Origin: Sphagnum magellanicum
Taxonomy: Eukaryota > Streptophyta > Sphagnopsida > Sphagnales > Sphagnaceae
Assembly: GCA_021904315.1 (NCBI GenBank)
Contig: CM038911.1
Span: forward strand, 16,527,390 to 16,591,389
Direction: 5' to 3'
DNA length: 64,000 nucleotides
The translations under genes were made by a program, and so were the position numbers. Each line of letters begins with the position of its first letter. Positions within the stretch are counted from its first letter, which is position 1. The notes under the pieces were generated by a model. The model was given only the letters and a program-made list of their open reading frames with translations. It did not search any database and was not told the DNA's origin. Shown piece after piece: positions 1 through 64,000 of this stretch.

Positions 1-3000
1 ACAGTGCTCAAGAAGAGGCGATGGTGGTTGTGAAATCTTGGTGATGGAACATGAGGAATGATGTGTCATTGATCTTGAAGGAAAAAAATAAAATACCACC
101 ACATTAAATTATGATTCCATGTTTGAATCATCAATTTTAGAGGTAGGTTAATTTTTTTTTAAAAGGTGGGGGTGGAGTTGTTGTGGGAATCTAGACACTA
201 ATGCTACTTAGTACCATGATGATCTAGTGTTCTATAACATTTTATAAACGATTAGTTCAATGTTAAGCAAGCTAACATTAAAGGTGCTAACACTAAGTAT
301 GAAGGTCTTTAGTGTGCCTTGTGCCATTGAACACATGTTGGATTGTAATTTTGCAATATATATATAAACCATATCCATAATCAAGGATTTTTTTTGTGAA
401 AAAGTTTTTCCATTTGGCAACAAAAAAAAAGGGTCACATCTTGTATAGAGGATTTATTTTGGAAAAGGACCCTTTTTGGGGGGGAAAAAAGAGTTGAATT
501 CGCCATATTTAGACGATAGGTTCTTGTATGTCTCTAATGTACATCATGGTTTGAAAAAAATAATAATATTGTCAATGATCCTCTTGTGGATAATTGGCAA
601 ATCCACCTACTCAACAAAAATGAAACCCAAGCCTATAACCATTTTGTATGTAATTTCTTTAAAAGCTGATTTTTATTTTTATTAAATTTTCAATGAAGAA
701 AGAATTATTCAAAATTTGATCACTCTTACACCATAAGTTTAAAAATTATGAAACCACCTTTATGCACCTATGATGAGTATGAGCTTTCCCCACTTTCTTT
801 GGATTTAAAACGTTTAAGTTTTATTGAATTTTCAATGATAAAAATATTCATAATTCAGCACCTCCAACATTAGAAGTCTAACTAGAGATTTTTGGCATGG
901 AATATTTTCATCATTTGGTAATTTAAAAAAAAAAAATTATTGACATATTCCATTTTAAAAGTACTAATAACCAGTAATTTTTTAAAAAATTGCCATGTTC
1001 ATACACATTGTTCAAGCAAATAGAGAAGCTATAAAAGAATTTTAATAAATTTTTACTTTCATAACTAGTCTATACCCAAAAGTGGTTAAATCTCCTTATG
1101 GATGATCACTTACTTAGTAGTAAGATAACAAAAAAGAAGGTTGCCTAGCAAATTTTCTAAATTTATAGAATCGTGAGTTTGATTTTGGACCTAGTCTTTC
1201 ACATTCCTAATTTTTGATTTCTGGTTTTTCAAAAAAAAATCCAAAGGGAATCAAATTCTATCTACCCACACACAACCCAATATTGAAAATTTTGTAAGCA
1301 TCAATTACATTGTATAACCAATGAAAATTGATGATTCCAAACTAGAAGTACACCTACTTGCAACATTCTTGAAAAAATGAAATTTGTATCATGATTTCAT
1401 TTCAATTTTGTAATATTGAAATTTTGTCAAATGTTTCCAAAAAATTAGCAAAAGTTGTTGAATTTACACTAGAACAAAAATATTTCCAAATATTTCCCAA
1501 ATTTTTGACAAAAAGATGAAAAATTGTTTTTGGAAAAAATCACTGAAAATTTGCATGATTGAAAAAAAAAAAAAAAAAAAACTTTGATACAAAAAGAAGT
1601 AAACCTAAAAAAAAGAGTTTGGAAGCAAGTTAATTTTTTAGTTCAGATTCTAGCAAGAGACCAATTTTTAGTTATAACAAAAATCCAATTCTTTAATTTT
1701 CAAGTTATGCAACATAGAATGTTGAATTGGAAATTGATTCAAGATCTAGACCTAGAAATGGTTTGGCCATAGAAAACAAAGGTTTCCAATTTCCACTAGT
1801 GTTGGGCAAATATCACCTTTTTGTGATATCCACCAAATAAGGATATTATTTGGTCAAAATTATTTATGAAAACTAGATATTAGAAAAAAATTCAATTTAA
1901 ATATTTGGTCAGATATCATATTTTTATGTTTTTTTATCGAACTAGGATGTCAATCTATTGGATACTTGTTGTTATTTATTAAGTGGATATCACTTTCATA
2001 TATTAACAACTTGAATTTCACATATTTTGTAAGAAAAATGCCATGAGGATTAAGAAAAAAAAGTAAATATCAAAATGAAAAAAATATATATTTAAAATTT
2101 TTTTTACATGTCTACAATTTCATTTTTATCAAAATATCCTTCAAATTCTTGCAATTCCCCCTCTATCTATGATTGTTATTTCAATATTTTAATGTTTTCC
2201 ATTACATTTTTTTCTATCATAATGTTTTATAGAGATAAGCAGAAAAACCTAAGCAAAAATACAATTTACAAAAAGTTTGAAAAAAAATCTTAACATTAAA
2301 AGAAATCTTCAAATATATGATTGATTTTATAACTAATCATAAAGGACAAAAATGACTGATAGTCATTATGGACAAATTGTTTATAACAATTGTCATTTAA
2401 AATTTGATGTGGCACATTTCATCCATCAATCATAAAAGACATATGTGAAATCATTAATGAAAACTAAATTAAAATTTTACTTAAATTTCATTTTGAAACT
2501 ATTGAGCCCTCAATTGGGTTTATTCACTTGACAAGTAGACTGACAAAATATTTTTAGTTATACACTTTATTGTGTTTTCATTCGAAAAAAATTGAAATTT
2601 GTCATCTTTCTTCAAACTTTAAATCTACAATCAATAAAACAAAAGTACAAAAATAAAACAAAGAAACACTTAATTTCAAGAAACAAGAAATTTAAAAAAT
2701 TAAAAAAATAGGAAACAAAAGAGAGGAAAAAAAAAACCTTAGTTCAAATGCTACAAGAATTTGCAAGAGGGCATGGAAGGGGTGAGTAAGGTGTGAGAGT
2801 AGAAGGAAAAAAGAAAGAAAAAAGAAAAACGAAAAAGAAGGAGAATGGCGAAAGAGGGAAAAAGAATTAAAGAGACCAACTATGACAACAAAGATGTTAG
2901 ATTGTGACATTTGCAACTTTTTTTGTATTTTCTAACCTATTTGACAAGCCGAATATCAACCATAATGAATGATCAATTGGAAGTGGAAGCTTTTGTGATG

Positions 3001-5160
3001 ACTATTTCCCAACAATCTAACATTGGTATGTAATTCACTATTGGTATCTTACAATTTTGAACAATAGCGTGCCATTTGTCCCTTACAATAAATTGTAAAA
3101 TTACTCTTTTTGAAAAAAAAAGGCAAGAAAACAAATTATGGTTCTTTACATCAAAGGGTTCCAAATAGGTCACTTGTTCCTACCACTTGCATGATGCTAG
3201 ATTGATTTATAATAAGCTAGCATTGTTTGCATCTCAAAAGCAAGAAAGCACCCATTTGGATACATAATTTACCACTCCAAGGTTATTTTCTTTGAATTTG
3301 AAAGCATATCTCCCAGCTAGATGCGTTTGTCAATTGAATTTAACCTCCACCCTCCACCTTTCACTACTTGATGTTGAGGATGGCTGCTCCCATTATATTT
3401 GGGCTTATGCCTTCAGGCTACTGATATGACCCTCAAATTAGGGAAGGCCCTCTGAAGCAAGTCTCACCTAATACAAAACTTACTATATAAATATATTCAT
3501 GAAGCTCTCATTTTTACACCCATCTATCTACGAAGGAAGGTAGTTTGTTTTATACTTATGAGATACACTGAACCATGATGCTTCAGATTGTATTCTGTGA
3601 TGTCTTTGGAAAGCTCTCAATGAGGAGGGGTGCATGGGCTTGGTTTCATGATGTTTGGACTTGTGATGCAAAAGTTCTTGAAGATTGAATAATTTCTTCA
3701 CAGAAAATTAAATTAAATCATAGCTAAAAGTTTCGAAGAACTTGGAATGTGCCTTTGCTGTTCTTGGAAAGATCCTGATGAGAGGGATTTAATGGAATTT
3801 ATTTGGTAAGATTTGGATTCAAAATGGGGGAGATATAATTTTAAAGTTATTTTTGCTGCTGAAATTTCAAATAAATTCCAAAAAACCAGGTTTTGGAAGG
3901 AAAAATCAGTTGAGGACGTGGTAACACTTGGGCCAATGTCACAGGCCACACTAGTATAAACTATAAACAACAAGTTTGTTAGTGTCTTGTACAGTTTGAT
4001 TGGGACCCTTTGGAAAACTAGACCAAACACCTTAGATCAAGTCTTCAAGGCCCCACCAAAAATTCAGACATGAAAAAAAAATTGTCTTTCAAAGCATGGA
4101 AGAAAACAACAATGGAACCCCAAGGAAAAATTCATCCAACCAATTATATATCTAATTATGTGGGTCTAAGCTTCTAACATTTCAATTTTCAGACATGTTC
4201 CTCAAGCTAGACACTGCTTATCTCTAGAGTACAAACCATAAACATTGCATGCTGACAATTAATCCAAAAAACTCAAAAGGCTCCACAAGTCAGCAGCGGG
4301 AAAATAATCCCAATTAAGAGATAATTAAAATCTGAAGAATTCCAGTGAGTGAAATTCCACCGTACCAAACTCAGAAGATTTGTAAGAAGAATAGAGTTTT
4401 CTGAAGGATTGTAAGAAATAACTACTTTAAATGTCTCTAAGAATCTTTTAGCATGTAAGTTAGATTAGGGTTTTAAACCACACAAACAAATTTTAGGCAG
4501 TAGCAAGAGCTATATATATAGATGGAGGTTTGAAGTGACTTAAATGGCACCAACTTAATGCTGGATTGGTCATATTAATTGATGCAGACTAATTTGAGCA
4601 GCAGTTAAAGCCTAGAGGTTGTATGTACAGGCAGACATGTGCCATGATCAACTTAACTGGTGTACTTACCTGGTGTAACTTGTGCTCGTAATACCACTGG
4701 TTTCAAATTGATATTTGATCCATTGGGTGTATTATTAAATTAATTTGATTTTTTATTTTTGTGTATTGGGTTGCTTTGTTGCATCTCCTTGCTTGGAAGG
4801 TCACATGTGCAAATGGTGGTTTAATTCTATCAATTTTTTTTGAGAAATTGGGATAAATATTTTTCACTTATATGAAGAATTTTCTTTGTTGTAACTTAGT
4901 AATGTAGTTTCAAGGTTAATAACAATGGGTTGGTTTTTTTATCTTGGCTTTCTGACTGTCTACATGAGTGCCAAAAACTGAATAAAGAGTTTTCATTCAT
5001 TTGCCTTTTGGTCTCCCCTGTGATGGTTCCAGCCATCAATATTTTATTCACCTCTTTTCTTTTTGTGCAAGAACCTGGCTTTCCTTGTTAATAGTATTAT
5101 GGGATTTTATTTATTTATTTTAATTTTAAGGTCGGTGCTTTGTCTAGAAATGCCAAATTG
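1..5160. other. AT-rich gene-poor stretch
   Basis: No coding region could be supported. The sequence is AT-rich with many A or T runs and short low-complexity tracts; all open frames are short and without recognisable motifs. One block (about 3590-3960) resembles a second block at 10390-10750 and is listed separately. Confidence 0.7.
3590..3960 (+). repeat. Diverged dispersed repeat, copy 1
   Basis: This block aligns by eye, in the same orientation, with 10390-10750. Shared landmarks in the same order are an AAA-CTCT / AGGGGTGCAT segment, a GATTGAATA-like segment, and a CACTTGGGCCA segment near the end. Identity is patchy, so this is an old family. No terminal repeats or coding domain were identified. 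Confidence 0.35.
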
Positions 5161-5917
5161 AGAGAAATAGTTTTCATTTATCAGTAGTGACTAATCTATC
5201 CGGGCCTCTCATCAGGGAATCCCTTGTTTCTTTTGCTCTCCATTGTCATGTGCACCTACTACTGAAATATACCTGCTGCACTGCAGGAGCCATTTGATAG
5301 AAACGAATTTCATTCATCCCTTGTGAATAGTCTATCCAGGACTTCTACCATCATGGAGTGCCCTATTGCTCTAGCTTTCAAATTGCCATGGTCTCGAACA
5401 TACTGCTCTGCTCTTGTCTTGCTTTCGCTTTCAAATTGCCATGATCTCAAACATACCGCTCTGCTCTGATCTTGCTTTCGCTTTCAAATTGTGATGCTCT
5501 CAAACAAACATATTGCGTGCGTGCGTGTATAGGCCTGCTACCCCTGCAGGTGCCAAAGAGGTAGAAACAGTTTCCACTCATGCATAAGGGAGTAGTAGTG
5601 AGTACTGTATGAGGGACACTTAGACATCATGTGATAGAAACAGTTTTCACTGGTCCGTCCCTCCATGATGAATAATCTAGTGGGGACTTTCGTTAAGGAA
5701 TCAATCCCCTACACTTGCTTTCCCTTTCACCACAATTCTGACTCACAATTCGCTTTCATCCAATCGTCATGATGAGCACGTACTGCTGCAGGAGCTTACA
5801 GACGTCGTGCTGCAGGAGCCAACTTAGTAATAGAGATAGTTTCCATTCATCCAGAGTGAATCATCTAGCCAACTTAGTAATAGAGATAGTTTCCATTCAT
5901 CCAGAGTGAATCATCTA
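5160..5917 (+). repeat. Degenerate tandem repeats upstream of the B3 gene
   Basis: A motif of the form TAGAAACAGTTTTCATTCAT, followed by GTGAAT and ATCTA, recurs several times (near 5165, 5298, 5560, 5635, 5830, 5880). Inside it lie two tidier arrays. A 53 bp unit starting GCTTTCAAATTG occurs at 5374, 5427 and 5480. A 50 bp unit is directly doubled at about 5818-5917 with almost no differences. The block lies just upstream of the putative B3 promoter and leader, so it may affect its regulation, but that is inference. Confidence 0.6.
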
Positions 5918-6045
5918 CCGTCCGAGATACGCACCTCGGTGATTTGGAATCCACTTCGTCATGCGCACCTACTGCGGTATCTAGATATACCTGCCTGCAG
6001 CGGGGGAAGGAGACGGCTGCTGTCACTGAAAACAACGTGCTGCAA

Positions 6046-6174
6046 TCTCTCTCTCTCTCTCTCTTGTCGGTGTTTTGTTTTTCTAGGTTATAGACGCAGC
6101 CTCATCGTCGTCCGTCCGACCTGCAGCAGGTGTGGAAGGGAACGGCAGGGAAAGGAAAGGAAAGGAAAGGAAAG
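6046..6174 (+). repeat. CT and GGAAA microsatellites in the B3 leader region
   Basis: An uninterrupted CT run lies at 6046-6064 and a GGAAA pentamer run at about 6149-6174. Pyrimidine tracts of this kind are common around plant transcription starts, so this may mark the promoter or 5' leader of the downstream gene. A pyrimidine-rich tract ending in CAG at about 6583 could also be the acceptor of a leader intron. Confidence 0.5.
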
Positions 6175-6677
6175 AGTGAGTTGCGGAGCTGAAACCCAAT
6201 AGACGTGTTCAGACCAGTGGAAGGGGCGCATTTCGTGAACGGGGAGAAAGCAAGCTGGTAAGTAGGGTAGATCGAAGCTTTTGCTTTGCAGGGCATTTTG
6301 CAAATGAAGAAAGAAAGAAAGAAAGAATTCATTGGCCTCTTAGGTTTGATGCAAGGGTTTGCAGTTGCCGATATGACCCCTACTTCCATGCACACATGAC
6401 TCTTGGCTGCTGATGCTCCTCATGCGCAGCAGCTGTTGTCGTCCAATCTACCGCCTTCTATACATGGCTTGTAATTGGTTGTTAGCGCTGCTGCTCATGT
6501 ATAGTGTTGTCCTTTCCGATCTGCCGTCTTCTATAACTGCCTTGTTGCAATTCTAGTCATGAAGCTGATGCTTCTTCTTCCAGTGGGATGTGCAATACTG
6601 ATGATGATCACCTGGGCCTCTCTTTCCCATGCAGCTTTTTTGTGAAGGAGAACAGCTACAGTAGAACAACAACAACA

Positions 6678-9649
6678 ATGGCGGATAAGTGGGACTTTCA
6701 GCGCATTCGAAGGTTTATGGACGAGCAGGCTGCTATGCCTGCTTCTTCGGTTTTATACATGAATGCCCCCGATTTAATTCGGCAACTACCGGCAGGGCCT
6801 CTCGGGACCTACAGTACTATGCCGTCTCAAGTAGCTGCGACGAATTCTAGACTCAAGGCGCCTGCTGCTGCTGCTGCAGTGGAACTCCAACAAAGTCCGT
6901 CGAAGAACAGATCATTAGAGGTGCCTGCTGCAGATCAGTCGAAGTTAATGTTTCAGCAAACTGGTCGCTCGCCGACGTTCACGGAGCCGGTGGTTCAGGC
7001 ATCATCGTGTGTGGAGGAGATTCGACATGATCTGCAGCAGGACGTTGCCACAATTCCAGCTAAGCATGCAGTGAAAAGATACAAGATGTCTTCGTCTGCA
7101 GAGAAGCCGTTTCATCAGCAAACTGTTGCCACAGTTCTCAGGGAGGCTGATCAAGCTCATGGCAATCCATCGAAAAGATCGGGGAAGGCTGTTTATAGGA
7201 AGCAGTTGCAGCAGCTGCAAACTGATCACGAAGAACCAGACTTAGAGTTGCGCCTTGGGAACGGCCACCTGCATAATGTTGACGTGCAAGGGAGGACCTT
7301 CCTGTATTCTAGAGCTAAGGAACTGCAACTCCAGCGAGCTGCTGCAGCATCTGCATACCCTATAAGCTGCCACATCCCTGTCGAAGTCCCGCGGCGAAGT
7401 CCCAATGAATTTCGATACCGCGTGGAGTCTCGCGGTAGCGTGCTGCAGCAGGTTACATCGGCTTTTTCCAGATCGGCAGCAGCTGCGCCTCCTCCGATCA
7501 TTGGATCAACAAGCACCGCCATGCTGCCGGTATCCTCTAGAGCTGCTGTGCAACAACATCCCCGACTGGCCGAGCTGCAGCAGGTTACATCAGCTTTTTC
7601 CAAACCGGCAGCAGCTGTGCCTCCTCCGATCATTAGATCAACAAGCACCGCCATGCTGCCGGTATCCTCTAGAGCTGCTGTGCAACAACATCCCCGACTG
7701 GCCGAGCTGCAGCAGGTTACATCAACTTTTTCCAGACCGGCAGCAGCCGCGCCTCCTCCGATCATTGGATCAACAAGCACCGCCATGCTGCCGGTATCCT
7801 CTAGAGCTGCTGTGCAACAACATCCCCGACTGGCCGAGCCGAATCACGGCACGGTGCAGCTGGAGGTTTTGAAGGATGGCGGAAGAGCAGCGGCTCTGCG
7901 ATCATACAGGCAGCAATTGATCATGACCCGATCTGCATCATCATCAGAGATGCCCATCGTGTTGCCGCCCGTGCTCGGGCCCTACACTACTACTGAATCT
8001 TACAAGGGTTCACCTCATCATAACTGTAGTCCAGCGACCACCACCATCAGCAACGCGATGATCATCCGTCATCCTGCAAGTGTGATCATGGGCACGATGG
8101 GTCCTCCTCCTCCTCCTCCTCCTACTCCATTGATGATGATGAGTTCGATGGGTCCTCCTCCTCTCCCTGAGATATTGGGTCCTACAGCAGCTCAGGCACA
8201 GCCGTCAGTAATATCGATTCCCTTTCCTCAAGGCCTACCGGCATTACCATCTTCGCCATGTCGCGATGTGTTTTTATGTAAGTACTACGTTCACTTCCTT
8301 CTCCTAGAGCTCTTGCAGCTTTTCATGAGTCATCCGATTCCAACAGCTGCTCTTGGACTTTATATTCCCCTATCTTTTCATGTAGTAATGATTCAGGCCG
8401 GGATGTATGTGGTCATGAGTTTTGTACTTGTCTCGAATATGTGAATTTCCAGGATTTTCAATTGGACAATTTGGCAGATGGGGAATTATAGGTCATCACA
8501 TACTGTGCATTACATGCATGCATGCAGTCCATCAAGAACTCTGTAAAATTTACATAAGAAATCATGAATATTAATTTCAGCTTTGTATCTTACTAACTAC
8601 ATAACAATTGGTATAATTTGTTAAAAATTGAGCTTATGTGGCTAATTCTGTATCGGATTGATTTTTGTGTACATGATGATCTACTGCTGCCTGCAGCAGC
8701 AGCTGCTCCTCCTCACTCAGGTCAGCAGGAGGAAGTTGCAAACCGCGCTGCACTAGTGCAGATCCCCGGCCGGTCGAGGAATTCTCCAGCCGTAGCTGCT
8801 GCTGCTGCTGCCACAGTAATGGTAGGCAAAGTTCCAGATTTTTCGGTTACCCTAACCAAGTTTGCTGTGGATTGCAAGTTTTCCGTGGATTGGAGTGATG
8901 CGGAAAATCATAATCAGCAGCAGCAGGTGCAGCTTGTGAGTAGAATATAATACTCTCTTCCTCATCATCATCACAATTTTTTTTTTTTGTTTGATGCAAA
9001 TTCTATCACGTAATTTGCATGTTCAAAGAGATTATTCAACTCTGCAGTGCTTCATCATATATAATTGTCTGACCCTATAACACTAGATATGATGGATACA
9101 TTCTACAATTTAAGTGATTAAACTCCAAGAGATCAGCTTTGATCATCAGTTATTATAATCAGTTTGTATAATGTCACTATTTTATTAAAACTGTAAATTG
9201 ATTTCAAGTAATTCAAATTTATTCTACAACTTTATTGATTTCTTTCTATTTTTTTCATTTTTTTTCCTTTCTTTTTCCCTTCAATGTTTTACTGGAATCA
9301 ATAAAGTGTGTGTTTTTTTCAGGTGCTTCCTGAGGTCATTAGCAAGCACCTGCCAAAAGAAGCTGTTCCATTGATTTTAAGAGCAAAACTGGCAGTTGAT
9401 GGACATAACCACTCAGCTTCTTCTTCTTCACAGTCCGATGTTGGTGCTGGTGCTCTTGCACAGCATCATGAGCTGTTAGACTGGCCAGTAACCTGGAGAC
9501 CTACAGCAGGGACATCGAGCATTTGTGATGGGTGGTCTCAGTTTGTGAAGGATGGTAAGTTGGAAGTTGGTGATTTCTGCAGGTTCCACCAGAGTGCCCT
9601 TGACAGGAATCTCTTCGAAGTTCAAATCATTAGACCCATCAAACTGTGA
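6678..9649 (+). CDS. B3-domain transcription factor, REM-like, with EAR motif (three exons)
   Basis: Exons 6678-8277, 8697-8935 and 9323-9649 join in frame with GT-AG borders (donors GTAAGT and GTGAGT) to give 721 residues. I start at ATG 6678 because it sits in a strong plant context (AACAACAATGGC); an in-frame ATG at 6588 would add 30 residues. The first 575 or so residues are low-complexity, with Ala, Pro and Gln runs and three 44-residue tandem repeats (256-387). LELRL at 189-193 in an acidic setting fits the LxLxL EAR repression motif. The B3 DNA-binding domain runs from about 580 to the C-terminus: FSVTLTKFAVD, LPEVISKHLP, WPVTWRP, GWSQFVKDGKLEVGDFCRF. It is split across exons 2 and 3 and carries an insertion rich in Ser, Gln and His. 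One C-terminal B3 domain without an auxin-response or VP1 module suggests a REM-like protein, so a nuclear DNA-binding regulator, probably a repressor. A possible poly(A) signal lies at about 9923. Confidence 0.85.
7443..7838 (+). repeat. Three in-frame 132 bp tandem repeats in the B3 gene
   Basis: The unit begins CTGCAGCAGGTTACATC at 7443, 7575 and 7707, exactly 132 bp apart, encoding 44 residues that start LQQVTSAFS and include PPPIIGSTSTAMLPVSSRAA. The copies differ at only a few bases, so the expansion is recent or kept uniform by conversion. The reading frame is preserved throughout. Confidence 0.95.
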
Positions 9650-12600
9650 TCCAGATGAAGAAGAAGAAGAAGAAGAAGAAGAATGCTGCTACCGCTGTGC
9701 TGCTGCACACTACGAATTTCTTGTTAATTCAGTTATACATGTGATTAATCTATTGGAAGTGAAAATGGGTGTGGAATTACATCATGGGTAGAATTTGTCT
9801 TATACCTATGACAATATTGTTGTTGAGAGGCCTTGTTATTTAGCACTCTAATTAACTGCAAGTTTCATTTCAAAGTAGTTATTACGGTTGGTTTCTCGTA
9901 GGTATGCATGAAGTACATTTGCAATAAAACATTGATATAGAGATTGTCATGTGGGGGGGGGTTCTTCAGACTTATATCTCCAATTTTGAGACAATTTACA
10001 CATGTGGAAACATATTATATAGATCTGTTGTATTCACATCTCTCATTCTTTTGGAGTTTTAAAAGAAGTAATTTACCTAGAAGACCTAATTTGCAAATTT
10101 GGGTTAATATGCACATGTTGAGTTTTTCTAGCTTAAATTATTTGAGTTCATTTATAACAAGCTTCAGCTAAATTAAATATGGATTCACACATTTGTGTTG
10201 CTTTTGAACTCAAGCTTTTAGTTGGTGTTCTGAATTGTATTAGATAGAGAGGATTTTTAGTTTGTATGTGAAGGTGAGTATTGCAGATGAGTTCACACCA
10301 ATTATATTAACATCAATTTAATATTAAAGAAGGTGTTTTGTTTGTCAAGTTGAAATCTCCCAACCCATAGCCCCCACCCCCCCCCCCAGTGTGCTTTTGG
10401 TACCATTGGGAAACTCTTGATAATTAGGGGTGCATCAAGGGGGTTTTGTAATGTTTATACCTTTAGACATACCATGCAAGAGTAATTGAATATTGAACAA
10501 TTTTGTCAGGAGAAATTTCATAAAATCTAAATAAATAATTAAATAAATTGGGGCAAGTTCTGGAACTGTTGGAAAGTCTGTGATGAGTCGGATATTTTGG
10601 AGGTGAATTCATCAATTTTCAAAATTACTGCAAATTCAATATCTCTCTCAACTCTATCATCAGGATCTTGTTCACACTTGGGCCAGCAATACACTCCACA
10701 CTCCCTAGTTGTATGTTATGGAAGAGGGTATTGGTTCAAGAGGTAAATGGAAGAGGCCAGCCTGAAAACTTATTTTGACCTGTAGTGACCCCATGAGTTT
10801 ACAAGTTAACATGCAAACTTCCACTTGATGTTTCTTTTAAGATCAATATAAATTAATGACATTAAAATCACATTGCCTCCATTTGAAAACATATGACATA
10901 TATTTAAATCTTTTGTGAAATTATCAAATTTGTGAACCCATGTATAATTATTTGTCCATAAATCACATGACATGGCGCATGAATTGTCATATGATCATTC
11001 GTGTGCCATTTGTTTGACCTCAGGGGTTGTTCATAATTTGTAACTTATAATAACACTACAGGACAATTTAGATTGTGGCATAATTTATTTGACCTTGGAT
11101 GTCATTCATATGTTATCTAACAACATGATATAGTCCACAAGTTTGAATTTGTTCATGTGATGATGGATGGTGTGCCTGAAGGTATTAAAGTGTTCAGAAA
11201 GTATGCCAAATTTAATTAAGCATGCCCATGTTCAAGGTAATCAACAAAATTTACAATTAATTAGGTACATGGTAAATGTTCAGAAATTGATTCATTATTT
11301 TGGACTGATAAATGTACCAATCTAATGAATTGCCCACTCTCTCCATGTTTGTTATTGAGAGGAAAACAACATCAACAAGGAATTGGTCTAGAGAAATTGT
11401 CCACCCACTTCATTCTTATTCTATTGAACTAGAAGATTATTAAGGAGGCTGGCATAAAATAATTGTCCACACCCATTCCATTCTTATTATACAATATAAA
11501 GGAAAAGGAAGTCAATAGGTCTAGACATAGTTTTGTATGCCTCGACTAAAATTTATTCTCTTGATTTATCTAGAGACTTTATGAATTCAATTCATTAATG
11601 ACATTATGATATTACCTTGTGCACTTAGAATCTTCCAAGCCTAACTACCTCATTCCTTTCTCCTATTGACCTAAGTGACGTGCATATGAAAAGGCACATC
11701 AACTTGACCATTATTTTCATTGTTTCAACTATTTTTCAAATACCTTTTCAAAAGGTCCATCCCATTCACATACTCTTTAAAACTTTCCTTTTTCAAAGTG
11801 ATGTTAAATATAAATTTTCACATTAAAAAAAATAATCATTAAAAGAATTTTTTTGATTTTTTATATTTATGAAATTGATAAATCTTCACATTCTTTACCA
11901 TTATTCTTACATCTTTCTCACATACACTTCAAAAATTTCCCTTTCAAATTGCAGCTCAATATAACCTTTTCCATTTAAAAAATGATCATAAAATATATAT
12001 TTTAAGAATTAATTAAACTTTACCTTTACCTTTAGATGATTTTCAATTTTTTTGAATTGATTAAATACTAATTTATATTTTTCATTTATGTTTACATTTA
12101 AAATGATAATATCTTCACATTTATTCAAATATTTCTCTTTAAACACTTTAGTAACACTACTATTTAATTACCAAATTTTCAAACATAACACTATATAACC
12201 TTGGATTAGTCTAGAACTTCTTTCCATGGCCCCAAGGTTTTAGTAGATGTTTTTTTTTCATCCGTTCTTGCCTAGACACCTTCATGCCTTTTTTGTATCT
12301 CTATTTATTTTTATGTATGATTTGAAAACTCATGACTAGTTATCAATATTGTAGATTATTCACACAATGGTTTGGTTGCACCCCATGCCTCCATGCTTGG
12401 AATATCTCCATCCTATTAATGCAATTGTTGTTGATCAATTTTTGGCATTTTTGTTGAAAATCTTGCCTTGCTAAATCACAATAATTATAATGGCTTGGGA
12501 TCTTGCTCCATCCCAAAAAAAATTCATAATACCAAAATCATGCAATCAATCTTGGAAATCCTTGGCATCCGTGCATTACAAGTTCTTGGATCATAATGAT

Positions 12601-13046
12601 GATTTATCATTTTTTTCAAAACACATTCCCACTATTTGACATTAAGAAAATAAGTTGAAAAATTTTGAAATTACCATTGGAAAGACAAAGAGGATCCAAT
12701 AGTTGTTTATTAAAATTAATATTGGTCAAAAATCAATTGATGTTGAGTACTTTATAGAGAATGTTTAAATCATATGTACTTAAAATTATACCTTTAGCAT
12801 GAAATGTTGTGTGTGAGAGACAGAGAAAAGTTTGATCACAAATGCCTTTTCCAATCCTTATACAATATTTATTTCAAACTTTTCAATATAAAAAATTGGT
12901 TAATATGATCTATCAAAAGGTTCAAATGGTACAAACTTATATGTCCTTAAATCAACCAAATAAAATTCTAATATTTTTTATATTTCACTAAATTATTTTT
13001 AGAATAACTATAATTTTGATAATTCAAGGTAATGCCCTTGAAGCCG
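9650..13046. other. Gene-poor stretch downstream of the B3 gene
   Basis: Just past the stop codon there is a GAA trinucleotide run (about 9657-9681). The rest is AT-rich with short open frames only, a C run at about 10374-10387, and the second copy of a diverged repeat at 10390-10750. No gene was recognised. Confidence 0.6.
10390..10750 (+). repeat. Diverged dispersed repeat, copy 2
   Basis: Partner of the block at 3590-3960, sharing the same ordered landmarks including AGGGGTGCAT near the start and CACTTGGGCCA near the end. Family unknown; strongly diverged. Confidence 0.35.
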
Positions 13047-13108
13047 GGTGTTCCTGAAATAAGTGCCCCTCAGTTCCACCTTAGCCAAGCACTTATTTCA
13101 GGAACACC
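13047..13108 (+). ncRNA. Perfect-stem foldback, miRNA-precursor-like or tiny MITE
   Basis: GGTGTTCCTGAAATAAGTGC at 13047-13066 is followed after 22 bases by its exact reverse complement at 13089-13108. Pairing extends imperfectly outward on both sides. A perfect 20 bp stem with a short loop is the size of a plant small-RNA duplex, but a short inverted-repeat transposon remnant would look the same. I do not recognise the sequence as a known miRNA family. Confidence 0.35.
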
Positions 13109-15410
13109 TTGCTCTTCAGTCATTGTTAAATAAATAAGCCATTGTAAAGCTTCAAAGCATGAGGACCAATGTTCTGAAACAAAACAAAAGAAAAAGGTGT
13201 TTAACATATTCATACGAATTTTGTAGATTTTTTCATCAATGTAAAAAGTTCAATAATAAACAATCACTTACTTGTGGAATGTTTTGAACTACTATGAGAA
13301 AAAGGTTTATTAACGCTTTTGAATTTGTTTTCTAGAACTCGTGAACATCCATAAAAATGGTTTGAAAAAACCCAACTTGTCTCAAATAAAAAGTTCAAGG
13401 TGTCTCACGACACAAAAAATGGTTTCTCACATTGAAGTCTTGAATTACAAAAAATACCAACAAATAACCAAATCCATCACCTTTTGAAATATGAATAATT
13501 ATGTGATTTTGCTAAATTGAAAGGCATTACATGAAATTTACCATGTTCAAGTGATTGTAGTCTTGGGATGGACAAACTTCCAAGATAAATATAATTTGTT
13601 CATCCCAAGATAAATATAATTTCCAAAATGCACAATAACCTACATTTGAAACAACCCAATACCTTGAAAAGGCATTCAATCCCTTGGTAAGGAAAAGGCC
13701 TTCCACAATTTTGATAAATTTGGCCATATTTGCAAGGAGCTTTGGCAGAGATTTGTCATGTACAGAAACGTTTTTGCAATTGAACACTCTACAAATGTCT
13801 TCATTTTAATTCAACAGTTATCAAATGTAAATTCCCCATAAGTTGTTAGTTACCTAGTCCTTATTACTACTGAAAATTACCAAGTTGATACACCATAGTT
13901 TTATCCTTATATAAGGTATTGAAAAATGATCAAACTCATGAGGAATCACACAACAAAATGGGAAATTATTTTTCTTTTGGCAAAATCCTGAAATTCTTTT
14001 ATGAACCCACTAAAGCACATAAACGATGGAACAATTCATTTGAAACACAACAAGGAATTACACTTGCACACATACAAAAACTATCAAAAGTTAATGATAA
14101 AATCTAAAATTATTCAAGGAGTTATGTAATAATTTGGCCCAAATTGCAAGGTCAAGGCTGCAATTGTTTAATGGGGGCAAGGGAGAGATCCCATTACAAG
14201 TTCTAGAATTGCCATGTTAATGTCATCACCGCACTAAAAAAAATGGTCAAAGAAGACACAAGGTTGGCCAAAATGTGTGAGATGTAAGCACAGCCTTAGA
14301 AAAAAATCAAAGGTTGCCAAAAACAAGGTCAAGAAATATTACACCATGGCACAACACCACATTGTTTTTTTCTCCCCCGCCCCCCCCCCCCCCCCCTCCA
14401 TGGCAATAATTTGAAGGGGATGTCTAATATAGAACAGGGCTAACCACAAAAGAGAAATTAAAATGAAGTTTATGGAAGCCTTCAAAAAATCATGAGAAGA
14501 AAAGAAAATACCTACATAATATGCTCACAAGGAAAAGGCTAGTGCGCTTATAAACCACCCACCCATCAAACCCACAAAACCCAACATCCACCAAACCCAC
14601 AAAGCTAATCATCTTTTCTTTTTATTCCCTCCCTAGTGCTCAAGGAATGATGCATATTTCTCCTTCTCTATTTTTTGTCAATAATGCAACGGAAGGATTT
14701 ATGAATAAATTTCAATATCAATATCAATATGCATGTTTGATGTTTTACTTGGGTTGATATAGTATCATGGTTGTCTATGAAGGTGATTACTCTCAAAGGC
14801 CACATACCCATCAACCCAAGAAGTCTCCCTTCAGCATCTTATAGTTGTCACCATTCACTTTTTGCATAGGCTTCCTATCATGCAACTCCCCCTATTGTCA
14901 CATAAATTTGACATTTGGAGGTCCATACTAGAAAAATAACCATCACACTTAATGACAAAACTTCCCAAGCACATCATTTCAGCTACATGTTTCATTTAAT
15001 ATGATAATGAGGCTAGATCATTAGCAACACCAATAAGCAAAAGGTTTCCTCCTCCTTTTGGGTTCCATTACCAAACAATGTAATTTTAAACATTTAATCC
15101 AACAGAGGATAGTTTTGCTGTTTATTGCCAAATAATAATGATCGTGAAAAAAAATTTGTGTTTCTAACAAATGGTATAAGCCTAAATTTTTTACCTGCAA
15201 AATTGCTTTGGTAGTGAAATCAAATGCACATGAAAGAGCTCAAGTTTCGTCAATCTAGTCAACTATTCACTCTCAATGCAAATCTATGTTGATGCCTAAC
15301 CATTACACAACTCACTTATCAACCACATAAACAAAACAAGAGAGTTTCATGTTCCTCACAAGTCAATACATTTTGTAATTTGTCTTAAGTTTACTTATTT
15401 GAAAAGAAGA
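13109..15410. other. AT-rich gene-poor stretch
   Basis: Only short open frames without motifs. A poly-C tract lies at about 14373-14396, and a short direct repeat of ATAAATATAATTT occurs near 13585 and 13609. Nothing else was recognised. Confidence 0.6.
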
Positions 15411-16235
15411 TGTTGTCGCAACCCCACTTTGGCCAAGTGTGGGGGTGAAGCCCGACACTTGGAAAAGTTGGAGGTTTGGAGTCCTTCGAAACTCCCGAAT
15501 GTTCAGAGCTTGACAGCAAGGCCCAAAACACCTCGCATTGGGGTGTTCTTGGTGTCATTGGAAAGGTCTTGAAACGTAAATATCGAAAATGGCCTCGCAT
15601 TGGCCATTCGGACATCTGCAGCCCAAGTTATGGGCAAAAGAAGGGCCGGGAGTCAAACTAGAAGTTTGACTCCCGACCACTAAAAGTCAGGAATCGACCT
15701 CTTTCCGACGTCGCCTTGAAGAGTGCGACACGGCGTTGGAAAGCTCTCGACGAGAGCTACAACTTTGATTCAAGATTCGTCCCGATCTGAGTTTGGGGCG
15801 AGGAGCTATGGCCGTTCAAAGTTCCGAGAGTCCAGCCGGGACAGTTTCAGGACTCGATTTCGAGAGTCCCAACAAAAATGTGCCATTCGGATGTAGCCTC
15901 CGCGACCAACCGCAAAGAATACTATAAAGGGGAAGGTGGTGGCTTCCCCCGAGTCCGGGCCGTGGTGAGTCTTGTGTGTCCAAGTGCCCGTGGCAAGTCC
16001 CAACACCCAAGGGTGTCCCGCATGCTAAACTAACCCCTTTTTGGTGGGTTTTTGGATGCAGATTCACACAAGCTAAATTAGTCCCTCTTCCTAGTCTAAT
16101 CCATGGGTTCCCAACTCGACCCTCTACCCCTTTTTAGAGTTGAAGGCCGGGAGCGTGCCTCCAAGTCTCAACTTTTCGCAACTTGACTTTGTGAAACTCT
16201 CAAGTGGGTTTCACCCTGTGACTTGGGAGCGCGTC
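15411..16235 (+). mobile_element. Probable solo LTR or LTR fragment (fossil)
   Basis: A block much richer in GC and CpG than its surroundings begins with TGTTGTCGCAACCCC. It holds a CTATAAAG promoter-like box at about 15930 and text typical of plant LTRs of the Gypsy group. No internal coding region is attached, so it reads as a solo or partial LTR. The right border is uncertain and I found no clear target-site duplication. Old and non-functional as far as can be seen. Confidence 0.35.
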
Positions 16236-18658
16236 AAATGTAATGCTTGACAATGCAGTGGAAAACTCCCACACAACTTCTTCTTGTGTTTTTGCATTTT
16301 GCATAATTGCATCCTTCAATTGCTGAAAGTTATCAAATAAATCAACATCAATAATCGTGACCTTGATCAAAATCCAAAACATACATTGGGCCCACATATT
16401 TACATGAGGACAAATATTCCCCAATTGCTAACCTAGGTTTTGATGTTTTTATATACACCTTCACAAATTTGGCGGTGTACCTTCAAGAGGGAAAAATATG
16501 ATATTGTATATATATCATCAATTTTCAAAGCTTTGTTGCAAGATAGGCATGGTTCTTTTTGTAACACAAGTACTATGACCAAAAAAGAAATGTGTGCACA
16601 CACAAACATACACCCATTTTTTAAAGCATAGATGCCCATTTCCTCACCCCTTTGCATAATCAAAGCAAAAAAAGTGAAACCACTTCAATGTGCACCCAAA
16701 GTAGCTAGTTTTTTAAATCATTTGCAACAACCTCGCTTGTATGATCGATGTTGGGTACTCCTTCAAAAATAACTCATGTACTTGAGCTCATGTACTTGCA
16801 TGACCCTTTGCCATGCCAAACCCACAACATCAACAAGCAACAACTCAACATAATGTTGTTATCATTGTTGCCTTTGAAGAAGTTCTTCACATGTTTCTAT
16901 TATATTTGCAATAAGAGAATTCATTCAACAAGAGATTGGCACTTGTTGTGAAGCTTGTGTTAGATTTGGGTAAACACTTCAATCTCAAGGGGAAAGGGGT
17001 GTGTGTGGGAATCACAAGTGACAACATGTTCATCCCAAGGCATGGGCATTCCATCATAGTAATTGTAGAGGTCACCAATGCCATGGGTGCTCCCAATGCG
17101 GTGGTTGATTACAATATCAGCCATGGGTGGTAGCTTTTTTTTTCTTCATGTCTTTTAGTAAGCTTTGTAGCTCTCTTTCACTACCATAAATTAAGTTCAA
17201 GTTGTACAAATTTTTTGGAAGGTATCCTACTTAAGTAAAAATACAAAAAACTTTTCATTAAACATGAAACGCCCAAAAAAATGTTCCAATGAATTTGAAA
17301 GACATTTAATGTTGATCTTATTTTCAAATAGTAAAATTCCTATGGTTGAAAACTCTAGGTTTAGGGTCTGCAAGGAATTTTTTTTTACATCAAGATCTAA
17401 CCTTGTGGGGCCAATGATTCATAGATCAAAAGGAGCCACATGATGGTGAAGTCCCATGCAACAATTTGTGGCACTTTCTATTTCAATGTTTGCCACCATT
17501 GCTTCTTATGTGACTCCCAATTAAACCCTTAATTTATTTAAGTATCTACAATGATCACACTTAGTTGCATGCAACCAAACTTTGGGTCTCTATCATTTGG
17601 GGTGTTGGCATCCCTCAAACAAGACCCAAATTTATTTATGAAAAAAATAACATATATTTATCTTTCATTTGTTGTAGAGAGACACTCAAAAAATAACCTC
17701 AGCTATGAAATTAAAATATGTTCTTCATCAAAAGAAAGGAACCCACATTTATCTACAAATTTATAAATCCACAAAAAAAAATCCATTACATTACAGATCT
17801 ACACTTTGCAAGCTCTAAAAATTTACCACACTCTATATCATGGTAAATTTCCAACAAAGAACTGGAAATCAATCTTTTGTCTTGAGAAAATGTTCAAACC
17901 AAGTTGGGGTTATTCAAGGATCACATATCTGAATGAATATCTCCCTACCCTTTTGAATAAGATCCTCATCTACCCACAAGAAAGAAACTCAATGCCCCCA
18001 TTTTCCATGTCAAATAGCATAATGTAGCATAAACCCAAAAACAAAAAACAAAATCCAAATCCAAGGGAGATGAAAACTAAAAATCTCATTTTGAAACTTG
18101 GGATTTATTAGCAATATACATAAAAACCACATTCATCATATGGGTTGTGTAATGAATCTTGACCTCGCTATGAAAGAAAAAAATTACATCTGCAAAATCC
18201 AGTGATGTTGCCTCTCTTTCAAAAGGCAAGAATTCATGAAGAAACAACAGCAAGTGTTTTTGCTCAAAATTTGGATAACAAGTTCCCATGAATGGGCAAA
18301 AAATTAGTTTCAAACATTTTGAAAACACCTTCCTCATTGTCATCAGAGCTCAACTGCCGCAAGTTTAGGCAGGAATAAATATTGAGTTTTTAAACCTTTT
18401 TTTTATTTATGAGGGATAAATATTAGAAATCAATTTTTATCATGTTAAGGTTTAATTGTTTTGTACACAATACTCAATTTTAGGGTTTGGTTTGTTTTCG
18501 GGGTTTTAACATTTTGAGCTCTCTGATTTTTTGGGCTTTTGATATTTTGTGCTCTCTTATTTTGTGAATGTAGAGTTGACAACAAGTTTTAATTATTCAT
18601 AGTAGGTTTTGTGTTTTCATGTCTTGAGCTTCTACTGAAGACATTTGTACTTTGTTCT
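16236..18658. other. AT-rich gene-poor stretch
   Basis: Short open frames only (for example about 16936-17133 and 18086-18343), with no recognisable domain and no splice-compatible extension. No gene called. Confidence 0.6.
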
Positions 18659-18759
18659 GGCAGCTTGCTGGTTCAGGTTCTGGTTCAGCCCTGAACCTGT
18701 GAAACCTTAAGTTGTGAAACCTGAACCTCTGAACCTGTGAAAAATTAAGTTGAGCTGCC
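18659..18759. repeat. Short foldback with repeated GAACCTG motif
   Basis: GGCAGCTT at the left end pairs with AAGTTGAGCTGCC at the right end. Between them GGTTCAGG/CTGAACC units face each other several times, so about 100 bases could fold back. Likely a small inverted-repeat element. Confidence 0.4.
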
Positions 18760-18954
18760 ACAAAGATATAAGCCGGTCCCTTCTGGCACATGAACATCGT
18801 CCATTGGAGGCAGTGAGGAGTTGCTTGGAAATATTCTCGTGGAGCACTTGGCTGATCCCTTGATGGTAGACTCAATCAATTTGATTACCACTTCAGAGAT
18901 GCTGGCTGGAGATTTAAGAAAAAACATAAATTTACAACCCCCAGCAACTGACAT
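18745..18954 (-). pseudogene. Coding-like fragment, unidentified
   Basis: On the minus strand, an open frame of about 69 codons has a protein-like composition (KSPASISEVVIKLIEST, then MDDVHVPEGTGLYLCG). I do not recognise the family, and neither side offers a convincing gene model. It may be an isolated exon, a captured gene fragment or chance. It lies in the same slightly less AT-rich tract that continues into the flank of the foreign island. Confidence 0.15.
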
Positions 18955-19620
18955 GCACTATTTTTTTGCCTACCTTCTTGTCATGATGGAAGCTATGTCC
19001 TATGTTTGTTATCTTTGTGGTGGGTACTATCCAAAAGCCCCCTGACACACATTGGTTAGAACAGAAATGAAACAGAAAGTAAGCTCCTCAGATCTTAGAT
19101 GTCTCCTCTTTTTTTAAACTGGACAGTGAGAGACAATGGCAGAGAAAGGAGCAACACCTGATTTAGAGCAACCCAGTAAGCAAAATGTTGACGAGTGTCA
19201 TAACAAAGATGAAACATGTTGCCAGATTGATCCACTAACATTTGAAATAGCTGAAGAACAAAGGATTATTTCATTGAATTAAGGCCTTGAAAAGTATCAA
19301 AATAATGTAATAACGTACTCTTGATACTTTTTTCTTTCCATTTTAGAGTTTCTCAAATTTCCCATCTAAAGATTGGCATTTGAGCATTTGAATTGAGGAC
19401 GAAAAAGATGGACATGAGTTGAGGAAGAAGTTTGGAAGAAAGATTGGCCTTCGAGAATTGAGAGAAAGATTGGCATTTCTGGTTGGGGCTGTGCAATTGG
19501 TTTCTGTACCAATTCCATGCCATTGAAGATGATTCTCTCTTCTTGCTGTTGCTGTAATGTGACAGCAGCAGCGACAGCAGCACTTAGCAGTTGGGAAAAA
19601 TGGCCATGTCTGTCCTTCCA

Positions 19621-19984
19621 GCTTGCAACAACAAGAGAATTTTCTTTGCTTCCATTCCCCAGTGCTGTGAAATGAAGCACCATTGCCTTCCTCTTGCTGC
19701 TTGCTTGCTTCTTTTTGGTCTACAACAAAACCCACAATCCCCTGCTCGTTTGCTTGCTTTCTTCTTCTGGGTCTAAAACAAACCCCACAAAAATTCCAGT
19801 ATTAAAAATCAAAAACCTAAAAGAAAAGCCCAAAAGCAAAGGCTTGAAAAACAAGCAGTGTGATCAAGCTTTAGGATTTGAGAGAAAAATGTGCAACAAG
19901 AAGAGACTACCAGATTGCTGCTTTCTTCCTGACTGCTGATGCTGCTACAGCAAAGGAGATAGAAGACGTATGGCAAACAGTCTT
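19621..19984 (+). repeat. Left copy of host sequence flanking the foreign island
   Basis: This 364 bp segment recurs in the same orientation at 22635-22997. By eye the copies differ at roughly eight positions, including one single-base length difference. The left border of the repeat follows host sequence ending TGTCCTTCCA. The right border falls at TCTT, immediately before the GC-rich island. It behaves like a very long target duplication created when the island was inserted. Confidence 0.9.
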
Positions 19985-20172
19985 CCGTACCCGCCATCGC
20001 GACGTGGCATAGCTAAGCGCTCTTACCGTGCAGATACGAGACGACGCATTTCCGTGGATGTCTGCAGCTTTCAGCACTTGCCAATATAGGCTTGCATATA
20101 CGAGGTGGCGTTCGCTCCCGGGTCGTGCACTGCCTGGGTGGCATCACGCCATCTGATCGCCAATCAAACAAT

Positions 20173-20280
20173 AGGATCGACCCACGTTGTCGCCAAGACG
20201 TCACGTCAGGCGTCATGGGATCGCGCCATCGCAGGATCGACCCATACGCGCAGGACACGTCATCATCATCAGACATCCAA
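20173..20280 (+). promoter_or_regulatory. Repeated upstream module in the island (AGGATCGACCCA plus ACGTCA)
   Basis: AGGATCGACCCA occurs at 20173-20184 and again exactly 60 bp later at 20233-20244. Each copy is followed by an ACGTCA-type half site (GACGTCACGTCA, then ACACGTCATC), resembling CRE/ATF-type sites. It lies about 700 bp upstream of the GDPD start. A tandem promoter module is plausible; its function is not shown. Confidence 0.35.
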
Positions 20281-20875
20281 TGTTTCAGGCTGGGCGCATT
20301 ACGACGATCATTCACCCAACTTCAGCGATCTCCACCCCTTCCCTGCTGGCTCACCGCCATTTGGGTGGCGTCGTTCGGGACGAAGGTTGAGCCGAGATTG
20401 CAGGATGCGCCAAAGAAGTGGCACACCCCTACGGATAGATCGGCTTTTAGATGGGGTTAGCCCGTATATGCGCTTATGCGTAAACCGCGAAAAATCGGGT
20501 CATCACTGCATCCCTCGCCAATCTTCCCTCGAATAGGAAGGTGCCACGTCCACGCCAACTCTCGTTTTGTAGTGTGGAAACATGACTACTATCCTAGCGC
20601 AGAAGGAGAGATATGGCCGCTCCATCGACAGCAGCTGAGCCCAGCGCACACTTCCTGCTCACAAAGGTAGCACCTCCCTCTCTGTCCTTTGTTCAATAAG
20701 AACCAAAATACAGATCCATTCTAATACCCTCTGTCAAAACTGTTTGTGTTTTTTGATTGCGCAGTTCTACCCACGTTTTAGAGAATATCGCTGCGTCGCG
20801 AGGAGCTTACAGCACTCCTGTCACCTAACACGTACGTCCATCGCGAGATAACTGCTGTTATCACAACAACCTTGC

Positions 20876-20937
20876 GTAAGTCGTCAATCCCTACCTTCTG
20901 CGGCTCACACTGACCTTACGAGACACGCTTCCGCCAG
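20876..20937 (+). other. Fungal-type intron in the GDPD 5' leader
   Basis: GTAAGT at the 5' end, CTGAC at 20910-20914 and CAG at 20935-20937 define a 62-base intron ending one base before the ATG. Short length, GTAAGT, a CTRAC branch site and a CAG acceptor are the usual profile of introns in filamentous ascomycetes. Plant introns nearby are longer and T-rich. A second possible leader intron, 20667-20764 (GTAGCA to GCAG, with CTAAT inside), is weaker. Confidence 0.55.
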
Positions 20938-20938
20938 G

Positions 20939-22240
20939 ATGGATGCCCCGCAAAATGAGGTCAATGTTCTAAAGCCTCGATCTGTTCACCAGCACCCCAA
21001 TACCCCATGGCGAAAGGTCAAAACTCCGCTCGGCTCGCTTGAGGACGCCGTCAAAATGTTTGGCGCCGTGACCCTTGAAAACTGGACTAAAGGACATAAA
21101 GGCATCATCGGCCATCGCGGCTATCCTCACACTAGTGAAGACGGCAAGATCTTCCCCGAAAGTACGGAAGGGGCATTCGTTTTGTCCATCAATGTGGGAA
21201 TAGGGACAATGGAAACTGACGCGGCTCCAATCGATCAAGACGAGGAAGTACGCCTTTTCCATGACCTAACAGGAAAGCGCTGGACCGAGCAAGATGCCCC
21301 GGTCGAACGAATGGACTTCTCCCGCCCCGTCCCATACGTCTTGCGCCGGAACGATCTCAAAGCCGGGACCCTTGGCGAGATCGTAATAACTTCCGATCAA
21401 TTCGTTCTCACGCTGAAGGATCTAGTGAGGATAGGCAAGAAAGCGCAAGAGGACGCGCGGGACCGGGGTCAAGATCTGACAGTCAGATGGTTGATCGATT
21501 GTCGCAATACCTCTGCCCCCTTCACCATCCGAGACGTTATGCGCCTTACGAAGTCAGAAAGGAACTTTTTCTATATCCAGCTTCTTAACTTTGGGATTAA
21601 GGGCTATCAGGATCTCAGCGGCCAGGTCGCCCATCTCTCCGTCGCTGAGGGTTGGGAGGACCTGAAGTATGTACTCAGCCCAAACTTCGACGGATTGCAC
21701 ATTGTCGCGGGTGTCGCGCAAATTGATCTTTCGCCGGACAAGCATCTGGAAGCCAATAAGATGTGGGTTGAGGATCTTGCCAACAACTTGAATGTGTATG
21801 GTCTCCACGCTCCCAGGACTGGTGCTGCTGATGATTGGGAAAATGGCGGCGGTCCGTTCGATGTAACCACCCTTTCGGTGGAGGACCTTCTTCCTTATCA
21901 TAAGGACCGCATCACCAAGGGACTGCAGGATCATTGGAGGGTTATTAAACCATCTCTTCCGCTTATTTCTCCATCTGCTGTGCCGACTATCACTAAAGAT
22001 GGAAAACACTATGTTTCCACGTGGGCCGATCCCACGATACTCAAGGAGCTTGACCCAGATCACTCGCCAAAGGACTATTACGGCCTGCAACTGAGCGATG
22101 CTGCGAAACACGTTATCAAGTGGCATGCTGATTTCGTGCTTACGGATCACATTCCACAGACGGCATACGATCTGTCATTCCATGTCGCCGATCTTGGAAT
22201 GACTGAGTATTACAAGTCTCTCATTGAGCCATCCTACTGA
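20939..22240 (+). CDS. Glycerophosphodiester phosphodiesterase-family protein, probably of fungal origin
   Basis: A single uninterrupted ORF of 433 residues. The N-terminal third carries the GDPD TIM-barrel signature: HRG at 59-61, PEST at 73-76 in the place of PENT, METD at 91-94 providing the acidic metal ligands, and FHD at 107-109 with the second catalytic His. This family hydrolyses glycerophosphodiesters to glycerol 3-phosphate and an alcohol; the exact substrate here is unknown. No signal peptide or membrane segment is seen, so a soluble intracellular enzyme is likely. The start is ATG 20939, since the frame is closed by a stop further up without another ATG. Codon choice is rich in GCC, ATC and CTC, unlike the host genes. 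All key residues are present and there are no stops, so the gene is either recent or maintained. It runs in the same direction as the GRAS gene 1.8 kb downstream. Confidence 0.8.
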   Translation: MDAPQNEVNVLKPRSVHQHPNTPWRKVKTPLGSLEDAVKMFGAVTLENWTKGHKGIIGHRGYPHTSEDGKIFPESTEGAFVLSINVGIGTMETDAAPIDQDEEVRLFHDLTGKRWTEQDAPVERMDFSRPVPYVLRRNDLKAGTLGEIVITSDQFVLTLKDLVRIGKKAQEDARDRGQDLTVRWLIDCRNTSAPFTIRDVMRLTKSERNFFYIQLLNFGIKGYQDLSGQVAHLSVAEGWEDLKYVLSPNFDGLHIVAGVAQIDLSPDKHLEANKMWVEDLANNLNVYGLHAPRTGAADDWENGGGPFDVTTLSVEDLLPYHKDRITKGLQDHWRVIKPSLPLISPSAVPTITKDGKHYVSTWADPTILKELDPDHSPKDYYGLQLSDAAKHVIKWHADFVLTDHIPQTAYDLSFHVADLGMTEYYKSLIEPSY

Positions 22241-22634
22241 TTTTCTTCCGTTGGCGACTTTTTTCAACGACACTCCCAGCTCTATTGACGTTTTGGTATT
22301 TTTGAAATTTTGCAATTTGTCTTGAACAGACTTGTCGCGGCATGCGTGCTCTAGCATAGCTGAGCGTCGCGGTATTCAACACCGCTAGGTTACTTCTCGT
22401 GCTTATATATTATAAAATGGAATCAATTTAAGCGCGCTGCATACCCTGCCTCACCGTCTTCTTCCTGCTCTAAGTTCTATCACATTATTATAGACAACTA
22501 TAGACAGTTGATCCGCGCCGGGCCGTTAAGCGCACTGTCGGGTGATCACCAATCGTTCTTCTTCATCCCGTCGCTCCTTCGAATGTACCCGGCTCCGGGT
22601 TGCGTGCAGGGCAAGGGCTAATGTGACGTAATCT
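22241..22634 (+). other. 3' flank of the GDPD gene within the island
   Basis: Non-coding by inspection. It includes a TATATATTATAAAATGG stretch at about 22405-22421 that could serve 3' end formation or be the start of a neighbouring promoter, then more GC-rich sequence up to the abrupt return to host DNA at 22635. No partial second gene was recognised. Confidence 0.4.
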
Positions 22635-22997
22635 GCTTGCAACAACAAGAGAATTTTCTTTGCTTCCATTCCCCAGTGCTGTGAAATGAAGCACCATTGC
22701 CTTCCTCTTGCTGCTTGCTTGCTTCTTTTTGGTCTACAACAAAATCCACAATCCCCTGCTCGTTTGCTTGCTTTCTTCTTCTGGGTCTAAAACAAACCCC
22801 ACAAAAATTCCAGTATTAAAAATCAAATACCTAAAAGAAAAGCCCAAAAGAAAAGGCTTGAAAAACAAGCAGTGTGATCAAGCTTTAGGGTTTGAGAGAA
22901 AATGTGCAACAAGAAGAGACTACCAGATTGCTGCTTTCTTCCTGACTGCTGATGCTGCTACAGCTAAGGAGATAGAAGACGTATGGCAAGCAATCTT
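22635..22997 (+). repeat. Right copy of host sequence flanking the foreign island
   Basis: Direct repeat of 19621-19984, about 98% identical by eye. From here host sequence continues without a break into the long leader region of the GRAS gene, so this copy is probably the one in its original setting on the right side. Confidence 0.9.
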
Positions 22998-24059
22998 GCT
23001 GCTGCTGCTGCTTGGTCGATCCTTCCTTTGCAGAATCGCTATTGACTTTTGTATGAAAGAAAGAAAGAAAGAAAGAAAGAGAAAACAAATCAACAAAAGA
23101 TTAGCCGCAATTAGCACATGTCTCATTGAGAGGCAGTGTGTCCCTTCCATGTGTGTTGACATCTACGGAGCTGTGAGAAATATTTGAAAAGCTGCTTTTT
23201 GTGAAGAAGAAGGAAAGAAGCAGCATCTCCTCTTCTTATTCATCGTCACCAGCACACTGTTGTTGTTGTTGTTGTTGTTCCCTCATCATCATTGCACTCC
23301 ACCCAGAAGCTTTGCTTGCTACGTCTCCTTCACACCTAACAAGCTCTCAAGCTGAGCTGAGCTGAGCTGAGCTTGTTTCTTTTGCCTTGGGTGTCCGTCA
23401 GATCAAGTGTAGAAGCTCCTTTCTGTCTGTGTTTTCAGGAGACTCAATTAGGGTTTGAGGGTGTGTCTTTGTGTGTGTTTGTGTGGTAGTTTTAGAAGAA
23501 CAAGTGCTGGGGAAGTGCAAAAAGGGTAGTTCGGTTTGTTTTTTGTTTTGGGTTTTCCTTTTCTTTTCTTGTCCGTGGAGAAGGATGCATAGAAGTTGCA
23601 ATTAGCGCTGAGAGAGATCTGGAGAGGAGGAAGGAAACACGGCGGTGGTGGTGGGTGAAAGACAGTTGCATTGAAGGAAACAAAAGTTTGTTTCAAAAGG
23701 CGCAGCAAGCAGTGGAGAGGCGAAGAAGAAGAAGAAGAGAAGCGAGGAGGAAGGAGAAGAAGCAGAAGCTAGAGCAAGGAAGGAGAGGGAAAGCTTTTTC
23801 ATGGTGTATGTAAGTCACGTTTCCAAAGAAGAAATTCTCAGGAAGCAAGCGGTCGGAGCAGCAGCAGTAGATTTGGAGGAGGAATAGTTCGAAGATTGAT
23901 GTTCTGAGAGGGAGCAGCGAAGAAAAGAGGAGAGAAGAGGAAGAATCGTCAGCATCATCATCATCACAAGCTTAGCGTCGATCCTTAGAGAGATTTGGCA
24001 AACAAAAGGAGGAGGAAAACAAAATCTGGAATGTCAGCAAGCTTGAAACTGTGGAGAAG
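22998..24059 (+). promoter_or_regulatory. Upstream and leader region of the GRAS gene
   Basis: Purine- and CT-rich sequence with several short microsatellites: GAAA at about 23056-23078, TTG from about 23261, GAGCT repeats at about 23350 and GAA at about 23726. No clear TATA box was picked. The last part is probably transcribed leader because it contains several upstream ATGs and a possible leader-intron donor (TATGTAAGT at about 23807). Confidence 0.4.
23801..23887 (+). promoter_or_regulatory. Possible upstream ORF in the GRAS leader
   Basis: ATG 23801 opens a 28-codon frame (MVYVSHVSKEEILRK...) closed by TAG at 23885. A three-codon uORF follows near 23899, and a further ATG at 24031 opens a short frame overlapping the main start. 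If these lie in the mature leader they would reduce translation of the main frame. The GTAAGT inside this uORF could instead be a splice donor that removes the rest. Confidence 0.3.
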
Positions 24060-27000
24060 ATGCGCTCAACAATAGGAAGAGGAGGAGTGACAGAGACAAC
24101 AGCAAAAGAGAAACTGCACAAGGATCCACAGCTGCAAATGGCATTGACAAACAAGCAGAGAAATTTTGTGGCAACAGGAGGAGGAAGTGAATCTTCACCA
24201 TTAGCAGCAAAGCTCCAACAAGCATGGTTGCAATCACAGTTGCCTAGGGTACAGGATAGTACTCCATATCCCTCATCCATTGATGCTGAAAGTCGAGATT
24301 TTGATGCTGAAGCTCGAGCTTTTAACCAGACAAGCAGAGAGCCTCTGACGACAAAGACGACGACGCCAACAACATCATCGCTATCATCATCATCAATAGC
24401 AGCAAAGCTCCAACAAGCATGGTTGCAATCACGGTTGCCTAGGGTACAGGATAGTACTCCATATCCCTCATCCATTGATGCTGAAAGTCAAGATTTTGAT
24501 GCTGAAGCTCGAGCTTTTAACCAGACAAGCAGAGAGCCTCTGACGACAAAGACGACGATGCCAACAACATCATCGCTATCATCATCATCAATAGCAGCAA
24601 AGCTCCAACAAGCATGGTTGCAAGCACGGTTGCCTAGGGTACAGGATAGTACTCCATATCCCTCATCCATTGATGCTGAAAGTCAAGATTTTGATGCTGA
24701 AGCTCGAGCTTTTAACCAGACAAGCAAAGAGCCTCTGACGACAAAGACAACGTCACCAACAACATCATCACCATCATCATCATCAAAGACAATGCCAACA
24801 AAATTTACAAAACCAACACCACTAACATCAATGCAGACATCATTGTTGTCACATCGTCATAAGAGTTCTTGTGGTGCTCCACCGCCAACCCTCCATTCCT
24901 TCTCCACCCACGATGCCAACTTGAACAACCATATGTCATTCCTTTTGGGAGATTTGAACTCTCCAACCGGAGGGCCGGAATCTCTAGCATTCCTTGATGA
25001 GATGCTCATGGAGGAGGAAGATATCAACACAGAGCAATTTTATATGAACAAAGAAAGCATGGGCTACAATGAGATGCAAGTAACATTCCTTGATGAAATG
25101 CTCATGGAGGAAGATGATATGAATGGCAGCAAGCCATGTATGTACCAAGAAAGCAATGCATACCAAGCAGTGGAGAAGGGCTTTGCCGATCTCATCGCCA
25201 AAGGTTCTCCATCAACTAGTACTACTGGATCAAGCTACTACAGCTTTGTAAACAGCAGGGAAGAGGGGGCAGCAGCACGGGGTGCACAAACAGAGTGTAA
25301 TAATGTGGGGTGCAATCAATCTCTCGACTTTAACCAGTTGTCAGAAAAATTTAATGTAGATGAGATGCTTTATGATTATACAGACCTTCTGTGTCGGCAT
25401 CTTAAACAAATGGGCCTCGAGTCATCTACAAACAGCTCTAGCAATAGCAGCAACAGCCATGCAAGCCACACAGATGTCCTTGTGCGTGAAGCTCATAACC
25501 CTACAACCATTTACAACAACCGGAGTCAAGAAAGTTCAAGCACTGGGGTGGGCATGAATCTTCCACAAGGAACTAACATTGGTGTGACACAACACAATGT
25601 CAAGTTTGCATTTGATAGTGGCGATGAGCATGACTTGACAAATTTGCTTATCATGTAAGAGAACAACACCTGCCCATACAAGCATGATTTCAATATTGGA
25701 ATTGTTGATGGACAAGGTCATGCATATAGTGCTGGATCTGAGGTGAGAGAGAGAAGTAATATCCTCAATTTTCTTTCCTCTAATTGCAGATGTGCAGAAG
25801 CAGTGAAGCAAAATGATGTGAGGAAGGCTAGTAGAATCATTGCAGAGCTTCGTGCTCTTACATCACCATCTGGAACTGGTGCACAACGCATGGCTCATTA
25901 CTTCACAGATGCATTGGTAAGATTTTTGCCTTGCTTATGCACTTTGCTTTGCTTTTCTTGCAAATCTCTAATGGACATTGTGAGGTTGGGTGTTCAGTGT
26001 TGGAGGTGAAATACATTCTAGTTTGTCACTTGCATTCCTACACTTTTTTTTTTTTAAATCTATTTTTGCTGAATGCCTTTTGGATGAATTGAATATTCTA
26101 GGTTGCTAAAATGTCTGGAACTGGTGCACAACTCTCTGCTGCAGTTCGCGACAATGCCCCTTCACCTGCTACATTGTTGCGAGCCTATAAGTCACTTGTG
26201 CTACATGCTCCATACTGGACACTTGCCCATTTCAGTACCACTGTTGCGATCCTGAATGCTTTCAAAGGAGCAACCCAAGTGCATTTGGTTGACTATGGCA
26301 TCGGTTATGGTAGCCCATGGCTGAGTCTCATTCAAGAACTTGCAAGCAGACCAGGAGGTGCACCCAATCTTCGAATCACAGGTGCTTGGGTTGTCTCTTG
26401 TCAACTTCTCCTATTTCTTTTGTGAATATCTCTACGGTACAAATCAGAGTTCATGATCGTAATTCATTGTTCTGTTATTATCAAAGTGTTGGGTTGTAGT
26501 GATTTCTTTGCAATCTCTTAAATCTTTAAAACAACTTTTAGAACAGTTTCTCATGATGACTTCTGTGAGATTTCAGGAATAGAGAGAGCACATGGCATAA
26601 AGTACAAGCCATCAGAACTCCTAAGACGATGTGGTCAAAGGCTTTCAGAGTTTGCAAAGACATGTGAAGTGCCATTTCAATACTCGGCAATTGGCGCCGA
26701 TGAGTGGGAGAATATAACAGCAACCCAACTCGCTCTAAGGCCTGATGAAGTGCTCGTAGTGAATACAACTTACAGATTCTCTTGCCTTTTGGATGAATCT
26801 GTTATGGTAATAAATCCTCGCCAAATGTTACTGAACAAGATCCGAAGCATGAATCCAAAGGTAAATGCCAATCACCAAAAGGCTAAATTTACATGGATCT
26901 TGCTATGTTATTGTCCTCTAAGTTGAAACACTTGTTCAAATCATGTAGTTTTCTTTTGGAAATGGTTGTTGGTTTCTTTTGCTTCAACACATCTTCTATG

Positions 27001-27513
27001 AGCTCGATGGGCTCTACCTCATAATTACACATGTCATCAACAATGTCCCACTTTCTACATACATTTCATTAGTGTTTTATTTGAATTCTGCAGGTTTTTG
27101 TAACGGTGGTGGCAAACGCAAGTTTGAATGAGCCTTTCTTTATGTCTCGTGTTCGTGAAACCATCAAGTATTATTCGGTACAGTTTGATACACTTGATGT
27201 AATAATGCCCCCCTATCTTAAGGAAAGATTATTAACAGAGCGGGAGGTTTATGGTCGAGAGATCCTAAACATTATTGCTTGTGAGGGTCTTGAAAGAGTG
27301 GAGCGACCTGAGTCCTATAAGCAATGGCATAGTCGCATTCAACGAGCTGGCTTTGTACAAAAGCCACTACAATTATCTGAGATCAATACAATCAAGTCCA
27401 TACTTTGCTCGTATGACAAACGCTTTGGCATTGGACAAGATGGTGGTTGGTTTCTTTCAGGATGGAGGAATCAAGTCATGAATGCATTCTCAATCTGGGA
27501 GCCAATCTCCTGA
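24060..27513 (+). CDS. GRAS transcription regulator, LISCL (SCL9/14/33-like) branch, five exons
   Basis: Exons 24060-25654, 25790-25916, 26102-26381, 26577-26860 and 27094-27513 all have GT-AG borders and join in frame to 901 residues. The start is the first ATG of the long frame. The N-terminal half has three 65-residue tandem repeats (49-243) and then two copies of the acidic LISCL motif (FLDEMLMEE), followed by a segment ending QAVEKGF that is typical of this branch. The GRAS domain starts at about 524: DLTNLLIICAEAV (leucine heptad I), VHLVDYGIGYG at 634-644 (VHIID), EREVYGREILNIIACEG at about 811-827 (PFYRE), then RVERPESYKQW and a C-terminal SAW region with WFLSGW and IWEP. LISCL proteins act in the nucleus as transcriptional co-regulators; Arabidopsis SCL14 works with TGA factors in stress and detoxification responses. 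Introns within the GRAS domain are unusual for the flowering-plant members. The foreign GDPD island lies upstream. Confidence 0.9.
24204..24788 (+). repeat. Three in-frame 195 bp tandem repeats in GRAS exon 1
   Basis: The unit begins GCAGCAAAGCTCCAACAAGC at 24204, 24399 and 24594, exactly 195 bp apart. Each encodes 65 residues: AAKLQQAWLQ, LPRVQDSTPYPSSIDAES, FDAEARAFNQTS, then a Thr/Ser-rich tail. Copies differ at only a few bases and the frame is intact. Confidence 0.95.
24985..25125 (+). repeat. Duplicated acidic LISCL motif in GRAS exon 1
   Basis: TTCCTTGATGA followed by ATGCTCATGGAGGA occurs at about 24990 and again 96 bp (32 codons) later at about 25086, encoding FLDEMLMEE twice. LISCL proteins known to me carry one such conserved acidic segment before the Ala-Glu motif; here it is doubled. 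Confidence 0.7.
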
Positions 27514-30501
27514 CAACTAGTTGTTTATTAGGGTATGTTTCATATTTTGTCTTTTTCTCTCACAAAAGCTCATCTTTGAAGCTACCTACAAAGTACTCAT
27601 ATGTGAAAGTGTTCCAAGTTTATCTTATTCTTATTATGTCATGCTAGTTTTCTTTTTTAGGAATATAACATAGGTGAATATTGAGTAAGATGAAATGTCT
27701 CGGGGTTCTTCAAGACACAACTAATAGTGTGCATGCGAAGAGTAACATTTATTGGTTTCCAACCTACAAAGAAAAATGGGTTAATGGAATAAAGTACTCA
27801 TGTATATCCATGGAAAAACTCTTGGTACCGATTGTCACAAGTTTCATATGATTCTCCACAACATGTTCATCACCTTGTTGCTATGTAAGCACATAGCAAA
27901 TGGCAACAAATCTTGTTCAAGCTTGACAATATATCCAACGGTCTTATTACATACATTATGATTTGCTAAATAAGCTGCATGCAATGGTGTAAGTGCCTAA
28001 CTTGAATCAAACACAAAATACTATTGGGTAAGTATAGACTTGTCCTTGGTTTGGTTATCAATCTCTATTCTTTTTACCTTCACCCAGCCCTAAACCTAAC
28101 TAACTCCAAAATTTGCAATTCAATGCCTTGGGGTGCCTCATAGTCACTTTGGAAAACATTCCCAACTACTCAATCTTTCTTTCTATATCTGGTTTTGTCC
28201 AATTCCCCTCACAACACATGCACGCATTCAACATTATTTAGTTATTTTCCACCTCCATGAACCTTGTTTCCCATTACATGATTACCAACACCTATGCATA
28301 TCTAATCTTCATGAGTACAACACACACACAACAACCTTGGTGGGGCATTAGTACTAACCTAGGTTTGGTTGAGGGAGCTCAATAGCATTTTCACTATATT
28401 GTGTCATAGCTTTTGAACGTCCAACAATATTAAAGATCAAGTTTTGTACTTGTTTGATTTACCTTTACAAAGCATGAGTTAAAAAAATTGAAATCAACAA
28501 GTTGTGGTCCAATTTAACCCTAACCGAAACACATATTTTATATCAGAATGGTTGAAACCACAAAGTTTAACTCACACATGTGTCATGAGCCAGGGCCTTT
28601 CCATCAACCTGGGGGGGGGGTGTGACATTATTCCAAGCAAATTTTTAAATGAAAGTTTTGGAAATGAATCTATTTTGGGGCATTTCAATTGCTAGAAGTC
28701 AGAACAAAAAATAGTGAAAAGAACCAAATTATTATATTTGGCTCCAATGAGTAGTAAAAAATATACAAGACAATAAAAATTTTGAACTTTCATATTTGGT
28801 TTATCCTATGGATGATTGCCACTTTGGCTACATCACAAAATTCATAAAGAAAACATTGCTTCCTATAAGGAAAAACTGGCATATTCCTTGAAATGATTGA
28901 TCATCCAAAGACAAAGCTACAAAATCATTTAAATATAAAATCCCCACAAAGTGATGAGCATCAATGATAGAATACAACACCCTTTTCAAGTCATATACTT
29001 TTCAAGTCATCAATTATTTTTTGGTTGGGATTGAAACTTTGCTACAATCACATAGGCCAAATAATTCATTAATTGTCTTTGGTACATGTCACTATTCTTG
29101 ATTGTTTTTATGAGATTCCAGTTGGTCTCACTACCAACATGCTATTGCAAATTGAATTGTTGTGTGAAGATATGTTCATAATAACTAGTCTCAAGTCATG
29201 GGTATGCACAATTTCATTTAAGATGAGGTCATTTTAAGATGAATTTTGGAAGGACATTTTTCATGGATGAAAAAATGCATCATTCATGGCCATTGCATCC
29301 AAAAACCACACACACAAATCAAGGTCTTTGTTAGCCCATTTCATCTGCATACAATCAATCAAGGTTCAAAGTATCACAAAAACACATTCATTAGGTATAG
29401 AATTCAAATAATGAATAATGAAATTGAAATTGAATCAAAGAAAATTGAACATAATCAGTTTGTGAAACTTGAAAGATTCATATATCACAATCCAAGTTGT
29501 CCATTTGAAGCTCAAAATATGACATATGTAAAGCTTTAGACTAAACTAACCACACTTTAATGGACTAGACTAACCATCATTGTCCAAGCTTGTTGCGAAC
29601 GCTTAATCCATGTTATGATTTCCATCATCATCCCCTTCATTGGGGCCGTTAGCAATTAGATTTGCAATAGTGATAGTACAACCTCCTTTAACAATGAAGG
29701 CTTGAATTGACTCATCAATATTTATCGGAGCTTATAGACCTACATATTAATCCACATTTTGAAGTCTCTAACATATCAAATTTTGAACTTGTTTTGTTCC
29801 ATGTCTCTTGCGAGATCCTTTCGTCCCCTTTCTTTTGGGTCACTAGGATAAAAAAAACTTGGTCTACATGTAGCATGAAATCATTTTAAATGAAAATAAT
29901 TGTGACATGTGGCATAATAAAAAAATTATTACATGACATATTAATTGAATGTTGGTCAAATTAAATTTTAAATATATATTTAACTAGGTGTGTAGATAAA
30001 TAGGCTAGGTACATAGATAGGTAAATAGATAGATATTATTATTTTATATTGAATGTATTAATTTCTTTATATATCGTGGTTGAGTTTATAAATTTTTAGT
30101 TTAGAGCAACAAAAGCCTAGTTGTGAGAATTTATTTAAATCTTTGCAACTTTGCTTTTGCAAGTCATCCTCCCTTTACTAGAGTTGCTTTACTACATGTG
30201 ATCCACACGCAATTTGTTCCTCTTGCATCCTACCCTCAAGGATATCCAATGCTTGGATGGTAAACAATAACCTCTTGGTTGGCCAATGCCTCAAGTAGCT
30301 AGTCAATGCATCATATTGTATGGAATGTCATCACACCAATTTGAAAATGTTCACTACATACCACAAATGCCACCTTGTCAATATACATGTTGCAAGTTCT
30401 TCCACCGTCATGGGCAACTTTACATACTCCATCCATGTCCCAATCACAAAGTTCCTCTATAGTGACCTACCAATCCACCATTAGTGTCGTAACCACAAGT
30501 G
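27514..30501. other. Gene-poor stretch between the GRAS gene and the inverted-repeat arm
   Basis: AT-rich, with short open frames only, a G run at about 28611-28620 and no recognised domain. The left arm of the large inverted repeat may extend into this region, but its mirror partner would lie beyond the right end of the window and cannot be compared. Confidence 0.5.
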
Positions 30502-33500
30502 CCTCCAAGGTAGATGCAAGATATAATGACTTTTCTTTCTTTTTTTAATGTTCATTTCCATACAAGTCTTATTTATAATGTTAAACTTGTAATTTAATGT
30601 GACTTATGGACTATGACTTTTCAAAAAGTAATGAAGTTTGTATTAATGAAAACCCAAGTGAAGATATGTATCTTTGGAAAAACACTTTGAAATTGGGGGA
30701 AAATAAAATTTTAAGGAATTATGAAAATATGGCTCAATTATGGCCAATAAAAAGACCCTAATTATAATTTAGTTATGATTTTTGAAGGAAAAAATTCACA
30801 TAATTTTGTATAATTGCATGTTACATCACATATTGGATCATTATAAATAATTTGAAATGAAATTCAATATGAATCTTTCAATTTTTTACCATTCCAATCA
30901 ATCAACCAATCCATATATTTTTATATTGAAAATTCACTATTAAAAGTGGGTGTTTTATTTTTAAATAATTACACCAAGTTATTAATTTATAAATAATTAC
31001 CATTTGACAATTTTAGTTCTCACTATAGGTGTTCAATGAAAGGCCGGCACTTTGCAAAACTCAGTACTAGAGTCCAAAAATGAGCCACCATATCTTGCAT
31101 TTACTTTCCATAATAACTCTCAAATCCACCACCAGAACCACAATCACATGTTCTTCCATAATGGCCAACAAATTCACCATCTATGCATTTCATGTTATAA
31201 GCGCCTTTGCAATGGCCTACAAGTTCACCATCCATGACACATTGTGACCAAACAACAGGTCACCCTAATAGTGTGAACACAACAAATTTTTAGGGTTTTG
31301 TTTTTTTGTTTTACTGTTTTCATTAGCTGTCACCTTTTGCATTCTTGTGACAGGAACATGTCCATCACTACTGCAAGGAATGCATGGGTAGGCTATTCTA
31401 TTTGTTTGTGTGTTGTGGAGGACAGGAGTTGTGTTGTGCGATGGATGGTGGAGGAAGTGATTGCATTGAAAAAGGTTTCCGGAATGGACGGAAGAAGGTA
31501 AGCATAAAAGGTAATATGAAGGAGAAAGGAGGCGGGGTTCTTTCTAGTATGTAATTTTCTGGTTGTTGTATCTCTCAAACTACTTAGCTAGTTGTTGATG
31601 ACCTCCGCTACGCCAATGACTTAGCAGAGTAATTGTGTAGATCATTGTAGGAATAGATATGAGGGGTTGATGCCGAGGAATGATGAGAACTAAGGATGCC
31701 GAGGAATGATGAAGAACTGAGGGGTCCGAGCCATAGAACTAAGAGGCATATAGAAGACAAAGAGCATCTAGGGATGGGAGTTTGTGTTGCAATTTTTTAG
31801 ATCTATGTTGTAGGCAACTGACAGAGTGAGTGCCAAAAACCTCAAGGGGTATCCTTAGGGTGGGTAGAATGAGTAAACCAAATCAAGAGTGAAAAAGAAA
31901 CTTGAAAAGAAAAATCTATCGTGCATTCTTGCATAAGAGTCTATCCCATTGAATGGCTCTAGATGAGCGTAGTACCTACTGCTCAAAGTCAGCAACATTT
32001 AGATTCAAAGGTCTCTAAGTTTTTAGGTTTTCATAGAAGAGGAGTGGAGATATACTGCATTGTTGCATTCAGTGGGGAATTGGTTAGCGGTTCAAATGGA
32101 TCGAATGAACCTTGAGAGTTCTAACCTCAAAGGCCATACCTTGATAGAATCTTGATTATTGATGATATGCATTGGAATTGGGTAGCTAATGATTCATAGC
32201 CACTTAAGTGGATGTATGCTAGAAATTCAAACATCTGTAATAAGTCTACCAATTAGAATCTACAAGAGTTGGATATGCTAAAACCAGTGAATGTCAGTAG
32301 AAGTCATCTTTGATATTGGTACAACAAAATTCAATAAGTGTTATTTTATGTAAGGCGCTAGAGATTCCAATTCTGTTTAAACCTATTGTATGTTGTTAGG
32401 TTCGTTTTTTTTTATCTTCCACTTTCCTTTTGGTTACAACACAACTACAAATTATGTTTTTTATAAGAATGACCAACAACAAACAATCCAACAACCCCAA
32501 CATGTCTAGTCAAAATCCACTCAATATATATAATAGGTAAGGATTCTAGTATGGTATCAATTAGAGATGCCTATACCTAATTAGATAACTAAGATGTCTC
32601 ATTTGGGGTTTGTTCTAAGTAGGTTAAAATAAGGGCCCAATGTCAAGCCTTAAACAAGGTAATGAAAAGGCTAGGGGTTGAAATTATAGTAGTAAGGGTG
32701 TTCAACCTATACTGCATTATAACAAAAGATGGGATACATGTTGGTGGGGGGTGGAATAGTTGGTTAATTACCTTTTAAGGCTACACCTTGAAATTTAGTC
32801 CATCAATTGATGATATTTGGAAGCAATCAACTAAGGAATTAGAAATAGGGAAAAATAATTTTTATAGAGATGCAATTTGAATACCTTTGTCACCCACTTG
32901 GTTACAAATATATCCAAGGTCAATTTGCCATTGTATTCAAAGATAAATAACCCAATGGTTGGAAAAAAAATTAAAATTAAAAATGAGAAATGACCACACA
33001 ATTACTAAAAATCACATCGGAATATATTGAAAGATTTTTTTAGGAAGGAAGAAAATGTTGAAAAGGCATTTTGCATGACAAAACTTTGAGTAGCTCAAAA
33101 GAACGCAAGTCAAGTTGGATGACATAGCAATTTATCAAATTAGAGAAAATAAATAAATAAAATTTGATTTTGACTTCTAACCCTAAATTATATGTTATTT
33201 TTTCATTTATTCATCTAAATGGTGGATCTTTATATTGTACATGATGTGGATCATTGGGGCTTTGAGGGGTTGAATTAGTGGAAGAGCACCCACCTTGATA
33301 GAGATCCAAAAAAAAATCAAGAGAAAAAACAAATTGCAAATATGGATGAAATGAGGTTAGAACAAAAAATTTACCCCATTGGGTGAAAGCATAATCAAAT
33401 ATACATTTCGTGATCTTTGTCAAGAAAAATTTAAAATAATCATAAATTAAACCTTAACATATTAAATCTATAAATATCATTTAATTCAATGATCAATATG

Positions 33501-36500
33501 AAAAAAAAATTGAATTTATGTTAATGATATTGAAGACTCACATGTTTAAAATATATTAAAATAATTTTTTTAAATGCTAGTAGAATTTGTTTTCCATTGC
33601 ATGTTGTTATGAGAAACAAAATAGGCTTCAAGTAGATAACATATTTGATTTTATTTGATTTTATTTTTTGGTTAATACCCATCTAAAATTTACCATAACA
33701 CTTTCAACTTCCAAGGTAAAAGTAATAGTATATCAATCTTTTAATGTAAAAGTAGTTTTGAACACAATTCCACCAATCAATTTCAAAAATATTTTTGGCC
33801 TACTTTTAATACACTAATTTTTCTCAAACTTTGTATACAACATACTATAAACTCAATATTTAGCACCATGATGGTTTGACAATGATTGGAATTTTTAAAC
33901 TTTACTTTGTTGCATTTATGCATAAAAATATGACTACAACTATTTGGAGCCTTTTTTGTGTATATTTGATTGTGCTTTCACTCCATTATTATGTGTTAAT
34001 TTGTTAATGCAAAGGATTGTAATTTCATGCCCATGACCCGTTGTTGACTTGGTTAATTAGTTTGGCATTTGCTTTTATTGATTGTCATGAACTCATGTAT
34101 ATAGTTATGCATTGTGTGTTCACATCAAGTTGCACATTCCCCCTTTTGATTCAAAGGTTTAAATCCCTTGAACCAATTTCAATCAAAATCAATTTTTTTT
34201 GGAGTCTTTAAACATTTGTATATAAGATAAATGTATTATAATCAATGATAAACAATGTTTCATGGGTCACATTGTTCAAGCACATTGTCAGTTTGGATTA
34301 TTCTTGATTCAAAGCATTTATGGTTTAAAATTAAGTTCAAGAAGAATTTTTAAGACTAACATTCAAAGTTTTTGTCTTCAAGATTTAAATTTCATCTACG
34401 TTTATTTGGCCTTTTGGTAAGTATTCTCTCCCCTTAATTTGGTGATTATTTTTATGTTGCCAAGGTTGATATATTTGTTATAACGTCTTAAATGTACATA
34501 ATCTTAACCCTTGCAACCTATTATTCTAATAGGTTTAAGTTATTTTGTTCATAATGTTGCTTAGAAATGTGTCTTACTACTTTTTCATTAATTGTGGTAT
34601 GTTTCACAAGAAGGTAATGCAACCATGGAATTAAATCATTATGAATAGTAGTGGGTTTGCATTATCATTTGAGCTCAAGATTTGACTCAAGGCAATGAAA
34701 AACAACCATGAATGGATTATTAAGGCCAATGAAGACTTGAAATCCATGCAATATAAATGGGTGAAAAGACAAGAATACATGTCAACCATGAATACATGGA
34801 CCATATATTGGCCTTCATGAAATCATTTGTCCCCTTCCTATGCTTGGCAATCCATCTAAATCTAGGAAAGGGAAAAAACAACCTATGTAGCCAAAACAAA
34901 GAATGATGAAAGTATGGGAGTGGTAAGCTAGCATGTTAAATCGAAGTGTAAAAGCACAATGGTAGTTTTTGAATAGTTAGCTTGAACACATAAAAGCTCA
35001 TGCATTTTTTAACGTTCATTTTATTTCTAACTACACAAATAATTTGTGCAATGAACCAATTGAACCTCATAAATGGAGGGATGTATTTTAACATCGTCAG
35101 TATGCATAACACAATAATAAAATTAATGAATGGGATGTAATTGTGTTTCTTTCAATTACAAAATTTGTTACCACAAGTGACACAGTTGGACAAAAGGAAA
35201 TGGCTTCGTATCGGACATGATGTAGACCACATGTAATGGGTGATGTTTAATGATTCATGTGAGTTCAAACATTAAATTACATAATCACATGCATGTGGTT
35301 TAAAAGTAAGGGATGACAACAAAAAATTATTATTTTGAAATTTTCAATTATGACAATACAAATCATTTCAATTATGAAAGTACATAAAATGTGGTTACTA
35401 CCAAAAAGGTGGGTTTTTAATTATTATCAAACATATGAATTTTTGTTTGAAGCTTGCCTATAACACATTAGGTATGATATCTATTTAATTTTAGATGTCA
35501 ATGGGTTGTTATGTAATATGCAACATTTGAAGTTGAAAACCATTAATTTCCCTAATGAAATATGAAAAGGAGTTTGTAAGCCCATGACCAAATCTATTTT
35601 AAGTTTTGAAATTATGTTTTTCAAGATTTGATGTTGAGCTTTAGTTATCAACAACACAACCCAACATAACCTTAAACCCATGGTGAGATTCTTATTAGGT
35701 GATAGATTAGGGTTTAAATTAATGTTGTATGAAGCAATGAAAAATGTAAATTCCAAGTAATTTTGAAAGTTAAGTTTTTGAAAAACATGATTAAGGTGTT
35801 ATGTGATATCAACATAAGATTTAGGATCAATTAGGTCCAAACAATACATTGTTGATAAATGACTATCCTTATAAATGCATTGCTAATACACCATTTTCTT
35901 ACATATTACCCTTGTCATTTGATAGTAAAGTAAAGGACAACTACTTATTGGGTTATATTGTGGTCATACTTGGCAAGGACTATTAAAGGTTCCAAGTACT
36001 TTAAGGTGGGTGCAAACATGATAACACAAGCCATACCAACCCACATGACCTTATTGTGAAATTATTTTTGACACTTTTAAAAGTAATGTTAGTGCTTGTC
36101 AAGATGATATGGTAGATTCTAATTGGTTACAAAATGCAATGGTTTAGAAATCCATGAATTTCACAATGGCCAAGAATTTTTTTTTTTTTTGACATGACAT
36201 ATTATACTATTATGTAAGTATTTGAATAATTGTTATTGTACATGATTATATCATTTTGAAAGCATTACAAATCTTTAAAAAAATGGGAAAATTTAATGAA
36301 AGCACTAGTTACGATGTTTTATGTGTGTTTTTGAATATTTTATCTTCATTAGATCCATCCAAATTATTTCACGTGTTTTCATAATATATTAGAAAGGGCA
36401 TCATGTAAAAATATTTTAAACTTGCAATGTTAGTACAATTTTTTACACTAAAAACATTAAAAATCAGGTGTTAGTTACATTTGTTACAATATGTGTTAAC

Positions 36501-37469
36501 ATGACTACACTTGAATATGTAGTTACCAATTCACAGGGCTAGAACTGATTCACAAAGCAAGTCCCACATTGGAAAGTAGTAAAAGCTTATGATTGATTAT
36601 TTAAAACCCAAAACTTGAACATGATTTTGTTTCATAATTTTATTTTTTTGGATTGTTTCCATTATGGGGGGGTTCAAGCTTCATTTATTTCATTCAAATA
36701 ATTGATTTTAAAATTTTGTTTATATTTTCGATTATGTGATCATGAAGGGTGAGGTTTGAACACCCGACATTGGGTTTTTTTATTATCTCATGATTATTTA
36801 GTTGAATTTTACAATCATGACGAAACCATGAAAAAACGTTATCCTTTCCCCATGGTGGCACCTTATCCATTCTTTGTTGGAACCACACATTATAATGTAA
36901 ACTTCACCTTGACCACATCAAACATGTTTATCTTTTGAATTTCAACCATCAAACCTTGTGAAAAATATTTTGAATATTTTCTTATCATACCCATAGATGG
37001 TTAGGTTATGCTCACACTTGTCATAGAAATTCAAGTGTTTTGTAACACTATCGAGAAGGAGTGAACAAAAGAAAATCCTTAAAAAATTGGCAGGAATGTT
37101 GGCTGCAAAATTATTTGCCCACGTGCTTAAAGATGGTACCAACATTAATGATGAAGTTGAAGGATTGGAGGTCCAAAGTCTCAATTCACCATGAGACCAC
37201 AATTATGAAAGTGATTCAAGTGATGATGGGTTCATCAATCTTCCTATGTTATACATGGACATTTGAAACACAAAGGTACTTATGGGATAAAATTTAAATA
37301 CCAAGAAAAATTTTCAATTGATCATTCCAAAGTTGCCAAATGAGCAATTCAAATAAAAGATTATAATGTCTATTCCATGTTTTGAGATAATCTTATCTAA
37401 TTGATACAAACCCATTCCATTTTCCATAACTATATTGATCTGGAATAGGCATTAGTACTCTTATAATTT

Positions 37470-38270
37470 ATGGTTGCTACATGTAAATTCGGTTATTATG
37501 GTAATGAAGCATCCATAAAAGATATTTGTGATGTGTTTATAATATATGAATGTGCAATAAACTTGTTCACTAATCGATGCAATATTGTTACATTTTTGTT
37601 CATGGAGTATTAAACAATGAGACGGCTTACTATAGAAAAATGAATTAGAATGAGAACAAAAATTTGAAATTTTTTGGGTTTCTTTTAGTGGTGGGTAGTA
37701 TAGATGGAACCCTTATCCCTTTTGTAGCTAGGCCCATTAGGTATGGGGAAGACTATTACTCATGAAAAACAACTTACTTTACTTTAACAATGATTGTTTG
37801 TAATAAAAAGGGTAGAATATTGCTAGTTTTCTTGCATCTATTCATGATTTTCGAGTTTACACAATTTCAAAATTGAGGATGAATTTGAGGGATTTTTTGT
37901 GTGTGAAGAGGAACATCTATTAATTGAATTTACCTACCCTCTTCTGTTGATTTTCATTCAAGTTTATAAACAACTAGTAACCACACAACCTTTGAATGTG
38001 ATATTCAATACCCAACTAGCAAAACTCTGAGTTAAAATAGAGTATTCCATAGGTGTCTTGAAAGGATGTTTTCAAAACATAAGGGATCTACATATTCAAA
38101 TTGAAACCAAGCAAAACCATAATAAAACAATGTTGTGGACTACATAATCTTTTCATTGAAAATTTTATGATTCATCATGGAATTTTGGACAATCTAATGA
38201 AGATCCAAATGATGATGACTTTTTTCTTAAATTGGTTGGACAACAAAGTGATTCTATGTATATATGTCTC
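37470..38270 (+). pseudogene. PIF/Harbinger (HARBI1-type) transposase remnant, left arm
   Basis: The plus strand encodes pieces of the DDE nuclease of Harbinger elements: VGSIDGTLIPF with the first catalytic Asp at about 37690, RPIRYGEDYYS, a TMIVCNKKGRILLVF strand, then FNTQLAKLRVKIEYSIGVLKGCF and the terminal CCGLHNLFIENF at about 38140. Several in-frame stops interrupt it, so it is dead. The usual second SANT/Myb-like ORF was not firmly identified; minus-strand frames at 38560-39590 are in the right place for it but are also broken. Terminal inverted repeats were not found. Confidence 0.65.
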
Positions 38271-40329
38271 AAAAGATATGTGTTTTCTTTTCATGGAGAT
38301 ATATGAAGTATACACCATTCAATGTGAATATATCTTATGCATTTTCATTTTTTTTACTTATCTAATAAATGAACATGTGTTATCATTTTGTGCATGTTTT
38401 CTTTGGAAATATTTTCAACAAATTATGTGTCATTACACACTTATGAACGCAACCCACATCACACATATTATGCCATTGTTTAAAAGCATGGAGTAGTTGG
38501 ACGTTGAAAAAAGAAAAAAACACATTGTTGTTTTTTAATTAAAGGATTGAATGCTACATGAATGCCCATCACAAAAGAAAAACACACAAAGAGTAATGAT
38601 ATGGAATGCTAAACAAACCACTATTGACATCAAATTAAATACACCAACAATTTATGCACTTGGACCTCCACCTTGTGCCTTTAAACATGCAAGCTCCACT
38701 TGCAATTATAAATTGTGGTTCTCAACTTCCTTCATACAAATAACCAATTTTTCATGTTGCATTTTCATTGAGAAGTCAAGCTTTCAACTTTGGAGTTAAA
38801 AAAGTTTTATGTTGCCAATCATTTCTCAAATCTAACTTCTTTTCACCAATAACATGATTATCTTTGGCAACATTGATGAATGTTTTAATAAATGCAACAT
38901 GTCTTTAATTTTTTCCTTGATGATCCTTGGGCATTGCCTCATTTACCTATTTGTGGGGTTTATTTTCTTGAATTGTTGCAATTAGATGTGGTTTGTGTGC
39001 ACACAACAATGGGGTTTATGGGTGACAAACCTTCTCCTTCATGATTAATACCATCTTCATTGAAGTCAAGAGCATCCTTCTCATTCTCAAATGAATCATC
39101 CCACTATTCAAATACAAAATCACTTGCAACTTGTGTGTGTGTTTGTGCATGACTAAAGAATCCAAAAAAAAAGTCTTTTGCATCCACTCCATCCATTGAA
39201 TCACCCACAAATGGAGGGTTTGCCAATGTTTTATCCCCCATTAAAGGATCAATCTTGTCAAAAGAGGGACATAACATAAGTACCTTATTTCTAATGGAAT
39301 TAATACCCATCTTTTAGTCAATGGTGTCTAATCTTTCACCTGTGGTCCACAAGAAGTCAATCGCATCACGATTTTGTTTCTCTAAATGTGTAGTCTTATT
39401 TTTAACTTGATTAAAAGTGTGCTGGACTTCTTTTGTTCCTCAAACAAACACAATGGATTTGAAAATGTCTTTTTTTTTCTTCCCATTTGGCTTGGTGCAT
39501 CCATTCTCTTTCTTCTTTTCAACATTTTGCCATTAATCAAAATTATTGGGTGTCTCAAAGCAATGAAAAAGGAGGCTCATTAACCATTTGTCCCACTTTG
39601 TGCACAACACAACCCGTGCATCTTCTATGGTAGTTTCACCAAGCAATGAAGCTTCAGAGGGGATTAACTTTTGCAACTTTTGCTTTCCAAGAAGACCATG
39701 CATGGGCTTTATTTTGTTTCAAATCCTAGTTCCATCCGTGATTTTTACAAGAAGGTGTTAGTCATGCATTTCACAATGATCAAAATGACCTTGTAAGCAT
39801 TACTAAAATTGTTGGACACACAATTGTGTGGTTATAAAAAAAAAGTGTTTAATGTTGCATTTGTAAAACACTTTTCTCAATTCCAATGCAATTTGTTGAC
39901 CTTGATGCATAAAACATAGAAACACATTTTCATTTCAAAATGCAACAAATAGTTGGACTATTGCACAAAAATACAATTGCACAAAACTTCCTTGAAAATC
40001 AATGGGTGATCACTCACATTGTGTGAAATTTTCAAAAGAGATCAAAACTATAAGGGATGTTGAAAATGTAAGCTCCCAAGAGGCCTATTGATTTGTATTT
40101 AACAAATAATGTGTTCCCACCTTTTATGCTTTCAACCCTTATTTGTGATTTGGGGGAAGCAAAAGGGAAATTGTTCTTACTAGTTATTTCCAAGTTGACT
40201 TTAACAAGTTGTGCTTGCAATGTGTGCTTTTGTTACTTTCCAAAGAGGGTTTTGAAAAGTTGCACTTTGAAACATTGTGTTTGTGGTGTAACAAAAAGTT
40301 GTGTTTGCAAAAAAAAATTCCATATGTTT

Positions 40330-41560
40330 ACTATTTATTGTTTACAATTTTACATCCATTTGGGACCAGAGAGTCCATTAGACGAAAGGTAGATCATGGA
40401 GGACAGATTGTCCTCTGGTATTGGCAACATGCCACAAACTTGGCCAAGGCAACTATGTTCGTAGTCTGCATGAGCCCAGCAAGAGTGCTCGTGTGGGTGA
40501 GGGGTAGGGCCGAACAAAAGCGTTCCCTGACTTTCTATGTATTTGGATAGACAAGGAGCAAGTGCTTTTCATCCCTTACTTTTCCCAAGTCGCAGCCTCG
40601 ACAAAGCCTCTCTGCGTATGGCACGCCCTTCCACACACCTAACACTACCTCAAGCTACATGTTGTCACATCAAAACTAAGCTAGAGCTTTCCGTAGCTGA
40701 ACACAGCTGATGTCACACAAGTAGATTTCGTTCTCGTACAACATACCTTTGAAGTTCAAATATCTTGTTTGCACATTGGTCCTGATCTCACGATTGGTAA
40801 AGAGCTTTTCAATGAAAGCTAATCGCATATTATCTTTCACCCTTTTTACACTCAACATTGTGTGGGGAAAACCTAGAAAGGGTGGGGCCCCAGCCTCCTG
40901 GTTGATCGGGCGTCCCGTCATAGATCTAACACCAACCAACTGCACTAGTTGTAACGCAGCCAAGTTAGCCATTTGAGCTCCCACTCGTACATTGTACGCG
41001 TTGCACCAAAGTACTTAGCTCTTTGCCCAACCTTCCACCCCTACTAGACGGGTCGGATGTATGTGCGTTGTCCCAGAAACTGTTCCCAGTTGCGGTTGAA
41101 CAATCTTCGCTTGAAGTGCATGGGTCGTTGCAAGCTGAAGTGTTGTTTCCAGCAACAGTTGAACTAGAGGCAAAAAACCTGCCACCTCTTGGGGTTAATT
41201 CTTGAGTAACCATTTTTTCATGGATCCAGCCCAACATTTCTTCCCCACATCAAGCATAACGAACTGGGCTTCCCATGCCTTTCCCAAGATGCGATCTTTA
41301 GTGACCATGCTCACACGATTATAGTACAACAACGCTTGTCCCCATGCAAAGTGTTCAAAAGGGGTATTTGCCAAATTCTACCAGCATGATGGACGTGCTG
41401 GTTGTTTTTTGCACCCCGAGCAAGGACTTGAAAAACCCTAGGTACACTACTTGAATAGCCTATATTTTCTTGGAGTCCACCCAAACCTCACAGGCATAGC
41501 TTACTGTGGAACGCATCAACGTGTTGAAGACGTCACAACATAAGTCAAATTGTTGGCATA
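40330..41560 (-). pseudogene. LINE (non-LTR retrotransposon) 3' remnant, left arm
   Basis: Minus-strand frames match the end of a LINE ORF2 downstream of the reverse-transcriptase core: a YACEVWVDS segment, FLKSLLGVQKTTSTF, then KDRILGKA, a Ser/Thr-rich linker, and a CCHC-like zinc segment near the end. 5' truncated and interrupted by stops and frame changes. It is the mirror copy of 52880-54110. Confidence 0.6.
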
Positions 41561-41798
41561 TTGATTCATGTCCAAATCACTAATACTTCTTGTTTGCAAA
41601 AATAGGGTGATATGGAATAAGGATCATACAATAATTTTCTCATGTACATGCAAATAATCGTAACAATTGTTGCATCATTTTTCCAAGTTCACTGAAGATA
41701 TGCAAATGAAAGGCTTGCTTTATGGATGCAAGGTTCCAAAAGATTAAGACAAATTCCACTTGATAATGTGACCAAGGATATAGGGGCATTAACAAAAT

Positions 41799-41920
41799 GA
41801 AGAATCTTGATTTTGAATTCTCTTGGCTCCTACCTCAACCTTGAGCAAACTCCTCATGGAAGAATCTTGATTTTGAATTCTTTTGGCTCCTACCTCGACC
41901 TTGAGCAAACACCTCATTAA
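41799..41920. repeat. 60 bp direct duplication near the inner end of the left arm
   Basis: A 60 bp unit starting GAAGAATCTTGATTTTGAAT at 41799 is repeated at 41859 with a few differences. The same doubled unit is present in the right arm (about 52512-52633), so it existed before the arms were copied. Just beyond it lies an AAAT tetranucleotide run (about 41965-41987). Confidence 0.75.
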
Positions 41921-42000
41921 TGCCACCATTCAATGGCCTTAACCTCACACATAAAGAATTAGGCAAAATAAATAAATAAATAAATACAATTTATAGCAGC

Positions 42001-45000
42001 GAAATTCATTTGATGCAATTTTAAGTTTTGGTTTTAATTTAAAATGTTTGAAAATGTACACCTATTGTGTCAAATGGAGTCAACTTTGCACGTGACTATC
42101 AAAAGGACTCACAAAATAAAAGAATTTTCATTGAAAAAAATATGGATAATAAGAACATATTAGCCACATTCAAAAAACATTTATAATTTTAAAAATGTGG
42201 AATTCTAAAACTTTAAAAATTGAAAGAATTTTTCAAAATTGCTTCAAACTTTTAGAGCTTCAAGAGTCCTTTACCACATATAAATGGGTTTTAATGTACA
42301 TGATGTATTAAGAAAAGTTATAACTTAAAATATAATAAAACTAAAGAATGTGAAAATTTAATTTTTGGTGATGACTTAAATTTTGATCATTTTTCAAGAT
42401 GAAACATTGAATATGTAAGGAATTTGCACATTTTTTAAAATTCATATTTATTCAATAATGATTGACAAAAAAATGTGATGCATTAAGGAAAATTTAAATA
42501 TTTTTTAGAACAAATTAAAAATAATTTCATTCAAAAATTCATTTGCATGTAAAAATTATTTTTGGGAAAAACATTTGTAGTCATTTTTCAAAGTAATCCT
42601 TTTGGCTCTTAAATTATAGGCTTTGACCCTTTTCTAAATATTTTCAAATTACATGTGTGAGATATTGATTGATTCACATGTTTTGTATATTCAAATATTT
42701 ATGTTGATGTATTAGATTTAATTTATCACCAAATCTGATTAAAACACATGGCATTTGTTAATTGGCTAATTGATGCCATGTGTTCTCACTTAATTGACCA
42801 AAATACTTTCCATCCATTGGAAAATTCATGTGGGATATTATGAATAACTTAAAAAATTCCATGTGTCAAACATCGATTGGACGTGCATATTTTGATTTAA
42901 ATAAATTTATTGATATCATTCATTTAAATCAAATTCAAGTTTAGACACATGGCAACCCATAATTTCTTTTTTAGGGGTTTCACATGTATACATTTGATGA
43001 AATTACACATGGCATCACACCAATAGCATAATTGGAATAATAATAATAATATAACCCCCCATCCAATGGTTTAAATTCAATTGATGCTTGTCATGACTAC
43101 AACTATTGCCCTAGATGTCTATAGTCATTGCCTCAAAGCACTACAATCATGTGTCATAAACTATTGTAAAGTCATGGTTGGTCATGGTATGGCATTTGCA
43201 ATTATGACCATGCTTGTGATTGGTGGCAACGAGTGACAAGTCCTTATCAACTATGCAATCATCTAGTCATCTATTTTCATATTACTACATATCTAGTCAT
43301 GGATTTAGTCATAAAATGACATTTTTGGCATAGTGAATGTTACATATTTTCTAAGGTCTTAATTAATAGTAAAATTTGGTTTCCAATTTAAAAATGTTAT
43401 CACTTGGTGAATTAATAATGGGCTTTTGAAATGATGACGTCACATTTGTTGTCATAGACATGAAAACTATCAAAACAAAATGATTTTAAAGGACACAAAT
43501 AGACCATGACAAAGACAAACCTAATTTTAAATCCAAACACATAAGACAAAAAATCAAAAACAAGAACACAAAATGTGCAAGATGTAGGTTCAAATAAAAA
43601 TTTATTATAAAAGTATGGAAAAAAAAACAACTTTATGATGCAAAATCATACTTTAGCTTAATGTTGAATAAATTAAAAGTAATGTGAGGGGAACTACCTT
43701 TATTTACACACTATTTAGCATTGGGGACCTTGCCCAAGGAAAAATATTTCAAAATATTTCATGGAATATTTGTGGGCAAGTTTTTAATTGTATTATGAAT
43801 GTACAATTGATGAAAAGATGAAAAAAAAACACATGAATAAACTTTAGCCATGATGATGTTGAAGATGTCATTTATGATAGTCATGTATATAAATTTTAAA
43901 ATATGAACTCCAAAAATATGACATAGTTGTGTCAAAATTAAAATTAAAAAATAAGCTACCATCAAATGAGTAGCTTAAGAGTAAAATGCATTGAAACTTT
44001 CACAATATAAGAAATTTTGAATTTTGAATTTTACTATGAACCTCATTTTGTCATTTTGTATCATTGATAATCCATTTCACATGAGTTTTATAACCAATCA
44101 CATGTCTAGCTTGCTTTTCGTTTAATTACCTTATCAATTTTAAAATCCCATTTTCATTTAACAATCATTTAGAGGGGATCAAAATTTTGGACATCCCAAT
44201 AGGATTTTCTTCATTCATTTCATCTTTCACTCACAATTATATGTTAGAAAACATTAAACATGTAAATTTGCTTTGTTGGACTAGTGCTATTCAAATAACC
44301 CATGAGATTCTAATTGTTTGCTCAACAATTTTCATACTTCCTTTAGTGCACTTCATCTTTAAATTTCTTGTTTCACTTATCATCATTTGACCTTTTCTTG
44401 GCTCAAGTTTTCTAGCATCTTGTAAGCAAAGGGTCTTTTGATGATACCCTTTAGGGGCATTAGCTTATTGCAAACTTTCTTTCCCCATGTTGGCCTCACC
44501 TTTTCCTTGAGGTTTTTGTTGAATCAATGCATTTTCCTTTTCAAGGCCTTGTTCCATGTAAACAATGATGATTTCCTTTTTGTAGTTTGTGATATTTTGT
44601 GAATTTGAATTTGAACATGCCTTCCTTTTTTGAGAACTCATGCATAAGCAATTTCAACGCTTATAAATTTCATCTCAAAACATGTGCATCAACATATCCT
44701 TTTCAACATTATTTTTGAAGAGGCATATTGAAGTTCATCAAATTCACCTCCTTTCATGTTCATGCCTTGGAGCACAAACATGGTTCACAACCCAATTGGT
44801 CATCCCCATATTTTTGTTTTGTCACTAGCAATATTTTGCATTGTCATTCAAATTGAGCTAAGATTCCCCATCTATCAATTAGAATCCTTCTTGTGTGTGT
44901 GCACAAAGCCATTGACTCACTAGACATCCATTTTTTGAGGTGCATGGACACATGATGCAATGTGAAATACCAATGCATTCATTGTTTGGAAACTAAACTT

Positions 45001-47835
45001 CCAAATGGTATGTGAACAACTCCATATGTTTTTTCCATTTCTACAACATACATTTCATCAACATGTTCATAGAGCCTTTTCCAAAAACAATGTTTGTATT
45101 TAGCTGACATCAAAATTGCACATCCCACACATGTCAACCTTTTTCCTTGGACAAATTCCATAGCAAGGTTCATAATGTTAAAAACAACACAAATAAAAGA
45201 AAGGAAGTATAAAGACCAACACCTAAAGAATTTATCATCTTTTTAACAATATTTTTTTGGTTATTTACACAAACAATATATATATTTACATCTTTGTGCC
45301 AACAACATATGGGGATGAAAGGTTCAAAATGTTTTTTTCTTTCAATCCTAACCACCTTCCTTAGACAACAAGTTTCACTTACAAAAGATGTAAGCCACTT
45401 CCAACTCAAGCCATGTCTTGGTAATGGGGTCGACCACATCCCACCTCTCACCACTCATGGACTCCCCACCCATCGTTATCTTCAACCTACTTGTAGTCAG
45501 AGATATATGAAAAATTATGACTTCAATATCCATTTTGGCTAGCTAAGATGGTTTTCACCTATCCCATTGGCTCTTTTGATTATGTTTAGACTCATTGGGT
45601 GACATAACACAATGGACAATGGATAAATGCCTTAAAAGCTTTAAAGTTATTTTTGTTATTTTATTGTCCATCTAAAGGTAATGTATCTCCATTGGATGAT
45701 ATGTGAACTATGAAAGTTAAAAGTGCAACTAATGGGGGAAAAAGAACCCCACACTTTTCAATTTTTAAAAATGTCCAACATTCTCAAATTGTTCCAACAT
45801 ACTTGCCAATCCTTATCTCATTGCAACAAGAAGTAGTTTGCTCCACATCGTCAACTTTTCATCTTTGGGACAAGTTCATGTCGCCTTCCACACCTTCACC
45901 ATTTCATCTTTAGTGCGAATACAAATGACATGCTAGTGTAAGAATTATGGGAATCCCCCACCTCCACCACTTGTATGATTATAAGACTTGGCCATGGGCA
46001 AATTATACATTATCACATGTGCACACTAGGTCTTTGTGTGACAAGCATTGGGCATGTTCAAAAACCTTTACCTACATTCCAATCCATGTGCAAGGTTGTG
46101 CACCATTGGTTAGTACTTCTGAAACTACAAGGACTTGGAAGTTTGTTCATTGGTATAAAGCTACTAAAGACCTGAATTGGAGGGAGTGAGTCTAGAGGTT
46201 AACCATTAAGGAATCTATTGAAGTGAACTGGCTGTCAAAATGTTTAGCTTCAATTTTTCATCTAGCTAAAGATTTGGCTCAACAAATCCAACTAACTCCA
46301 ATTACAATATGCACAACCATGCACACCGTAGGATCCAAAGACACACTTGAATTAAACGATTGATATTGTCCCTACTTTGCACCTACCTATTCATGTCACA
46401 CCCAAAAAAGTTACAAACATTTCCTTCTAAATTCACTTACAATAAATAAATGCCCAAGGTTCATAAATGTCAAAATGGACATGGAGTACGAGGTCATTAT
46501 TTTCCATGTTTCCCTTTCAACAAAAGAACATGTTCATGACGTCTAAAAGTCCTTGATGAAGCTTCATTCAAAACATGAAAGTTTCTTGATGTTGGATAAC
46601 ATATGTGTTGCAAAAAACAAACAATAATAGTTTCCAATTTTGCATGATAGTATCATGTTTCTACCTTTGCTTCTAGGTTTGTTAGCAATCCAATTCCTAT
46701 GCTGCTGAAATCATTGATTTAAAGACATAAAAACAAGGGTAAGGGATGTTTTGTGCCTTAGTCAGTGTTGCCATACATATGAACCTGGAAAAGTTGCTGA
46801 ACCTGCAAGCATAATACATTACGTCAAAACCTCTTAAGCTAGTTTATTCAGGATAGCATGATGTGCCCAGGCATGTGTTTCAAGAGTCTCCACATGCAAA
46901 GATAGGGCTCAACAGAATCTGGGCTATTATACTTGAGGGCATCGTGCAATAGGCCTGAAAGATTGCAATAGATCTTATGTGCAAGAACCATAGCAATCCC
47001 TAGACATTTTGAAAGTTGCAACCTCTTCTATTGATTATAGGATTGAAACTGCAAGTTGAACTGTGTTGGCTTGGCTAAGTTGAAAATGTCAGTTGCAGGG
47101 CTGAAACTGATATAATACACAATTAGAAAGTGTCCCAAAAGTATGATCCATTCATACAAAAGCTTCCAAACTCACAGAGCTCAAAAGAAGGTTCACCAAA
47201 ATATGGAATAGAACTCTGGGATGTTAAATAGTGAGTATTGGAAACAAAAAGTTCATCGAGACAATCTGATCTGTCCTTACCCTGGACACAGGTTGTATGC
47301 AGTTTGCTATGAGGCACATGATGTGGTCAAAAAGTGGCTGCCATTCCTTCAACAAGCTCCACTAAGTCACGTATGCTGCATCATAGCCACATCATCCCCA
47401 CCCATACACTCCTCATGAGGGTTTTACATCTACAGCATCAACTCCTTGCAGCAAACCTTGCAGTCCTGCACACTAGGCAGGATTATGAACTGATGTCATA
47501 TACAAAAACATGAAAGAGGATGGTCATCAATGAATCAGGAACGTAGAATTCACCAATCAGGTGCTACAAAGTCACCAGTCTGGGGCTATGGAGCAAGACA
47601 ACACCAGTGAAAGACTGCCATTTACATCGACCATCCTATTGATGATTCAAAATCCAACTTCAATGAACTGGCTGAAGAGTTGCAAGTCATAACAATGACA
47701 AGAAGCAATGTTTACTGCATAACCATGAACAGCTGGCCCATCATCCATGATTGAAACTAAGAAGAAACATAACCCTTCTGGAAGATGAAAACACTAATTG
47801 TTGTGATAAGCATTCCAGGCATGGGAGGCTACTTA
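42001..47835. other. Left part of the spacer between the arms
   Basis: 42001-46680 is AT-rich without recognised genes; the open frames are short. From about 46690 the sequence becomes less AT-rich and resembles the introns of the adjacent HAD gene, so its 3' end (last exon or untranslated region) may reach into 46690-47835. Confidence 0.45.
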
Positions 47836-50800
47836 TTACCTGACAGACCCCAAGTCAGGATAAACTGCTTTAGCAGCTCCAAAATCCTGGACAAACACCA
47901 GTCATACCTTCAGTAAAGTGATTCATTCATGAAACAGAAGCATTCCAGTACTGACATCCACATGAAGTTTTAAAACACAGGACATATCAGTAATATACAG
48001 CCAAATGTGATGGTGGCAGGTGGATAGCTGTACCTGTTTGCTTGTGGAAGATGTGTAGGAGATTATGCAAGACATGCCTGCCCCACATGCAGCCTGAAGC
48101 AAAAATCTACCATTAGAGTAGAATAAATATCTGAATTTTGAATTTCTCTAGAAAAACTCCACATTGCATCACAGGTAAAGAACAAAGACTCTGAATAGAA
48201 CAAAAATTACTGGACCAAAAGACCCCTAAAGCAATGTGCATCTTGATATCATGCTCCCATGCCTTGATGTCCTAATAAACTCCCCAGGTTATGGTGCTTG
48301 AAGTAATCACTGGCTCATTCCCTAACCAAGTTCCTGCTGTAATGTCAAAGAGATTGCAGAGACAACTGCAACATAACACTTTTGAGGGTAACCAGTGAGG
48401 TAGGTCCAGAAAAACTAAAATTAGTGTAACAAAAATGACCAATCATAACATGAACAATGGATATGTGATCCACCTGCAATCCAATTACACTGTCTTCCAC
48501 TACCAAACAGTTTCCTGGTGCCACTCCTAGCACCTGCCAAGTTCATAATTCCAAGTTCCAACATGTTGAACATTTGAATTTCAACCTCTGAAGGCAAAAC
48601 TGCTGGTTGTACTACTTGACCTTCCATTTGTGATGAGTGGGACCAAACTTGCTGTGACAACTAGATCCCTTTCCAGATGCAGTCCCTCAACATCCCTTGC
48701 CCTGTACAATTTCCAACTGCATGTTTACTTGACTGCATCTGCACCTCATTATCTTTCAGAGGGGTCTTGAATGCAACTTCATTTGTTACCAAACAGGCAG
48801 ATGCACACACCTCTGCAGCTCTTCTATAGATGGATGGATCAGGCTTCTTCTTGTCTACATCATCACCTGCCATTGACTTGACCGAATGAAACCAGATATG
48901 CAGTTAGATGAGAGGATGAAGCACATGTCATCCTTGATAAACACTTAGCATGCAATTTCTTGTAGCTTGAATTAACTGTACAAAAAGCACCTTTCTTCCT
49001 CCTCTTGCAACAGTATTATTCACATTTCTCAACAAAATTGAGTCAGGCAACACTAACAGAAGATGACTTTGGCTTGCACAGCCCACATACACTAAGAGAA
49101 TGTTGTACTCATTGCTTAAAGAGACAGTTGCTTGGGTGGATCAGAAGAGAACCTGCCAGAAAGCAGTCCAGGGCTTCAAACCGCTCCTGCAGTTCATAAC
49201 ACCCAAATCAAACACACACTCAACTATCCTTCACAGGCCTCTCTCCAGGTGTTACTTACATGCGAAGATCAGAAAAAAAAAAAGTTATCCTTGTACTACT
49301 GGGAGAAACTTCACTGTATTGCAGTACCTTTCCCAGGAGATTGGTGAGACAGAAAATTACTGAACTTTTTGTTGCAGCTGAGCACACTGATATCTTAAGC
49401 CCCTGCATATGAAGGAAGATTTCCATTATTTTCTTTGTACCTCCAGGTTCACAGAAATACATGTGCACACTGTCAGATATTTTCAGATCTACTGGTAGAT
49501 GTCCACATGTTATAGGAAGGGTTGGTCAAAACTTCAATGTAGCTATGTCCTAATGCATCATAAGTAAGAGGTTTGCACTCAAGTGAGGACAGCCTGTATG
49601 CCTAATCTACAAACTTACTAGGTCTGAGAAGAAGAATGAGAAGACCCCACAACTGGGAAAGAGAACATATTCACTTCAAAAATAATTGAAAAGTCATTGA
49701 ATTATAGACTTCACCAGCACTCGAGCCTCATCCATAAGCCGCAATACTCCTGGTCTTGGTTCAACCTACAAGAAGTAAACAGAAAATTATTGATTACAAG
49801 CTTTATTCCTGCATTCCACACACAAGTGTTACTAGTTTCACTCCTTCAGAACTTGAACAAAGAATGAATGCATCTTCCCTGTGACTAGACAAAAAATTGC
49901 ATTGCTGTCAACTTCTGCAGAATGATTTGTTCATAGATTTTCATCCACAAGATGCAAGCCCTGGTTAACTTGGGACCTTGTTAAAGCTACAGAGTTGGAT
50001 GCACGTGAGGAACAAGAGAGGAGCTGCTCACAGCCCCAGAGCGTATAATGTCCTTGTACTTGTCAGTTTTCCAATCCTGCACACATAAATTGCACCATGC
50101 CAAAATAGGGAATGAATTTATCACATGTCTGAGGCAAGCATACCCCTCATCATGATGACCAGCTTCATGATAACTCAACATTTCTTCAAGCATTTCTTCA
50201 GCATAGAGTTCTGAGGTTGAATAACCAGCATGAATGTTTTGTACTGGTATGAAATGGATGCAGCTTGTTGTTTCACTCTCTGGTCTTTAAGGAACAGTCT
50301 TCATGTGGGTGGATAAATAGAAATTACCCTGTTCTTCCCAAATGCAAGAAGATGTTGCTAATCAAGTTAGCATATTTCAGAGCTACTTGGTAGTTGAAAA
50401 TCTTCCTTCATATGCAGGTAGCACCCATTTGACTATTTTCCTTCATATTGCACTTTGAGCTATGTACACCATATGAACCAGATACTGGTTTGAGGCCCCT
50501 GGGTTTTAGTGCCATGGGGAGTAATTATCCTTTCCTCCCCCTGAAAGACACAGAAAAAAAATGCAAAAGTTCCCCTGGCACAAAGAGGAATTCAGAAGTT
50601 TTTGCACCTGAATTGTGTCAATCACAGTTGCCTGATCCTGCTCACCCACTGGTGGCTTGGAAGAGATGGTGGAAGTTGGCCATCCATTCTTGTTGAAGTA
50701 CCTGCAAGGTACAATTCATTAAGCTCTAACAACACCTGTCTGCTGCTGATTGCCTTCAACTGCACGACTCGTTTAAAAGTGCAGCAGCTCACTTGGTAGA

Positions 50801-51812
50801 GAGTGAATTCCAAAGAAAGTGATTGTGTTGGCTAACGTATCGGCATCTACACCATTTGCATATTTTGAGACAACATCAGATTGCAGTTCAGGGAAGCGAA
50901 CAAGAGGAGAATTATCATTGACCAACATCACATTTGAACTTTGCAGTGTTACCTTGTTCCGTGTCTTTACAGCAACTGCAAATTCAGAAACAAAGTTGGG
51001 CAGTGATGACGGTCTGAATGCATCTGAAATAGTTCGCGCAAAACTAAAATCGGAAGGGGAGATTGCGTCAAGAGTAGGACAAGGAGGAACACAAAGCCGG
51101 CAAGAAAACGTCCACACAAGTTTGCGTGCAGGTGAAGGCGTAGAGCGGACTTAGCAAGTGACTCGGAAATTGCAGCTCTGACTCAGTGTGCAACAGAGGC
51201 TCCGATGACGGACACATTCCAAACCAGGAGACATTTTCACTGAGAAGTGGAGAAAGAAGAAGAAGGGAAAAGATGGAAGCAAATGTACCAGCGCATTTTC
51301 GGTTTGCCGCCTCCGATCTGGTTCTGCAACTCGTCATAAAACTCCGACGTCCACACCAGGGGCTCCGGGGACTGAGGACAACAAACATTGAAGTGGTGGA
51401 AAGCGGCATTGTAAGCACGCCGATGCAAGTCCTCCGATTCCAGTATCACACCATCACAATCAAACACCAACGCTTCCAACGCATCTCTACACTTGACAAT
51501 TGATCCAATAGATCCAGTACAACCGCCACCGCTGCTGCAACTCCTCCTGCTCCTGCTCCTACTCCTCCGCCAAATTGCATTGCCGCATGTACTCGCAAAT
51601 TGGGAACCGCAGTAAGACCCGCTACTTCCAAACGACAAGCACAATTGCAGAGCAGGAGAAGAAGATGGAGGAGTCCGAGGAGAAGAAAACACTGAGATGG
51701 AGTTGAATTTCAACAGATGCATGGATGGAGAGGAACAGGCCACTACTTGGTTCCGTCCTAGTAGTGTAGAACACCACGAAGACGAGGAGGAGGAGGGGGC
51801 GATTATCGCCAT
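47836..51812 (-). CDS. Plastid HAD-superfamily hydrolase, CbbY-like (At4g39970-type), ten exons
   Basis: Exons in order on the minus strand: 51812-51289, 50701-50608, 50076-50032, 49765-49715, 49402-49328, 49186-49153, 48866-48811, 48533-48474, 48093-48034, 47886-47840. All borders are GT-AG and all phases agree, giving about 349 residues that align end to end with Arabidopsis At4g39970 as I recall it. The start is ATG 51812 (MAIIAPSSSSS). The first 100 or so residues are rich in Ser and Arg, as in a chloroplast transit peptide. HAD motifs: FDCDGVI with nucleophile Asp117 and acid Asp119; VCSAATKSS with Ser246; Lys282 in KKKPDPSIY; VVEDSVIGLQ with Glu306 and Asp307. These proteins are predicted phosphatases acting on small phosphorylated substrates; the exact substrate is unknown to me. 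The model ends ...YPDLGSVR with TAA directly across the exon 10 donor. About ten residues of the usual C-terminus are missing and may lie in an unresolved last exon. The gene sits alone in the spacer of the giant inverted repeat. Confidence 0.85.
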
Positions 51813-51852
51813 GGCCAAAGCAGCGATCAGCGAGCTCAACGTGATGAGCAAG

Positions 51853-52431
51853 CTCGCTTGCTCGGGTTTCCTTCGTCTCTCTTCTCTGGACTTTCTGCGG
51901 ACTGGAAAGACAGACGAAGAAGAGCCTTGCAGTTTTTATCTCTCTTTTCTTCACCTTTTATTATTTCTTTATTTCTTTATTTATTGAAATTTAATTTAAT
52001 TTAATTTAATTTACTTTAATTTTCCGAAATGCCTCCCTCCTCCCATCGGTTTTTTTTTGTTCCTGTGATGCCTGGCGGGTATCAAGTGATACCCACTGAG
52101 AATCACCAGGATTTTTTTTCTGTCAATGTTTATGTCATTCAACTCCCAATGTGTACCTGCTAGATACCCACTAGGTATCACGAGAAGAAAATAAAAAACA
52201 TTTATTTTTTTTGTCCTAGTGTTTTATGCTAGGGAATGCCCTTCCATGTGAGCACTCGTTTCTTCTCAAGCCTTGCTTCTCGAGCCTTACCCTATATGTA
52301 AAGATCACCTTGCACCTTCGAAAATTGGGTGGATAGCTTAAGTTTTGACGTGGGGACCTCACACTTTGCAAGGTTCCTCTTCCCCCCCAACCTTTTTTTT
52401 GTATGTATCATTTTCTATTTTCTTTTGTTGT
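51853..52431 (-). promoter_or_regulatory. Upstream region of the HAD gene up to the right arm
   Basis: Contains an AATTT-type repeat at about 51986-52012, a small foldback element (52065-52181) and T-rich sequence. Any core promoter of the HAD gene must lie here or within the start of the arm, since the arm begins about 620 bp upstream of the ATG. No clear TATA box was chosen. Confidence 0.35.
52065..52181. mobile_element. 117 bp MITE-like foldback
   Basis: GTGATGCCTGGCGGGTATC at 52065-52083 is matched by GATACCCACTAGGTATCAC at 52163-52181, complementary at about 16 of 19 positions. A second internal hairpin (GGGTATCAAGTGATACCC) adds to the fold. The size and imperfect terminal repeats fit a miniature inverted-repeat element; flanking duplications are not obvious. 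Confidence 0.4.
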
Positions 52432-52879
52432 GCTGCTATAAATTGTATTTATTTATTTATTTATTTATTTTGCCTAATTCTTTATGTGTGAGGTTAAGGC
52501 CATTGAATGGTGGCCTTACTAAAATGAGGTGTTTGTTCAAGGTCAAGGTAGGAGCCAAAAGAATTCAAAATCAAGATTCTTCAATGAGGAGTTTGCTCAA
52601 GGTCGAGGTAAGAGCCAAGAGAATTCAAAATCAAGATTTTTCATTTTGTTAATGCCCCTATATCCTTGATCACATTATCAAGTGGAATTTGTCTTAATTT
52701 TTTGGAACCTTGCATCCATAAGGCAAGCCCTTCATTTGCATATCTTGAGTGAACTTGGAAAAAGGATGCAACAATTGTTACAGTTATTTGCATGTACATG
52801 AGAAAATTATGGTATGATCCTTATTCCATGTCACCTTATTTTTGCAAACAAGAAGTATTAGTGATTTGGACATGAATCA

Positions 52880-54110
52880 ATATGCCAATAATTTGATTTA
52901 TGTTGTGACGTCTTCAACACGTTGATGCATTCCACAACAAGCTATGCCTGTGAGGTTTGGGTGGACTCCAAGAAAATATAGGCTATTGAAGTAGTGTACC
53001 TAGGGTTCCTCAAATCCTTGCTCGGGGTGCAAAAAACAACCAGCACATTCATCATGCTGGCAGAATTTGGCAAATTCCCCTTTGAACACTTTGCATGGGG
53101 ACAAGCGTTGTTGTATTATAACTGTGTGAGCATGGTCACTAAAGACCGCATCTTGGGAAAGGCATTGGAAGCCCAGTTCGCTATGCTTGATGCGAGAAAG
53201 AAATGTTGGGCTGGATCCATGAAAAAATGATTACTCAAGAATTAACCCCAAGAGGTGGTAGGTTTTTTGCCTCTAGTTCAATCGCTGCTGGAAACAACGC
53301 CTCAACTTACAATGACCCATGCACTCCAAGCGAAAACTGTTCAACCGCCACTAGGAATGGTTCCTGGGACAACGCACATACATCCAACCCGTCTAGTAGG
53401 GGTGAAGGTTGGGCATAAAGCTAAGTACTTTGGTGCAATGCGCACAACGTACGAGTGGGAGCTCAGATGGCTAACTTGGCCGTGTTACAACTAGTGCAGC
53501 TGGTTGGTGCTAGATCTACGACGGGAGGCCCGATCAACCAGGAGGATAGGGCCCCACCCCTTCTAGGTTTTCCCCACACAATGTTGAGTGTCAAAACGAT
53601 GAAAGATAATATGCAATTGGCTTTCATGGAAAAGCTCTTTACCAACCGTGAGATCAGGACCAACGTGCAAACAAGATATTTGAGCTTCAAAGGTATGTTA
53701 TACGAGAACGAAATCTACTTGTGTGACATTAGCTGTGTTCAACTACGGAAAGCTCTAGTTCAGTTTCGATGTGACAACATGTAGCTTGAAGTAGTGTTAG
53801 GTGTGTGGAAGGGCGTGCCATATGCAGAGAGGCTTTGTCGAGGTTGCGACTTGGGAAAGGTAGAGGATGAAGAGCACTTGCTCCTTGTCCGTCCAAATAC
53901 ACAGAAAGTTAGGGAATGATTTTGTTCAGCCCTACCCTTCACCCACACGAGCACTACTGTTAAGCTCATGCAAACTATGAACACAATTGCCTTGGCCAAG
54001 TTTGTGGCATGCTGCCAGTACCAAAGGACAATTTGTCCTCCATGATCTACCTTTCGTTTAATGGACTCTCTGGTCCCAAATGGATGTAAAATTGTAAACA
54101 ATAAATAGAC
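52880..54110 (+). pseudogene. LINE 3' remnant, right arm
   Basis: Plus-strand frames carry SYACEVWVDS (about 52940), FLKSLLGVQKTTSTF, AEFGKFPFEHFAWGQ, KDRILGKALEAQF and YLCDISCVQLRKAL. Then comes a zinc-knuckle-like segment with CRGCDLGKVEDEEHLL, where the expected final Cys is replaced by Arg, and a tail with ALAKFVACCQYQRTICPP. This is the post-RT part of a LINE ORF2; the RT core itself is absent or unrecognisable. Several stops and frame changes make it non-functional. Confidence 0.65.
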
Positions 54111-56164
54111 ATATGGAAATTTTTTTTGCAAACACAACTTTTTGTTACACCACAAACATAATGTTTCAAAGTGCAACTCTTCAAAACCCTCTTTGGAAAG
54201 TAACAAAAGCACACATTGCAAGCACAACTTGTTAAAGTCAACTTGGAAATAACTAGTAAGAACAATTTCCCTTTTGCTTCCCCCAAATCACAAATAAGGG
54301 TTGAAAGCATAAAAGGTGGGAACACATTATTTGTTAAATACAAATCAATAGGCCTCTTGGGAGCTTACATTTTCAACATCACTTATAGTTTTGATCTCTT
54401 TTGAAAATTTCACACAATGTGAGTGATCATCTGTTGATTTTCAAAGAAGCTTTGTGTAATTGTATCTTTGTGCAATAGTCCAACTATTTGTTTCATTTCA
54501 AAATGAAAATGTGTTTCTATGTTTTATGCATCAAGGTCAACAAATTGCATTGGAATTGAGAAAAGTGTTTTACAAATGCAACATTAAACACTTTTTTCTT
54601 ATAACCACACAATTGTGTGTCCAACAATTTTAGTAGTGCTTACAAGGTCATTTTGATCATTGTGAAATGCATGACTAACACCTTCTTGTAAAAATCACGG
54701 ATGGAACTAGGATTTGAAACAAAATAAAGCCCATGCATGGTCTTCTTGGAAAGCAAAAGTTGCAAAAGTTAATCCCCTCTGAAGCTTCATTGCTTGGTGA
54801 AACTACCATAGGAGATGCACGGGTTGTGTTGTGCACAAAGTGGGACAAATGGTTAATGAGCCTCCTTTTTCATTGCTTTGAGACACCCAAGAATTTTGAT
54901 TAATGGCAAAATGTTGAAAAGAAGAAAGAGAATGAATGCACCAAGCCAAATGGGAAGAAGAAAAAAGACATCTTCAAATCCATTGTGTTTGTTTGAGGAA
55001 CAAAAGAAGTCTAGCACACTTCTAATCAAGTTAAAAATAAGACTACACATTTAGAGAAACAAAATCGTGATGCGATTGACTTCTTGTGGACCACATGTGA
55101 AAGATTAGACACCATTGACTAAAAGATGGGTATTAATTCCATTAGAAATAAGGTACTTATGTTATGTCCCTCTTTTGACAAGATTGATCCTTTAATGGGG
55201 GATAGAACATTGGCAAACCCTCCATTTGTGGGTGATTCAATGGATGGAGTGGATGCAAAAGACTTTTTTTTTTGGATTCTTTAGTCATGCACAAACACTT
55301 ACACAAGTTGCAAGTGATTTTGTATTTGAATAGTGGGATGATTCACTTGAGAATGAGAAGGATGTTCTTGACGTCAATGAAGATGGTTCTAATCATGAAG
55401 GAGAAGGTTTGTCACCCATAAACCCCATTGTTGTGTGCACACAAACCACATCTAATTGCAACAATTCAAAAAAAAAAACCCTCACAAATAGGTAAATGAG
55501 GCAATGCCCAAGGATCATCAAGGAAAAAATTAAAGACATGTTGCATTTATTAAAGCATTCATCAATGTTGCCAAAGAGAATCATGTTATTGGTGAAAAGA
55601 AGTTAGATTTGAGAAATGATTGGCAACATAAAACTTTTTAACTCCAAAGTTGAAAGCTTGACTTCTCAATGAAAATGCAACATGAAAAATTGGTTATTTG
55701 TATGAAGGAAGTTGAGAACCACAATTCATAATTGCAAGTGGAGCTTGCATGTTTAAAGGCACAAGGCGGAGGTCCAAGTGCATAAATTGTTGGTGTATTT
55801 AATTTGATGTCAATAGTGGTTTGTTTAGCATTCCATATCATTACTCTTTGTGTGTTTTTCTTTTGTGATGGGCATTCATGTAGCATTCAATCCTTTAATT
55901 AAAAAACAACAATGTGTTTTTTCCTTTTTTCAACGTCCAACTACTCCATGCTTTTAAACAATGGCATAATATGTGTGATGTGGGTTGTGTTCATAAGTGT
56001 GTAATGACACATAATTTGTTGAAAATATTTCCAAAGAAAACATGCACAAAATGATAACACATGTTCATTTATTAAATAAGTAAAAAAAATGAAAATGCAT
56101 AAGATATATTCACATTGAATGGTGTATACTTCATATATCTCCATGAAAAGAAAACACATATCTT

Positions 56165-56970
56165 TTGAGACATATATACATAGAATCACTTTGTTGTCCG
56201 ACTAATTTTTTAAAAAAAGTCATCATCATTTGGATCTTCATTAGATTGTCCAAAATTCCATGATGAATCATAAAATTTTCAATGAAAAGATTATGTAGTG
56301 CACAACATTGTTTTATTATGGTTTTGCTTGGTTTCCATTTGAATATGTAGATCCCTTATGTTTTGAAAACATCCTTTCAAAACACCTATGCAATACTCTA
56401 TTTTAACTCAAAGTTTTGCTAGTTGGGTATTGAATATCGCATTCAAAGGTGGTTACTAGTTGTTTATAAACTTGAATGAAAATCAACAAAAGAGGGTAGG
56501 TAAATTCAATTAATAGATGTTCCTCTTCACACACACAAAATCCCTTGAATTCGTCCTCAATTTTGAAATTGTGTAAACTCGATAATCATGAATAGATGCA
56601 AGAAAACTAGCAATATTCTACCCTTTTTATTACAAACAATCATTGTTGAAGTAAAGTAAGTTGTTTTCATGAGTAATAGTCTTCACCATACCTAATGGGC
56701 CTAGTTGCAAAATGGATAAGGATTCCATCTATAATACCCACCAGTAAAAGAAACCCAAAAAATTTCAAATTTTTGTTCTCATTCTAATTCATTTTTCTAT
56801 AGTAAGTCATCTCATTGTTTAATACTCCACGAACAAAAATGTAACAATATTGCATTGATTAGTGAACAAGTTTATTGCACATTTAGATATTATAAACACA
56901 TCACAAACATCTTTTATGGATGCTTCATTACCATAATAACCGAATCTACATGTAGCAACCATAAATTATA
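56165..56970 (-). pseudogene. PIF/Harbinger transposase remnant, right arm
   Basis: Mirror copy of 37470-38270 on the minus strand with the same DDE fragments and also interrupted by stops. Its presence at the collinear position shows that the Harbinger insertion predates the duplication of the arms. Confidence 0.6.
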
Positions 56971-59900
56971 AGCGTACTAATGCCTATTCCATATCAATAT
57001 AGTTATGGAAATTGGAATGGGTTGTATCGATTAAATAAGATAATCTCAAAACATGGAATAGACATTATAATCTTTTATTTGAATTGCTCATTTGGCAACT
57101 TTGGAACGATCAATTGAAAGAAATTTTCTTGGTATTTAAATTTTATCCCATAAGTACCTTTGTGTTTCAAATGTCCATGTATAATATAGGAAGATTGATG
57201 AACCCATCATCACTTGAATCACTTTCATAATTGTGGTCTCATGGTGAATTGAGAATTTGGACCTCCAATCCTTCAACTTCATCATTAACGTTGGTACCAT
57301 CTTTAAGCACGTGGGCAAATAATTTTGTAGCCAACATTCTTGCCAATTTTTGAAGGATTTTCTATTGTTCACTCCTTCTCGATATTGTTACAAAACACTT
57401 GAATTTCTATGACAAGTGTGAGCATAACCTAACCATCTATGGGTATGATAAGAAACTATTCAAAATATTTCTCACAAAGTTTGATGGTTGAAACTCAAAA
57501 GATAAACATGTTTGATGTGGTCAAGGTGAAGTTTACATTATAATGTGTGGTTCCAACAAAGAATGGATAAGGTGTCACCATGGGGAAAGGAGAACGTTTT
57601 TTCATGGTTTCACCATGATTGTAAAACTCAACTAAATAATCATGAGATAATAGAAAAACCCAATGTAGGGTGTTCAAACCTCACCCTTGATGATCACATA
57701 ATCGAAAATATAAACAAAAATTTTAAATCAATTATTTGAATGAAATAAATGAACCTTGAACCCCCCCATAATGTAAACAATCCAAAAAAATAAAATTATG
57801 AAACAAAATCATGTTCAAGTTTTGGGTTTTAAATAAACAATCATTTGACTTATAATAACCAATCATAAGCTTTTACTACTTTCCAATGTGGGACTTGCTT
57901 TGTGAATTAGTTCTAGCCATGTGAATTGGTAACTACATACTCAAGTGTAGTCATGTTAACACATATTGTAACAAATGTAACTAACACCTGATTTTTAATG
58001 TTTTTAGTGTAAAAAATTGTACTAATATTGCAAGTTTAAAATATTTTTACATGATGCCCTTTCTAATATATTATGAAAACACGTGAAATAATTTGGATGG
58101 ATCTAATGAAGATAAAATATTCAAAAACACACATAAAACATTGTAACTAGTGCTTTCATTAAAATTTCCCATTTTTTTAAAGATTTGAAATGCTTTCAAA
58201 ATGATATAATCATGTACAATAACAATTATTCAAATACTTACATAATAGTATAATATGTCATGTCAAAAAAAAAAAAAAATTTGCCCATTGTGAAATTCAT
58301 GGATTTCTAAACCATTGCATTTTGTAACCAATTAGAATCTACCATATCATCTTGACAAGCACTAACATTACTTTTAAAAGCGTCAAAAATAATTTCACAA
58401 TAAGGTCATGTGGGTAGGTATGGCTTGTGTTATCATGTTTGCACCCACCTTAAAGTACTTGGAACCTTTAATAGTCCTTGCCAAGTATGACCACAATGTA
58501 ACCCAATAAGTAGTTGTCCTTTACTTTACTATCAAATGACAAGGGTAATATGTAAGAAAATGGGGTATTGACAATGCATTTGTAAGGATAGTCATTGATG
58601 AACAATGTATTGTTTGGACTTAAGCTTTGATCCTAAATCTTATGTTGATATCACATAACACCTTAATCATGTTTTTCAAAAACTTAACTTATTAAATTAC
58701 TTGGATGTAGTGGATAGTAAATGTGTGTGAATTTACATTTTTCATTGACTTGTACAACATTAATTAAAACCCTAATCTATCCCCTAATAAGAATCTCACC
58801 ATGGGTTTAAGGTTATGCTAGGTTGTGTTGTTGATAACTAAAGCTCAACATCAAATCTTGAAAAACATAATTTCAAAACTTAAATTAGATTTGGTCATGG
58901 GCTTACAAACTCCTTTTCATATTTCATTGGGGTAGTTAATGGTTTTCAATTTCAAATGTTGCATATTACATAACAACCCATTGACATCTAAAATTAAAAG
59001 ATATCATACCTAATGCGTTATAAGCAAGCTTCAAACAAAATTTCATGTGCTTGACAATAATTTAAAACCCACCTTTTTGGTAGTAACAACATTTCATGTA
59101 CTTCCATAATTGAAATGATTTGTATTGTCATAATTGAAATCTTCAAAATAATAATTTTTTGTTGTCATCCCTTACTTTTAAACCACATGCATGTGATTAT
59201 GTAATTTAAAGTTTGGACTCACCATGAATCATTAAACATCACCCATTACATGTGGTCTACATCATGTATGATACCAAGCCATTTCCTTTTGTCCAATCGT
59301 GTCACTTGTGGTAACAAATTCTGTAATTGAAGGAAACACACTTACATCCCATTCATTAATTTTATTATTGTGTTTTGCATACTAACATTGTTAAAATACA
59401 TCCCTCCATTTGCACCACCATAAATGAGGTTCAATTGGTTCATTGCACAAATTATTTGTGTAGTTAGAAATAAAATGAACATTAAAAAATGCATGAGCTT
59501 TTATGTGTTCAAGCTAACTATTCAAAAACTATCATTGTGCTTTACACCTTCTATTTAACTTGCTAGCTTACCACTCCCATACTTTCATCATTTTTTGTTT
59601 TGGCTACATAGGTTCTTTTTTCCCTTTCTTGGATTTAAATGGACTACCATGCATAGGAAGGGGACAAAAGATTTCATGAAGTCCAATATATGGTCCATGT
59701 ATTCATGGTTGACATGTACACTTGTCTTTTCACCCATTTATATTGCATGGATTTCAAGTTTTCATTGGCTTTAATAATCCATTCATGGTTGTTTTTCATT
59801 GCCTTGAGTCAAATCTTGAGCTCAAATGATAATGCAAACCCACTACTATTCATAATGATTTAATTCCATGGTTGCATTACCTTCTTGTGAAACATACCAC

Positions 59901-62900
59901 AATTAATGAAAAAGTAGTAAGACACATTTCTAAGCAACATTATGAACAACATAACTTAAACTATCAGAAGAATAGGTTGCAAGGGTTAAAATTATGTACA
60001 TTTAAGACATTATAACAAATATATCAACCTTGGCAACATAAAAATAATCACCAAATTAAGGGGAGAGAATATTTACCAAAAGGCCAAATAAATATAGGTG
60101 AAATTTAAAGCTTGAAGACAAACAACTTTGAATGTTAGTCTTAAAAATTCTTCTTGAACTTAGTTTTAAACCATAAATGTTTTGATCTAGAATAATACAA
60201 CTTGACAATGTGCTTAAACAATGTGACCCATGAAACATTGTTTATCATTGATTGTAATACATTTATCTCATATGCAAATGTTTAAAGACTCTAAAAAAAA
60301 TTGATTTTGATTGAAATTGGTTCAAGGGATTTAAACCTTTGAATCAAAAGGGGGAATGTGCAACTTGATGTGAACACATAATGCATAACTATATACATGA
60401 GTTCATGATAATTAATAAAAGCAAATGCCAAAAGAATTTAACCAAGTCAACAATGGGTCATGGGCATGAAATTACAATCCTTTGCATTAACAAATTAACA
60501 CATAATAATGGAGTGAAAGCACAATCAAATATACACAAAAAAGGCTCCGAATAGTTGTAGTCATATTTTTATGCATAAATGCAACAAAGTAAAGTTTAAA
60601 AAATTTCAATCATTGTCAAACCATCATCGTGCTAAATATTGAGTTTATAGTATGTTGTATGCAAAGTTTGAAAAAAAATAGTGTACTAAAAGTAGGTCAA
60701 AAATATTTATGAAATTGATTGGTGGAGTTGTGTTCAAAAATACTTTTACATTAAAAGATTGATATACTATTACTTTTACCTTGGAAGTTGAAAGTGTTAT
60801 GGTAAATTTTAGATGGGCATTAACCAGAAAATAAAATAAAATCCAATATGTCATCTACTTGAAGCCTATTTTGTTTCTTAGAACAACATGCAATGGAAAA
60901 CAAATTCTACTAGCATTTCAAAAAAAATTACTTTAACCCATTTTAAACATGTGATTCTTCGATATCATTAACATAAATTCAAAAAATATTTTCATATTGA
61001 TCATTGAATTAAATAATATTTATAAATTTGATATGTTAAGGTTTAGTTTATGATTATTTTAAATTTTTCTTGACAAAGATGATGAAATGTATACTTGATT
61101 ATGTTTTCACCCAATGGGGTTTTAATTTTGTTCTAACCTCATTTCATCCATATTTGCAATTTGTTTTTTCTCTTGATTTCTTTTTGGATCTCTATTAAGG
61201 TGGACGTTCTTCCATTAACATTCTTCCATTAATTCAACCCCCTAAAACCCCAATGATCCACATCATGTACAATATAAGGATCCACCATTTAGATAAATAA
61301 ACGAAAAAATAACATATAATTTAGGGTTAGAAGTCAAAATCAAATTTTATTTATTTATTTTCTCTAATTTGATAAATTGCCAAGTCATCCAACTTGACTT
61401 GTGTTCTTTTGAGCTACTTGAATTTTTGTCATCCAAAATGCCTTTTCAACATTATCTTCTTGCTTCAAAAATTCTTTCAATATATTCCAATGTGATTTTT
61501 AATAATTGTGTGGCCAATTCTCACTTTTAATTTTTATTTAATTTTTATTTTTCTCCAATAATTGGGTTATTTACCTTTGAATACAATGGCAAATTGACCT
61601 TGGATATATTTGTAACCAAGTGGGTGACAAAGGTATTCAAATTGCATCTCTTTAAAAACTATTTTTTCCCTATTTCTAATTCCTTAGTTGATTGCTTCCA
61701 AATATCATCAATTGATGGACTAAATTTCAAGGTGTAGCCTTGAAAGGTAATTAACCAATTATTCCACCCCCCACCAACATGTATCCCATCTTTTGTTGTA
61801 ATGCAATATAGGTTGAACACCCTTACTACTATAATATCAACCCCTAGCCTTTTCATTACCTTGTTTAAGGCTTGACATTGGGCTCTTATTTTAACCTAAA
61901 ACAAACCCCAAATGAGACAACTTAGTTATCTAATTAGGTATAAGCATCTCCAATTGATACCATACTAGAATCCTTACTTATTATATATATTGAATGGATT
62001 TTGACTAGACATGTTGGGGTTGTTGGATTGTTTGTTGTTGGTCATTCTTATAAAAAACATAATTTGTAGTTGTGTTGTAACCAAAAAGAAAGTGGAAGAT
62101 AAGAATGAACGAACTTGATAACATATAATAGGTTTAAACATAATTGGAATCTCTGGCACCCTACATAAAATAACACTTCTTGAATTTTGTTGTACTAGTA
62201 TGAAAGATGATTTCTGTTGACATTCACTGGTTTTAGCAGATCCAACTCTTGTAGATTCTAATTGGCATACATGTTACATATGTTTAAATTTCCAGCATAC
62301 ATCCACTTAAGTGGCTATGATCATCAGCTACCCAACTCTAATGCATATCATTAAGAATCAAGATTCTATTGAAGTATGGCCTTTGAGGTCAAAACTCTCA
62401 AGGTTCACTCAATCCATTTGAATCGTTAACCAATTCCCCACTGAATGCAACAATGCAGTATATCTCCACTCCTCTTCTTTGAAAACCTAAAAACCTAGAG
62501 ACCCTTGAATCTAAATGTTGCTGAAAAACCTGACTTCGAGCAATAGGTATTAGGCTCGTCTAGAGCCATTCAATGGGACAGGTTCTTATGCAAGAATGCA
62601 TGAAAAATTTCTCTCTTCAAGTCTCTTTTTCATTCTTGATTTGGTTTACTCATTCTGCCCACCCTAAGGACACCCCTTGAGGTTTTTAACACTCGCTCTT
62701 TCAGCTGCCTACAACATAGATCTAAGGTAATGCAACACAAATTCCCATCCCTAATGGTCCTTGTTTTTTACATGCCCCTTAGTTCTATGGCTTGGACCCC
62801 TTAGTCCTTCATTATTCCTTGGCATCAACCCCTCATATCTATTCCTACAGTGATCTACACAACTATTCTACTAAGTCATTGGTGTAGCGGAGTTCATCAA

Positions 62901-64000
62901 CAACTCGCTAAATAGTTTGAAAGATACAACAACCAGAAAATTACATACCAAAAAGAACCCCACCTCCTTTTTCCTTCATATTGCCTCTTATGCTTACCTT
63001 CTTTCGTCCATTCCACAAACCTTCTTCAATGCAATCGCTTCCTCCACCATCCATTGCACAATGCAACTCTTGTCCTCCATAACACACAAACAAATAGAAT
63101 AGCCTACCCATGCATTCCTTGCAGCAGTGATGGACATGTTCCCATTGCAAGAATGCAAAAAGGTGATGGCTAATGAAAACAATAAAACAAAAAAACAAAA
63201 CCTTAAAAATTTGTTGTGTTCACACTGTTGGGGTGACCTACTGTTTGGTCACAGTGTGTCATGGATGGTGAACTTGTAGGCCATTGCAAAGGCACTTGCA
63301 GCATGGAATGCATAGATGGTGAATTTGTTGGCCACTATGGAAGAACATGTGATTGTAGTTCTAGTGGTGGATTTGAAAGTTGTTATGGAAAGTAAATGCA
63401 AGATATAGTGGCTCATTTTTGGACTCTAGTATTGATTTTTGCAAAGTGCCGGCCTTTCATTGAACACCTATAGTGAGAACTAAAATTGTCAAATTGTCAA
63501 TTGCTAATTATTTATAAATTAATAACTTGGTGTAATTATTCAAAAATAAAACACCCACTTTTAATAGTGAATTTTTGATATAAAAAATATGGATTGGTTG
63601 ATTGATTGGAATGGTAGAAAATTGAAAGATTCATATTGAATTTCATTTCAAATTATTTATAATGATCCAATATGTGATGTAGCATGCAATTATACAAAAT
63701 TATGTGAATTTTTTCCTTCAAAAATCATAACTAAATTATAATTAGGGTCTTTTTATTGGCCATAATTGAGCCATAGTTTCATAATTCCTTTAAAAAAAAA
63801 TTTCCCCAATTTCAAAGTGTTTTTCCAAAGATACATATCTTCACTTGGGTTTTCATTAATACAAACTTCATTACTTTTTTGTAAGTCATAGTCCATAAGT
63901 CACATTAAATTACAAGTTTAACATTATAAATAAGACTTGTATGGAAATGAAAATTAAAAAAAGAAAGAAAAGTCATTATATCTTGCATCTACCTTGAAGG

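Follow-up and report, generated by a model that had tools for sequence, protein, structure and literature searches.

One fungal gene that has become established in a plant is Fhb7, a glutathione S-transferase gene passed from Epichloe to Thinopyrum. This transfer gives resistance to Fusarium head blight (PMC12448838, Table 1), and the same review counts about 20 well-supported fungus-to-plant transfers, places the more recent ones particularly in the grass family, and regards the way in which they come about in plants as poorly understood (PMC12448838). Other fungus-to-grass transfers include the beta-1,6-glucanase gene LpBGNL (PMC5567365) and the genes LpFTRL and LpDUF3632 (PMC7670438), for which the authors proposed a transformation-like uptake of DNA.

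Here we describe a locus in a 64,000-nucleotide stretch of Sphagnum magellanicum DNA (contig CM038911.1 of assembly GCA_021904315.1; hereafter the window) at which an insert of foreign composition, carrying a single intact open reading frame (ORF), lies between two copies of the same host sequence. Insertions of filler DNA during break repair in plants, accompanied by target duplications, have reportedly been described by Vaughn and Bennetzen in 2014. In T-DNA lines, break-repair insertions likewise can contain filler DNA from unrelated sources and target duplications, one line having captured 652 bp of plastid DNA (PMC8348815). These insertions resemble our insert in being without transposon ends, whereas at our locus an entire, apparently foreign gene forms the filler and the duplication measures 364 bp. 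The features of the locus are as follows:

19621..19984, + strand: left copy of a 364-bp host direct repeat (target duplication), 97.8% identical to 22635-22997
19985..22634, + strand: foreign insert of 2650 bp between the two copies, delimited by the repeat, composition and CpG-only segmentation
19985..20938, + strand: 5' non-coding DNA of foreign character, putatively the promoter and leader of the donor gene, from composition
20876..20937, + strand: putative 62-nt fungal-type leader intron, from sequence signals only
20939..22240, + strand: intact 433-codon ORF of the GDPD superfamily, from the ORF list, motifs and profile comparisons
22241..22634, + strand: foreign 3' flank of the ORF, from composition
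22635..22997, + strand: right copy of the host repeat, from the repeat alignment and blastn
24060..27513, + strand: host GRAS-family gene, from an N-terminal frame and three GRAS domain pieces

As in the three grass cases, one fungal gene appears to have entered the nuclear DNA of a plant (PMC5567365, PMC7670438). Our locus differs from them in gene family, in keeping foreign DNA outside the ORF, some 1.35 kb in all, together with a host duplication at both edges, and in having only a putative donor. For LpBGNL, the DNA flanking the coding region showed no similarity (PMC5567365), whereas foreign flanks are retained at our locus; for LpFTRL and LpDUF3632, no flanking gene of the donor was predicted in the grass contigs (PMC7670438). 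An intron occupies the donor's position in LpBGNL and LpDUF3632, and none is predicted in LpFTRL (PMC5567365, PMC7670438). The Epichloe-to-Thinopyrum case shares the passage of a fungal gene to a plant, but donor and effect are established there alone (PMC12448838).

We consider it probable that a genomic fragment of a filamentous, ascomycete-like fungus was captured during break repair in a land plant, at a site about 1.4 kb in front of a GRAS gene. A 2.65-kb piece of fungal genomic DNA would have been taken up while a chromosome break was repaired, and staggered break ends or template switching may have copied 364 bp of host sequence to either side of the filler. The fragment would comprise a complete gene of the donor: some 0.95 kb of DNA ahead of the ORF, in which the leader intron lies, the GDPD-superfamily ORF itself, and roughly 0.4 kb beyond it. 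More tentatively, we suggest that the transfer was recent and that its scar, consisting of promoter, leader intron, 3' flank and 364-bp target duplication ahead of a GRAS regulator, is intact.

The edges of the insert can be located in two ways. First, the two repeat copies align over 364 columns with 356 matches, 7 mismatches and 1 gap. Second, the maximum-scoring segment based on CpG alone, 19967-22627, differs from the edges set by the repeat by no more than 18 and 7 bp. This segmentation used four rate settings other than those taken from the repeat-defined block, three of which returned 19967-22627 and one 19967-22603; these segments scored 209-257, and the runner-up 67-110. A less sharp result came from an order-2 segmentation that had been trained on the core of the block: it gave 19903-24754, overrunning the right edge (477 bits versus 315 for the next segment). 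Because the repeat and CpG give nearly the same edges, we favor capture during break repair. The initial annotation had likewise described a discrete foreign block, rich in GC and CpG, between two host copies of 364 bp, and on this point alignment and segmentation agree.

The insert has a GC content of 0.517 and a CpG observed/expected ratio of 1.07, compared to 0.356 and 0.32 in the remaining window (189 CpG dinucleotides within the insert, 611 in the rest). The left repeat copy is host-like, with a ratio of only 0.13. Both the 5' non-coding region (GC 0.536, CpG ratio 1.10) and the 3' flank (0.472 and 1.32) share the character of the insert, and a foreign donor is favored because the coding part and both non-coding parts are foreign in composition. 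Foreign composition with sharp CpG edges inside host DNA, the pattern sought as a mark of horizontal transfer, is present. That CpG is undepleted in the insert and depleted in the host fits a young insertion. CpG is likewise raised in the host region at 5.9-8.3 kb.

Two other routes of entry were rejected. Alignments between the terminal 150 bp of the insert exposed no shared repeats above chance (8 direct and 7 inverted, against a median of 7, a 95% point of 9 and a maximum of 11 among 300 null pairs), there are no mobile-element ends, and the duplication is 364 bp rather than short, all of which speaks against insertion of a transposon. An mRNA retrocopy is contradicted by two things that the insert has retained, the intron-like element and 954 bp of foreign DNA upstream of the ORF, and by a right junction at which no poly(A) tract was found. 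Since the putative unspliced intron and the flanks were kept, and since the non-coding parts are foreign as well, the insert would have come in as a piece of DNA rather than through reverse transcription of a message.

The 433-codon ORF exceeds the longest ATG-initiated ORF (295 amino acids) in 1000 simulated sequences with the dinucleotide make-up of the block. Its product carries, in order, H59-R60-G61, PEST at 73-76, E92-x-D94 and H108-D109, so that both catalytic-type histidines noted initially are found, as H59 and H108; judged by eye, D187 may be a third metal ligand and TDHIP near residue 400 a last-strand motif. In comparison with four Rhizobium GDPD stretches, E92-x-D94 and H108-D109 are aligned in all four and H59-R-G in three, the stretch used for the fourth lacking that part. 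A profile of the four scores the ORF at 15.0 bits, compared to a maximum of 4.4 for the shuffled ORF (2000 shuffles, of which 902 reported a score). Similarly, hhalign yields a score of 36.1 (P 2.7e-4, probability 41.5%), whereas 60 shuffles reach at most a score of 20.0 and a probability of 0.8%.

Neither the whole ORF nor either of two sub-ranges matched any Pfam family up to E 10, PF03009 (GDPD) included, and the only two NCBIfam matches, a GDPD and a lysophosphatidylglycerol phospholipase D, are weak at 17.1 and 14.8 bits, far under their curated cut-offs of 264 and 450. A single-sequence fold model had a mean pLDDT of 31.3, too low for use. Bacterial GDPDs (solved structures 3ks5 and 2pz0, found with the Rhizobium profile) share the order HRG, PE-x-T-like, E-x-D and HD in the Rhizobium comparison, but they are about 250 amino acids long rather than 433, and the ORF is 16-24% identical to the four Rhizobium domains. 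Motifs, profile and hhalign scores thus point to the GDPD / PLC-like phosphodiesterase superfamily, below Pfam detection; the family assignment made initially holds at this superfamily level, and the ORF is probably a distinct branch. If expressed, the protein is predicted from its motifs to be a metal-dependent phosphodiesterase with a PLC-like TIM-barrel fold, whose substrates may be glycerophosphodiesters or lysophospholipids.

Homologues were sought among phages, plasmids, viral contigs and prokaryote genomes. With tblastn, nothing below E 1 was obtained from phages and plasmids; a limit of E 10 let in 8 records from plasmids, with E values of 2-8, and 9 from phages, with E values of 1-5. 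A GDPD annotation underlies the match in 3 of these 17 (one plasmid and two records of one phage), and in one further record the matched stretch is itself a PF03009 match. The other matches are unannotated or fall in other proteins, six near-identical ones representing one phage gene pair. Scans of viral and genome contigs were seeded with exact 8-residue patterns, which limits them to close relatives; they produced 3 and 4 pattern-matching stretches in viral contigs and 38 and 77 in genome contigs, none of which tblastn confirmed at E<=1e-3. Among the papers that literature searches listed, there was no report of a fungal-origin GDPD gene in a plant, which is not proof of absence.

An intact frame might be taken as a sign of selection, and the initial annotation entertained a maintained transfer. 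This argument is weak. When the divergence between flank copies (7/364) is used as a neutral yardstick, with half assigned to each copy, the expected number of nonsense changes in the ORF is only 0.44, and the probability of an intact frame under neutrality is 0.64, or 0.20 with indels. Because so few nonsense changes are expected at this divergence, the frame lends no support to maintenance.

The strongest competitor to break-repair capture, although an unlikely one, is an assembly artefact. In this case a contig from a contaminating fungus, living inside the plant as an endophyte or on its surface, would have been set between two ends of host contigs; these ends would overlap by 364 bp but, coming from haplotypes 2% apart, would have been left unmerged. 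Unmerged overlapping ends of heterozygous contigs would produce exactly such a direct repeat, and undecayed CpG and an intact frame are as expected of contaminant DNA. However, two false joins would be needed without gap characters, the window containing 0 N, and the contaminant contig would have to hold one whole gene by chance. Should the insert prove to be a contaminant, it would be a clear case of heterozygous contig overlap mimicking a target duplication. If capture is true, the scar would be direct evidence that a plant germ line can take in bare fungal genomic DNA, and the two flank copies would permit dating. With its edges, target duplication, donor promoter and intron all legible, such an insert would make the entry of foreign DNA into a plant chromosome directly testable.

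Fungal-type introns are short, with a GTRAGT donor, a CTRAC branch site and a YAG acceptor, and the element at 20876-20937 conforms to this spliceosomal type, having GTAAGT, CTGAC and CAG and ending one base before the ATG. The initial annotation had also seen a fungal-style leader intron, and the 62-nt signature bears this out; its splicing is predicted from these signals. Chance would supply the signature at a mean of 0.002 per 330 bp (2000 simulations), and 27 of 1000 simulated blocks contain any such match on that strand. Under a looser pattern the acceptor can also be paired with a donor at 20832, for an intron of 106 nt. Three open frames in the 5' region of the insert have no Pfam match up to E 1.

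Because this signature directly precedes the ATG, we favor a fungus, and a filamentous fungus is a plausible donor. A real insertion from another eukaryote, such as an oomycete, another protist or an arthropod, seems quite improbable. GDPD-type enzymes are widespread (PF03009 matches occur in 11 of 14 control genomes, all of them prokaryotes), yet the intron is of fungal type, and the oomycete-type start motif TCATTY does not occur within 300 bp of the ATG.

Codon choice also sets the ORF apart. Its GC3 of 0.566, which is not extreme, compares with 0.344-0.489 in six host pieces read in frame, and its codon shares differ for TTC (0.79 versus 0.30), GCA (0.07 versus 0.41) and ACA (0.11 versus 0.53), whereas CAA, AAC and AAG are used as in the host. 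We favor a foreign donor because of this difference from the six host pieces. It is very improbable that the ORF is a native plant gene, or one acquired long ago, that lies in a locally GC-rich region and was duplicated along with its flank: host DNA from 5.8 kb on does reach GC 0.51 and a CpG ratio of 0.73 over 2640 bp, but the foreign character is as marked in the non-coding parts as in the ORF, the composition edges nearly coincide with the host repeat, and an old resident should have lost CpG like the host.

The foreign fungal fragment that we propose lies in plant DNA, as initially described. Three GRAS domain pieces within 26102-27510, each over the cut-off, follow an open N-terminal frame that runs from its first ATG at 24060 to 25658; order and strand suggest that these form one gene. 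Upstream of this ATG, the insert ends at a distance of about 1.4 kb and the right repeat copy at about 1.06 kb. Below their cut-offs are a B3 match at 9305-9646 (E 1e-6, 29.0 bits, just under 30.1) and a HAD match at 51237-51932 (E 0.0074), both consistent with a plant setting. No tRNA or Rfam matches were found in the window.

The window also contains a large inverted repeat, 30502-42000 and 52432-64000, whose arms are 93.6% identical and which is cut by the window end. The arms mirror about 47.25 kb, so the insert locus would have its mirror near 71.9-74.5 kb if the arm continues outward. Because the arms are 6.4% apart and the insert flanks only 2.2%, an empty site with one 364-bp copy would be predicted at this mirror locus.

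The initial annotation had described a GC- and CpG-rich block of 2.65 kb carrying a 433-codon open reading frame (ORF) between two 364-bp copies of host sequence, and all of these elements are present in the sequence. The features that matter here are as follows.

19621-19984 and 22635-22997: host direct repeat, aligned over 364 columns
19985-22634: foreign-looking insert, 2650 bp
20876-20937, plus strand: putative fungal-type leader intron of 62 nt (GTAAGT...CTGAC...CAG), recognized by sequence signals directly 5' of the ATG
20939-22240, plus strand: ORF, 433 codons
51237-51932, minus strand: weak HAD match, in a frame within the spacer of an inverted repeat

The host copies agree at 356 of 364 columns, with seven substitutions and a single indel that falls within a run of A. 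Values for GC content and CpG observed/expected (o/e) are 0.517 and 1.07 in the insert versus 0.356 and 0.32 in the remaining window. When the whole window is searched for maximum-scoring segments by CpG positions alone, the top segment is 19967-22627; because this nearly coincides with the repeat-defined block, the edges derived from repeat and CpG nearly agree. Rates for this segmentation were drawn from the repeat-defined block, and with four other rate settings three return 19967-22627 and one ends at 22603, with scores of 209-257 for the insert versus 67-110 for a runner-up in 5.4-8.3 kb. An order-2 composition segmentation, trained on the core of the block, gives 19903-24754. The foreignness of the insert extends beyond its coding part to non-coding DNA: the 954 bp 5' of the ORF have GC 0.536 and CpG o/e 1.10, and the 394 bp 3' of it 0.472 and 1.32, whereas CpG o/e is 0.13 in each host copy. 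A stretch of the form GCATAGCT-R-AGCG is present at two places in the window, both within the insert: at 20007-20019, near its left end, and at 22354-22366, about 270 bp short of its right end. This doubling may be due to chance.

We infer that the insert arrived through break repair. A single 364-bp host segment would have existed before insertion, and the same segment would afterwards lie on both sides of the foreign DNA. Such a 364-bp duplication footprint would be left if staggered ends were filled in while end joining took up foreign DNA as filler, or if the repair switched templates. Passages of PMC8348815 describe filler DNA and target site duplications at plant break-repair sites, including one line in which 652 bp of plastid DNA was captured. 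A nearly identical picture, with a direct repeat around a foreign block, would be produced if a fungal contaminant contig had been set by the assembly between two unmerged heterozygous contig ends overlapping by 364 bp. The undepleted CpG of the insert fits a contaminant as well as a young or an unmethylated insertion, but this arrangement needs two false joins made without gap characters (the window contains 0 N), and we consider this main rival unlikely, if still deserving of some weight. Repeats between the end 150 bp of the insert do not exceed the shuffled null and its right edge bears no poly(A) tract, which, together with the foreign non-coding DNA, argues against transposon and retrocopy origins, respectively.

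If the insert was captured during break repair, its flanks offer a clock. Seven substitutions in 364 columns correspond to about 1% per host copy, and at this divergence the ORF would be expected to carry 12.5 substitutions and 0.44 nonsense changes. The intact frame had been taken to suggest a recent or maintained transfer; as a sign of maintenance it loses its force because such a frame has a probability of 0.64 without selection, or 0.20 with indels at the flank rate, and thus holds little information on selection.

The ORF is far longer than expected by chance, the longest in 1000 simulated sequences being 295 codons. Searches of Pfam and PHROGs gave no match, and a PDB sequence search gave six chance-level sequences (best E 0.18), with no GDPD among them. 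NCBIfam yielded two weak matches far under their cut-offs, GDPD (E 0.0027) and lysophosphatidylglycerol phospholipase D (E 0.013), which we take to be members of the same superfamily. Against a profile of four PF03009 matches from one Rhizobium megaplasmid, the ORF scores 15.0 bits and shuffled ORFs at most 4.4 (2000 shuffles, 902 with a reported score). Furthermore, hhalign aligns residues 55-191 with a score of 36.1 (P 2.7e-4, probability 41.5%), compared to at most 20.0 and 0.8% for 60 shuffles. As a control, the alignment of the four Rhizobium domains matched 32 distinct solved sequences, 22 named glycerophosphodiester phosphodiesterase and three GP-PDE domain protein. F80, E92, D94, H108 and D109 are invariant among the ORF and the four Rhizobium stretches, and H59-R-G is shared with three of them, the fourth lacking that part. 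By eye, D187 is probably the third metal ligand and TDHIP near residue 400 probably the last barrel strand, neither of which aligned in these comparisons. Judged by profile, hhalign and motifs, the GDPD assignment stands at the level of the superfamily and not, by its cut-off, for the curated Pfam family.

As to the proposed filamentous-fungus donor, the GTAAGT, CTGAC and CAG signals before the ORF presumably represent the consensus of such fungi. When the whole block is simulated 1000 times, 27 of the simulated sequences show this signature on one strand, and per 330 bp it arises on average 0.002 times (2000 simulations); in the window there are two on the plus strand, including 20876-20937, and one on the minus strand. 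GC3 is 0.566 in the ORF versus 0.344-0.489 in six host pieces, and codon choice differs for several amino acids, although CAA, AAC and AAG are used alike. In pattern-based scans of viral and genome contigs, which reach close relatives only, no homologue was confirmed with an E-value of 1e-3 or lower; plasmids and phages, searched by tblastn, gave matches at E 1-8 only, a few of them GDPDs. Within the reach of these viral, prokaryote, plasmid and phage collections, a fungal donor is the best reading of the gene's anatomy and is proposed on that ground rather than from tree placement.

Single fungal genes in grass DNA have been described (PMC5567365, PMC7670438). In the relevant passages, no similarity was found for sequence flanking the LpBGNL coding region (PMC5567365), and no donor flanking gene was predicted for LpFTRL and LpDUF3632 (PMC7670438). 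In the present insert the donor-like flanks can still be read, as can the duplicated host sequence at either edge, and this would give it its value, if it is real. Other transferred genes are named in parts of reports on a model fern (PMC9477723) and Marchantia (PMC12890914); the term GDPD is absent from the main text of the latter and of a review (PMC12448838).

The window is taken for land plant DNA: it contains three pieces of a GRAS domain (E 2.4e-22, 8.3e-19 and 2.2e-33), a B3 match just under cut-off and the weak HAD match. The first ATG (24060) of the open frame preceding the GRAS pieces follows the insert, on the same strand, after about 1.4 kb. Within that frame, a 195-bp unit is repeated three times in tandem at 24191-24786, with 94-97% identity to the first copy; its length is divisible by three, giving a repeated unit of 65 residues. 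Upstream of the B3 match, a 618-aa ORF for which Pfam gives no match contains three tandem copies of a 132-bp unit (7439-7846; 94-96% identity to the first), again of a length divisible by three, in a region (around 5.8-8.4 kb) where GC and CpG are raised for the host. A very large inverted repeat (arms 30502-42000 and 52432-64000), seen as a single blastn alignment of 11,629 bp at 93.6%, is cut by the window end, and its spacer of about 10.4 kb holds the frame with the HAD match. Provided that the arms extend outward, the mirror of the insert is predicted near 71.9-74.5 kb, as an empty site.
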